From NCBI RefSeq assembly GCF_027595985.1, contig NC_073312.1, positions 4,613,051 through 4,677,050 of the forward strand: a stretch of DNA of 64,000 bases. The letters are read 5' to 3'. The notes beneath the pieces were generated by a model. It saw only the letters and a program-made list of their open reading frames with translations. It did not search any database and was not told the origin of the DNA. A program made the position numbers and the translations under genes. The stretch comes from Sorex araneus. Taxonomy: Eukaryota; Chordata; Mammalia; Eulipotyphla; Soricidae. Shown here one piece after another: positions 1-64,000 of the stretch. How positions within the stretch are numbered: the first letter of the stretch is position 1; each line of letters begins with the position of its first letter.

Positions 1-2495
1 GGCGGGGGCCACGCCTGGAATTCCCCTCGCTCTGGCATTCGCCTTGGCCCGGGGCCTGGGAGCGCAGGGTGGTTCCGTCTGGCTGGGAGCAGCCTCCGGA
101 GAGCACCAGAGCGGGCGAGAGCCCTGGAGGACCGCAGCCCCCCCCCCCCCCCTGCCCACGTGCTGGGTGAGGAGAGGCGGGGGGGGGGGGGCGTGTGCCG
201 AGGCGGGGAGCATCGGGGCCCCTCCGGCTGCCGTGGTGGGATTCCGAGGGCTGAGGGCGCGGCCCCGGGGGGCCTGATCCGAGACTCGCGCCCACTTTCC
301 GGTCTGCTGGCGCCAGCTGCAGTGCTCTGGGGGGCAGAGGGGTGACTGGCTCTGTGCCTGCCCTTCCTCCCCGCGTCAGCCCTGGGCAGGGGCCTCTCCT
401 CCGGGTGGGGGCCTAGAGGGCACCGTGGACTCCTGGGGCAGCCGGAAGACCCAGTCAGTGGGCCCCAGGTCGTGACGGGCCGGGGCCCGAGGGGCCACGC
501 CGAGGGGCGTTCCCCGGAGCCCGGGCTGGCCGGGCCGTGTGGGCTTCCTTGGTGGCGACGAGCCTCTTCTGATTCTGGTGGGGGGTGGGGCACTCCTGGT
601 GGGCTTCGGGGACCCTCGGCGGTGCCGGGATGGAGCCTGGGCCGGCCGTGTGCTGGGCTCTGGGCTGGCGCTGGCCTCTTAGGCTGAGATCTGGGGCTTC
701 TGGGCACTGGGAGTGGAACCCGGGGCCTCGTCGGGCCAGGCCTGTGCCCGGCGCCCAGGGCAGGACACAGCCTGTCTCCCTGAAGGGACACGCAGTGCTG
801 GACACTCGGCCCCGGCCAGGCGCTGCCCGCCAGCCCCCAGGGAGGCCCCCGGGGCCTGGTCACTGGCCACCACCTGGACGTGTGTGTCGGGGGGGGGGGC
901 GGGAGGACGCCGCCCGTGAGAGGAGCCACTGTGGGCGGGACAAGCTGCAGCCACTGACCTGCCCCGCCGCGCCCCCGCCCTGTCCTGGGTCCACGGGTGT
1001 GTGCTGGACTCGGACGCGTCCAGGGCCTGGCCCCGCCAGCTGTGTCCCTTTGCTCCCCCGTCTGTCCCGGGTGCTCGAACCCCTCGGGGACTGTCGGGCG
1101 GAGAGCACAGCCGTGGACCCGGGCCCCGAAGGGGTCTCACTCGGGGCCCTGCGCGTGCCCGGCACGAGTGTGCCCGGAAGAGGGGACCGAGGAGGGGTGC
1201 AGGGGGCGGGGGGAGGGGAGGGGCAGGGCAGACCAGGGAGGGGCTGAGCTGCCGGGTCTGAGGGCGCGGACCTTGGTGAGGGCACGGGCACGGCGTGCTG
1301 AGTGGACGGGAGAGAGGGCACAGCTGGGGGCCAGGGCGGGTCCTGGGGTGGCGGGGCAGGCCCGGGCCACACTGGCGTGGTAGGAAGGAGGCGACGAAGG
1401 GGCAGGTGTGTGTGGTCATTTCCGGGGAAGCCTGGCCAGGTTGGGGCCTCTTGACCTTGGGGTGTCCTTGCTCCCGTGGGCCTTGGGGTGCCTGAGAGTT
1501 CCCAGCACTTCCTGCCCAGGCTGGGGTGGGGGGCGGGGGAAGGCCAAGGCCATGGGCCTTTCCTTTGTGGTGTCTGGCTCCGAGCTGTCCGTGCTCGGGG
1601 CTTACTCCTGGCCCAGTGCTCAGGGCCGTGAGGTCCTGGGGCCAGAACCCAGATTGGCCACCCATGTACCGTGCCTCTGGCGCCTCCCCCACCCGGAAAC
1701 GGGACCTTCTGGCGTCGAATGAACTGACCCGTGGGGCCCGGCGTCCGCATCTGCGTCCCTCAAGGAGACACAGGCCAGAATTGGGGCTCCGGGGGCGACC
1801 GGCCGAGGGCTTAGGGGCAGGTGGTCTGTCACAGACACCCGGCAGGCTGGCCCGGGGACTGGGCGAGGGGCTCTCCTGCACCCTAGGGCGTGGCGCACCC
1901 ACCCGGCGTTCCCGGGAGAGAAGCCAGGGCAGGGTTCCTGGGCGTCGGCGTCGGCGAGCGCCCCGATGCCCACACCTGGGAGGCTGAGCAGGACAGGCCC
2001 AGAGCCGCGAGAATGTCCTCAGGGCCTCTGGGACATTCTGTCTGGGTGCTCGAACCCCTCGGGGACTGTCGGGCGGAGAGCGCAGCCGTGGACCCGTTGA
2101 TTGGCCCCGGGGTCCCTGCCCACAGTCTGCAGCTCGAGGGAACATTCCCAGGGTGTCACCCCCACACCCCGGTGCTTGGCAGAGGGCAGGGGTGGGGGCA
2201 GGTGGGGATAGCGGACTCCCCTCGGCCCCTCACTAGGCGGCGCCCCCTCGGGGCAGCTCAGGGGCAGCCTGGCCCTCTGGGGCGAAGGTGGGTGGGTGCC
2301 CGGGTAAGTCATGGCTCAGCGGCGGGCGGGCGGGGTGTCGAGGCTGGGGCTTGGCCTGGGCGAGGGGGTCCCAGAGCCCCTCTCTGACCCCCAGTGAAGG
2401 TGACCCAGGGGCGTGCGTGATGGTCTGAGGGGCGGCTGTGGAGGCCTGGCCGGCCCCCACAAATCTCCACCGCTGGTCCCGCTGCTGTGCTGAGG

Positions 2496-2612
2496 GTTTT
2501 GATTTGGGGCCACGCCCGGTGATGCTCGGGTCACTCCTGGCTCTGCACAGGGCCAGGCGAGCACCTCGGATGCCGGGGACGGAACCTGGGGAGGCCATGT
2601 GTCCCCGGGGCG
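2496..2612 (-). mobile_element. SOR-type SINE, degenerate, reverse
   Basis: Reverse copy starting GGGGCCACGCCCGGTGATGC, with CACTCCTGGCTCTGCAC and a worn B-box side ending near GGCCATGTG. It lacks the head. Confidence 0.6.
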
Positions 2613-2927
2613 AGCTCCCAACCCCCGGGCCGTGTGTGTGTGTGTGCGCTGTGGGCGTAGGCCTCGGCTTTCCTGGACGTCCAGGCGGGTGCCAGTTCCT
2701 AGGCTCTGGGGGGGTCGCCAGGACATCAGGTTGGGCCCTGCTGCCCCCAGTGTCCGTCCACCCCAGCCCTGCCCTGTGCGTGCAGCCAACCTTCCCTGGC
2801 GCCTCCCACCGCGGCCACATGGGCCCGCAGCCTTGGCCGCGTCCCTGGTGAGGGTCTGGAGGCTCAGCCGGGACTGGGGGGCTCAGTCAGTCCCCAGCTC
2901 ACTGCTCCGGGTGGGCGAGCGAGGCCC

Positions 2928-3045
2928 CCAGGCCAAATCTGGCCCTCCGCCCGCTTGTGCCAATAAAGTTTGATTGGCAGCCGGCCACGGCCCTGGCATC
3001 TGCGGCCGCCTTCACGCTGCCGCGGAGTGAGTGGCCGCGCCAGGG
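2928..3045. mobile_element. probable ancient hAT-type DNA transposon fragment
   Basis: The segment with CCAAATCTGGCCC, GCCCGCTTGTGCCAATAAAG and then GATTGGCAGCCGGCCACGGCC resembles, from memory, the interior of a widespread non-autonomous mammalian hAT (Charlie-like) element. The AATAAA here is part of that element, not a gene poly(A) signal. Terminal inverted repeats are not visible. Confidence 0.4.
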
Positions 3046-4086
3046 ACCAGCTGGGCCCAGAGCCCTGCGTCCCAGCTGCCCGCGCCTTCTCAGGAGGGAC
3101 GTGCTGACCCGTCCGGTGCTGTCAGGCGTGCTGGGCACTCGCTCCCTCGTTTCTCTGCACCTCCAGGGAGCCGGGGTCAGTGCTCGTGAGGACTGAGTGT
3201 GAACGGGTGATGGCTCGGTGAAACGCGAGACACCCCTGCCCCCCCACCCCCCCCCGTCACCGTGCCGGCCCTCACTCAGTCCAGCGTGCAGATTAACGAG
3301 TGGCGTCCGTGGTCCCCGAGGACCGCCCAGGTGGAAGCATGGCAGTCATTCCGGAACGTTCCCCCAGTGGGTGTGGCTCCACGGCGGAGACTCCTCAGAG
3401 TACCTGTGGGAAAGGACACGTGGGCTTGAGAGTTGATTCCCTCGGAGGTGGTGGGGGAAGGTCACGTGACAGGGACCTGGAGAAGCCCCCCGAGTAGCCC
3501 CGGCCACAGTCCCCGCCTCTGGCTCGCGGGGGTCAGAGGCTTCGGAGGCGCACCCTGCCGGTGCCCGTGGGACGGGCCTCCGGGGTCCCTGGCCCCACGC
3601 TGCCCACCGGGCCTCACGCTCTCCGGGACACACAGGAGGCGCCTTCCCCGGTCCCAGAGGAGGAACCGCGTCCCCCCTGCAGGCTGGTGGCCACCCTGTG
3701 GTCGGAGGAAGCCCAGCCCAGAGCTGCCCCGGTCACATGCCCTCCCCGCAGAGCCGAGGGCACAGCTCCGGGCCGGGCCCAGCTCGCGGCGGGCTTGGTT
3801 CCGCTCTGCTCAGAGCAGGGGTCTCTGTGGCGGCCGGCTGGCCTGCACCGGGGGTGAGGGCCGGTGTGGAGGATGAGGGTCTGTGGACAGCCCCCCGCCC
3901 CCCGGGCCTGAGTGCGGACAGGGCCAGTGAGGGTTCCGCCTGCGGGCCGGGGCGTCTCCAGAGAGGTGCCGGGTGCGGTTAGGAGTCTGGCCTCTGTGGC
4001 CCCCGTTCCTGTCTCCGGTGGGGTTCTGGGGCGTGGCAAGCCCCCGCCAGCTGCAGGGCGAAAGCGTTTCTGAAATGCAAGAATCA

Positions 4087-4260
4087 GGCCCCGAGCCACA
4101 GTCCAGTGAGGGCGCGGCCGGAGGACCCGGGTCAGGTGCTTGCCTGGCCCCGGGCTGACCCGGGTTTGATCCCCGAGTCCCACCGGGAGTGATTCCTGAG
4201 TACAGAGTAAGCCCTAAGGTCAGGGGGGGGGTGTCGCCCCCAAATAAAGAAAGCTTGAAA
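4087..4260 (+). mobile_element. SOR-type SINE, degenerate, forward
   Basis: It keeps GACCCGGGTTTGATCCCCGA, then GGGAGTGATTCCTGAGTACA and an A-rich tail (AAATAAAGAAAG). The head is rearranged with a partial internal duplication around ACCCGGGTCAGG. Confidence 0.6.
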
Positions 4261-5276
4261 AATCAAAGCATTGGCTCTGGGGACCAGGAGGTGCTCTCAG
4301 AAGTCCCTCGGCCCACCAGACCCAGCCCTCGAGTCACCGGAAGAAGAGCAGGGGAGCAGGAGGCTGGGGCTGTGGGTCTTTCTGCCCCCTCTCGCTTCAA
4401 AATGGGAAAGAGGGGGCCAGGGAGATGGCAAGTGTGTGCTTTGAGGGGGGCGCGTTCCATCCTGGCACCTCCGGGACACCCCAGGGCCCTGCCAGCTGCC
4501 GGGTACGGCCCCCAGCAAGCTAATGGACGGGATGAGGCCTGGCTGGCCGTCCCTGCCTGCCGGCCACACTGCTGCCCACCTGCCCTTGGCCAGAGCAGGC
4601 CCGAGTCCATGGCAGATGGACTGTGCCCGGCGGCTGGCAGGGTCGCAGGTGCCTTCCTGGAACTCCTGGTAAATCAGTCGTCGGGGGCACGTTAGCTCAG
4701 GCTGCCCTGTGCCAGCCCCTCTGCCAGGAAGAACCAGCCTGAGCGTCCCCCGGGGCCCGGCCCGCCCGCTCCTCCCAGCCCTGCGACCGCCCTGCTGCCC
4801 TCCCTGCACCCAGCACATTCGTGTTGCCGCCTGTGGGCAGAGAAGTAGGTTGCCGTGTGGGCCGACGCTGACGCAGACGCGCCCGCGGTGTTTCCCCTCT
4901 GAGTGTGCTGTTGCGGTACCAGGCGTCTCCGCGGGTCCCCGGCTGTTTGGGAAGAACAGGCAGGAAACCCCCCTCTCGGGTCTATATCTTGCCTCGGAGT
5001 CATCAGGACAGAATCCTGTGTTCTGGGCGGCTCGGGATGTAGGAAACAGCTGCTCCCGCTGCCCTGACCCCGCCAGCTGTGGGCGTCGGCGTCCAGAGGG
5101 GGCCGGCCCAGCTGCGGCTGCGGCGCATTGGCCCCGAGGATCTGGCGCAGAAGCTCCTTCCTTCCCCAGCCCCGCGCCGGGGGGAGGCCAGAGGGCCGCC
5201 CGGCCCCAGGACCGCGGGCACTGCGGCTCCCGGTGGCACGGAACCTGGGCAGGGCCCATGAGCCAGGTGAGGGCGG

Positions 5277-5415
5277 CCGTGCGTTTGTGTGCGTGGGTGT
5301 GTGTGCGTGTGCGTGGGTGTGTGTGCGTGTGTGTGCGTGTGTGTGCATGTGTGTGCGTGTATGTGTGCATGTGCGTGGGTGTGTGTGTGCGCGTGCGTGT
5401 GCACGCACACACGGG
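5277..5415. repeat. GT/GC microsatellite
   Basis: About 140 bp of alternating GTGTGTGC/GTGCGTGG units on the + strand, ending with a short CACACAC inversion. Confidence 0.95.
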
Positions 5416-5835
5416 GGCGGGTGGCCGGGCCTGGAGTTTCCTGGCGCTGTTCTGCATGTGTGGGACTCAGGCTGCACTTTCTGGGTCCCGGCCGACTCGG
5501 GACCGGCCCCGGTGCTCGGTCGGTGCTACCTGACCGGGGGCCCGGGAGGCCGGGCTCGGCCACGCTGCCCTTTAGGCCGTCACGGAGACGCCGGGTCTGC
5601 AGCGGGGCGGGTGGGTGCCCCCGAGGTTTCCGAGCGACGCCTTGTGGAGGTTTGTTTTCTTGGCGGTTCTCCCTGCCCCTTGCTCGCCCTCTGGCCAGGT
5701 GAGCCCGTCTCTCCGGGGAGCCGTTCTCAGGGCCCCGGCGCGTGCATGGACCGCTCTGTGACACGGGGCGGCGGGTGGGGGGGGGACACAGCTTGGCGGG
5801 CACAGCCCCGCCCACGCTCACCCTGCGTTTCCCGG

Positions 5836-5950
5836 GTAATCACCGTAGCCCCAAAGGGCTGCCCTGACTTTAACACGCTGCTGGAGTGCTCAATATTTTT
5901 CCAGCGCAGACTCGATCTTTGCACTAAATACGTCCTGCCGGCGGGAGGGA
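5836..5950. promoter_or_regulatory. AT-rich island, candidate conserved element
   Basis: Balanced-composition sequence (CCCTGACTTTAACACGCTGC, GTGCTCAATATTTTTCCAGC, ATCTTTGCACTAAATACGTC) in a GC-rich surround, without repeat or coding features. Conservation is inferred only. Confidence 0.35.
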
Positions 5951-6795
5951 GGAAGGACTCAGGGTAAACAGATGCGCCTCCAGGGCGTATCCATCTCCCC
6001 GAGACCCCAGAGCGAAGGGAAGACCCCCCGCGGGTTTTCTGGACGTGGGTCCCTGTGGGTGCGGCCTCCTGCCCGCTCCCTCTTGGCGTTGGGGACACAG
6101 GCGTGGCATGGCCTGTCTCGCCCTCGCCGGGCCCTCCTCAGCTCGCCGCCCCCCCCCCCCCCCGCTCTCTCCAGGGCGCCCCCTGCCCACGGTGGCTGTC
6201 ACCTCTGCCTGTGGCCGGGAGTCACGTGTGCCGCCAGGGCCCTGAGCGAAGAGCCCAGGCCTGTCCCTGCCTGAGGCGGCCCTGGGCACCGGCCCGAGGC
6301 CTCCCAGGGCACGGCGAGCACCCGGCCCCCGAGCCAGCTCCTGGCCCCCGGAGACGGTCAGTTTTCCAGGAGTTGAGTGTGGCCGGCTTCCGTGTGGGGG
6401 CCTGGGGGCCAGCCCTGCAGTGCCCGGAGGCTGTTCCTGGCTCTGCTGACCCAGGGGTGCGGGGGTCACACAGTGCCCCGAGTCCCCAGCCCCTTTGGAG
6501 AGGGGCCCCCGCCCCCGCCTCGGACACTGGTCGCCCTGGCACGCTCGGCACCCCTTCTCCTCGCACCGGGGCCTCACCCGCCGCCCGGTCAGCCTTTGCT
6601 TCGTCCTTCGGGCCGTGACTGGACCTGGGCCGCGTGCTGGGACTCGGCTCCCGAGGCCCTTCCTGTCCGCGTCTGCTTCCTGTCCTCCCGTCCCCGAGGG
6701 AACGTCCCCTGGAGCCCGGCTCGACTGGCTCGGACCTTTCGTCAGAGAGTCACGCCTCTTGAGTCTCGTTTGCTCGTCTGTAAAATGGTCCTTCC

Positions 6796-6905
6796 AGGGC
6801 CCAGACCGGTGGTGCACGTGGCTGACTCAGCTTTGATCCCAGGGGCCAGATACGGCTCCCCTGAGCCCGGCCAGGAGGGACCCCTGAGCACAAAAACAAG
6901 AGCAG
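6796..6905 (+). mobile_element. SOR-type SINE, strongly degraded, forward
   Basis: Fragment with GACTCAGCTTTGATCCCAGG and CCAGGAGGGACCCCTGAGCA, then an A-rich end. Confidence 0.4.
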
Positions 6906-7077
6906 AAAGAGCCTCGTAGTCACCGGGGTTCTCAGGATCAAATCCACCTTCCCAGGGGTTTGAACTTCCGGGAGCTTTCCCGGGGGGTGGGGGGTGGGGG
7001 GCCTGTCCACTGACCTCCCCTCAGAGTCCCCGCTCTCTCGGCCCGGCTGGGACCGACGCTCTGAGTTTCTCTTCTTT

Positions 7078-7249
7078 TTTTTTTTTTTTTTTTGGGTCAC
7101 ACCCGACGATGCTCAGGGGTTACTCCTGGCTCTGCACTCAGGAATTACCCCTGGCGGTGCTCAGGGAACATATGGGATGCTGGGATTTGAACCCGGGTCG
7201 GCCGCGTGCAAGGCAAATGCCCTCCCCGCTGTGCTATGGCTCCAGCCCC
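7078..7249 (-). mobile_element. SOR-type SINE, complete, reverse
   Basis: Full copy from the T-run (tail) to CTCCAGCCCC (head). Target-site duplication TGAGTTTCTCTTCTTT at 7062-7077 against TGAATTTCTCTTCTTT at 7250-7265. Confidence 0.92.
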
Positions 7250-8602
7250 TGAATTTCTCTTCTTTCCCGTCTGTGTCTCTTCCTGGGGTGGGGAGGGGCA
7301 TCCCCGGCGGTGCAGAGGGTCCACTCCCGGTCCTGTGACCGAGAGACCACGGGGGCCAGCGACGGCGCGGGGGTGCCTCCTGCGTACAGACCCCGGACCC
7401 CCGCCCCCACCCTGCTCCGGGCTGCCACAGGCCCTGGGGTGTGGCTGCTGACTGGTGTGGCCATGCTGGCTCCGGGCTCGCCCCAGCGGGCCGTGGGCGG
7501 TCCTGGGGTCGGCAGCTGGCTGTGGGCACGTCCATCCCTGCTCCTGTCCTCACTTACTCTTCCCCGCTGTCCGGTGCCTGAGGTGTCTTCCCAAAGTCCC
7601 ACGGGGGTCCAGTCACCGAGACATGTACTCGGGCAGGGGGGTGCCCCCGCCCAGCTCCCTGTCATCTGGGCCCTGCGGGGCGCTCGCCTGGCCCAGCCCT
7701 GCTGGCCACTGCCCCTGCCCCTCGCTGACCCCTGCCTGGACGCCCGCCGGAGCTCAGGGAATCGGGGTTGGTTTCCCCGGGAGAAAACTCTGCTTTCAGC
7801 AAGAGACTCGGCCAAGGTGGCCTAGACAGCCGTGACCCCGCGCACGCCCAGACCTCCCCGGTGCCCCTGTCCGGGCAGAGGGGCGGCCCTGAGCCCCGCC
7901 CCCCCGTGCCCAGCCTGCACTCCGAGGGGCGCGGGGAAACTGAGGCCGGGCTCCGTCCTCCCGGCTCCGTGCCATGGCCCGCCACCGTCTGTGCCGCCCA
8001 GCCCCCAGCTGTGCCCGGGCCCGGCCCGGCCGCCCGAGCACGCGGACCCCGTGTCTTTGTGCTTTCATAGCGCGCGGGCGCGTGGTCAGCGCGTGCTGGG
8101 CACATGGCCGGGCTCCGCGCGGGGACAATGGGGTGGCCGCACCCCTGGGGGTGCGGGAACAGTGGCCCTTTGTCCTCTGGCATCTGGGCGGGTGGCGAGG
8201 CCGGAGCCAGGCCTGGGGGTTCACCGGGATGCAGGAGCTGCCGGCACTGGCCGCTTGGGAACGGGCCCCGGGGGTGGCCGGGCAGGACCCCCCAGGCTGT
8301 GGCCCTGCCGGCCCCCCGCTGTGCTGCTCTGGGAGCCCCCTGCCCGCAGGCAGCCCCTCGACGTGCCCACACCCTGGACCCGGCCTCTGCCTCTGTGCTC
8401 GGGTCATTCCTGGCCGCGCCAGGACCCCGCTGGGTGGGCTGCGTCTCAGGCAGGTGCCCCCCCCACGCCTCCCTGGCCTGGTCTGACACTCAGGAAAGTG
8501 TCTGGCCACGCCCAGAGTGCTGGGGGACAAGTGCCGGGGGCCTGGGCTGCTCCACACAGCCCAGCCCTTGTGCCAGCCCCTGCCCTCTGGGCACCTCCCT
8601 GC

Positions 8603-8712
8603 CCCTCTCTGTCTCTGTCTCTCCCTCTCCTCCTCTCTCCCCACCTCTCTTTCTCTCCCTCTGCCTCTCCCCTCTCTCCCTCCCTCTCTCCACCCCCGCC
8701 CCTTCCTCTCTT
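8603..8712. repeat. pyrimidine-rich CT/CCT tract
   Basis: About 110 bp of nearly pure C/T on the + strand (CTCTCTGTCTC, CCTCTCCTC units), directly before a reverse SINE. Confidence 0.9.
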
Positions 8713-8717
8713 TCATT

Positions 8718-8877
8718 TTCAGCTCTTTGGGGGGCCCTATCTGGTGGTGCTCAGGGCTTCCTCCTGAGGGTTCTCCCGACAAACTCAGGGGGACCCTCTG
8801 GGGTGCCGGGGCTTGATCCCCGGTCAGCCTCGTGCAAGGCAAAGCGCCCCCCTACCCATTACTCTTACTCCAGCCCC
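8718..8877 (-). mobile_element. SOR-type SINE, degraded, reverse
   Basis: Begins after a pyrimidine-rich tract, keeps CTGGTGGTGCTCAGGGCTTC and CAGCCTCGTGCAAGGCAAAG, and ends CTTACTCCAGCCCC. Confidence 0.75.
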
Positions 8878-9595
8878 TCTTTTTTGGGGGGTACAAAAGG
8901 CGAGGGGGGCCCTCCTGGTGCACACCCCGCCTGCTGTCAGGGCTCTGTGTGGCACAGGACCTGCCCTGCCGGGGTTCACCCGCCCCCCACCCCAGTGATG
9001 CCCGGGGCCTCCAGGGCACACCGTGTCCTGTTGGGGCCACTGGGTGTCGGGATGGGACGGGGCGGGGGGCTCGTGTGGCCCGCCCTCCTGAGCTGCTGGT
9101 TGTGTGATGGGGCGGGGTGGGGGCAGAGGGCTTGGCTCCCCATGGACGGGTGCGGCGCCCCTGCTTCTGCCCTGCCCCTCCTCCTCGCCTGCTGGCTGGG
9201 GCCTGGGCTGGCTGAGTCCAGGGATGCACACAACCCCCCGTGCACACACACCCCCCACCCCCAGAAATGCACCCCCCCCCAAGAGCCAGTGACGGGGGTC
9301 CAGCCAGCGCCGTGCTGTGGCAGGCGGCATGCAGAGCCCTGAGCGAGTCTTTCTGGACGGGTCACCCCTACCCCCCCCCACCCCGGCCGTGGCTGTGGCC
9401 GGCTTCATGAGGTGGCCTCGGGTTCAGGCTAAGCGACTTCTCCTGGGTGGTCCCGTGTGCGAGGGGTGGGACGGAGACCAGGGCTGTTTCGCCCGGGGAT
9501 TCAGGCAGCGGAGCACGTGGGGGCGAGTCCTGAGCTAAGCTTGGGGGGGGGCCCGCTCGCCCGGTGCACACGTGGAACAGTCACGTCGAATTTTT

Positions 9596-9741
9596 GTTTT
9601 GTTTTTAGTTTTGGGGCCACAGCCGGAGATGCTCAGGGGTGGCTCCAGCAGTGCTCAGGGACCACGGGGTGCGGGGGATCGAACCTGGGTCGGCCGCGAG
9701 CAAGGCAGCCTTCCTGCCTGCGGGGGCATCTCTGCGGCCCT
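9596..9741 (-). mobile_element. SOR-type SINE, internally deleted, reverse
   Basis: It has GGGGCCACAGCCGGAGATGC, GATCGAACCTGGGTCGGCCG and a diverged head. The middle CTGGCTCTGCACTCAGGAAT block is missing. Confidence 0.7.
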
Positions 9742-10002
9742 TCGTGCTGGTTTGGCCTCGGAGATGCTTCCCACTCCCCGCCGAGCGTCCCGGCACCCCT
9801 GCCCGTCCCCGCAGCCCCCGCGTCCCCGCCCTGCCTCCATGCTCCTGTGCAGGAAGGTTCCCTCCCATTCCCTCCAGCTCCCTCAGCCCCCTGCCAGAGC
9901 CGCCCTTCGCCCTGTGTCATGCAACTCCCGTCCCCGGCCCTATGTCAGGTGCTCAGGTGTTTGTTCACGTTTATAAATGGGACGTATGTGGCTGCCACAG
10001 TG

Positions 10003-10191
10003 TTTTTTTGCTTTTTTTTTTTTTTTGGCTTTTTGGGTCACACCTGGTGATGCTCAGGGGTTACTCCTGGCTCTGCACTCAGGGATGACTCCTGGCGGTG
10101 CTCAGGGGACCTTATGGGATGCTGGGAATCGAACCTGAGTCAGCTGCGTGCAAGGCAAACGCCCTCCCCGCTGTGCTATCGCTCCAGCCCC
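10003..10191 (-). mobile_element. SOR-type SINE, complete, reverse
   Basis: Long T-run, then GGCTTTTTGGGTCACACCTG through ATCGCTCCAGCCCC. Good consensus match with an intact A/B-box region on the - strand. Confidence 0.9.
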
Positions 10192-10612
10192 TCGTATCCC
10201 ATTTTCTTCAGGGTGATCTCCAAGGTCCTTCTAAGTTGCGTCGCCGTCCAGGACTGGGGTCAGCTTCTGTCCACCAGTGTCCCCGGCTTCCCTCCCCCCT
10301 CCAGCCACCGCTGTGACAGGCCCCTGTTCAGTTTGGGGGTTGTCGTTGGGGGCGCCCTGCCGGGGGGTGCGTCTAGTCCCGTGATGGGGGCAAAGCCCCT
10401 CCCACAGCCCCACACCCCTGCTGGGGCCCCGCCCCCTCCTCCCGCCTCTCCTTGCTCCCCCTCGGTTCCTTCCCTTCCCTTCTCTTTTCCGTGATCGGGG
10501 TCCAGGGTCAGCTGGGGATCCCCGGGCCGGTCCCTTGCGTCCCCTCGTCCTGTCGCGGTATCCCAGAGGACGCGAGCGGCCGCTGTTTGTCCTTCCTCTG
10601 TCTCTTGCTTGT

Positions 10613-10772
10613 GTTTTTGGTTCTTGCTTTTCGGGTCACACCCGGCGATGCTCAGGGGGTCCTCCTGGCTCTGCACTCAGGACTTACCCCTGGCGGTGCC
10701 CGGGCCCACCTGGGGTGCTGGGAATCGGACCCCGCAGACGCCCTCCCCGCTGGGCTGTGCCTCCGGCCCCCT
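10613..10772 (-). mobile_element. SOR-type SINE, reverse, internal deletion
   Basis: CTTTTCGGGTCACACCCGGC through GAATCGGACCCCGCAGACGC. The GTCGGCCGCGTGCAAGGC block is lost, then CCTCCGGCCCC. Confidence 0.8.
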
Positions 10773-13487
10773 GGTTTGTTTCTCAGGCATCTCCCACCCC
10801 CGGGCGCATCTTTACTTTCATTTCGCCCCAACACTGTCCTCTCCCTCCCGTCTCTGCCCGGCCCGGCCGAGCAGGTGCTGACACTGGCACGGGTGGGGGC
10901 CGGGGGTGTCCAGGCGGCCGCCGGGCCCTTGCACTCACGCATGAGAGGAGGCCCTGCCCCCGGCCAGCTGGTCCCGGGCCGGGTGGACGCTCCTGCCGGC
11001 CTGTCCCTCGCATCCTGCTTCCCGGGGTGAGGACGGGCCTGCACCCCACGTCCGGCTCTGCACCCCGACTGTGGGGGTGCCGGCGGCGGGGGGGGACGTC
11101 CCGGGGCCTGGGCCGGCCGGGGGCGGGGCTGTGCTGTCTCTGGATCCGGCTCAGTTTTCTTGAGCCAAGCCCCCCCCACGCCCCCCAGTCTCCCTTTCAT
11201 ACCCCCCCACCCTCGTGGAAAGTTCTGGAAGAGGCCAGCCGCCTTCCTTGGGCGCATCTCCCCGCGGTGCCGTCCGCAGAGTCATTTCCGCCCTAGCCGG
11301 AGGGTGCAGGAGGAAGTGGCGCCCGTGCTTGGGGGGCCCCACCCGCGGGAGCCAAGAACCCGCCTGGTGCTGCTGCCCGGCCCGGCCCGCACCCCACCAC
11401 CAGGTCTGTGGGGGCCCCACCAGGGGGGCCCCCGCGTGGCCCCGCGCCCCGTGAGTTCTGACCTGCCCGGGAGGGGTCTGGGCTGGCCCCCTGAGGCTGT
11501 GCCTGGGGCTCTCACGCCTGAGGGAAAGGGGGTCCGGCCGAGTGGAGCCCGGGGGCGCCCGTCTCCTGGCCTCTTCGATAATCAGGGTCCTGCGGTCACT
11601 GCTGTCCTCTGGTCCCCATGGGGCCGCCACGCCCAGGGCGGGTGCAGGGGGAGGGCTGGGTGGGTGCTGTCTGTGGGTCTGAGTGTGGGGCCGTGTGTGT
11701 TGTGGGGGGTGTGATGGTGTCTGTGGTGGGGGCCGTGGGGCGGGGTGCCCACCAGTGCCTCAGGCCCGGGGGTCCGCCCGGCCGCGGGGCCCGGCCAGCG
11801 CCTGCAGCAGGAGGCAGGAGGGAGAAGGCCGCGGCCCCACTCTGGCTCCTGGGAAGTGCGGAGTCAGACGGTGCCACTGACCGTCACTGACCGCCCCGTG
11901 GGAGAGGCCTGTGCGTGTCCTCCCAGCTGTCCCCACCCCCAGCGAGGGCTGACACCGTGGGGCTGGGGGCCGAGGAGCCTCTGGCCTGCGGGTGGGGCCC
12001 CGTGGTGCCCCCGGCTCTCCGAGTTTGATTCTCACGGGTAAGACTCGCAGGTGGGGTAAGGGCAGGCAGAGAAGGTCCCTGGGGCCTCTGGCCTGGCCGG
12101 CTGACCCCACTGGTGGGCACATGCTCGTCTGGGACCCTTGTCTTGGCGCTCACCCTGGCGTGGTCAGTAGCACCATCAGGGGGTTCCTGGGCGCCTGTCT
12201 GATGCCCTCACAGCTGGCAGGTGGCCCCAGGACCTTGGAACGTCCACATGTTGGGACTGTCTGGGCCTCCCGGACTGTCTGTGGAGGGCAGCAAGCAGTG
12301 TGGACCCGACTGGCCCAGAGCCCGGGGGTCTCCGGCCCCGCGCCTTCCTGCAGACCTTAGGCGCTTTGTTCCGTAGCAGCAGAGAGTCCCCCAGCCCCGG
12401 GCCCCACCCCTGGGCAGCCGCGGGCCAGGCCTCCTGCCCCTTGGGTCTCCACTCCTCCGCATGCACAGGCCAGGGGACAGAGGGGCCCCGCGGCCACGGC
12501 ACCTGGAGTGTTCCCCGAGGGCCCCGCCACGCCCCCGGGTGGGTGCCCCGAGCCCGACCACATGTGGGCCGGCGCAGTCCCCTACTCTGGAGGTGGCTCG
12601 AGAGGGCAGGAGGGGCCGTGGGGCAGGGGCTTGGGGTCTCCGGTCTGGCGGGGACAGGCAGAGGGCCCCGTGCCCGGGGCCAGCCCGGCACCCCCAGCCT
12701 TGCCTTCTGGGTGGGGACGAGGCCAGCACCGCCCGCCCAGGACCCCTCTCCCCCGTCCTTCCCGCTGGCACCCTGGGCGGAGGGGGGGCGTGTCCTGAGC
12801 AGCCGGCCGTGTGCCCTGGGCCCGGACTCCAGCCCCGCCTGCTCGGGCCGTCCCTGTTTCGTCAGCTCTCGGGGAAGCTCCCTTCCTTCTGCAGCGCGGA
12901 CGGGAGAGCAATAGGAAATGGTTAAGATGGGGTCTGGCCGGGGCGGCGTTAGGGAAGTCCCGGGGCCAAGAGCGGGGCCCTGTCCCTGGCCACTTCCACC
13001 AGGGGCTGGCCTGCGTCTGGGAGCCCGCCTCCTCCGAGCTGCCTTCCAGGCTGCACAGCCACTGGCTGGGGGGGTGTGGGCGCCGGGCAGGTCTGGGGGC
13101 TGGAGCGTGTCGGCCTACCTGCCCCAGCTCGCACCACCTCTTCCCTTCCTGTCCTTCCTGGATGGGCACGAGCCAACCCCACCCCCGGCCGCGGCAGCCA
13201 GTCAGCGCCCCCTGCCCACCCTTCTGTGCCTTGTGTGTCTCGGGGTTGAAGTCTGCACCCCCACGTGTCCTTGTAAGGACGGGGGGTGGGTGCTCCGTCT
13301 GGCGTTGCTTTGCTTTGAGAGCTGCGCGGGGCGGGTGGTGGGTGTGACCTCTCGGGCGTCCCCCTCCTGTCCTCACCCACTGGCCCCTGTGGGCGGGACA
13401 TTCTCCGGCCTTTCTCCTCGCCGCGCCCTGTGTGCTGGCCCTGCCCCAGGGCCCAGGGGCTTACGGGGTCCGTCTCAGTTCACGTTC

Positions 13488-13595
13488 CGGAACCACACCT
13501 GGCAGTGCTCAGGGGTCACTCCTGGTGGGCTCAGACCCAGGTCGGCCTTGTGCAAGACAAGCTCCTTCCCCGTGTGCCGTGTCTCCGGCCCCGCA
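13488..13595 (-). mobile_element. SOR-type SINE fragment, reverse
   Basis: GGAACCACACCTGGCAGTGC, CACTCCTGGTGGGCTCAGAC, GTCGGCCTTGTGCAAGACAA and CTCCGGCCCC. Central deletion. Confidence 0.65.
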
Positions 13596-14496
13596 GGTCT
13601 GCTGACGCCCTTGTGAGTCCTGGGCACCGTGGGGGGCTCCCGTGGATGCAGCTCTGTGGGGGGGGGGGGTTGCATGTTTCTGTGGCGACAGCCTCGACCC
13701 GGCCGAAGTTTCCCGTAGGCTGCGGGGTGGCCAGGCCCGCCTGGTGGTGCTTCTGCTGCTCAGGCTCAGGCCTGGGGCCCGGGGACAGGAGCGGGTCCTC
13801 GCACGGGGCGTGAGTCGCCGCCCCGGCTGGGCTGACCTGAGCCTGTCACCGCCAGGAGGGCAGGAGGAAGGGGGCGGGGGCAGGCTCAGGTCAGCCCAGC
13901 AGATGCGGGACCATTTCCCAGCCCGGTAGCTGGTGCCTGCCGGCCGGCCGGCCAAGGCCCTTCCCTGGCCCCTTCTCTTCCCGACCGTGAAGGGGCAGCT
14001 CTGAGGGGGGTGGCCAGAGGACTGACAGGCAAGGAGCAGTGTTTGCAAGTTGGCTGGGTGGGCGCCGGGCCCCCCACCCCGGCGGGAGCGCAGCGGGCCG
14101 TCCGTCCTCTGCCTGGGACTCGGCGTGGCCAGGCAGTGCTCTGGGAGCTGGACTCGGGGCTTACTGGGGGGAGGACAAAGGTGACCACTTTGGAGCCGTC
14201 CAGGCGAGAAGCGTCCGTGGAGGACCGAGGGGCCCTTGGGGTTGACCCTGGTGGTTCCCGTCACTTTCATTCCCAGCGGGCCAGGGCGGTCGCGGCCAGT
14301 GGGGTTGGGACCACCGAGACCCTTCTCGAGCCAGGTGGGGACCGCACGACCCCGAGCCCCTCCTGAAGGCGATCGCCCGGCCGGCGGGTGGGACCCCGGG
14401 CGTGCCCCGGGTCGTTCTGCGGCCAGCGGGTGGGACCCTGGGGGTCGCACTGCCGTCCCCGCTCCTGAACCCCGTGCCTTTTCTCTGTCTCTGCAG

Positions 14497-14724
14497 GGAG
14501 CCGTCCGCGCCCAGCTGTGTCCAGGGAGGGCCTCGCCCGGGCCGAGGGGCCTGAGGGGAGCCGCGGGCGCTGGCTCTGCCTGTGTGCGCCCCCCACGATG
14601 GCTCGTGCCCACCCCGGGGTGGAGCCCAGCGCCTGAGGTTCTGACCATGGTGATGCTCCTGAGGAAAAGCCTCGACAACCGGGCGGCGGGGACCGCGGCA
14701 CGCGGGACCCTCACCCCCGAGCTG
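14497..14724 (+). CDS. FAM53B: FAM53B first coding exon (5'UTR part plus codons 1-26)
   Basis: A strong acceptor (pyrimidine-rich tract, then CTGCAG at 14491-14496) opens the exon at 14497. The ATG is at 14647, after 150 nt of 5'UTR. Coding runs to CTG at 14722-14724 and is followed by donor GTAGGC. The 26 residues align without gaps to my memory of the human N-terminus (MVM, then GT and L/F-rich, ending EL). The segment before the ATG is open in this frame but carries no FAM53B homology, so the conserved MVM start is preferred. Confidence 0.92.
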
Positions 14725-17700
14725 GTAGGCACAGGGGGCCCCGGGCTGGGGTGCTGGTGGGCTGCAGACACAGCCCCCGGGGTGTGCGGGCCGAGGGGAC
14801 AGGCCCGGCACTCAGCTGCGGCCACGGGCTGTGGGCAGGGCTGGGCAGGGCCGGCTGGGGGCTGCTGGGAGCAGAGTGGGAGCAAGGTGGGGGGTCTGTG
14901 AGGGTCTAAGGGAGGAGGTTAAGGGGGTCTGAGAGGGGCTGGAGCGACAGCACAGCGGGGAGGGCGTTTGCCTTGCACGCGGCAGACCTGAGTTCAATTC
15001 CCAGTATCCCATATGGTCCCCTGAGCACCTCCAGGAGTAATTTCCGAGTGCAGAGCCGGGAGTAACCCCTGAGCATCGCTGGGTGTGACCCAGAAAGTAG
15101 CACTGGAGCACTGTCGTCCCGTTGTCATTGATTTGCTTGAGCGGGCACCAGGAACGTCTCCATTGTGAGACTTGTTGTGACTGTGTTTGGCATATCGAAT
15201 ACGCCACGGGGAGCTTGCCAGGCTCTGCCGTGCGGGCGGGATACTCTCTGTAGCTTGCCGGGCTCTCCGAGGGGGACGGAGGAATCAAACCCGGGTCGGC
15301 CGCGTGCAAGGCAAACGCCCTCCCTGCTGTGCTGTTGCTCCAGCCCAAAGAGTAAAAAAAAAAAGGGAGGGGGTCTCCGAGGGCAGGGGTGGGGGTCTGA
15401 GAGGAGAGGTGCGGGACGGGAGCACTTGGGGGAGGGGACAGGCCTCTGAGAGGAGGGTCTCTGGCCACCACACCTTCCCGCACTGTCCCGCGGGGCCTGT
15501 GCTGTCCCGGGCTCCCTCCTGGGCCGCCCGCTCTGCTGCTCAGGGTGCAGCGCCTCCCCCTGTCCCCAGCGGTCAGCGGCAGCTCCCGGAGGGCTCCCTG
15601 GCCTCTGCTGGCGGGCGCCAGGCTCCCCCGGGCCGGCTGCTGGTGTCGGGGCTGGAGCCGCCGGGGAGGGGCGTGGCACGTGCCCAGATGCCCGGGCCCG
15701 GCGTATCTCCCGGCGGGCGGGAAGGTCACGGGCGGGTGGGGGGCTGGAGATAAACAGGCCGGGGCAGCTGCTGGGGGCCTGTGGAGGAGGAGGGGGAGAC
15801 GGGGCAGTGCCGGCCGAGCCCTCGGCCCCTCGGCCTTGGGTGCAGGGCTGAGGCTGGGGGGCCGCCCGCCCGCCCCGTCCTGCTTCCCTTTCCCTCCGCC
15901 GTCGCCCGGCTCTTCCTTTCCTGTTCTAACATTAGCCGGGCGCTGGCCGTCGGCCACACGGCTGACCTCGGGCCGCTTCCCAGCTCCTCCCCGCGCCCAC
16001 GCTGGACACGGCCTGGCCCCGCCGCCGGGCTGCCCCCAGGGGCTGGGGTCTTCTGTTCCGAGCTGCCTCCTGCAGACCCCCACCCCCGTGGGGTCCCCAT
16101 GGCCCCCAGCAGGTGCCTGACACGCAACCACCAGGACCGTCTCCCGTGGCGGGCCGTGGCCACGGAGAGCCGTGTCCGGGTCCCTGCTCCGGGCCTCAGG
16201 CTGCACACTGCCCTCGGCGGCCCGGCCAGGCCCGGGGTCCCTGCCAGCCCGGTTAGGCCTCAGAGGTGTGTCACGGGCGCGAGGCTGCCCGGGCCTGCCA
16301 GGCCCCGTCCCCTGGCATCTCAGATGGAGCCTCGCGGGGCCTCCCTTCTGCCGCCCACTGTCCTGCCTCCTCGCGTCTCGCCGTGCCGAGAATGAGCCCC
16401 CGTGAGCCCTGGGGGGGGACGAGCGAGGCTCCCGGCAGGGCCTGCAGCTCGGGGCCGGGGAAAGGCGCCCGGCGGCTCCTGGGGACAGCCTGGCAGGGCC
16501 CCGAGGTGGCCCCGGGGCTCATCTGACCCCTTGGGCTGGGGCAGAGGGAACCCCGAGCTGCCCCGGGCAGAGGCCCCCAGGCAGCTGGTGCCAGGTGCTC
16601 CTGCCCTTATCTGGGGGGGGCAGGTGCCTTGGGCGGCCCCGCCCTGACCCTGCCGAGAGCCGCAGCCCATGTCCCTGCCCGCACCTTGCTGAGCGGCCTT
16701 GCCCGGCCTGTGGTCTGGGGGGCCAGCGCCTGCTGGGGTGAGTCTCGGCAGCACGACATCAGCCGCAACCAGCAGTGTGTGTGTGTGTGTGTGTCTGTGT
16801 GTTTGTGTGTGACTGTGTGTCTGTGTGTGTCTGTGTGACTGTGTGTCTGTGTGTGTATGTCTGTGTTTGTGTGACTGTGTGTCTGTGTGTGTCTGAGTCT
16901 GTGTGTCTGTGTGTGTGTGCGTCTGTGTGTGTGTCTGTGTCTGTGTGTCTGTGTATGTGTCTGTGTGTGTGACTATGTCTGTGTGTGTGTCTGTGTGTGT
17001 GTCTGTGTGTGTGTCTGTGTGTGTGTGTCTGTGTGTGTGTGTCTGTGTGTGTGTGTCTGTGTGTCGGGGGGGCGGGGGAGCGAGTGCAGCTGGGCAGAGC
17101 ACAGGACGGGCCCCCAGAGTGTTCCCTGCCCGGGGTGCCGTGCAGCTGTGGAGTGAGGGGCTGGGCCCCCCCAGCTCCCTGGCAGCTCACCGGGCTTGGG
17201 GGGGGCAGCCCCGTGCCTCTCGGCGCTCCTGGGTCCCCCTGAGCGGGCGGCACCAGCGGGGGGCCCTCGGCCTGGGGTCGCCACGCAAGTGAGACGCTTT
17301 TCTGGTTCTTCCCAGCACACGCCAAAGATGAGCCGCGGGCCGACGCTCTTCTCCTGCGGAGTGACGGGTGAGTGGGGCGGCGGCCTGAGGTGCTGAGGGC
17401 GGGCGTCACGCAGAAGATGCTCCGGGGGCAGAGTCCGAGATAGGCCCGGCGGGAACCGCTGCTGCTCCTCGGGGCTCCGCGGAGAGGCTCTGCCTTGGTT
17501 CTTCTGGGGACGGTTGCCAGGGGCCGGGGGGCGTCTCCCAGGGGGATACGTTGGTGTGGGGGAGGGCTGCAGTGTGGGGGAGGGCTGCGTGGTGCCGCCC
17601 GCCTGCTTCTGGATCATTCCACGGGGCCGCTTCCGTGTGGGATGGCCGTGCGGGAGCAGGGGGTGCTTCTGGGGCTCCCCGGGGGATCGGTGCTCGTTGG

Positions 17701-19817
17701 CCGTTGGGGTCTCGACCTTTCCGGGCCGTGACGGCTGCCCCCTGGGGACACCGGGCGAGTTTCTGCTTCCTGTGCACTGAGGCAGAAACCACCCCGGCCC
17801 TGCCCTGTGCCAGGCGGTTGCTCCTGGCTCTGCCCCCACCCCTGGGTGCCCTGGCGGTGGGGCGGTGCTGTGTCCACACAGAGACACCGGGGGACTGGCC
17901 GTGGCCTCTTCCGGCAGCAGCCGGCCTGGGTGGGGTCAGGGGGCGTGGCCCCCAGAGGAAGTAGGATCCAGGTGCACGGCTCCCTTTGGGGACCTTCCCT
18001 TCGGGGCGGGGTCCAACGGCTCCCCGGGGGGTGCCGGAGGGAGAGGCAGCAGCCCAGCGCCCGCCCCCGCCCGCTACCCCGTCCAGAGGGTTCCTGGCTC
18101 TGAGCCGCCTCCTGGCCTCAGTTTCCCCTGAGTGCGTGAGAGGGTCCCGGGGGTTGCTGCCTCGTGGGGGAGTTTGCCCTGTGCCCAGAGGCCCGTGTGG
18201 GCTTGAAGGGACCTGACAGCTGCCCCTCCCTCTAGGCCTCAGCTGTCTGCCTGTGGCCTTGCCCCCTCGGGCAGTGGACGCCCCGCAGACACGGCTCAGG
18301 GTGCGGGCAGAGATAAGGGGCAGCTCCCGGACTGACCGTGGGAGATAAAGGCCCCGGTGTGCCGGGCCGGGAGCCCGTGCGACAGCAGGGCCCATCCTCA
18401 GGGGTCCCGCGGCCCCTTCACTTCCCTCAGACCCTCCCCGCAGGGAACCGGGCATCCCAGCCTCCGCTGGCCGGCCGGCCCGACCCCCACGGCTGTCCCC
18501 TGGGGTCCCCCGCTGGGAACGGTCCGCACAGCTGATCTCGCACCCGCTCCTCCTGACCACCCCCTCCCCGGTTTTGGGGTTGCGCTGTGCTGGCGAAGGG
18601 CGTGTGGGATGGGCGAGGGGCCTGTCGCTCGCTCAGATGCTGCTCCCCTCCTGGGCGGGAAGGACCCCCCGCCCCCAGCACGGCTGAGGGAGCCCCAGGC
18701 CCCTAGTTGCAAGGTCCGGGCACAGGGAAGTGGAGTGGTGGCCAGCCTGCCCCTGTCCGGCTCTGATTCCCCGGGGATTTGTTGCAGCCGCATCACTGTG
18801 GATCAAACCTGGGCCGGCCGTGTGCAAGGCAAACGCCCTACCTGCTGTGCTATCGCTCCGGCCCCGGGAATAAACTATCAATGTCAGTTATTTCTCGGGC
18901 AAGGGGCACAGAGGGGAGCAGAAGGAGCGTCCATGGCATCTAAAGGGAACTGCAGAAACGTCACGGCAGGGGCCAGAGCGACAGCACAGCGGGGAGGGCG
19001 TTTGCCTTGCACGCGGCCGACCCGGGTTTGATCCCCGCATCCATCCCATAGGGTCCCCCGAGCACCGCAAGGAGTAATTCCTGAGTGCAGAGCAGGAGTA
19101 ACCCCTGAGCATCACTGGGTGTGACCCAAAAAGCAGAAAAAAAAATCAGGGCGCCCCAAGCCGACCTGCCTGAGCCCGTGGTCGCGCGTTAATTATAAGC
19201 AACTCGGCATTGACCCGCTGGGCTGGAACCAGCCCTGGGCCTCCGAGAGCCTCTGAGGGCTGCCCCAGGGCGCGGGGAGGCCGGACGCCCGTTGCTGAGG
19301 GTGAACTGCAGGACCCAGGCCCGCCCTGCCCTGGTCGTTTGCCTTCCGGTGGCCGGACAGGAGAATGTGTCCAGGGCTGAGGAGCACTGTAGGCAGCTGG
19401 GACCGACGGGCCCGTGGCTGGAGCGGAACCGGGGGGCTGCCCGCCCCACCCAGGCACCCCTGGGTCCCGCGCCTGCGCCGTGTGTGTGCAGGGATAGGCG
19501 CTGCCTCCACGGGTCCATCTCGCTCCCGAGGGCCTTGTGGGCAGAGGAGCTTCCCAGGGTCTCGCCCTGTTTCTGGGCGGTGGACACGCGTGCGTCTGGA
19601 ATAAACACAATGGAAGGGGTGCGGGGTTGAGGGAGGCTCCCGGGCCCTGGCGACCAGGCCGAGCCGGGGCCACCTCCAGCCTCGGGCCCTGTCCTGGCGC
19701 CTGTGGGCGACCCCACCCTCAGGCCAAGTTGGCATCTGGCAGTGCCTCCGGCAGTGGGGCACAGCCCAAGCCTTTCCGACAGCACCCGGTGACTTAAAGG
19801 GTTGTGTGACTCAGTCT

Positions 19818-19853
<36 letters not shown>

Positions 19854-19907
19854 ATACACACAAGCCTTTCCCACAGTACCCAGTGACTTAAAGGGTTGTG
19901 TGACCAG

Positions 19908-19941
<34 letters not shown>

Positions 19942-22900
19942 CCCCCTCATACTCTCTCTCACACATATACAAACACACACACGCACACACACACACCATA
20001 CACACACACACACACACACGCCTTTCCCACAGTACCAGTGACTTAAAGGGTTGTGTGACCAATCTCTCTCTGTCTCTCTCCCCTCCCCATACTCTCTCTC
20101 ACACACATACAAACACATACACACACACACACAAACCTTTCCGACGGCACCCAGTGACTTAAAGGGTTTATGTGACTCAGTCACACACATGTGCACACAC
20201 ATGTGCGTGCATGCACACACACACACGCCTTTCCAACAGCACCTGGTGACTTAAAGGGTTCACGTGACTCAGTCACACACACACACACTCACGTGTGCAG
20301 CACACCCAGCTCCATCCTTGAGCTGCCTTTGTGAGTTAGCCCCACACAGACACCCCGCCCCCCCCCCCCGTGTGGGGAGACCATCCCTCTCCCGCCTGTG
20401 TGTGCCCACGGGGGCGGGGGCACAGCGCTGCAGGCAGAGACCACCCGACGGTCCCCATTTGGCCTGAGTTGGGGGGAGGCTCGGTCCGCATAGAGGCCGC
20501 GATGGAGCCTTCGGCGCCTTTGGAGTCTGGGCTGCGGGTGTGGGCGCGTCCCTGCCGGGTCCTGTTACCAAGAGGCAGCCCCTGGGACGTGGCCGCGGCC
20601 AGCTCCGGCCAGCGCTGTGCCGTTGGGGCTGCTCCCCCCCTCCCCCCCCCCGCTCTGTGTCCCCCTGGGAGCCCCCTCCAGCTTCGTCCTCTCGGCCCCG
20701 CCCGTGTCCCTGCCGGACTCGTTCCCGTGACCCGCCTGTGACAGGCCTGTGGACGCGGCTTCTCCGGGGGCTGCTGGGAGACGCCCCTCCGAGCCCTGTG
20801 GCGGGGGCCAGCCTCCCCCTGCAGCGTTGACGCCCCTCGCCCTGTGCAGGGAGGAGAGTCCCAGGAGCGCCCACGTGGGTTCCAGAACCTTCCGAGAACC
20901 TGAGACCACAGCGTCTCGGGGTGGGGCTGGGAGGGGACAGACGCCCACCTGGGCTTCTCAGCGGCCGCCCGAGCTGGTCGGGGGGCTTCTCCCGGAGAAG
21001 GGGGCCTGCTGCCCCCACGCGCCGGGCCCTGGCGTGGGCGGGGGCGGCTGTCCCCAGAGCGTGCGTGTGCCCGGAGGCGCCTGTTCAGCCTGGGTCAGAG
21101 CAGCCCCTCGGGGCAGATGCCGCGAGGTCCCTGCCCTGTTTGCGGCTGTGCTGCCCCGCCAGGCCCTTCGCTGCACTTTGGGGCTTGTTTTGGCTTCTTT
21201 GGGGACCCCCGTCCAGCCATCCTGGGGGTGTCTCCACACCCACAGCCGCTGTCACTCAGAGCGTTGGAGCTGTTTGTGCAGGAGCGACGCCGAGGGGCGG
21301 GGGGCATCCGGCAGGCCCCCCCGGGGCCTTTGTACAGCCTGCGGCGGGCCGGACGCACGGGGCAGTTTGCCATTAAAAATCAGCTTCTGTTCCTGTTTCT
21401 TTTGTTTGCTGACCTGACCCAACAATTTCTTTCTGTTCTCTGAGCTCGGAGGGAAAACACGGGCCTAAACATAGCCCAGCGCGCTCGCTCGGCGCCTGGA
21501 AGTGGCGAGGAGAGAAGCAGCGGGCAGCGGGGCCCGCGGCCACCTGGCCGGCGTGTGCACCAGGCGGCCAGGTCCTCCTCAGGCCGTGCCCCTCATAGCC
21601 CGGGGCCTGGGGGCCGTCCCCAGCCCACCCGCGCGCAGGGTCCCGCTGCCTCCAGCACCACACGAGCCGGGGGGCGGGACCTTCCCGGAGCCTCGGGACA
21701 GGCCCAGGGACTCCTGCTCCCTCCTGCCCTCTCTCAGCCCCTGGCGCGGGTCACGTGGAAGCTTCTAGAAAGGAACGGGGCCTAGCGTGTGGAGGCAGGT
21801 GGACTCTGAGCGAGTAGATGCTGCTTGTGTGACGAGGGTTTGGGCACCAACTCGTCCATTTTGGTTCAGAGGCCAGGAGGGACCAGTCGGTCCAGAACGC
21901 CCCGGGGGTGAGGGTCCGCCCAGGGCCCCTCCGCGGGGCTGGTTTTGCAGGGGCCGGGCGCCCGCCCTCCCCAACCCCCCGTTTTCTCTTTGTCCTTTGC
22001 CGCCCAGAGAATGGCAGGTGGCGCGACCTGGACAGGAAGTGCCCGCTGCAGACGGAGCAGCCGGGCGGCCGGCTCTGGGAGGGCTTCCCCGAGCGCTGCC
22101 CGGACCCTGCCCTGTGGCCCCGGGAGGCCGCCGCCGCCGCCTGCGCCGTGACCAGCCTCATCCAGGACCTCAGCCTCAGCGACCCCAGCGGGAGCCCCGC
22201 GGCCCCGCCCAGCAAGCGCCCCTGCCGCTCCCTGTCCTTCTCCGACGAACTGTCCGGCTGCCGGCCGTCCTGGCGGCCCCTGGGCTCCCGCGTGTGGACG
22301 CCGGTGGAGAAGCGGCGCTGCTACAGCGGGGGCAGCGTGCAGCGCTTCTCGGGGGGCGGCAGCCCCGTGCAGCGCAGCTCCAGCTTCAGCCTGCCCTCGC
22401 GGCCCGCGGCCCCCGCGCCCGCCCCGGCCCGGCCCGGCCCCCCCAGCGCGGCCCCCTGGAGCCCCCCGGCCGGCGGCCGGCTGGACCTGCAGCGCTCCCT
22501 GTCCTGCTCTCACGACCGCTTCTCCTTCGCGGGGGACGGCGCCCCCTCGGCCAGCAGCACCCCCGCCTCCACGCCCGAGCTGGCCCGCCGGCCCAGCGGG
22601 CTGGCCCGCAGCCGCTCACAGCCCTGCGTCCTCAACGACAGGAAGGCGGGCGTCAAGCGGCGGCGCCCCGACGAGGCCCTGGAGCCGCGGCCGTCGCTGG
22701 ACCTGGCCAAGATGGCCCAGGTAAGCCTGGGCGGGGCCGGGCGGGGCCGGGCGGGGGCCGGGGGGACGGCCGGTCACTGTCGGCACCAGCGTCGCCCCTC
22801 CACCGAGGCCCCAAAGTGCTCCTTTTGTGCCGGGCACAAGGGGGGCGTGTCTGCCGGCAGCCCCGGGACCTCACACCCGGGGCCCTGTCCCCAGGCATGT

Positions 22901-25900
22901 CGCTGGGCTCACGCAGACCCCAGAGCAGGGCCAGGGGCGGTGGTTTGAGAGCTGCAGGGGCGGGGCGGGGAGGGCATATCCTCTGGGGTCGTCAGTTGTT
23001 GAGAAACGGGGCCAGTGCCTCACTGAGGGTCCTTGTGTCGCCAGTCACTGAGGCCCGAAGCCACACACCTCATTGCTCGTCCTTCCCTGGGCAGGTGGGT
23101 CCTCGCAGGCTGGTCCTTGCCCCTGGGGGACCCCGTGCACAGTCCACGGCCCCGTGCGGGCAGATCCGAGTGGGTCAGTGCCCTGGACTCGCGGGCTCAA
23201 GCAGGTCCCTGCAGGCCCCGGGCCTGTGCAGACAGATGGACCCAGGGGAGCCGCTGGGCCCTGGCGGGTGGTCTGGCAGGCTCAGCACTGCCCAGGAAGG
23301 CGGTCAGGCGGGCACTCGGTGCTGACCTTGCAGGTGGCCAGGCAGGCACTCAGCACTGCCCGTGCAGCCCGGCCCGGCTGTCTCTGTGACGGGCTCTCCC
23401 CCACTTGCTGCCCCTCCCGTCTCGCGCGTCCCTCAGAGCCAGTCAGGCGTCCGGTGTGGGGGACACGCGCCCGGCCCGAGCACAGACCTTCTGCCACTTC
23501 GTTCCAAGGGCCACAGCCCCCGTCCCGGGCTCCCCACGCGAGGCAGCCTGGGACAGCCCGACAGCAGCGGTGCGAGCGCCCTGCCCCGTCACCGGGCCGG
23601 TGAGTCCGTCTCGTCTCCCGAGAACCTGCTCCCCGATGGCGCCGAGGCGCGGCCCCTTAGGGTCGCGTCTCTGCACAGCTTCATCTGCTTTATTTTGGGA
23701 CCCGGCCCTCGGGCCCCCGGGACGCTGTGCGGCCAGGAGGCAGCTGCGTGCGAGGCCAGCCGCTCCCCGTCCTGCCGCCCAGCCCCTGCACAGGGTCAGT
23801 GGGCAGTAAGGCTGGAGGGGGACCGCGTTTGTCAGGTGACAGCACGGAGGGTCCGTGGACGGCAGCCGCTTATGTGGGGCAGCCCGAGAGCTGCAGGCCG
23901 CGGTGCTGGGCACGTCCAGGAGGGGCCAAGAGGCTCTGGGCAGGGCTGTCCTTGCGTGGGACGTGCCCCCCGCTGTGTGCTGGGGGCCAGGGGCCCCTTG
24001 CCCCCTCCCAGGCTCGTGGCCCCCTGCAGGGCAGCAGCTCTGCCTTGCCTGGCGGATCCCCTGGGCTCTGGCCCGACCATCCTCGCGGACGGCCCCCTGT
24101 CCACCTGCCGGCCGCCTTGCGCTCCGTGCGCAGTGGCCCTTCCTGCCCACAGCGGGGGCAGCTGGACGGCAGAGGGAACCCGGGGTCGCCGTGCGTGGTC
24201 AGGAGGCAGCCCAGGAGCGGCACAAAAAGCACCAAGTGACCGTCGGGGCGAGAGGCAGGACGGAGGCTCTGGGCTGGACCGTCCGGCCCTTCCTGCTCCC
24301 AGCGCCCGGGCTGCCCTCTGACACGCCCCCGAGCCCTGTCCTCGGGGTCTGCGGCCACTGCAGGTGGACGGGCCTCTCTGCTGCGGGATGGTGTTCAGGT
24401 GTGGGGCGCGGGGGCGCCCGAGCTGCTCTCGGCGGCTGGTGCGGGGACGAGTCGGGCCTGGCTGGTGCTGTATGGCGAGGACTCGGGCCTGCGAGACCGT
24501 CCCCCGACACCGTCCCCCGACACCGTCCCCCGAGACCAGGCTCCTGGCGCAGCGCCCAGGGAGGTCAGCGCGAGGGCAGCAGCGAGCAGCCCGGAGCCGG
24601 GCTCTGCGCCCTCGCGTCTGTCTGTCCCGGGACGGCGGCCCTGATTGGGTGTCGCCCCCGGCGGGAGCCCCCACAGGCACCTGGACCCCCCCCCCCCGCC
24701 TCCCCAGGTGCCGCGGGTTGTGTCAGTGGCAGGAAGGTCGCGCTCGGGCCGGCTGTTGACACAACAGCGCTGATCCCCAGGAGAGGCGCGGAGGGGCCCC
24801 GGGGACACGCGGCTCCCTGTGACTTTCCACCCTCGCTCAGGAGCCCTTGTGGGCCGGGAGGTGTCCGGCGGGCGGTGGTCCCGGCCTCCTGGCTCGGGGC
24901 TGGGCGGTTGGAGTCAGGGCCCAGGCAGGAGCCCCCTGCCTCGGGGTCTGTGCCCGGAGACACACAAAAGCAGGGTCAGGGCCAGCGCCGTCCTGCTGCC
25001 CCTGCCACGGGCTGGCCTGGGGCTGGCCTGTGGGCGCCATGGGGGGGACACACCGTCCATGGCTGGGGCCGCAGCCTCATGCCTGTCCCTGTCCCAGTGG
25101 CCAGACCCGGGGTCCCGGTGCTCACACAGGCCGGGCGACCCTCCCGCGCACAGCCAGGGGGGCCGCGGGCAGCTCGAGCCACTCTGGGCCTCAGTGGCTC
25201 TGCATGGTCTCCTGCTGCCCCGGAGGCTTCGTCCGAGGCAGGACTGGGAGCCACGTTGTCCGTCGGTCACCGACGGCCACCAGGATGGACGCAGGGTAGG
25301 CTGGGAGGGGTCTCTGAGCTCCCACGTGGAGTCCTGAGTCCAGGGGCTCTGAAGGCTGAAGCCCACCCCCCACCCCCGCGCTGCCCTTCGAACCCGGGAG
25401 CCCCGAGAGTCCACGGCAGACACGGGGAAGCACGCGAGCAGGGCTGCAGGACGGCGGGACCCCCTCTGGCCACGTGGAGGGCAGCAGCCGTAGAGGGGCA
25501 GCAGAGACCAGGACTCAGTGACCCCACCCACCACTGTCCCTGCCGGCCTGGGCCCGACTCACTCCCAGGCCTCGGAGCACTCAGGTGTGTGATGGAGAGC
25601 AGATCTGGGCGCCTGGAGCACCTGGAGCACTCAGGGTACCTGGAGCACTCGGCATCTGGAGCACTCAGGGTACCTGGAGCACTCAGGGTACCTGGAGCAC
25701 CCACGGCACCTGGAGCACTCAGGGCACCTGGAGCACTCAGGGCACCTGGAGCACTCAGGGTACCTGGAGCACTCAGGGTACCTGGAGCACCCACGGCACC
25801 TGGAGCACTCAGGGCACCTGGAGCACTCAGGGTACCTGGAGCACTCAGGGTACCTGGAGCACCCACGGCACCTGGAGCACTCGGCACCTGGAGCACTCAG

Positions 25901-28900
25901 GGCACCTGGAGCACCCACAGCACCTGGAGCACTCAGGGTACCTGGAGCACCCACGGCACCTGGAGCACTCGGCACCTGGAGCACTCAGGGTACCTGGAGC
26001 ACTCAGGGTACCTGGAGCACCCACGGCACCTGGAGCACTCGGCACCTGGAGCACTCAGGGCACCTGGAGCACCCACAGCACCTGGAGCACTCAGGGTACC
26101 TGGAGCACCCACGGCACCTGGAGCACTCGGGGTACCTGGAGCACCCACGGCACCTGGAGCACTCGGGGTACCTGGAGCACCCACGGCACCTGGAGCACTC
26201 GGGGCACCTGGAGCACCCACAGCACCTCGAGCACTCAGGGTACCTGGAGCACCCACAGCAACTGGAGCACTCGGGGCACCTGGAGCACCCACGGCAACTG
26301 GAGCACTCGGGGCACCTGGAGCATTTAGGGCACCTCGAGCACTCATGGTACATGGAGCACTCAGGGCACCTGGAGCACTCCGGGTACCTGGAGCATTTAG
26401 GGCACCTGGAGCACTCAGAGCACCTCAAGCACTCAGCACTTAGAGCACTCGGGGTACCTGGAGCACTCTCAGCACCTGGAGCACTCACAGCACCTGAGCA
26501 CCCACGGACCTGGGTGGACGCTGTGGGGAAGACAGTTCATTCCTCTCAGAGAGGGGAGGGAGAGTCCCGGGAGGGACGTGTGTGGCTCAGGGTCTCAGTA
26601 GGAAACGCAGTGGGGCTCGCACCGTGGCGGTCTCTGCCCATGCTTGTCCCGCTGGGCTCTGCCCGCTCAGGGCGAGGATGGGGACATCCCTCAGCTCGCC
26701 TGACCTCATGGCACAGCCAGAGCCACGGGGGCTGGAGCAAGACCCGGGTGAATTCCAGGCGCGGTCAGGCCCGGCCACCGGAGCAGAGCAGGCGCGTCGG
26801 GGCGGTGAGCCTCCCCTCTGCACACAGGCCGCTCGGACCGCGGACAGAGAACTCAGGCGCCGTCGCCGGGTGGCCGCGGAGGACGCCGCTCTGGAGGGCA
26901 GAAAGCACGAACCACGAAAGGCCGAGACAGACGAGTGAATCCTTCCCCCAGGGCCGGCTGACGTGGGCACCGAGATGGCCTGGGCTCCTCCCCTGCCCCT
27001 GGGCACTGCCACTGCGGGTGCTGGGGGACGGGCACACTCACCACTTCCTGCGGCAGCTGCGGGACAGCCCTGAAGTCCCGGGCAGGGGGGGGACAGGAAA
27101 GAGGAAAGTGACACACGGTGACGGCCAAGTTCTGCTCCTGTGCGGCCGGGCGGGACTCGTGGGGACTCTGGGCGGACACGGGTCCTGCCCTCGGCGTGTG
27201 ACCCCGGGCTGGCTGTGGTGAGGGCGGGCTGCTGACTCGGTTTACTCCGGAGAAGGCGAGGCGTGTCCCCCTCACGGGCTGGGGGTTTCCACAGTGTCCC
27301 CCACGCCGTCTCCTTTCGGGGCAGTGGTGCCGGGGGAGCCCGTGTCCCCCGCTCAGCGGTGCCCCCTCCTGCGACTCGCCCTGAGCGCCCACACCGCCCT
27401 GCCCGACTGGGGTGCCAGAAGGTTCCCCAGACTCAGCCTGCCCCCCTCCCCCCTTCACATCCTGGAGGGGCCGTGTCTGGCCGCCAGTGTGTCTCTGGGG
27501 CTCTCTGGGTGCGGGGTGCTGGCCGGGCGGGCAGGAGCAGGGGTGGGGGTGGGGGTGCAGTGGCTAGGACCCCCCGCACTGCGTCCAGAAGTGCTGCGTC
27601 CTGGGCACTTGCCCTCAGGCCCACGGGCTTTTTGTCCTCACAGACGGGGCCCAACCTGGTGTCCAGGTCGCAGGGCTGGGGTGTGCAGCCGGGCTCGGGG
27701 GTCCTGGACACACCCCTTCCCGCAGAGGTGAGGCCGCACCCCGCATGCCCTGATGGGGGCGGAGGAGCTGCCCCACTCGAGGCCGCGGGCGCTGGACTGT
27801 GCCCCCTGCCCTCCGCCGCACCCCTCTTGGCCCCGAACAGTGGGGGCGGGGGGCAGGCGTCCGCAGGGGCCCGTGTGTTGGTGTCTGTCTGATGGGGGAG
27901 GGGGTGTCGCCCGGCCTTAGAGGGGCGCAGGGGCCCCCGGGCCCCACGTCTCAGTCTGCGGGACCTGAGTCCAGGCCTCACACGTGTGTTTGCAGGGCCC
28001 CAGGCTTGCGCCAGCTGACCTTGGCTGGTGACCCCCCCGGGCCCGCTGTGGCGCCCGCCCCCCTCGCGCTGCTGCACCCTGGCCCCAGTGCCCCGCTCCA
28101 GGGCCCCTTGGTGACACTGCGCTGTCCCTTGGTGACACGGGCCTGGTCCGTGGCTCGAGGCCTGTGTGTTGCTCGTCCCGGGAGCAGGCTTGCCGGGGGG
28201 AGCCGAGGTCACTGCGGCCTGCACGCGGCCCCTCCGCTCGGGCTGGCCCGGCCCAGGCAGGGCTGGTGGGTGTTTTCCTGCAGAGCCCACTGAGCTCTCC
28301 CTCCTCGAGGCCCAGGGTTCCGGCACCCCACTGGGGAGCAGTTGGCACCCTGCCCGCCTTCTGCCCTCCAACCCGGCTGATTTTCAACCGTGGCCCAGAG
28401 CCGGGGAGCTTCCTGCCCCCCCAGGAGCTGGGGTGCCCGGTGCTTGCAGGGGCAGGAGGCTGGGGGGGCCTGGGGGCTCCCATCTGCATCGGCACACGCC
28501 GATTTCCTGTTGGCATCTGTGCCCACACCCACTTCCTTTTCCATCTGCCTCCACCCTGTGTTCTGGGCCTTGCCCCATTGTCTGCACCTGCAGGCCTCGT
28601 GCCCTCCCCCCAACACCTGTCTCTGGGCACCCTCCCCCCACCGCCCCAGCCTCGGCCAGCTCTGCCTCAGAGCCTCCGGCCACGAGGTGGGCAGTGGTGG
28701 CCCTCCAGCTCGTTCCCACAGGAGGGGGTGCCGCTGGCTCTTCTCAGCTGCCTCTGGGCACACATGTGTGCAGGCATGTGTCAGTGATGTGTGGACATGG
28801 GAGTGCATGCATGTGTGATGTGGGCACGCCTGTGTGCATACATGTATGAGTAGTTATGTGTGCATTCATGTGAGTGGTCGTGAGCACTGTGCTTGTGAGC

Positions 28901-31454
28901 ATGTGTTTGATACGAAGCATGTGCCTGTGTGTGCAAATGAGGTGTGGCACGTGGGGTGGGCCCGCGTGTGCATGTGACACGAGCATGTAAGTAGGAAGTG
29001 CAGGCGTGTGGGGTGTGCTGACCCATGCGTGTTGTAGCATGCCCGTGTCTGAAGTGTGAGCACCAGTGCGTGCCTGTGTGACGTGCAGACACGTGTCTGC
29101 CCACGTGTGTGAGGGAACCGACCACACCGGGCCCTGGAGGGCCGGTGACTGGCCCCGGCCGGTGTCTGGCCCCACCCACGGTCCGGCTTGGGTTTCCGTG
29201 GGGACTGGGGGCTGGGAACCGCCTCCTGGCACCAGCGTTGCACGTTCAGACCCGACTCGCAGCGCCTCCCTGGGCCTGGTGGGGAGATCGCCTCTCCCGG
29301 GCCGCCATCCGGCACCCGGGCGTCCGCGCGGCGAGGAGCAGGGCCCCTGGTGCTGGAGACGGGCCCAGAGCTAGGGTGCGCCGCGTCCGCAGGGTGCCCT
29401 GCCGGGGCCTGCGCCGGCGTGGCCCCGCCCCGGCCCCGCCCACGCAGGCGCCGCCCCTCCCACCACTGGCCACGCCCCCTCAGCGGCCGCCCCGCCCCGC
29501 CCCGCGGATCCCGGAAGCGCGGGTGCCAGCCTGAGGCTTGTCCCCACCACTTGCTCTTGCTACGGGCGGGGCGCCCAGGAATGTCCTCCCACCCCCGCTG
29601 CCAGCAGGCACGGCCGCGGCCACCGGCCCTGCCCGGGCATGCCGGGACATGCTGGTGGAGCCCGCTGGCCGCCGCCTCTCGGCCCCGGGCTTCCTGGCCG
29701 GGGACACCCACCCTGGGCCCTGCCGTGCCGCGTCCGGGGGTCCTGGGGTCGCCGGCACCCCGAGACATGCCTGCGGGCGCTGGGCTCCCCCTGTGCCCCG
29801 GGGCAGCAGGAAATCCACCCCCAGAGGCCCCCAAAGGGCGTTCAGCGGGGTCGCGGGGGGAGGGCGCACCGGTCAGCTTGCTCTGGGGCGCTGGGGACAG
29901 CGGGTCTCTGGTCCTGGAGGTGGACACGCCCCGTGTGCCCTGTGGGAAGCAGGACCCGGGGTGAGGCACATGCTGGCCAGCTTCTAGGATGCCCAGAACA
30001 GGACCGGCCGGCCCGGTTCGTTGCGTGGCCGAAGCCTGCAGTGGCCTCGAGAGGGGCGGGGGAGTGAGGCGGGGGCTCCTGGCCCCCTGCTTGGGGTGCG
30101 GGGTGCTCTGGCCACTGCCTGGGGAACTGCTGGCTTCTGGAATTTTCCGAGCTGGGGCCTGTGGGGCAGATAAATCTGCCTGCTGTTTCCGCCGCGTCTG
30201 CCCGCCCTCACTGATCACGTGGTGTGGGCGGAGGGAATCCTCTTCCCACGCGGGGAGGAAGTCCCGACTGTGACACTCGGACCCCGTCTCTGTGTTGGCC
30301 ACGTGGGGTCTTGGGTGGCGGAAAAGGGCCCCAAACTCGCGTGCGCATGCACCCCCCCAGGACACCCGTCCCCGCTGCCTCAGTGGGGTCAGCCGCTCCC
30401 ATGCCTCAAGATCCTCGGGCCTTCCTCAGCGACACCCACGTGCCCCCACTGATAGCCCCCCCGGGACGGGCCTCGTTTGCAGGAAGCCAGTGTGGGTGAC
30501 CGTGGCGGGAGCGAGGAGCCCGTCTTCCGGGACCCCCTCCCCAGCCCTCCCCCGGCTGTGTGTGTGACACGCATCCCCGACTCGGGTCACGGTGTCCTTT
30601 CCCACACCGCGTGGCATTAGCCTCCTTCCCGTCCCTCGGCGGAGGCAAATGCCGACGTTTCGTGCTCGAGGAGCCCAGGTGGGGCGGGGTGGGGCTGGGA
30701 CCCCAGGGACCCCTCCCCCTTTGTCCACCGGGCACCAGCTCCAGAAGCCCAGCTTGGTGCCAGGAGTAAGTTTTTGGCGCTCTGAAATCCCGTGGCATTC
30801 TGGGGCACAGGGGGGTCCGTGCGGGCCCCTTGCTGTGATCACTGCTTCCCAGAGCTGGAGTGCGTGCCGGGGGGGGGGACGCAGACCCCCAGTCTGTGTC
30901 GTGCTGTCGTGCTGGGGTGGGGGCGTAGGTACGGCTCATCCCCGAGTCGGGGTGGGCTGGGGGCAGTGTGGGCTTGACCCTGCCTCTGCACGCAGCTCTC
31001 AGGCCTCCAGGACTGCCCAGGGGGGCGGGATCTGCCTTTCTGGGGGCCCCCGGGTACAGGGTCTGGGGTGGGGCCACCCGGAGGTCGAGGCACGCACTGA
31101 CCCCCCCCCCCTCTCCCGCAGAACTGCCAGACGTTCAGCAGCCTCAGCAGCCTGGGAGCGGCGGGTGTGGACGTCGGTGGCCCCCGGGCCTGGACCGCTT
31201 TGCTCTCGGCCTCGGGCCCCGGGGGCAGGACCCCAGCCGGGACCCCGGTCCCCGAGCCGCCGCCCCCGTCCTTCGACGACCCCCTGGCCTGCCGGGAGGA
31301 GCTGTGCTGGGAGGAGGCGGACGGCGGCCCCCTGGACGATGGCTGTGGCCAGAGGTGGGAGACGGCCACGGCCTGGCGGGACCGCGCGGCCACAGGGGGC
31401 AGCCCCTGTTCCCTGGACGGCGAGCTGGACATTGAGCAGATCGAGCAGAACTGA
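14647..31454 (+). CDS. FAM53B: FAM53B, family with sequence similarity 53 member B (4 coding exons)
   Basis: The CDS joins 14647-14724, 17316-17367, 22008-22720 and 31122-31454, giving 391 aa. All borders are GT-AG and the phases (0, 1, 0) match. Motifs seen: [11 protein letters not shown] (31-41), the [12 protein letters not shown] block (47-58), [14 protein letters not shown] (89-102), RSLSFSDE (117-124), [20 protein letters not shown] (132-151), [10 protein letters not shown] (166-175), a basic KRRRP nuclear-localisation-like segment (260-264) and the acidic tail [14 protein letters not shown] ending at the stop. These identify FAM53B rather than FAM53A or C. FAM53B (zebrafish Simplet) is known as a nuclear protein that promotes beta-catenin nuclear accumulation in Wnt signalling; it has no enzyme domain. 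Human FAM53B is 422 aa from memory; the shrew is shorter mainly in a Pro/Ala-rich stretch after residue 175. The start ATG lies in a Met-Val-Met context as in human. Upstream non-coding exon(s) were not found. Confidence 0.97.
14935..15098 (+). mobile_element. SOR-type SINE, forward, nearly complete
   Basis: GGGGCTGGAGCGACAGCACA to GGTGTGACCCAGAAAGTAG. The tail abuts directly a reverse long-type SINE, giving a tail-to-tail inverted pair in the first FAM53B coding-region intron. Confidence 0.92.
15099..15346 (-). mobile_element. long-type SOR SINE, reverse, complete
   Basis: The ~248-bp form. Its distal part (ATTTGCTTGAGCGGGCACCA, GTTTGGCATATCGAATACGC) is not shared with the short form, while the tRNA-like head (CGTGCAAGGCAAACGCCCTC to CTCCAGCCC) is shared. 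Confidence 0.9.
16774..17067. repeat. GT/TGTC microsatellite, about 290 bp
   Basis: Irregular TGTGTGTCTGTG and TGACTGTG units with GT on the FAM53B sense strand. Several long open frames of Cys-Val repeats on both strands are artefacts of this array. Confidence 0.97.
17316..17367 (+). CDS. FAM53B: FAM53B second coding exon (codons 27-43 plus one base)
   Basis: This 52-nt exon is bounded by TTCTTCCCAG and GTGAGT. It encodes [17 protein letters not shown] and ends in phase 1. One lysine of the human HTPKK segment is absent. The exon is too short to stand out as an open frame and was found by homology. A GT-rich microsatellite ends about 250 bp upstream. Confidence 0.93.
18305..18352. promoter_or_regulatory. 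GATA-site cluster
   Basis: CAGAGATAAGGGGC and GGGAGATAAAGG within 45 bp in a FAM53B intron; a third AGATAA lies at 15747 in the preceding intron. Function is inferred. Confidence 0.3.
18788..18866 (-). mobile_element. SOR-type SINE head fragment, reverse
   Basis: Only the tRNA-like head remains: GATCAAACCTGGGCCGGCCG to ATCGCTCCGGCCCC. Confidence 0.8.
18968..19145 (+). mobile_element. SOR-type SINE, complete, forward
   Basis: GGGGCCAGAGCGACAGCACA through GTGTGACCCAAAAAGCAG with an A-run. Confidence 0.92.
19767..20295. repeat. composite array: five unique cores separated by CA/CT microsatellites
   Basis: A ~45-bp core (CCTTTCC, CACAG, CAGTGACTTAAAGGGTT, GTGTGAC) occurs five times, starting near 19768, 19862, 20018, 20133 and 20224. 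CA or CT runs of differing length lie between the cores. Confidence 0.95.
21365..21480. promoter_or_regulatory. AT-richer block, candidate conserved element
   Basis: CATTAAAAATCAGCTTCTGT, CTTTTGTTTGCTGACC and CAACAATTTCTTTCTG (SOX/FOX-like cores) about 530 bp upstream of the large FAM53B exon. Confidence 0.3.
22008..22720 (+). CDS. FAM53B: FAM53B large coding exon (residues 44-281)
   Basis: Acceptor CGCCCAG at 22001-22007; donor GTAAGC at 22721. Two bases complete Glu44, then 237 codons follow. This exon carries most family motifs: [98 protein letters not shown] and SLDLAKMAQ. Many are serine-rich with a preceding arginine, the sort of site used by basophilic kinases and 14-3-3 proteins (inference). 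Between SLPSR and GGRLDLQRS the sequence is a compressed Ala/Pro-rich linker, where human has a longer Cys/Gly-containing stretch. The exon is extremely GC- and CpG-rich. Confidence 0.97.
25605..26508. repeat. 18/15-bp minisatellite, about 900 bp
   Basis: About 50 units of TACCTGGAGCACTCAGGG with variants (GCACCTGGAGCACCCACG, and 15-bp forms ending CTCGG). CTCAGGG- and CCCACGG-type units are interleaved in a higher-order pattern. Unit lengths divisible by three leave long open frames on both strands. Confidence 0.98.
28755..29110. repeat. irregular GT-rich array
   Basis: TGTGTGCATG, GTGTGATGTG and similar units; GT on the FAM53B sense strand. Confidence 0.85.
30128..30215. promoter_or_regulatory. 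kappaB/GATA-like motif patch
   Basis: GGAATTTTCC (fits GGRNNYYYCC) and CAGATAAATCTG, a small palindromic GATA-containing motif, within 50 bp, followed by TGATCACGTGG (E-box CACGTG). Confidence 0.3.
31122..31454 (+). CDS. FAM53B: FAM53B last coding exon (residues 282-391, stop)
   Basis: The acceptor at 31112-31121 (CTCCCGCAG region) follows a long C run. The exon starts [10 protein letters not shown] and contains [20 protein letters not shown] and [11 protein letters not shown], then an acidic stretch, then [11 protein letters not shown] and TGA at 31452-31454. The segment after SSLSS is about ten residues shorter than I recall for human. The final DIEQIE motif is near-invariant in the family. 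Confidence 0.97.
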   Translation, partial: NCQTFSSLSSLGAAGVDVGGPRAWTALLSASGPGGRTPAGTPVPEPPPPSFDDPLACREELCWEEADGGPLDDGCGQRWETATAWRDRAATGGSPCSLDGELDIEQIEQN

Positions 31455-32570
31455 GGGGCCCGGGGCGCCGGCGGGAGGATGCCGGCCGGCCTGCGCCTCG
31501 GGCCACCCCACCCTCACCAGCACTGCAGGGGCCCGGGCGCGGGGACACCGACCCCGGCAGGCACGCAAAGCTGATCGGCTGAGCCCGGTGGGGCTCCGTC
31601 GGGGCGTGCGGCCCCTCAGCCTCCTGCTCAGGTCACTCACTGACCCTGTGCCTTCACCCCCCCCACCCCCCGCTTCTAGTGACCCCAGAACCGCCGGCCT
31701 TAACGGCACGGGCAGTGCCCCACACCGGGCCAGAGGCCATCTCGCCCACGTGGGGTCACCTGCTGGCCCCAGAGCAGCCCCCACTGTCCCCTGGGGCCGC
31801 TGTGCCGGGGGTGGGCCTAGGGCGGCCTTTGCAGTGCTCACGGCCCTTGGGGTTGGCCCGGAGGGCTGGCGGGTGGGTCTGGCTCACTGTTGGGCCCTGC
31901 TGGCCTGAACCCGGGCACAGCGCCATCTGCGGGGACCCCACCGGGCACACACTGGCATAGGTTTGGGCTTCTGCCACCCCGAGAGGCTGCCCCAAAGTGC
32001 TGCTCCCAGCCCCAGACCCTGGGCCGGGCCCCTGTCTGGGGCGGGGGCACCTCAGGACTTCCCCCAAAGGCACAGGGCTCCGAGCCGGACGCTGGGGGAG
32101 GGGGGACGAGGCGCTCGCCTGCGGCCCCCACGGCCTTGACCTTGCCACGAAGGAGGGCACATACCACAGGCCGCCCTCTGCTCAGGAAGGCCCAGCACTG
32201 GCGAGGGAAGCCCTGGGGCGCCCCCAGAAGCAGAACCTCCCGTACCCCTCCCCCCGCCAGCCCGGAGTGGGGGGCGCACCCACCGGCAGGGCAGACCCCG
32301 CCAAAGGAGCCTCACTTTTGTCGGGGCCCCGAGGACAGGCAGAGGTGCTGGGGGCTGCAGAAGCCTCGGCCCCTTCCCCCCTCCTCCCCCACCCCGTTTA
32401 CATTCCTGCCAACCCTTTGCCTTACTCCCCGGGGTGGGGGCCCGGCCCCCGGGAGGGGTGTCCTGTGCGGGCGCCGGTCTCAGAAAGCCTTACTTTTCAC
32501 CAGAAGTTTGTAGCAGGGGAGTTTTGTGAATTTTTACACAGAAAAATAAAGTCCACGTTACAAAGAAAAC
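31455..32570 (+). other. FAM53B: FAM53B 3' untranslated region
   Basis: About 1.1 kb from the stop codon to just past a canonical AATAAA. It is GC-rich and C-rich, and no SINE was recognised in it. The end is inferred from the signal; the cleavage site was not observed. Confidence 0.75.
32545..32550 (+). terminator. FAM53B: FAM53B poly(A) signal
   Basis: Canonical AATAAA in an AT-rich patch, with a GT-containing downstream region (GTGGGTCTAGTTT at about 32583). It is the only good signal downstream of the stop before the opposing gene. Confidence 0.8.
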
Positions 32571-33330
32571 CGAAGTTTCCAAGTGGGTCTAGTTTCCAAG
32601 AGGCTCTGCGGGGCTGGGGGCGTCCCCGGGGCTGTGCAGGGCAGGGACCCTCCGTGTTTCCGGCCACACCCGCCGGCTCGGTCCACAGCGGCATCCCTGA
32701 TGCCCTGGCAGGTCGCGAGTCGCTCCTTCCCGCAGCCTGGGCAGGGAAGCCGCTGGTACGCCCAGCCATCGGCAACTGTTCTCGGGATTGTCACCGCTGG
32801 TGACGGACCCTGAGCCCAGCTGGCCGTGAGCCCGGGCTGGCCTGCACCCCTGGGTCCCTGTGCCGGGCTGGGGGGCTCTCCTGTGACACTGGGGGGGGCA
32901 AAGGGGCCCCACTGGACAGGACACTGCCAGTCCTGCCCCAGAACCCGGGTGTCACGGGACGCCCCATAGACCCTTCCCTTTCCTGCCCCCCTGTGGCCAC
33001 CTCGCTCCCTTCCTGCTGGACACGGGGCGGGGGGCAGTGGACAGGTGTGTCCAGGGGAACTGGGGTTCATCTGGTGGCCGTGCTCGGCCCAGGGCCTGTG
33101 CCGTGGGGACCCTCAGCGGAAGATGGGGGTAGCTGGCGTCCTGCACCCCAGCCCCCGCCCTGCGGGAGTCACACGCTCGGCCGCCCCCACGGGACAGGAC
33201 GGGGAGGGGGGCCCCGGACGCGCCTCCCGTCTCGGGCACTGGAATCCTGCAGGTGGGTCCTGGGGCCGGGACAAGGGCAGGGGGGGTCCCCGCCCCCCAG
33301 GGGCAGCCTGCCCGCCCCCACGGGCCCACA
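32571..33330. other. short intergenic interval between convergent genes
   Basis: GC-rich sequence between the FAM53B and LHPP 3' ends. It holds no supported exon, no clear SINE and no tandem array. Confidence 0.7.
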
Positions 33331-33334
33331 GCCC

Positions 33335-33471
33335 AGTCCGAGTCGGCACCCGAGCCTTTATTAGCCTCGCAGCCGGCCCCCGGGGCTGGGGGTTGGGGGG
33401 CGACCTCGCTCCCCTCGAGGCCACTGGCTGTCCCGGGAGCCGGGTCCGCCCGCGGGAGGGGGTGCGGGGGC
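33335..33471 (-). other. LHPP: LHPP 3' untranslated region
   Basis: A very short 3'UTR of about 110-135 nt between the stop codon and the region just past the poly(A) signal. The exact cleavage site is not visible. Confidence 0.7.
33357..33362 (-). terminator. LHPP: LHPP poly(A) signal
   Basis: TTTATT on the + strand, that is AATAAA on the - strand, about 110 nt downstream of the LHPP stop. Confidence 0.75.
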
Positions 33472-33568
33472 TCAGCGGGCCGCGTGCTCCAGCAGCAGGT
33501 CCACGGCCTCCGCCAGGTTGTCCACGTGGCCGTCGGCCTTCACCTCCGGGTGCTGCTCGTCGCTGGGC
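33472..33568 (-). CDS. LHPP: LHPP exon 7 (C-terminus and stop)
   Basis: Encodes [20 protein letters not shown] and [11 protein letters not shown], then TGA at 33474-33472. The C-terminal helix matches the human protein apart from a few substitutions. Confidence 0.97.
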
Positions 33569-34512
33569 CTGGGGGCGAGACCAGTGGTCAGTCGGGGACC
33601 CCACGAGACCCTGAAGCCATGCTGGGGGCACCTCACCTCCCCCCTCCTCCCCAGGGCGGCCGCCCGCTGTGGGGCGTCCCCAGGAGTGACCCTGGGCTGG
33701 GGGCGACACGTGGGGAGTGGGTGCCCGCCACCCTCGTTCCCGAGTGTCCGGGTCACCCAGAGGCGGGGGGCCGGGGGCAGAGCCCCCCAGGAGAGTGGCC
33801 GCACCCCAGAGCTGGCCGGCCGGGCAGCCACGTCCAGGTGGCGTCAGGGTGAGGGGCTGTCGCGGGACCCTCCCATCGAGGACTCGCGCTCCCGGAAGGG
33901 CAGCAGGGCCGGCCTGGGCCTTGGGTCCAGCCCCGCACCCCCCCCACCCCGCGCCCTGGGCAGCTCAGGGCCCGGCTCTGGCAGCCGTCCCAGCGCCAGC
34001 GGACCCCCGTCCCGCTGACGCCCGGGGTCACGGCCCTTGTGGGCGTGGCTGGTCCCTGCCTGCCCCAGGGCATCCTGTGGACACTTGGGGACTCGGCCCG
34101 CGAAGCTGGCCTGGGCCGGTCAGCATGTGTGTCGGTCAGCGCATCTGCCTCAGCACGTGGCCTGTCATCACACCGCGCACTGTGCCCGGAGTCTGCTGGC
34201 CCGTGTCCTGCCGTGTGCCCTGTGACACGCGCTGGCCAGTGGCCGGGAGGGTGGGGGCAGCTCTGGAGCGGGCACCCAGCACCCTCGGGCGCGGGAGATG
34301 GGCCAAGTTTCCACCAGGATTGGCACAAACACACAACCACACCTACGCACATACACACTCACCCCCACAGTCGCACAACCACATACACAACTACACACAC
34401 ACACTCATCCTCACAGTCACACATTCACACAACCACACAGTCACAGTTATACAGTCACAACCACAGACACACTCAAAACCACATGTACAACCGCACACAC
34501 TCGTTCTCATAA

Positions 34513-34547
<35 letters not shown>

Positions 34548-37500
34548 CACAGCCACACACGGGCCTGCCCGGGCGGGGTCTCTGCAGGTTCCACCGCAGC
34601 CGCCGTGCAGAGGACGCGGGCGGGCGGGCCCCGAGGGGGCGAGGCGCGGTCAGTGCACCTGGTCAGGAGAGCGGGCGGCGCCTCCCCGCACCCCCACTCC
34701 AGCTGCTTCTGCTGCTGCCCAGCAACCAGGGGGCCTGGCAGTGGGCGGGCAGCGCTGCGGCCACCCCACCCTGTGCTGGCATCTCCGGGGCACAGCCAGG
34801 CACCTGGCCGGGTGCCCGCCCACATGCCTGTGCGCCAGGCCCCTGGAGAGGTCAGTGACTCGGTGGAGAGCCCCTGGGACTCAGACTTCAAAGCAGGTGC
34901 CTCCTCCAGGAAGCCCCCCAGCTTCTCCTCAGAGCACCTCAGGACCCCTAAGCTGACCTGGCCTCCGGCCCCTCTTCAAATGCCCCGGTGCCCCGAGTGT
35001 ATGTGTGTTGTGTATGCCTGTGTGTCTGTCTCTGTGTGTACCTGTGTCTGAGTGTGTGTGCTCTGAGTGCCTGTGTCTGTCTGTGTGTGTCTGTGTGTGC
35101 TGTGTGTGCCTGTGAGTCGGCCTGTGTGGTGTGTCTGTAAGTATGGTCTGTGTGTGCCTGTGTCTGTGTGTGCTGTGTGTCTTTGTGTGCGTGCCTGTCT
35201 GTGTGTCTGTGTGCGGTGTGTGTCTGTGTCTGTGTGTGCCTGTGAGTGTGAGTGTGTGTACTCTGGTCGGGGGGCCCCACTCAGCCAGGTGCTATGCAAC
35301 AGGGGGCCCCTTCCCCCTGCCTGGCCCCGTGGCTCGGCATGCAGTGTGCGGCCATGGTGTGTGCACATGAGGGCGGGCTCAGCTCGCCTCTGCAGACCTC
35401 ACAGGCCAGAGGGTGCTGGGGGGCCGCCCCACCCCAGCCCGCGGCTCAGAGCCCACCCACAGCCCCTTGGGCACCGCCCCGGTCGGCGAGAGCGGGCCTG
35501 AACCCCGCGGCCCTCCATGCCGAGGGAGCTTTCCTGAAAGGCCTTGGCCAGCGGACACCAAGTCAAACAACTGGGTTTGGCAGCTCCGGGAGGCCCAGCC
35601 CTGCCCGCCACTGGCGGCCGAGGCATAAGGAGCCCATTCAGAGCCCGCGAGCAGGCACGGGGGGGGGGGCCCGGGACCCCCGGGTCTGCGCCAAGCACCA
35701 TGCCAGCCACAGGGGGCCTGCGGGAGCAGAGAGCGAACGCCGCCCTGGGCGGGTCACACGTGTGAGGGAGGCGAGGAGAGGGCCGGGGGGTCCCTGGCCC
35801 CCGAGGTGCCCCCAGAGGGTGGTCACCTGAGCCCCGTGGTCGGTGGTCATGCCCCACGTCTGGGCGACCCTGGCCCGGCCCAGGCCGCCTCGCCAAGACT
35901 TTCTGTGTGGGGGACCAGAGCGCCAGAACAGCGGGCAGGGCGTGGGTTCCATCCCGGCTCCCCACAGAGGCACCCTGAGCACTGTCCACCCCGGCCTGCC
36001 CCAGGAGCCGTGTCAGAAGTGACGGCTGGGCTGGAGCGATAGCACAGCGGGGAGGGCGTTTGCCTTGCACGAGACCGACCCGGGTTCGATTCCCAGCATC
36101 CCATATGGTCCCCTGAGCACCGCCAGGACTAATTCCTGAGTGCAGAGCCAGGAGTGACCCCTGAGCATCGCCGGGTGTGACCAAAAAAAAAAAAAGAAGT
36201 GACGGCTGATGAGGCCTCAGTGACGTCTCGGAGCGGCTCCCTCCCTGCTGGCCGGCTCGGGGCCTCCCGGGAGTCCCCGGGCACAGGAGGCAGGCTGGGC
36301 TACCTCTGGACGGCTGCAGGCGGGGCCCGGACACGGCCCCTGGTGGTGGGCACCCCTAGTCCCGCTCCCGCCAGGCATGAGCCCAGGCGAGGGGGGGGCG
36401 CTGCTTCCCCCAGACTCCGGGGGGCCCTGGCGCTGCCCAGCCCGGCCTGAGTGGACAGGCCTGCGGGCACACAGGGACGATGCGGGGGCAGGCCCTTGGC
36501 AGGCCGGGGGCGGGGGGGAGACGCATACCCCACTGTGACCCTCGGGCTCCCACGTCCCTGGGACACGGTCTCGGCCCCGAGCAGGAGACCACCCGGGGGC
36601 CAGAGCTCTGCGCATGGGGCTGGCCCGAGGTGACCCCAAACCTCAGCCTCCTGCTCCGGGAGAGGACTCGGCCCCGCCCCGCGTGCTGTACACTCTGCGG
36701 AGGGGCCCAGAGGCACCAAAGGCACGGGGGTGGGGGGCCCTGGGGTGCTGCGTGGGCAGAGCTGGGGGCCCCGGGGCTGCCATGGCCGCAGCCTGGGCTC
36801 TCGGATGGAGACAGGCCCTGCCCCAGCCCGGCCCGGGTCTGGCCCCAGCAGAAGCTGGAGAGTGCGCCACCTGCTGGCCAGGCGGGGGACACTGCCCAGG
36901 ACCTAGTGGCCGCTTCAGGCCCAGTCCTCGGGCCTCCCTGGGTAGCGGGGTGCGCCACCCCTTGCCTCGTTAGAGTCCTAAGGGCGGGAAGCCCATTTCC
37001 CCCCTCACGTGTACAAGCGTGACCATGTGCACAAGTACACACATGCACGTGTATAATGCACACGTGCGCACACACACGTACATGCAATGGATGACACACA
37101 CATACAGACACATGCACACACGCGTGCACACACATTCACACATGCGCCCACCTGGGTCACCAGGCCCTGCCAGCTTCCGGGTGCAGCCTGCCACCTCCCC
37201 AGCTGCCCCGGCCACCCCGAGCAGGGTCACCCCCGCCCACTCCCCAATTCCGAGACTTCCAAAAGCCACACTGAGCCACGTCCGAGCCGGTGCCACGAAC
37301 CAGCACCAGGAAACTCCTAAAATTCCAGGCCTGGCGTGGTGCCACCACCCGCCCAGGGCCGTGGGGAAGGACCGGCCTGGTCTCTCCAGAGCCCGCTGGG
37401 CCCCGGGCTGTGAGGGCAGCGGCCGAGGCCCAGAGTCAGCCCACAGCCCCTGTCTCCTCCGGACACGCCCGACTCTCGGGCCCGTCCTTCCTCTCCCGTG

Positions 37501-38317
37501 TGGAGGTGCGGGCGGGTCTCGGGGGGCCCAGGCCTGGCCCAGGCTGTGTCTGTATTCAGGTCTCGGGCCTCCCGTGCTGAGGCGCCTCAGCTCCCACTGG
37601 AAGGGCCGAGAGAGACGAGCGTCTGTCGTCCCCCACACAGCCTCCCCAGAGCCCGTGGCGGGGCGCGCCTGCAGGGGGCCTCGCAGCCCCCCGCCGAGAC
37701 CCCCCCGCACGCCCGAGACTGCGGAGGAGAAACAAGCGGAGTCGTGGGGAGGTGTGAGGGCTGGCCCAGGGCTTCTGCCCGATCTTCCCCTACCAGTCTT
37801 TCCAGAAGGTTCCATACTGAGCCAGACACATGTGTCAGGGGCACATTTCCCTGGAGAAGGGGCAGGGCGAGTGAGGGGGCTTCTGCTCCAGAGGGGGCTG
37901 CCTCTGAGGGCAGGGGGCCTGCACAGGCCGGACCCCACCCTCACGGCCCCCCTTGCTGGAGTCAGGCCCGGCAGGGCTGAGCATGCACACACAGGCACAG
38001 GGGTGCAGTCACACACACTCACAAGCAGATACACGCACACATACACACATGTACATACACACGTGCAAACATGCACTTTCACATACAGTGCTCCCACACA
38101 TTCGCCACTGTGTATGCACCACTCATATGTGTTCGCGTAATGCATACATGTGCACATACATGTATATACGCAAGCACCCTCGCGCTCACATTCATGTAGG
38201 CATTCATACGTGTGCACAATGTTCGTGTGCATGCAGGCACTGGACAAGCCCCTCATAGTAGACTCACGGACACAGCACTCGCACACGCACACACACACAC
38301 CACACGCACACACACAC

Positions 38318-38349
<32 letters not shown>

Positions 38350-39191
38350 CGCACACACCACCGCAGGCCCTGGCACTCGAGCACGCACACATCACACACA
38401 CATACACACACACCACCGAATGCCCTGGCCGCCTGTGGGCAGATGCAGAGGCCTCGCCCTCGGGGGTCCCTGGGGCGTCCTTCCAGCTGCATCCGGCCGT
38501 GGGCAGAGTCCAGCCATGTCTCTGAGCCCGTCCCCAGGAGGGCAGCTGGGGTGTCTGGGCAGGCCCAGTAGCTGCAAATGGCTCTGGACGCGACAGGGCT
38601 GTCCAGCAGTCCAGGCGCAAGAGGGCCTCAGCCCCGAGTGCCTTGCAGACACGCTGGGCCTGGGTCTGGCCACACACCGCGGGCAGGGTCCTCGGACACG
38701 GGAGGGGAAGCCCCCGGCCACGGTCGCGTGCACTGTGGTGACGGAGCCACACCCGACTGTGCCCAGGGGTCACTCCCAGCGGGACTCGGAGGGATGGGGG
38801 ATGGGCACCAGACCAGGCGAGCACCGCCCACCTCGTGTGGAGTGTGTCCACGCCGTGTACCCGAGACAGCACCGAGGGCCCCCAAATGTCCTCACGTGGA
38901 GCCTCCCTGCGGGGCCGCCGCTCCCCATCCCTGTGCCCGCTCTCCCTGCGTTCCCAAGTGACCATGCCGCATTGGGTCTGGGCTGGACAGAGCAGCGAGC
39001 AGGCCAGCGCGGGTGCCAGCCTGGTTCCCTCTTGGCCGAGGGACTGAGAGCTGCAGCCACGTCAGTGAAGAGCCCAGGGCAGGGCTGGCCGGAGCACGCA
39101 GCCGGGCAGGCCCACACGTGTATCAGCAGGGAAACGTGCAGCAGGGAAGAGGCAGGGACGTCGCCCAGCATGGCACTTCGATCCCCAGGGT

Positions 39192-39222
<31 letters not shown>

Positions 39223-42200
39223 GCGCGCGCGCGGACACACAACAGACACACATGCACACACGGTGAACATAACACACACAAATACCAACATGCACCCACG
39301 GTGGCATAATTTATATACTACACCAACCAGCAAACCAGAGTGATAGCACAGCGGGGAGGGTGTTTGCCTTGCACGCGGCTGATCTGGGTTCGATTCCTCT
39401 GTCCCTCTCGGAACCCGGCAAGCTACCAAGAGTATCCCACCCACATGGTAGAGCCTGGCAAGCTCCCCGTGGTGTATTCGATATGCCAAACACAGTAACA
39501 ACAAGTCTCACAATGGAGACGTTACTGGTGCCCGCTCGAGCAGATCTATGAGCAACGGGACGGCAGTGCGACACCAACCGGAGTCATACCTGCACCCAGG
39601 GGGCTGCCAGGGTGAAGCTTCCTCTCGCTCTGAATGACCAGCCTGGGGGGTCAAGCACCCCAGGGTCAGCGGGGCAGGCTGCGAGAGGCTGGGCATGGTC
39701 CTGCGCCCAGCGGAGGGTGGGAGACGCGCCCCTCAGCTGCCCCTGCAGGGAAGGGCCCCCCGCGCCCCCAGGCGGGCAGCTCGCACCCTCCTTCCAGGCG
39801 TGGGAAGATCCAGGGAGCCTCGCCCACCAGACCGCCAGCCTCTGCCAGGGACCCCCGACTCGGCACCTCAGCCTGGGCTCCCGGTGCAGGAGCCCAACGG
39901 CCCCTCCCGGCCTGCGGGCAGCCCCGTGCCCAGGACCCCCCGCCAGCTGGGTGCTGTGGCCCACTCTCCGGTGAGAGAGCGTGCACGGCCCACCAGGGCG
40001 GGGAAGGACAGACTCACACCCGCCACCCAGCCCTCTGCGCCTGGTTCTGCCCCCAACCCGGGCCGAGCACCGAGCGGGTGTGCCGGCGTCTCCCCCCAGA
40101 GGCTGGGCCCTGCCCCTCCCTCACGGATGCAGGTGGGGGAGGGGCAGCCAGAACCAGTCCGGGGGGAGCACCTCGGGCTCTAAGGGGAGCACCCCAGGGG
40201 ACCCTGGTCAGGACGGGCGGCCAAGGGGTCCGGGAGCCCTGGGCAGCGAGGAGGGCCCAGGGTGGCCAGGCGTGAGGCGGGGAGACCCAGGCGGGCCCCC
40301 AGGCCCCTCCCGGCTCTGTCCCCCGGGGCTCCCCCCACCCCGACAGGCGCCCACTGGGGGCTGCGGGGAGACCCACAGGGCGGGCTGCTGGGGGGGACGC
40401 GGCGAGCGCGAGGGTTCCGGCCAGTGCTCATTACGGCGCCTTAATTAGCTGCGAGCCCGTTGATGTATGGATTATATTAGGTGCGTAATTGTAATTACCC
40501 TAGCAGGCATATGGATCCCAATTACGCCCCAATTAAACCCCCAGCGCAGGGCGCACAGAGCAGCCCTCGGGCCGGGGTTCTGAAAGCTGAGGGGCCCTAG
40601 GAAGCACTGGCCTGCCGGGAGGCCCCGGGGCAGGGCAGGGCAGGGGAGGGGAGGGGAGGGCGCTCACAGGGCCCCAGGCCTGCTCCCTCTGCCCCTTAGG
40701 GCAGGCCCCTGGGGGTCGCCCCCAGCCAGGCTGCAGGACCCGGCCGAGCCCGGGAGCTGCAGGAAGGACGGGGCAGTCAGCAGGCAGGGGCTGGGACAGG
40801 GGCGGGGGCGGCGCCAGGGAGGAGCCGGGGCGGTGGGTGTGTCTGAGGCCCTTAGGACCCTCGGGACTCAGTGTGGGGGTGACTGGGGTCAGGTGGTGCC
40901 AGGCCCCCTGCCAGCCTATCTGCAGCCCAGAAATGACCCTGGGGCCACCCTAAGGTGCCTCGGGACCCCCGGCCTCGCCCTTTCCAGGCCTCCCCCCAGT
41001 CCCCGCCCCCTCTGCCCTGAACTCAGCTAAAGCCAGACTGGGCCCCCAGACCCTGGCTGGCCGCGCCCCACTCCTGCAGGCCCGGGTCAGGCCACGCGCC
41101 GAGGGTGCCATCTGCAGGGAGCAAAGGGCAGTGCAGGCCCCGCGACCAACGGAGGAACCTGCTAGAACGTTCCAGGGGGGCACCCGCAGAGCACAGGGGC
41201 ACCAAGGGCGGGGCCTGGCGTTTCCGAGGTCAGACTGGGCTGTGACCTCCGTGACCCCGGCAGGGCCCCCACGAAGAGACCTCGGGAGGGGTGCGTCCTC
41301 TCCCACGCCCCAAAGTGAACTTCCGTCCGCAGAACCCGCAGCCCAGGAGGGCCAAGGCCCAGGCGCCAGGTGCCGTGGCCGGACTCTGCTCGGGCCTGGA
41401 CAAAGGGAAGTGGCCACCCACACGGCCCGTGTCTGCAAAAGGACCCGCGTGATCGGGCAACGCGTGCCCAGACCCGCCTGCCCACAGGGGACTGGCCAGC
41501 CCGGGGGGGTGCCTCAAGGGAGTCAGCCCAGGGCCCCCAGAACCAGCAGCAGCACCGGCCACACCTCCTGGGCCCACACAAGCAGGTGCCAGGAGGGGGC
41601 GTCACCCCCAGGACACTGAGCCAGGCCCAGGTCAGGCCACTCGGGGTACACTCGGGGTGCGGGGGAGGACGAGGGCCGGGCTGCCCCGCGTGGAGGACCG
41701 AGCCTGGGGGCATCTCCCCGCTGGGACCAACAGCGCTGGGAGCCGGGGAGCAGGCACGGGGTCTCCGGACCACCCGGGGGCTTCCTGGCGCAGCCACTTC
41801 CTGCTCGCCCCCACCCACGTCCAGACCTCCGACCCCGGCCCTGGCCAGGAGAGGGGGTCGGGTGGGGGCAGACGGCTCGGCGGGCAGCGCTGGACCCCAG
41901 CCGCATGCCAGCCAGGCCCGCCGGCACCAAGCACGGCAGCCCGGGACGACGCAGACGGTGCGGCCAGAGGGTCCCGAGGCCGCGTCCCCACGGCCAGGAG
42001 CCCCCGCGCCAGCCAGCACGCCCGCAGGCCTGGCATCTCCCCAGCCCGGGTCTGTGCTCCGGCAGGACAGCGGGCGCCCGCCCCGTGTCCCCACAGGGCT
42101 GGGCCGTGGGGTTGCCCGCGCCCAGGACCCGCCGTGCCTGGCTCACCTGAACTTGCCCGTGCGCACCTGCAGGGCCCGCATGCCGCAGCGCTGGGCACCG

Positions 42201-45200
42201 CCCACGTCGCCCACGATGTCGTCTCCGATCATGACGGCCTGGCAGGAGCAACGGTGGGACCCGTGAGGAATAGAGGCATGACGGGCTGGAGCGACGGCAC
42301 AGCGGGGAGGGCACCTGCCTGGCACGCGGCCGACCCGGGTTCCATCCCTGGCACCACACACGGTTCCCCGAGCCCACCAGGAGTGATCCCTGAGTGCAGA
42401 GCCAGGAACAAGCCCTGAGCACTGCCGGGTGTGGCTGCCATCGGGGGCTGTGCACACGGATGCTCACTCTTGGGTGCTCACTGGGGACGCGAAGGAGGTG
42501 AGGCTTCCTGGAGGAGGTGAAGTTTGCAGCTTGTATCTGAGGCATGAGGGGTACCCCAAAGGGGGTGCACTGGACAGAGAGCACGCTGGCCATGCACTGA
42601 CCCTCCAGCCCCCAGCTGCCGGGTGCCCCTGAGTGGCACAGTGCCCGTGGGCCCGTGGCGGGTGCTGGCCATGAGCCCCAACAAGCTTTACTTTTTTTTT
42701 GCTTTTTGGGTCGCACCCAGCGATGCTCAGGGGTTACTCCTGGCTCTGCACTCAGGAATTACCCCTGGCGGTGCTCAGGGGACCATATGGGATGCTGGGA
42801 ATCGAACCCGGGCCGGCCGCGTGCAAGGCAAATGCCCTCCCCGCTGTGCTATCGCTCCAGCCCCACAAGCTTTACTTTTGCTCGTTCGGTGACCCTGAAA
42901 CCGTTAGCTTTGGAACATTCCCAGGTTCCAACCCAGACCCCATCCGTGGGCACCAAGGGCTCTGAGGCCATTTTGCTAGAAGGTTCCTTGGACATGAAAT
43001 GGGTCCCCCGGCCCCCATGAGATCATGTGGCATTCATTCCAAGCTCCAGGGAAAAGAAAATTGTGTGCATGCACATATGTGTGCGCATGTGTGTACAGGT
43101 GTGTATGTGTGCACATGCAAAGGTGTTTTGTGTGTACACAGGTTTGTGCATGTATGAGTAGGTGCACTTGTGTTGTGTGCACAGGTGTGCTGTTTGTGTG
43201 TTCTGTGTGTACACGGATGTGCGCATGTGTTTTATGTGTGCAGGTGTGTAAGTGCACAGGTCTGTGTGTGTAGGTGTGTCTGCACAGGCGTGTGTATGTG
43301 TGTTTTGTGTGCATAGCCATGTATGTGCATCACCCCCACCCCGCCGGGAATCGGGGTCGCGGTGGGACAGGGTCGGGCAGCCCAAGACCGGGCCGGGGAA
43401 GGACAGCAGCTGTGGTTCTGCATGAAGGGCCGGTGGCGGCCGCGGCGAGGCCGTCTGGCGGCGTTTGCTCCGCATACCAAGCGGCTGCGGGCCCCAGGGG
43501 AGCGCACGCATTTACTGTCGGTGAAGGGCAATAACCAGGCAAGGAGGAGCAATTATTGCCGAATCATTTAGGATTTAAAAAATCATTGGCAAGAAGATAG
43601 AGGTCAAGAGGGCGCTGTCGGGGGAAATAAAACGCCCCACCTGTCAGCCTGGGCTCCGCGTCCCCGAGCGGCAGGGGTGAGGCGGGCTGCAGAGCGCCGG
43701 AGCAGAGCCGCAGCCCTGCGAGCCGGTTCTGGGTGCAGGCAGGGCCCCAGGCTCAGCGGAGCCCCGAGTCCACAGTGCTCAGGGGTGGGGGGAGCACGGC
43801 CGCGGCCCTGGAACTTTCCCGGAGTGCCTAAAGTCTCGGGGGTTCTGGGGCTGGAGCGATAGCACAGCGGGTAGGGCGTTTGCCTTGCACGCGGCCGACC
43901 CGGGTTCTAATCCCAGCATCCCATATGGTCCCCTGAGCACCGCCAGGGGTAATTCCTGAGTGAAGAGCCAGGAGTAACCCCTGTGCATCGCCAGGTGTGA
44001 CCCAAAAAGCAAAAAAAAATAAAAATAAAAAAAATAAAGTCTTGGGGGTTCTGGGAACTCGGACTCAGTCTCCCTCTCACCGGCAGCTACGGGGGAGTCA
44101 GGAGCAGAGGGTATAGGTCGATATTCTTTTCTTTTTTTTTTTTTTTTTTGGCTTTTTGGGTCACACCCAGCAATGCTCAGGGGTTACTCCTGGCTCTGCA
44201 CTCAGGAATTACTCCTGGCGGCCCTCGGGGGACCATATGGGATGCTGGGAATCGAACCTGGGTCGGCTGTATGGAAGGCAAACACCCTCCTCGCTGTGCT
44301 AGCGCTCTGGCCCTAGGTCGGTATTCTGACCCTGGGAGCAGCTGGCGCCAGTTTCAGCCTGCAGGCTCCAGCCGTGCGTGCGATCCCCAGCACCGTCTGC
44401 AGGGGGCACTCCCGAGCACAGAGTCAGGTGTGGCCCCCAAGTTAAAAACCAAGTAAAATTTAAAAAAAAGAAAAAATGGAAATAGCTCTAAGGAGAAAAT
44501 GTTTCAGGAAAAGGAAGAGATGAGTGTTTCCTGCAAGAATTGTCCCAGCGGGGCCGGAACGATAGGACAGCAGGGAGGGCGTCTGCTGACCCAAGTTCAA
44601 TCCCCAGCATCCCATGTGGTACCCCAGGCACCGCCAGGAGTGATTCCTGATGCAGAGCCAGGAGTAACTCCTGAGCACTGCCGGTGTGACCCAAAAGGGA
44701 AAAAAGAGAAGAGAAGAAAAGAAAAGAAAAGAAAAGAAAAGGAAAAGAAAAGAAAAGAGGGGCTGGAGTGATAGCACAGCGGGTAGGGCGTTTGCCTTGC
44801 ACGCGGCCAACCCGGGTTCGATTCCCAGTATCCCATATGGTTCCCCGAGCGCTTCCGGGAGTGGTTCCTGAGTGTAGAGCCAGGAGTAACCCCTGTGCAT
44901 CGCCGGGTGTGACCCAAAAAGCAGGAATAAAAAGGAAAAGAAAAGAAAAGAAAGGAAGAGAAAAGAAGAGAAAAGAAAAGAAAGGAAGAGAAAAGAAGAG
45001 AAAAGAAAAGAAAAATAAAAAAACCTTCCCGTGGGCGGCAGGAGCCCAGGGCAGCCTGGGAGTGAGCACAGCTGGGGCCGGGCCCGGCAGTGAGAGCGGA
45101 GCGAGGGGCCCCCAACAGCCCCCGCGTGGACGCCCATCCCCACCCGAAGTTTCCAGACTGGGCATGTCCCTGCAGCCAGAGTCCCGCCCTGGGCAGCAGA

Positions 45201-48200
45201 GCCTGGCGACTCCGCTGAGGACGCGTGTCCACGCCCGTCCACGCCTGTCCACTCTAAGCACAGACCTCGCCCGGCCCCTCAGGTCTGAGCTCTTTATCTT
45301 TTAGGCCACCCCCCGCAGTGCTCAGGGCTTACTCCCGACTCTGTGCTCAGGGCTTGCTCCTGGCAGGCTCGGGGGCCTGATGGGCTGCTGGGGACCCAAC
45401 CGGGTCAGAGCACACGCGGCCAGCACCCTCCCCGCTGCGTCACTGCTGCGGGCCCTCAGCACCTAGTCCTATCCCAGGCACTGACCACTGACCACTGCTA
45501 CTGAAGCACTGACCACTTCCGCCTGCCTGTGTCGCAGGGGTCCCTCCCCTGTCTGAACCTCTGCCCTGCCCCAACACCACCTCCAGTGGAGGCCCCCAGG
45601 GAGGCCCAGAGCCCAGCGGGTGAGACAGACCCCCACATGGTACTAGAGGGGCCGGGAGGGGGTCGAAGCTGGCGACCCCCTGCAGCCCCGTGAGGTCCCC
45701 GGGGATCACTGAGTCACATCCTCAGCCTTCTCGGATCCTCGGAATGTTCCACAGTAAAAAGGTGTTTTGAGGGGCCGGAGCGATAGCACAGCGGGGAGGG
45801 CGTTTGCCTTGCATGCAGCCGACCCGGGTTCGATTCCCAGCATCCCGTAGGGTCCCCCGAGCACCGCCAGGAGTAATTCCTGAGTGCAGAGCCAGGAGTG
45901 ACCCCTGGGCATCACCGGGTGTGACCCAAAAAGCAAAAAAAAAAAAAAAAAAAAAAAAAGGGTGTTTTGAATTGGGGGCTGGGGGAGAGCCGGAAGGGCG
46001 GCACTCACGGCTCATGCTCGAAATGCCAGTTCAGGGCCCAGCCGGGCTGCGCCCCCCCCACCCCCCGCCCCCCACACACAGTCACACTGCGGTGGCCCTG
46101 CTCGAGCACTGCCGACCACCCTGGGCCCAGCACTGGGGAGCCCCTGCCAAAATGCGATGCTTTGTGATTTACTGGAGGGGAGGGTCACACCCAGCTGTGC
46201 GCAGGGCTGACTCCGGGCCCTGTGCTCAGGGGCCTCTCCTGGCGCTGCCCAGGGAGCATCCGGGTGGCTGTGTGGGAGGCAGGTACCGCCCCACTGACCC
46301 AGGAAGAGCTTCTCAGTCCGCAGACTGCCCACGCCTGGCTCCCACGGGCACTGCCCGCCCCACCCAGGCTCCAGGGTGTCCCCACTCCCGGCAACCCCCC
46401 CCCCCGCCCTGCCTGCTCACCTGGTGGGCCCCGACGCCCAGCTCCCGCAGGGCCAGCTGGAAGAACTCGGGCGACGGCTTCCCCACCACGTGGGCGCTGA
46501 TGCCGCAGGCGTACTGCGGAGAGGAGACGGGTGTGGGCTGCCCGCCAGGAGGCCCCGCCCCCACGTGGACAGCTGGACCGGGGGCATCAGGTACAGATGC
46601 CGTCGAGACCCACCCGGGGGCCGCCCGGGACACCCCTCGGGCCCCTCCACAGTGCCCCTCCCACCCCCAACCGTCAGGGGCGCTCCCGGAGGGAGGCAAG
46701 GTGGCATCTGCCATTCCTCCGCCTGACTGGGGGGGCAAGAACCTGGGGGCCCCACCCCAGAGGAGGGTCCGGGGGTGCCGGAAGGCCTGGTCGCAGACAG
46801 AAGCGGCCACAGAGCTGGGGGCCAGGCCGCGGGGGGGGCAGGAGGCGGGCGGCCCGGCACACACGCTTGCCCTCCCCCACGCCCCTCGGCTCCAGGGCGG
46901 ACCCGGCGGTACCTCGAGTGCCCTCATGTAGGCCCCCACGTCCAGCATCAGCCCCGACGTCTCCTTGTAGTAGCGGCTGCAAGAGGAGGAGGGCAGTGAG
47001 CTGGCCAAGGGCCGGGAGCCGAGTCTGGCCACCAGGCCGCCTGGGTGGGCGGCAACGGACCCCCCCCCCCGCCGCTGCCACGATGGACGGGACCCTGGGG
47101 CCGGGGGACCCAGTGGCCTGTGTCCCGGGCAGGACAGCAGGTGCACGTGCTAAGGACCCACCTGACTGTCACCCCAGAAAGCACCTTCGCTCCGGAGTGC
47201 CCGCCAGCCCGGGGCCGCGAGGTGACAGCTGGCCCGGGCACCCGGGGCTCTCCCGCCGGGAGCAGAGAGGGCAGAGGGGAGCCCGGCTGCACCCATCCCG
47301 GCCCAGTGCAGCCACTGAAGAAGCTGCTTTCCTCGTTCTCTGTTTCCAAGCGGGTGGTCTTGCCTGCGACCTCGGTGGGGACGGGGAGGGGCGGCAGAGC
47401 CCAGCGACCCCGGGATGGAGGGGAAGGGGGGAACGAGTCGCACAGGGGGCTGTGGTCCTGACTGGGGGAAGCAGAGCTGCCCTCAGCTCAGCCATGCCAG
47501 GCACCTGGGCATCATTCCAATCTGTAAAATGGCCACCGAACACACACACACAGACATACGCACGCACACACACACAGACACACATAGACACACACAGACA
47601 CAAAGACACATGCACAGACACAGATACACACTCAGATACACAGACACACTCAAACACACAGACACACACAGATATACACACAGACATACACACTCACACA
47701 GACACACATAGACACACACAGACACAAAGACACATGCACAGACACACTCAGAGACACAGATACACACTCAGATACAGACACAGACACACTCAAACACACA
47801 GACACACACAGACATACACACAGAGGCACAGACACACACAGATACACACTCACACAGACACACACACAAAGACACATGCAGACACACTCAGACACAGATA
47901 CACACTCAGATACAGACAGACACAGACACATTCAGACACACACAGACACACACACACACACACACACACACACGGGCCCTTCCTCCTGAGGGGACCGGCA
48001 TGTGGCTGCGGGGAATGCCCTGGGCACTCACCCCCTGGCACCTCTCTGCATTCCCCGCGGCCCCCACGCTCCCAGGAAGGACTCCTGTGGGAGTTGTGGG
48101 TGTCCCCCGCAGGGACGGGTGCGTGGGCCTCAGAGGGGACCCCAAAAGGATAGGGGCCAGTGGACACCGCTCAGCAGGAAACCAGGTGATAGGCCACGTG

Positions 48201-51200
48201 GCCTAAGCCGGGGCCTGCAAGTGCGCCCCCATTCAGATAGGCTGAGCTCATGCACGACACCGGCCTCAGGCCTGGAATAAAGACAGGAACCCGCATTCAT
48301 CCCAACATCCCTCCCGCATCCCCCCGCATCCCCCCGCATCCCTCTGCATCCCTCCCCACATCCATCTCGCATCCCTCCGCATCCCTCCCAGCATCCATCC
48401 CGCATCCCTCCCACATCCATCCCCGCATCCCTCCCTACAGCATCCTGCATCCCTCCCACATCCCTCCCGCATCCCCCCCGCATCCCTCCCTCAGCCATCC
48501 TGCATCTCGCCTGCATCCCTCCCCACATCTCTCCCTGCCTCCATCCTGCCTCCATCCCCGCATCCCTCCTGATGCTCGCACACCCCCGCAGCCCGCAGCC
48601 CTGGGTCCTGAGCACTTCCTCCTGAGTCACTCAGGGGACGAGGCGGTCTCCCTCACCAAGCCAAGTGTCAAGAAGGTGGGAGTGGCGACCGCAGGCAGTG
48701 GGGACAGGGGCAGGGGAGTCGTGCAGGCTCGGGGGTGAACCGCCCACTCCCCTGTGCAGGACTGGGCACCCCGACTCAGGCTGGGGGGAGCAGGAGAGCG
48801 CAGAGTCCCCGAGCAGGGCAGCATGGGAGGTGAGCAGCCCAGGCCTGCGCCCCACCTGCGGGGGCAAACGGGGGGCCAGGAGGGGGTCCCCGAGAAGGAA
48901 CGGCACCTGGGAGCTGCAGGGGAGGGCGCCCCGTGGAGGGGGAGGGGACAAGCTCAGGCCGGCGGCCTCCTGCTCCCCGTCAGAGGGGAACCAGGGGCGC
49001 CAAGCTGGCAGTGGGTGCTGGGGGGCCTCTCGGGCGGTACATGGGGAGGGGCTGGGACACAGGGCAAACTCTGCTGCGACCTGGGTTCCAGCTGTGCCAC
49101 CCCTTGGGGTCCCCTGAGCACCGCCAGGAGTGACCCCCAAGCACAGAGCCAGGAGTCGGCCCTGCGAGTTGCGGAAAGCAACCACCCAAAGCCCGGGGCA
49201 GCGCCACCTGGCTGTCCCGACTCAGTGCCGCCCGCACTGGGCTGTCCAGCTGGGACAGGCGCAGGAGGGGGGCTGGCCGCTGCCCCTCTCCCGGGCTCCT
49301 GTCCGTTCCTGGGGGTCCCGGGGGAAAGGGTGGCTCTGCCCGCAGCAACGCCCCCCTGCACGCATCCCCTTTGCTCCGTTTCTCCCTCCGGGGAGCGAGG
49401 CAGCACGTGGCGGTCAGCTGCTTGCTGGGAGCGTCACTGAGCCACGGGCAGGGCCAGCACCGCCCGAGTCCCGGGGAAGACCCGCTCGGCCCAAGGGGGT
49501 GTTCGGGGGGTGGGGGGGCTCATCAGACGGGGACGGGGACGGGGAGACGCAGTCAGAGAGATTTTCTGCCTCCTTCTCCGGCCCCTTCCGGTAATTCCGC
49601 CGGCTCCTTCCAAATGACCACTTGCCCTTTCCCACAGAGCCATTAACCTTCCTGAGTCTGCCGCGTAAACAGCTTAATTTCCTGACAGCCGCATGACAGA
49701 AGAAATTACAAAGGCAATTCCCACTCTCGGCCCCAGCAGATGCCAAATGTAAATCATCCCATCCCCGAGGAGCACGCGGCACCCAGCCGACCGGCCTGAC
49801 GCCCCCCCCCACTCGCACCAGGCCTGGGACCCAGGGCCGGAAGCAGCTGGGTCCCCTCTCTGGTTTCTGACTGCCCCAACCTGGCCCATGCCTGAGCCCC
49901 CCACCCGCGCACACCTCCTCTTCACCAGGGTGCAGGAAGACAGAGCTAAAAGCTAAAAGCTGGGGCTGGAGCGATAGCGCAGCGGGGAGGGCGTTTGCCT
50001 TGCATGCGGCCAACCCGGGTTCGATTCCCAGCATCCCATAGGGTCCCCTGAGCACTGCCAGGGGTAATTCCTGAGTGCAGAGTTAGGAGTAACCCCTGTG
50101 CATCGCCGGGTGTGACCCAAAAAGCAAAAAAATAAAATAAATAAATAAAAGCCAAAAGCTTAGTGGGGCCTTTTCTTCTCTTTCTCTCCAGCAAACCTAC
50201 CTGAACCCCGGCCCGGGATCGGGAATAATCCGAGACAGTTTCCAAGGGAGAGAAAGTGTGGGGCGGGGGTGATGGCTCAAAGGGCCGGAGAGAGCTCAGG
50301 GGTCAGACCTGAGTGGTCTCAGCAACAGGCCAGCAGTGATGAGCAGGAAACCCCCTGCGGCCCCCCCAAAGAGAGAAAGTCTGCACAGAAATGGGTTAGG
50401 ACAGAGACCCCCAAGCAGGGAGCCCTGGGCGGGGGAGACAGCGCAGGGCCCAGTATCTGCCTCCTATGCAGCCGACTCCCCCGCATGGCACACGGGCCCT
50501 TGCGCCCCGCCAGGAATAATCCTGAGCACAGAGCCAAGAGCACTGCTAGGCGCCTCCGGGTCGGGCCCCAAAACCGGGAACAGGAGTAGGGCCGACCCTG
50601 GTGGGGGATTCGTGCTATTGTGTCCAGAACTCAACTACCAGGAACCCTGTAAACCAGGTTCTTTAAATTAAAAACACTTATTTTTAAAAAGGAGGTAGGG
50701 GCAGGAGAGTAACAGAATGGGTAAGGGGCTCGCCCGGTGCCCTCCAGAGTGAGCCCTGAGCACTGGGGGGGGAGTCCCCAGGAAAGGAGGCAGCTGCTGG
50801 CGGGGACAGTGAGGCCAGCTGGCGTCTGGACTGCCGGTGGCGGGGCGGAAAGGCACGGAAACCCTTTTGGGGGGGCCACACCCGGCGATGCGCGGGGCTC
50901 ACTCCTGGGAATCGAACTCGGCCCCAAGGGCGGCGAGCGCCCTGCTGGCTGTGCCATCTCTCTGCCCCCAACGCAGTGCGACTCTTTTTCCTTTGGGGTC
51001 ACACCCAGCGATGCTCAGCGGGTCCTCCTGGCTCTGCACTCAGGAGTTACTCCTGGCGGTGCTCCGGGGACTATACGGGATGCTGGGGATCGAACCCGGG
51101 TTGGCCGTGTGCAAGTACAGCCCAACCTGCTATGCTACCGCTGCAGCCCCTGCACTGCGACTCTGAAGTGCCCGTGTCCCCTGGCAAGGCCCAGGTGCCC

Positions 51201-52927
51201 AGCTCACCCGGTCCCCCTCACCCGGTCCCATATCACCCCATCCCCCCTCACCCCATCCCATGTCACCCCATCCCCCTCACCCCATCCCCCCACCCCCATC
51301 CCATGTCACCCGGTCCCCCCTCACCCGGTCCCCCCTCACCCAATCCCCCTCACCCCAACCCCCCTCACCCCGCCCCCCTCACCCCGTCCCCACTCACCCG
51401 GTCCCCAGCGAGATGAGCAGGGGCTCCTGAAGTGCCATCAGCACCTGGAAGGCCGCGTTCATGTTGCGGTAGGAGAAATCGTCCCCCGCGTCCCCGAGCA
51501 CCACGCAGTTGGGGTTGGACGTGTCGATCCCGTCAAACTCGGAGCGGATGCCTGCAGGAGAGGGTGGGGAGTCCCAGGCTGGCCCCCACAGTCCCGGGAC
51601 CCAGCCCCCAGCTGGCCCTCTTGTCAGGAGGGACGGGGGCTGGGGCCATTTTTATAACAGGGGCCACACCTGCGGGGGCTGGGACCCAGGGCTGGGCTTT
51701 GGGCCTCTCACGCCTGTGCTCTGCCCTGGGACACGCCAGTCTCTCAGCGTCTCCCAGCCGGAGCCTGAGGTCCCCCCTGAGAGGACTTGGGAAGAGAGAG
51801 ATGCCCCCAAAGCAGCAGCTGGAGCACCAGAGCCAGGAGTCCCTTAGCCCAACGCCTCGGGTGGGGACCCTAACGCTGCATCGGGAGGTGACGTCTGTCT
51901 GCAGGTCCCTGCTGGCCCTGAGCTGCAGGAACCAGACACAGGTCAGCAACCCCCGGGACAGGTCAACAGCACGCACACACGCTGGCACATGTGCGCACAC
52001 ACACATGCACGCACCTGAACACATACACACTGCTAGCACATACACACGTGGACGCACACACAGACCTGCATGCACACACACAGAGCACACACACACATGC
52101 ATGCATGCACCTGAACACATACACACTGCTAGCACATACACACGTGGACGCACACACAGACCTGCATGCACACACACAGAGCACACACACACGCATGCAT
52201 TCTAAGGACACAGGTACACATATGCATACTTATAAACACAATCACAATGCACACTCGTGCACACAGGCCCTACACTCACGTATGGTGACAGAGCACACGT
52301 GTACACACATACATGCCAAACGTACATGTGTGTGCACAGACGCCTGCACCCAGAGAGCACAGCAGCCTCTCTCCCCGCCGGGGTGACCTCGGGGAGGGGA
52401 GCAGGGGAGCCTGAGTCCAGGCCCTGCTCTCTCCCTCTCTCCACCCCGCCCCCTCGGTCCATGTTGGGGCCACACCCAGCTGCGGGGTCCATATGGGATG
52501 CCGGAGATCAAACCTAGACGGCCACGTGCAAGGGCCCTCCCCGCTGCCCTCCCCCGGCCCCGCTGCATTCTGACCAGGCGGGGCCCCTGAGGGCCGCTCC
52601 CGCGGGGGTGGGCGGAGGACAGACCCCCGTGCCGGGCTGGGAGGCGAAAGCACGAGGGACAGAGAAGCAGGAGTCGCTCCTCGTTAGGATGCAGAAGGCG
52701 CCTTCCAGAGACGTGCGGAGCGAGGGTCAAAGGGGCGTCTGGCACCCAGACTCATCCCAGGGCGTAAGCGGGTCGCAGTGGCCCGCACTGATGGAGGTCA
52801 GGCGCAGCGTGGGGGCACGAGAAACCTGCGGTCTTCACGATCACACACGCACGCGCACACACATATGCACATGCACACATGGACACAGCTCCACACGCAG
52901 GACTCCAGAATCCCGCAGCGCTGAGTA

Positions 52928-52966
<39 letters not shown>

Positions 52967-55900
52967 GGACACGATATTCCTGCAGCACTCAGTATCAGGT
53001 ACACACACATGCGCGCGCACACGCATACACATATACACACACTATACATATTCCCGCAGCACACTATCACATGCACAAAGCACACACACATGCGCACACA
53101 CGTGCACACACGCATACACGTACACACACACACTAGACATATTCCCGCAGCACACTATCACGTGCACAAAGCACACGCACACAAGCACATGCACACACGC
53201 ACACACATGCATGCACACATAGGACATCAGAATCCTGCGGCGCTCAGTATCAGACAACACACAGGCACACACGCACACGCGGGGTACGATATCCAGTGAT
53301 ATTCCTGCAGCACTCAGCATCACGTGCACATACACATGCGTATGCGTACACACACTCACACACACACACACACACAGTGTGTGTGGACCTCTGGACCTGA
53401 CTGGGGCGCCCGGGCATGGGGGCAGGCGTGGCCCTGTCCCCCGGGAGCCCACAGCAGCGGCCGGCGTCCCCACAGAGGCACCGCCCGGGCCCGGCCACCC
53501 CCACCCCGACGGGCCTGCAGCCCGGCTCACCGTCGTGGACGAGCAGGTGTGGGCGCAGGCTCCGCTCCCGCAGGAGCTGGCGGGCGGCCGGGGCGGGCGC
53601 GGTCACCTCCTCCTCGCTGACGTCGAAGCCCAGGGCCCGCAGCTGCCGCACCAGGGCCTCCCGTGTCTTCTGCGACTCATTGGTGCAGAACCGCACCCTC
53701 AGTCCCGACTGCTTCAGCCTGCGGGGAGAGGCCCGGCCCTCAGCGCCGGCCACGCGGGCCCACGCCCTGCTGCCCACCCCCTCGCCCGCCCCCGCAGCCC
53801 CCGCAACCTGGCTACGGTGCGGCCCAGCCCGGCTTCACCGCCTGAGGCCCGGCCCGGACGCCCGAGTGTCTGTCCGTCAGCCGGACACAGCCCCGACGGA
53901 CACACACGTCACTGAGCTCCACTGGGCGCGGCCCCACGCAGCCCCCTCCCCTGCCGCCTTGCTGCCCCCCGGAGCACCGGGGAACCGGGGAGCCCCTCAG
54001 GGCCAGGGCACAGCACCCCGCCTGCCACTGCCCTCCCCTCCCGCCTCTGCAGGGCGCGAGCCACCCCCCACTACAGGCGCGCTTCCTGGGCCCATGTGAG
54101 GTCAGGAAGGGGGTCTGCGGGGTCTCCGCACCCCCAGGCTCCCTGCACCGCGGACCCCCAAATGACGACAGGTCGGAGGGCCCCTGCTCGCCCACGCGGG
54201 TGTCCCAAGGGGGCCAGCAGAGAGCCAGGACGTGGGTGGGGGGGAAACAAACAATTCCCCTCGCTGCCCAGAGAGGCAGGTTCGGGGTCCGCCCGCGGAG
54301 CCGTAGTATTTGTCTTTCCCGGCCAGGGGCCCATGAATTATCAATTACGCCCAGTGGTTAATTGCCCTTCATAAAGGCGGCCTCGGCTGTGGAATTAGGC
54401 AGTTAATACGTCGTAACTAATGGCGCCCTGTTCTCCCTGCTCTCGGCAGCGGGGGGCCGGGAAGGTGCGAGTCGGACCCAAGTTAATGGGCAGCTGCGTA
54501 AAGAAGGGGTGGGCGCCGGGGACTAATTACCGCTAACGGATGGCGCTGTGACCTTCGCAGAACAGCGAGCAGGCCCCGCGGGGACTCGGGCCGCCCATCT
54601 GCGCCACCACCCGTCGGGGGAGCGACAGTCTCCGACAGAGCCGCCGCTGGACGTGCCGCCCGCCGGACAGCAGGAGAGGGCCGCCGGGCCGGGGCCCGAG
54701 CGTGGGGGGCCGTCGTCCGTCCACGCCCCCGAAAGGCTCAGAAACGTCACCACGATTCCGACCGAGCACTGGAGACGAAGAGTCCTGGCTGAGCACTTAA
54801 ACGGTGGGGCGGCCCCTGGGATCTAAGCCCCACCTCCTGGGGAAGGCCGGTGCTGCCCCTCAGAGCCACAACCCCACACCCCTGCCCCCGACGGGAACCA
54901 AAACATGACCTCCCCGCCTGGTGGTCTCATCTCTGCCCTGCGGAAGGGGCTTGGGGCGTCTGTCCCGCTTCCCCCTGTGAGCAGCTGAGGCAGGAACCGG
55001 GGTGCTGGGGCAGGGCAGGAGCACAGCGGGGAGGGCGCTGACCCTCCCTGCCTGGCCCGGGACATCCCGTGGGGTCCCCCGAGCACCGCCAGGAGTGGCT
55101 CCGGGGAGCAGAGCCAGGAGGAAGCCCTCCCTGAGCATCATGGGCGGGGAGAGTCCCCCTAAAAGCAAAAAGGGAAAGAACCAGGGGGGCTCGGGGGAGC
55201 AGAGGCGCCACCCCAATGTCCCACAGCCCGAGCCTCTGCCCGCCCGCGGGGCTGTGCCCAGGCCCGGCCACCAGCAGGCGGGGCAGCTGGCCCAGGAACG
55301 CAGGCGCTCTGCTCAGGGTCCGTCCTGCAGGCAGGGAAGGCCACACTGACCACGGCCAGCGTCTGTGTGTGTGGGCGGGCGGGGGGCACAGGGTATCGGG
55401 GGCCCCTGCACTCGGGACAGAGGCAGAGAGTGAGGCACCGGGCTAAGGGGCCACTCCCGGGCTGAACTGGACGCCCGCGTCCTTCTCTGGGGGGACGCCC
55501 TGGTGATGGCTGACCAGGCCACTCTGGGGACTGAACCCGGGTCTCCCGCATGCAGGGTGGACGGCCCGGCTCTCTGAGCCACTCCCCGGCCTGTCCCCCG
55601 CGCTCTGTTCAAGTCTGAGGCGGACAAACTGGAGATGGGGCCTAAGTGGCCGGTCTGGGGGACGGGCCCAGCGGTGCTCAGGTCTGACTTCCGGCTCTGT
55701 GCTCAGGGATCACCCCTGGAGGGGCTTGGAGGACCGTATGCGGTGCCGGGACTCGAACCCGGGCCTTGCTCTGCTCGGTCTCCCGCCCGAGATGGTCTGA
55801 GAAGGCGCTGGCTGTTCAGTGGGTCTCAGGGGAGGGCCTGAGGACAGTGCCTGCCCACCAAGGGACACCGGTCCTGCCCTGTGGGACACAGTGACCAGCA

Positions 55901-58900
55901 GCCACCCAGAGGTCCGGCTGCGAGACCTCAGTGGAGGGGCGGGGGCTGCCAGCGTGGGCTTGGGCCCTTCCCCGCTGCCCTGCGCGGGCCACTGGCAGGC
56001 GTCTCCGGAGCTGCCCGAGTGCCGGGAAAGCCTGAGCTGGCTGGGCCCCAGGGGCGGCCCTGGGGCAAGTCCAGGGTTCCCGGCCCGGGAGGCCCAAAGC
56101 AGGAGTGTCGGCTTGTCCCGGGACACCCCGAACCAGAGCAGGGCTCCGGCTAGACAGACCCAGTTCCTGCCACCAGCACACGGGGCCTACTTCCCGCACC
56201 CCCACCCACCTCCCGCACCCCCCACCCACCTCCCGCACCCCTCCCCGGGACCCACTTCCCGCACCCCCCACCCACTTCCCGCACCCCCCACCCACTTCCC
56301 GCACCCCTCCCCAAGGGCCCTACTTCCCATACCCCTCCCCGGGACCCACTTCCAGTACCCCTCCCCGGGGGCCCACTTCCCGCACCCCAACCCACCTCCC
56401 GCACCCCTCCCCAGGACCCACCTCCCACACCCCTCCCTGGGGACCCACTTCCCGCACCCCTCCCCGGGACCCACCTCCCGCACCCCTCCCCGGGACCCAC
56501 TTCCCGCACCCCTCCCCGGGACCCACTTCCCGCACCCCTCCCAGGACCCACTTCCCGCACCCCTCCCAGGACCCACTTCCCCCACCCCTCCCCGGGGATC
56601 CACTTCCTGAACCCCTCCCCGGGGGCCCACTTCCCGCCTTCCTTCCCGCACCCCTCCCGGGACCCACTTCCCGCACCCCTCCCCAGGACCCACTCCCTGC
56701 GGCCCGCTAGGTCTCTGAACTGACCTTCACCCGCGAGGACAGAGCGGCCGGCCGGCTCTGAGTGACGGGGACGCCGTGGCGTGTGGACCGTCACTTGCAA
56801 ATCACTTCGGACCTCACACATCTGCTGGCTGTCGGCAGCTGCCAGGGGCGCTCACCCGAAAATAATGGGCACCTTCCTCTCGGGCGGGAGGCGGGAGAGC
56901 GGGGACGGCCGCTGGACATCCTGGGTGACCTTGGCCAGCCTGAGCCGGCCGCCCTCCCGGCTCCCTGTCCAGGGAACCCAGTGTCCCCCCCACCCCAGGC
57001 TCCCTCTTCTCCCCACTCGCCCCACCCCCAGGCAGGCCCAGGCCCTCTTGGTGCCTACGTCCCCTCCTCCAGGGAGACCCCCAGGCATCCTCCTCCCACT
57101 GGCCAACCCAGCCTGGAGGCTGCTCCGCGCCGGCCTGCAGTGAGTGCTCCCCCCTCCTGCACCGCCCAGCCCACCTGCCCAGTGACCAGCAGAGACTCGG
57201 TTTACCAGCCGTGCCCCTGCCCACCACCTCCAGTCTGGGCGTGAGGCGGTTTGTGGGTGGGTCACAGGCAGAGGCGGGGCTCAGGACCCCAGGGCAGTGC
57301 ACGGGGCCACACCGCGGGACGTGAGTGAGCAGGACCCTCCTTGCTGCCCCCCGGAGGCCACGTGTGACAGGAAGGAGGAGGCAGGTGCCTGGGACAGGCC
57401 GGGGCCCCCCCATCCCGCAGGGCTGCAGTGGCACCCAGGGGGCCTCTGGGCGATGGCCTGGTCCCACCCCCGCCACGGCCCACGTGCTCTGGGGTCCCCA
57501 AGAGGAGCGGGGTGGGGGCGCCTCTGTCTGAAGGGAGTCCGTGAGCACTGTCCCGGGGGCAGGAGGAGGCCAGGCTGACCCCAACCTCCTGAAACAGGCC
57601 GGACACCCACACAGACACACACAGACTCACACTCACAGACATGCACACACAGGCTCACGGAGATACACAATCTCACAGGCACAAACACACTTAGATACAC
57701 AATCACACACAGACACACCACAAGCACAGGCAGACTCGCACGCAGAGATACACAATCACACACAGAAGCACTCACATACCAAGACGCACAATCCCACTCA
57801 CAGACACACGTGAACTGAGACAATCACACACACAGACACACAGACACACGCCACAAACACACACTCAGTGCCCCGGGGGCTGCGGCAGGAGGCAGGACAT
57901 TCGGACTATCCCCTGGGCCCTGGGGGGTCGCCTGGAAGGCTGAGCCGAGCCTGTCCTGGGGCCAGAGTGGACAGACGCTGAGGGCTGGCCCCGGGTTACA
58001 GAGTGGACAGACGCTGAGGGCTGGCCCCTGGTTAGAGTGGACACTGAGGGCTGGCCCCGGGTTACAGAGTGGGCACTGAGGGCTGGCCCCGGGTTAGAGT
58101 GGACACTGAGGGCTGGCCCCGGGTTATAGAGTGGACAGACATGAGGGCTGGCCCCGGGTTACAGAGTGGACACTGAGGGCTGGCCCCGGGTTATAGAGTG
58201 GACACTGAGGGCTGGCCCTGGGTTAGAGTGGACAGACGCTGAGCGGGCACTGTGGCCGGGGCGGGACCTGAGGCCTGGGGGAGGGGGTGGGAATTGCTTT
58301 ATGGGGCCGCCTGCCGGGCCTCCCTCCTTCCTTCCTTCCTCCCGTCCTTCCAGCTTCCTTCCCAGATGGGCTTCAGTGACCCCAGGATGCAGTAAAAGTC
58401 GCCTTTCACATGCGGATGTCCCCGGCTGGCCTTTGTGCTGCCTCCCAGGGCCACCCCGGCCTCCTCTGAATGGCCCCTGGGAGCTCAGCTGTCCCGGCTC
58501 CCATAAAGGGCCCGAGGGGTCCTGATGACCCTGGCCGCACCCCCCGGGAACTGAGAGTGGCCCCAGCTCCCGCAGCCCAGCCCAGGAAGTCACGTGGGCC
58601 CTCCGCAGACCCCTCCCCCTCCTGCTCCCGCTCACCCCGAGGACGGCCAGCTCCCAAGGTGTCCCGCTTGCCACTGGACAGCCCGAGGGCACCCCCCCAT
58701 TGGACAGCCCGAGGGCACCCCACCAGCCACTGGACAGCCCGAGGGTGCCCATCTGTCATTGGACGGTGGCTAGGGGCCCCCACCTGTCAGTGGATGGTCC
58801 CTGGGGTCCTACCTGTCACTGGACAGTCCCTGCCAGTGAGATCTTTTATGTATTTGACCCGGGCCGGGAATGCTAAACCAGACAGGCCTCAAGGAGGCTC

Positions 58901-60441
58901 AGGGCAGTGAGTGGCTTCCCCGGACGCCCCCTCACCCCCCATGCGGCCTCTCGTGCCCCGCACCCCCTCGCGCCCACTCCGCTGCTCCGTGACCTGTCCC
59001 CCTCTGCACTTAAGGCTCTGTGGCTGGGGGCTGGAGCGATAGCACAGCGGGGAGGGCATCTGCCTTGCACGTGAGCGACCTGGGTTCGATTCCCAGCATC
59101 CCATATGGTCCCTGAGCACCGCCAGGGGTGATTCCTGAGTGCAGAGCCAGGAGTAACCCCTGTGCAACGCCGCGTGTGACCCAAAAAGAAAAAAAACAAA
59201 AAAACAAACAAACAAACAAACAAAGACTGTGGCTGATTTCCAGATCTTCCTACCAATGGCCCCTTAACCGTTGGGGGGTCCCCGGGGACGTCCCAGTGAT
59301 GCTTGGCCTGAGGACTGGGCCCGCAGCAGCCGTGCCGCACCCCTAAGGCCTCAAGGACACGTGACACGGGTGGGGGCCCCGGCTGGGCCTCCTGATGTCC
59401 ACTTCGAGGCTGCAGGGGCACCGGGACGCTGAGGTGCTGGCCCGGGTGCGGGAGGCCGGGCACTGCGCAAACAAGAGAAAATCTGCCCTGGGGGGCCGGA
59501 TACAGCAGGTGGGCGCCCGCCCTGCATGTGGCTGCCCCCCTTCCAGCCCCCCTTCCGGTCTCCTGAGCCCACCGGGAGTGACCCCTGAGCACGGCCAGGC
59601 ATGCCCCCCGCCCCCAAAACAAAACACAAACTTCATTCGCTACTTCCATGGTTCCAGTATCTGTGTCTCGGTGTCACATCTGACCTTAGCGTCCGCAGCA
59701 GCTCAAGGGGGTGGGCGCAGCCACAAGGGACCACCCTCCGCCCCGTCGTCAGCAGACCCAGGGCCGCGAGAGGCGTGCCCCCAAATTAGGAACTAGAATA
59801 ATTCGGAGCAGAGCACCAGCGCAGTGGGGAGGGCGCCTGCCTCATACTGGCTGACCCCGGCTGGGTCCCCGGCACCCAGAGGGCTCCCTGAATGCCGGGC
59901 CAGGAGTAAGCCCCCACCTACCCCGAAGAAACTCCACTAACCTTTGTGATGATCGATTTGCTCAAGCGGGCACCAGTAACATCTCCATCGTGAGACTTGT
60001 TACTGTTTTTGGCATATCAAATGCGCCACGGGGAGCTTGCCAGGCTCTGCCTTGGGGGCGGGATACTCTCGGTAGCTTGTCGGGCTCTCCGAGAGGGATG
60101 GAGGAATCGAACCCGGGTCTGGCGTGTGCAAGGCAAACGCCCTACCCGCTGTGCTATCGCAAAATTTCTTTTGTTTTTGCTTTTTGGGTTACACCCAGCA
60201 ATGCTCAGGGATTACTCCTGGTGGTGCTTGGGGGACCCTATGGGATGCTGGAAATCGAACCCAGGTCCACCGCTTGCCAGGCAAGCGCCCTTCCTGTTGT
60301 GCTATCTCTCCAGCCCCCAAAATAAAATTTCTTGGCCCCAATCATCTAACGGCTCTGCTGCCTCCAACGGAGGCCCCTGGCCGTGCGCCTCTCATCTGCC
60401 TCCCCCCCTTGAGCTACTGGGCCCCCCAGGTGCCTGCCCAG

Positions 60442-60479
<38 letters not shown>

Positions 60480-62453
60480 TTAGAGGGAGGCCCCAGCCAG
60501 CGGTGTCGGGCCTTGCTCCCGCTCTGGTGGGCTCTGGGACTCCGTGGGTGCTGGGGATCGAACCCAGCTCAGCCGCATGCCAGACAAGCGCCCTCCCCAG
60601 CGCTTTATCTCTGGGGGGCCCCAGCCCCCAGCAGAGACCAGGCCCCCCTCAGGGCTCACCCCGTACCCCATATTGGTCCCCACCAGCTCTCAGCGCCATT
60701 TTCTTTGGATGTTTTCTTGTTTGTCTGTGGGGGCAGGGGGCACACCCAGCAGTGCTCAGGGCTTCCTCCTGGCTCTGCACTCAGGAATTACTCCAGGCGG
60801 TTCCTGGGGGACCGCCGGGGATGCCCGGACGGGACCTGGGTCAGCCGAATGCCAGGCCAACGCCCTCCCCGCTGTGCTGTGGCTCCGCCTCTCAGCACCA
60901 CTTTTTTCCGCCACTTTCTAAGGCCGACCTGCTGCGAGCGGCTTTGCTGACCCGTGTCACCTCCCGTCCACCAGGGACCTGCCTGCAGTGCCAGCCCCAA
61001 GGCTCTGGCCTCCAGGCCCCCACTCTGGGCCCGTTTTGCCCCCAGAAACAGCTCCATGGCCTGAGGCCACCCCCAGGAGGGAGTCACCAGGGACCAAAGC
61101 AGAGGAAGGGGACCCCGAGCTGAGTCCCACGGGGGGACCCGGCCACGGCCTCCTCCCCACAGCCTGCTTAGTCTGCAGGACACACCTGCTCCCCAGCAGG
61201 GAGAGGGCTCACTCTGCAGGACCCACAGGGTCACATCCGTGCTACCGACGGTGCCTGGGAAACTGAGTCACGGGGAGGTCAGGCCCCCAGGGCCCCCTGT
61301 GCTCCCCCGAGAAGACCACAGGCCCCACCCGTGTCCTGGTGGTCCTGGCCCGGCCAACAACCATCACAGCACGGAGCCTGGGCTCGGGGCTGCCAGCCAC
61401 AGACCCCTGGCCCAGGACGGGGCGGGGAAGTGCCAGCCCAGCCAGGCGACCGAGGGCCAGTCACGGACGTCAGGTGGCTTGTGGGGTTTTGCTGTTGTTT
61501 TGTTTTGGGGCCACACCTGGCAGTACTCCTGCTTCTGCTTCAGGAATGACTCCTGGAGGGGACGTGGGATGCCACAGAGGGCATCAGGGATCAAACCCGG
61601 GTTAGGCACCTGCAGGGTAAACACCCTCGCACCTGTACTATCGCAGCTCGCCTGGTAGTAGGGGGGCTGCAGGGGGTGCAACGGCGGGCGGAGATCAGGA
61701 TGCCATCCTCTGCACCGCGGAACACCAAAAGACACACACAGGTCTGGTTTGCTGGTCTGCCACGTTAACAAAGGCTGAAACGTGTGGAATTCACTGCATG
61801 CAACCTTCAAATTATTATTTGCTCAAGAGAGTCATGTAGGGGCGGGAGCAATAGTCCAGCGGGGAGGGCGTTTGCCTTGTACTCGGCCGACCCGGGTTCG
61901 ATATCCGGCGTCCCATAGGGTCCCCCCAACCAACGCCAGAAGTAATTCCTGAGTGCAGAGCCAGGAGTAACCCTGAGCATCGCTGGTGTGACCCAAAAAG
62001 GGGAAAAAAAAAAAGAGAGTAATGGAATGAAGTGAAATGCTCTCACTGTCTTACAGCACATCTCAGCTGGGCGTGCTCAGCTGCCACCTGGGGAGAGTCA
62101 TCCCGACCTGACAGCGCAGCTCACAGCTGCGGAGGCTGCGCCCAGGTAGGGGGTCTGCGCGCGGCGGCTTCTCAGCAACCAGGCGGGGGCGGGGCCTCTG
62201 CGGGTGGGCGTGGCCTCCCTGTATGGGCGTGGTTTATGTGGTGGGCGGGGCCTCCCGCGGATGTCCCGCCCCGCGTCCGCAGCCGCCCGATCCCCCGACG
62301 CCGGTGGCGGCCATCGCGGCCCACTCACCTCGCCACGGCTTCCACCGAGCCTGGGATCGCCTTGCCGCCGTCCTCGCCGCCGTCGTAGAGCACTCCCGAG
62401 ATGTCCAGCAGCACCCCGCGCACTCCAGCTAGCCGCTCGCCCCACGCGGCCAT
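33472..62453 (-). CDS. LHPP: LHPP, phospholysine phosphohistidine inorganic pyrophosphate phosphatase (7 exons)
   Basis: The CDS on the - strand joins 62453-62329, 53718-53531, 51551-51398, 46976-46913, 46513-46421, 42238-42147 and 33568-33472. It encodes 270 aa, the same length as human LHPP. All introns are GT-AG with consistent phases. It is a haloacid-dehalogenase (HAD) superfamily phosphatase that acts on phosphohistidine, phospholysine and pyrophosphate and needs Mg2+. Motif I is [10 protein letters not shown] with nucleophile Asp17 and Ser19. Motif II is FCTNES (52-57). The conserved Lys is in VVGKPSPE (Lys189). The Mg-binding acidic motif is [13 protein letters not shown] with Asp214. 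All expected catalytic residues are present, so the gene looks functional. The known protein is cytosolic/nuclear, and a tumour-suppressor role is reported. The start ATG gives [13 protein letters not shown], matching the human N-terminus. The gene spans about 29 kb here, against roughly 150 kb in human (from memory). Confidence 0.98.
34322..34563. repeat. CA-rich array
   Basis: ACACACAACCACAC-type units, ending in a pure CA run at about 34517-34545. GT on the LHPP sense strand. Confidence 0.92.
34995..35262. repeat. GT/TGTC array
   Basis: TGTGTGTCTG and TGTGCCTGTG units on the + strand. Orientation is opposite to most arrays in LHPP. Confidence 0.92.
36028..36194 (+). mobile_element. SOR-type SINE, complete, forward
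   Basis: Perfect 14-bp target-site duplication AGAAGTGACGGCTG at 36015-36028 and 36195-36208; A-run tail. A clean, fairly recent insertion in LHPP intron 6, antisense to the gene. Confidence 0.96.
37012..37150. repeat. CA-rich array with ACACGTGC units
   Basis: CACATGCACG and ACACACGTAC units. Confidence 0.85.
37983..38250. repeat. degenerate CA/CATA array
   Basis: ATACACACATGTACATACAC-type units grading into ATGTGCACATAC. Confidence 0.8.
38272..38420. repeat. CA microsatellite
   Basis: Near-pure CACACACAC blocks broken by CCA, interrupted by a unique ~40-bp segment. Confidence 0.92.
39190..39295. repeat. CA run followed by CG run
   Basis: About 30 bp of pure CA directly followed by GCGCGCGCGCGCG, then degenerate ACACAT units. 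Confidence 0.92.
39329..39570 (+). mobile_element. long-type SOR SINE, forward
   Basis: Keeps GGTTCGATTCCTCTGTCCCT, GTGGTGTATTCGATATGCCA and TACTGGTGCCCGCTCGAGCA. Target-site duplication ACACCAACC at 39320-39328 and 39571-39579. Confidence 0.9.
40428..40550. promoter_or_regulatory. AT-rich island with homeodomain cores, LHPP intron 6
   Basis: At least five TAATTA/TAATTG-type cores (CTTAATTAGC, CGTAATTGTAATTACC, CAATTACGCC, CCAATTAAAC) and GGATTATATTAGG within 120 bp in very GC-rich DNA. This is typical of developmental conserved non-coding elements; conservation itself was not tested. Confidence 0.5.
42147..42238 (-). CDS. LHPP: LHPP exon 6 (residues 209-239)
   Basis: 92 nt encoding [19 protein letters not shown] and [11 protein letters not shown], the most conserved segment, with Mg-binding Asp214. 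Donor GTGAGC. A SINE begins 44 bp upstream of the acceptor. Confidence 0.97.
42283..42437 (+). mobile_element. SOR-type SINE, forward, near LHPP exon 6
   Basis: GGGCTGGAGCGACGGCACAG to CACTGCCGGGTGTGGC; it has lost its A-tail. It lies 44 bp from the exon 6 acceptor, so it may contribute to the branch-point region in antisense. Confidence 0.88.
42696..42864 (-). mobile_element. SOR-type SINE, complete, reverse
   Basis: Perfect 15-bp duplication ACAAGCTTTACTTTT at 42681-42695 and 42865-42879. Near-consensus sequence suggests a young copy. Confidence 0.96.
43050..43325. repeat. irregular GT-rich array
   Basis: TGTGTGCATG, TGTGTACAGG and TGTTTTGTGTG units; CA on the LHPP sense strand. Confidence 0.85.
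43505..43645. promoter_or_regulatory. AT-rich island with CTCF-like site, LHPP intron 5
   Basis: GCAATTATTGCC palindrome, GAATCATTTAGGATTT and AAATCATTGGCAAG. GTCAAGAGGGCGCTG at about 43603 is one mismatch from the AGGGGGCGCT CTCF core. No repeat signature. Confidence 0.45.
43850..44035 (+). mobile_element. SOR-type SINE, complete, forward
   Basis: 20-bp duplication at 43830-43849 and 44036-44055 with one mismatch (AAAGTCTCGG/AAAGTCTTGG, then GGGTTCTGGG). The head carries the GGGTAGGGCG variant. Confidence 0.96.
44128..44313 (-). mobile_element. SOR-type SINE, complete, reverse
   Basis: Duplication TAGGTCGATATTCT at 44114-44127 against TAGGTCGGTATTCT at 44314-44327; long T-run. It forms an inverted pair with the copy ending at 44035. 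Confidence 0.95.
44383..44470 (+). mobile_element. SOR-type SINE 3' fragment, forward
   Basis: GATCCCCAGCACCGTCTGCA, then GAGCACAGAGTCAGGTGTGG and an A-rich tail. Truncated and diverged. Confidence 0.5.
44550..44706 (+). mobile_element. SOR-type SINE, forward, small head deletion
   Basis: GGGGCCGGAACGATAGGACA, a loss after GGGCGTCTG, then AAGTTCAATCCCCAGCATCC through GTGTGACCCAAAAGGG. Its tail runs into a GAAAA array. Confidence 0.88.
44707..44758. repeat. GAAAA microsatellite (left)
   Basis: AAAAGAAAAG units between two forward SINEs. Confidence 0.92.
44759..44935 (+). mobile_element. SOR-type SINE, complete, forward
   Basis: Full copy inserted between two GAAAA arrays, which probably represent the expanded tail and target of successive insertions. 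Confidence 0.93.
44932..45020. repeat. GAAAA/GAAGA microsatellite (right)
   Basis: AAAAGAAAAG and GGAAGAGAAAAGAAGAG units after the SINE at 44759. Confidence 0.92.
45303..45455 (-). mobile_element. SOR-type SINE, degraded, reverse
   Basis: AGGCCACCCCCCGCAGTGCT, CTCCTGGCAGGCTCGGGGGC and CCTCCCCGCTGCGTCACTGC. Confidence 0.65.
45771..45960 (+). mobile_element. SOR-type SINE, complete, forward
   Basis: Duplication GGTGTTTTGA at 45761-45770 and 45961-45970, with a pure A-run of about 25; a young copy. Confidence 0.95.
46178..46300 (-). mobile_element. SOR-type SINE, degraded, reverse
   Basis: GGGTCACACCCAGCTGTGCG, CCTGTGCTCAGGGGCCTCTC and GGCGCTGCCCAGGGAGCATC. Confidence 0.5.
46421..46513 (-). 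CDS. LHPP: LHPP exon 5 (residues 178-208)
   Basis: 93 nt in phase 0 at both ends. It encodes [20 protein letters not shown] with the conserved Lys189 of the active site. Acceptor CTCCGCAG; donor GTGAGC. Confidence 0.96.
46913..46976 (-). CDS. LHPP: LHPP exon 4 (residues 156-177)
   Basis: This 64-nt exon encodes [20 protein letters not shown] plus Glu. The acceptor reads CTTGCAG. The donor is GTACCG, a weaker consensus than the other LHPP donors. Intron 4 below it is only about 400 bp. Confidence 0.95.
47538..47975. repeat. CACAGA array, about 440 bp
   Basis: ACACACAGACAC, ACACTCAGATAC and CAAAGACACATG units with long-range repeats. It ends in a pure CA run at about 47947-47972. Confidence 0.97.
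48292..48580. repeat. CATCCCTCC-type tandem array
   Basis: Units CATCCCTCC, CATCCCCCCG and CATCCATCCCG of 10-12 bp on the + strand; G-rich (GGATG) on the LHPP sense strand. Confidence 0.95.
49075..49185 (+). mobile_element. SOR-type SINE fragment, forward
   Basis: GACCTGGGTTCCAGCTGTGC, GGTCCCCTGAGCACCGCCAG and GAGTGACCCCCAAGCACAGA. The head is lost. Confidence 0.65.
49556..49770. promoter_or_regulatory. AT-rich island, LHPP intron 3
   Basis: CCGGTAATTCCGCC, GAGCCATTAACC, CGTAAACAGCTTAATT (FOX plus homeodomain-like), GCATGACAGAAG and CAAATGTAAATCATCC. Conserved-element character is inferred from composition and motif density. Confidence 0.45.
49962..50146 (+). mobile_element. SOR-type SINE, complete, forward
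   Basis: Duplication AAAAGCTAAAAGCT at 49948-49961 against AAAAGCCAAAAGCT at 50147-50160. The tail is an AAATA-type run. Confidence 0.95.
50421..50585 (+). mobile_element. SOR-type SINE, strongly degraded, forward
   Basis: GGGCGGGGGAGACAGCGCAG, TATGCAGCCGACTCCCCCGC, GCCAGGAATAATCCTGAGCA and CAAAACCGGGAA. Confidence 0.5.
50866..50970 (-). mobile_element. SOR-type SINE, internally deleted, reverse
   Basis: GGGGGCCACACCCGGCGATG, CTCACTCCTGGGAATCGAAC and GTGCCATCTCTCTGCCCCC. The 60-bp middle is missing. Confidence 0.7.
50986..51151 (-). mobile_element. SOR-type SINE, complete, reverse
   Basis: Duplication GCAGTGCGACTCT at 50973-50985 against GCACTGCGACTCT at 51152-51164. It sits about 40 bp from the donor-copy array of LHPP intron 3. 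Confidence 0.94.
51190..51397 (-). repeat. tandem array of splice-donor-like units abutting LHPP exon 3
   Basis: On the - strand, units of about 14-15 bp such as GGGGACCGGGTGAGG repeat to the exon 3 border. There are nine exact GTGAG copies besides the authentic donor, plus three GTGAC/GTGAT variants. Three of the nine decoys share the ACCGG^GTGAG context of the real donor. Confidence 0.95.
51398..51551 (-). CDS. LHPP: LHPP exon 3 (residues 105-156)
   Basis: Acceptor TCCTGCAG above 51551. It encodes [17 protein letters not shown] and [16 protein letters not shown] and ends SLGTG. The donor GTGAGT starts at 51397 and runs directly into a tandem array whose units copy this donor. The exon ends in phase 2, so read-through past the donor gives GGG TGA, an immediate stop. 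Confidence 0.97.
51965..52215. repeat. CA-rich array with a 96-bp tandem duplication
   Basis: The block containing CACCTGAACACATACACACT and GTGGACGCACACACAGACC occurs at about 52001-52096 and 52097-52196 with very few differences. Confidence 0.95.
52464..52562 (-). mobile_element. SOR-type SINE, internally deleted, reverse
   Basis: TGGGGCCACACCCAGCTGCG, ATATGGGATGCCGGAGATCA and GTGCAAGGGCCCTCCCCGCT. Confidence 0.65.
52845..53390. repeat. composite CA array with repeated unique cores
   Basis: A core like ATATTCCCGCAGCACACTAT or CCTGCAGCACTCAGTATCA occurs six times (about 52911, 52975, 53049, 53140, 53230, 53300), separated by CA-rich runs of variable length. Confidence 0.93.
53531..53718 (-). 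CDS. LHPP: LHPP exon 2 (residues 42-105)
   Basis: Acceptor CGCAG just above 53718; donor GTGAGC below 53531. It encodes [17 protein letters not shown], with HAD motif II (Thr54-Asn55), and the cap-domain start [17 protein letters not shown]. The first base completes Arg42. Confidence 0.97.
54298..54556. promoter_or_regulatory. AT-rich island with homeodomain cores, LHPP intron 1
   Basis: GAATTATCAATTACG, GTGGTTAATTGCCC, CATAAAGG, GCAGTTAATACG, CAAGTTAATGG and GACTAATTACCGC over about 250 bp, with GCAGCTGCG E-box. The strongest of the four islands in LHPP. Confidence 0.5.
55007..55172 (+). mobile_element. SOR-type SINE, forward, head deletion
   Basis: GCACAGCGGGGAGGGCGCTG, CCCCGAGCACCGCCAGGAGT and CCTAAAAGCAAAAAGGG. 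Parts of the A- and B-box region are lost. Confidence 0.75.
55484..55592 (-). mobile_element. probable old SOR-type SINE remnant, reverse
   Basis: GGGGACTGAACCCGGGTCTC, CGCATGCAGGGTGGACGGCC and TCTGAGCCACTCCCCGGCC. Diverged. Confidence 0.4.
55645..55797 (-). mobile_element. SOR-type SINE, degraded, reverse
   Basis: CAGCGGTGCTCAGGTCTGAC, CGGCTCTGTGCTCAGGGATC, GACCGTATGCGGTGCCGGGA and TCGAACCCGGG. Confidence 0.6.
56188..56705. repeat. about 26-bp minisatellite
   Basis: Unit CCCGCACCCCTCCCCGGGAC plus CCACTT, with shorter variants; roughly 20 copies over 520 bp. On the LHPP sense strand it is G-rich. Confidence 0.97.
57600..57865. repeat. CA/CACAGA array
   Basis: ACACACAGACTCAC and ACACAATCAC units. 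Confidence 0.92.
57965..58244. repeat. 30-36-bp tandem repeat, about 8.5 copies
   Basis: Unit GAGTGGACAGACGCTGAGGG then CTGGCCCCGGGTTACA. Units differ by loss of GACG-like bases (GACACTG form) and by an end of TTA, TTACA or TTATA. Confidence 0.97.
58670..58832. repeat. about 30-bp tandem repeat, six copies
   Basis: Unit CACTGGACAGCCCGAGGGCA then CCCC. Copies become more diverged toward the right. Confidence 0.9.
59027..59222 (+). mobile_element. SOR-type SINE, complete, forward
   Basis: Duplication CTGTGGCTG at 59018-59026 (one base altered upstream) and 59227-59235. The tail evolved into an AAAC array. Confidence 0.93.
59490..59625 (+). mobile_element. SOR-type SINE remnant, forward
   Basis: GGGGGGCCGGATACAGCAGG, then CCACCGGGAGTGACCCCTGA and GCACGGCCAGGCATGCCCC with an AAAAC tail. 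Confidence 0.45.
59803..59925 (+). mobile_element. SOR-type SINE, degraded, forward
   Basis: GAGCACCAGCGCAGTGGGGA, GGGCGCCTGCCTCATACTGG and GGGCCAGGAGTAAGCCCCC. Confidence 0.55.
59952..60160 (-). mobile_element. long-type SOR SINE, reverse, head interrupted
   Basis: ATCGATTTGCTCAAGCGGGC through CCGCTGTGCTATCGC. Its extreme head (CTCCAGCCCC) is missing exactly where a short-type copy follows. Confidence 0.88.
60171..60323 (-). mobile_element. SOR-type SINE, reverse, next to the long-type copy
   Basis: CTTTTTGGGTTACACCCAGC to CTCTCCAGCCCC. Duplication AAAATTTCTT at 60161-60170 and 60324-60333. The tail-proximal CTCTGCACTCAGGAATTACC block is deleted. Confidence 0.9.
60443..60480. repeat. TATC microsatellite
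   Basis: About nine TATC units between two reverse SINEs. Confidence 0.97.
60484..60620 (-). mobile_element. SOR-type SINE, degraded, reverse
   Basis: CTGGGGATCGAACCCAGCTC, AGCCGCATGCCAGACAAGCG and TTTATCTCTGGGGGGCCCC, next to a TATC microsatellite. Confidence 0.6.
60737..60892 (-). mobile_element. SOR-type SINE, reverse, moderately diverged
   Basis: GGCACACCCAGCAGTGCTCA, CTGGCTCTGCACTCAGGAAT, AATGCCAGGCCAACGCCCTC and TGTGGCTCCGCC. Confidence 0.85.
61493..61650 (-). mobile_element. SOR-type SINE, reverse, diverged
   Basis: TTTTGGGGCCACACCTGGCA, GGATCAAACCCGGGTTAGGC and CACCTGTACTATCGCAGCTC. Confidence 0.75.
61837..62012 (+). mobile_element. SOR-type SINE, complete, forward
   Basis: Duplication AAGAGAGTCATG at 61825-61836 against AAGAGAGTAATG at 62013-62024; A-run tail. 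It lies inside LHPP intron 1, about 320 bp from exon 1. Confidence 0.93.
62329..62453 (-). CDS. LHPP: LHPP exon 1 (codons 1-41 plus 2 nt)
   Basis: ATG at 62453-62451; donor GTGAGT follows base 62329. It encodes HAD motif [16 protein letters not shown], with the catalytic Asp17. It sits inside the CpG island and ends in phase 2. Confidence 0.97.
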
Positions 62454-62530
62454 TGCGCCCGAAAGTGTGTCTCAGACTCGGCGTCCCAGCCGGCAGCTGC
62501 GAGTGCGGCTGCGCCGGCGCGCGGAGGCTC

Positions 62531-62545
62531 CTGGGAAGTGTAGTT
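62531..62545 (-). promoter_or_regulatory. ZNF143/THAP11-type promoter motif
   Basis: On the - strand this reads AACTACACTTCCCAG, close to the known core ACTACAATTCCCA used by ZNF143 at CpG-island promoters. It lies about 80-90 bp upstream of the LHPP ATG, where such sites usually sit. Confidence 0.6.
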
Positions 62546-62743
62546 CGTCGGGGAAGGCCCCACGCTGACCCGGCTTGAAGGCCCCGCCTGGCTCCCGCCT
62601 GCTCCCGGGTCACGCGGGGCCCACGTGGGCAGTGGGCAGATGGCAGCGGAAGCAGAGAGCAGCACTCTGGGAAGGGCGCAGGGCCAGTCGAGATACCCGG
62701 GGGCCTGGGGGAAAGCGGCAGGCACAGGGGACCGGTGAGCCAG

Positions 62744-62826
62744 GTTCCCTCTGGCATCCCAGATGGTCCCCGAGCATCTCCAGGGATGGTTCCTGAGTGT
62801 AGAGCAAGGAGTAACCCCCGAGTGTT
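62744..62826 (+). mobile_element. SOR-type SINE 3' half, forward
   Basis: CTGGCATCCCAGATGGTCCC, GAGCATCTCCAGGGATGGTT and CAAGGAGTAACCCCCGAGTG. The head is absent. Confidence 0.75.
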
Positions 62827-62979
62827 GGATAACATGGGGGTGTCCTTGCTCCTCCCGCGGGAGCTTAGGTTTATTGAGTTACTCCCACAACAGTGCCCCC
62901 GAGGCACACCCAATTCCACCAAGCACTAATTATTATCAAGCACTAATAATCCTATGTTTATTTAAAATAAATAAATGTT

Positions 62980-63152
62980 GGGGCTGGAGCAATAGCACAG
63001 CGGGTAGGGCGTTTGCCTTGCACGCGGCCGACCCGGGTTCTAATCCCAGCATCCCATATGGTCCCCTGAGCACCGCCAGGGGTAATTCCTGAGTGCAGAG
63101 CCAGGAGCAACCCTTGTGCATCTCCGGGTGTGACCCAAAAAGCAAAAAAATA
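62980..63152 (+). mobile_element. SOR-type SINE, complete, forward
   Basis: Duplication AAATAAATGTT at 62969-62979 and 63153-63163. It shares the GGGTAGGGCG and GGTTCTAATCC variants with the copy at 43850, so both probably come from one sub-lineage. Confidence 0.95.
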
Positions 63153-63737
63153 AAATAAATGTTAATTCCATCAAGCATTAATTATTATCAAGCACTAAGA
63201 ATCCTGTGTTGCTTCTCTCTTTCCTTTATGTTATTTGCGTGGCTTAGCAATGTCTTTTTGTATGGATGCAGGAAGACAGTTGATGCTACGCTTTTGTAGC
63301 ATGTGAGTTAACTGACTCCGAAATAATATTGACTCCTGGGCATCTATATTTACTTGATTCAAGCCTCAGTTGCCCTTAGTTCCTAGCACTCCAAAAGCAG
63401 GGTCCTGGCGAAGGGACTGGATGGACCCAGGGCAAGCTGTGAGCTACCCTGGCATCAAAAGGGGACAAGCTAAGTGCCGTGAGTATAATAAGTTACGAGC
63501 ACGGTCATGGACAAACTCTATCATGACCCGAAAAGAAGCAACTGAATAAGGACCCTGCTGGGGTTAGGAAAGACTAACCTGGCCTGAGCACTGTGGTCTG
63601 GGATATATAGCAAGATGTCCCCAGGAAGAACCACCCTTTAAGCTTAATATATCTCTTACTATGTTCATAAAAATGACTAGAAATATTACAAGCAGTAAAT
63701 TTACTATGATTGCTTAAATGGATGACTAGCTGAGGAG

Positions 63738-63983
63738 GGCTGGAGCGATAGCACAGCGGGTAGGGCGTTTGCCTTGCATGCAGCCTACTGGGCTCGATTC
63801 CTCTGTCCCTCTCGGAGAGCCCGGCAAGCTACCGAGAGTATCCCGCCCGCACGGCAGAGCCTGGCAAGCCACCCGTGGCGTATTCGATATGCCAAAAACA
63901 GGAACAAGTCTCTCAATGGAGACACTACTGGTGCCCGCTCGAGTAAATCGATGAACAAGGGGACGACAGTGCTACAGTGATAG
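63738..63983 (+). mobile_element. long-type SOR SINE, complete, forward
   Basis: 246 bp with duplication TAGCTGAGGAG at 63727-63737 and 63984-63994. The tRNA-like head is followed by GAGAGCCCGGCAAGCTACCG, GGCGTATTCGATATGCCAAA and CTACTGGTGCCCGCTCGAGT. It lacks an A-run and ends near GACAGTGCTACAGTGATAG. Confidence 0.95.
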
Positions 63984-64000
63984 TAGCTGAGGAGAGGAGA

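Follow-up and report, generated by a model that had tools for sequence, protein, structure and literature searches.

The coding region of LHPP lies entirely on the minus strand of the window (33472..62453), by which we mean the whole 64-kb stretch of Sorex araneus DNA that was analysed, and is divided among seven exons. When exons 1 (62453-62329), 2 (53718-53531), 3 (51398..51551), 4 (46913..46976), 5 (46513-46421), 6 (42238-42147) and 7 (33568-33472) are joined, they give an 813-nt open frame whose 270-aa product matches the Sorex araneus record for LHPP (P0001) at every residue. Exon 3 (154 nt) was placed both by this joined frame and by a PDB search, in which its translation matched human LHPP (2x4d, E 2.6e-21). 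Its 52-residue piece had no Pfam match and is too short for that result to be judged. The exon ends in ...GGG ACC GG, in phase 2, and its normal splice partner, exon 4, opens at GCAG^C CGC TAC with a first base that completes Gly156. The joined frame thus bears out the gene, the shrew assignment, the exon 3 border and the phase given in the original prediction. Because this frame is intact and its product equals the Sorex araneus LHPP record, we ruled out the reading of exon 3 as part of a broken gene. LHPP is not mentioned in the main text of the two shrew papers that we searched.

Among the six donors of the gene, that of exon 4 (minus strand, 46907-46915, GAG^GTACCG) is poor, with a score of −1.02 under a matrix of human donor frequencies and a U1 duplex energy of −5.7 kcal/mol. 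It is the weakest of the six, yet it is used in the recorded shrew protein.

A minisatellite across the end of exon 3

The minus-strand minisatellite at 51203..51406 consists of 14 units of 13-16 nt, as delimited by TRF (period 15, 13.9 copies) and by our unit list, with the consensus GGGGAYSGGGTGAGG (our own). Unit 1 is formed by the final 9 nt of LHPP exon 3 followed by GTGAGT, and the border on the minus strand reads GGGGACCGG|GTGAGT. This unit holds the true donor, CGG^GTGAGT (51392..51400, GT at 51397-51396), and is the only one with T at position +6. Cutting the remaining units at their GT gives 13 decoy donors on the same strand (51202..51382). Nine of these 13 further units retain GTGAG (51382, 51368, 51353, 51339, 51324, 51280, 51251, 51221 and 51207), two read GTGAC (51309 and 51266), one GTGAT (51236) and one GTGGG (51293). 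The complete ACCGG^GTGAG context occurs at three decoys (51324, 51221 and 51207). Distances from one GT to the next are 15 nt in seven cases, 14 nt in four, and 16 and 13 nt in one case each.

The original prediction had counted nine GTGAG sites, three GTGAC or GTGAT variants and three sites with the full ACCGG^GTGAG context, and the unit list reproduces these counts exactly. All twelve predicted decoys are present, but the unit carrying GTGGG at 51293 had been missed. Similarly, the exon 3 border is indeed repeated as had been proposed, but the array also takes in nine exonic bases (to 51406), and its spacings are 13-16 rather than 14-15 nt.

The array is not a chance clustering of short motifs. 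It holds 10 copies of GGTGAG in 210 nt, while every other 210-nt stretch of the window contains at most one on either strand, and 2000 first-order simulations of the array's neighbourhood gave a mean of 0.18 copies and a maximum of 2. Identity within the array is 0.80 at a lag of 73 nt, which equals five units and indicates that the array also grew in larger blocks. The initial 200 nt of intron 3 contain 27 G-runs. RNA folding with G-quadruplexes allowed gave a very low energy, a result that proves nothing about splicing. No Rfam family matched within the window at its gathering score.

Just downstream of the array lies an interspersed repeat (50985-51150), and blastn with it as query yielded another 35 matches across the window (E up to 1e-3); we take this repeat to resemble a tRNA-derived shrew SINE.

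Donor strength and the consequence of decoy use

We scored all sites with a donor matrix of human frequencies and with U1 duplex energies. A comparison of this kind had been suggested together with the original prediction, and the true donor comes first by both measures. Its matrix score is 6.18, followed by 4.98 for the decoys at 51324 and 51221, 4.91 for the one at 51207 and at most 3.94 for the other ten. By the same matrix, the three best decoys rank within about the top 0.6% of all 6638 GT sites on the two strands of the window and thus look like real sites. The energies depend on the context considered: with 11 nt the true donor pairs at −12.6 kcal/mol and the best decoy at −10.9, but with 9 nt the values are −11.2 and −10.9, a gap of only 0.3 kcal/mol. 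The share of U1 binding that would fall to decoys at a naive equilibrium is 18% in the first case and 68% in the second; like the matrix and the duplex energies, this equilibrium is a weak model that leaves out exon definition. Thus the true donor scores best, and its margin depends on the model. Its edge is the T at +6, and no decoy equals it because none carries this base.

Any transcript extending beyond the true donor would meet a TGA at once (minus strand, 51394..51396). Translation of the predicted transcripts for all 13 decoys ends after residue 156, at the same GGG TGA that had been predicted. Lys189 and Asp214, which we take to be catalytic, lie beyond this stop and would be lost, again as predicted. 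In the 13 transcripts the stop stands 260-435 nt upstream of the last junction, and a stop that far before the last junction is the usual condition for nonsense-mediated decay. Since the stop lies within the first four bases of intron 3, plain retention of the intron must end the protein at the same residue, and we therefore rejected the idea that the truncation is peculiar to decoys. Skipping of exon 4 would, by computation, shift the frame and lead to a stop after residue 189.

A 157-residue python record terminates at the position that corresponds to the shrew stop. A truncated 156-aa shrew form was not found among the best 120 of 249 protein matches to the 156-residue form; this says little, because decayed transcripts are not expected among protein records.

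Origin of the array and the codon for residue 155

Tandem repeats are abundant in the window, covering 8.8% of its 64 kb as compared with 2.3% of 20 control pieces of 10 kb (199,534 called bases in all, from chosen round positions along four contigs), although this contrast may simply follow base composition, since the window is 68% GC and the control pieces 34-52%. Further large minisatellites lie at 25618-26513, 56189-56697 and 57974-58237, in keeping with a repeat- and GC-rich stretch. When exon borders were shifted circularly 20,000 times, 44% of the shifts placed at least one of the six donors within an array (P = 0.44), and 61% placed at least one of the 12 exon borders there. Given this abundance of tandem repeats, an array over a donor is unremarkable here, and we rejected the view that its position is surprising in itself. 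In any array that extends over a donor, all units necessarily start out as copies of that donor.

Similar repeats exist elsewhere in the genome. A 401-nt query gave at least 83 matches in Sorex araneus, including itself and many that overlap; this is a lower bound, since 40 of 42 first-look candidates were scored. The four other places that we inspected were all arrays with repeated GGTGAG. One of them, 3 kb long (L009:2849-5824; G000:C6:168667348-168670323), repeats a unit of 13-14 nt, CTGGGTGAGGGGGA, about 223 times, and the core of this unit is identical to that of the LHPP array. Because GGTGAG arrays occur at other places, the repeat may not have begun at the LHPP donor, and an origin of the array from that donor, as proposed in the original prediction, is unproven.

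The final complete codon of exon 3 (ACC, residue 155) lies inside the repeat unit. Across 169 aligned proteins, residue 155 is K in 116, R in 36, N in 5, M in 4, S in 3, Q in 2 and T in 3. These proteins combine the best 120 of 741 and the best 120 of 249 matches, which overlap and include isoforms, and they do not represent 169 independent species. Threonine is found only in the three shrew-type proteins, those of Sorex araneus and Sorex fumeus and the protein P0003, and in none of the 166 others fetched. P0003 groups with Sorex with support of 100/97 in a tree of 22 proteins over the first 225 residues, in which the bootstrap had not settled. Only two of 270 alignment columns (155 and 185) hold a residue that the three shrew-type proteins have in common and that none of the other 166 has, the second being His185, encoded by exon 5.

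These patterns bear on whether the minisatellite arose within the intron, or as an independent GGTGAG minisatellite, and reached the exon end only later, with slippage or conversion turning codon 155 from Lys/Arg into Thr (ACC). Such a history would account for a threonine that lies inside the unit and is confined to the three shrew-type proteins. It would also agree with the arrays found elsewhere, as in the roughly 223 copies at L009, where three forward frames through the preceding 2.85 kb gave no Pfam match, and with the summed distance of each unit to the others, which is smallest for the first decoy (28) and larger for the exon unit (39). Against this, the order of events is unreadable from one genome and ACC may equally predate the array; site 155 is only loosely constrained, since N, M, S and Q occur there in other animals; and a short exon can escape a Pfam scan of read-through frames. 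The ACC GG ending may have been in place in the shrew exon before the repeat arose, or ACC may have been forced on the exon by the repeat; neither order is proven. On balance we regard an origin in the intron or from an independent repeat as possible but rather doubtful. A stronger version seems unlikely, namely that repeat turnover rewrote the last codon of exon 3 from Lys/Arg to Thr while selection kept the +6 T in one unit alone, so that the true donor stayed ahead of its copies. If true, a change of an exon's coding end by repeat turnover would represent a route by which non-coding repeats can edit proteins.

A probably tolerated array and its known relatives

The explanation that we favour, with a probability of roughly 0.62, is that the array is a tolerated minisatellite across the LHPP exon 3/intron 3 border that would cause a small unproductive splicing leak at slight cost and would not be a regulatory device. 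In shrews, a G-rich minisatellite would have expanded over this border, the probable mechanism being slippage or unequal exchange at the G-rich donor; blocks of five units (73 nt) would have been added later. The true donor should yield most transcripts, because it has the best U1 pairing and adjoins a defined exon. Runs of G in introns function as splicing enhancers, and the 27 near the start of intron 3 would work as ordinary elements of this type. A small part of transcripts would leak to decoys, most likely a few per cent or so if the value measured for ABCA7 is a guide, and would then be cleared by nonsense-mediated decay. Nevertheless, the actual leakage could be large, given that the energy gap in the 9-nt context is only 0.3 kcal/mol and that decoys take 68% of binding there.

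The relative P0003 is a full-length protein of 270 aa that also has Thr155, and the contigs from which it derives are no longer than 1222 nt. With contigs this short, the source is very probably either an mRNA that has been spliced, with exon 3 joined to exon 4, or a processed copy of such an mRNA.

The original prediction had also suggested that the array may dilute or buffer donor choice, which is unproven. A related idea is that the array works as a dimmer, in which copy number sets the number of U1-binding decoys that compete with the true donor and hence what fraction of LHPP transcripts is lost to decay. The shared early stop of all 13 decoys, 260-435 nt before the last junction, and the small energy margin of the true donor would suit such a device, but T at +6 is found in none of the 13 decoys and GTGAG has been lost from four of them. 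Moreover, in ABCA7 neither the one-unit decoy event nor decay tracked array length (PMC5954066). We therefore consider a dimmer very improbable. An error of assembly in copy number or unit order is a still fainter prospect, for although GC-rich tandem repeats are commonly misassembled, the contig is continuous over 59.7 Mb, the window contains no N, and many units differ from their neighbours and so do not form a simple run of identical copies.

The shrew array offers, in another lineage beside human ABCA7 and CBS, a natural experiment on how the splicing machinery chooses among many near-copies of a donor in a row. Its interest lies in the shrew-type Thr155 inside the unit and in a question that is answerable from existing shrew RNA reads.

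Arrays of related kinds are known from other genes. The C. elegans repeat CeRep25B is a minisatellite that is statistically linked to splicing (PMC4039745) and the variable number tandem repeat (VNTR) of ABCA7 intron 18 is one whose first two nucleotides are the canonical donor of exon 18 (PMC5954066). CeRep25B resembles the shrew array in lying within introns, but in the passages that deal with it there it is not described as a copy of a splice donor (PMC4039745). The ABCA7 repeat is closer: both it and the shrew LHPP array are GC-rich intronic minisatellites that include the GT of the upstream exon's donor. The ABCA7 unit is 25 bp long and polymorphic at about 12 to 427 copies, whereas the one shrew assembly has 14 units of 13-16 nt. 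According to the same ABCA7 study, a cryptic donor one repeat unit downstream, which adds 25 bp, is in use and gives an out-of-frame product subject to decay; frameshift isoforms amounted to 14 ± 6 and 2 ± 1%, the 2% being taken as the one-unit decoy, and were unaffected by VNTR length; and a longer VNTR went with skipping of exon 19 and lower expression (PMC5954066). Donor arrays are thus not always harmless, since with longer ABCA7 arrays the mRNA level is lower and the following exon is skipped more often. The two cases differ in that shrew LHPP has a stop directly at the border, while in ABCA7 the effects are next-exon skipping linked to length and lower expression.

The 31-bp VNTR of CBS, written c.1444_1467+7(16_21), has a unit of 24 exonic and 7 intronic bases (PMC2630376). 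By these coordinates its unit spans the splice donor, as in shrew LHPP, and CBS repeats the donor 16-21 times. The CBS unit is longer than the shrew unit, and its VNTR is human and polymorphic. From the title of a 2001 study by Lievers, the CBS VNTR is reportedly tied to reduced CBS activity. In the 844ins68 allele of the same gene, a 68-bp piece containing the intron 7/exon 8 junction is doubled and the more distal copy is reported to be strongly favoured (PMC2630376), so the original site need not win. Since the ABCA7 and CBS VNTRs vary, variation of copy number in shrews, as originally predicted, is plausible by analogy only. The shrew array as called by TRF covers the donor at 51397, and it belongs to the already known kind of donor-spanning minisatellite represented by ABCA7 and CBS.
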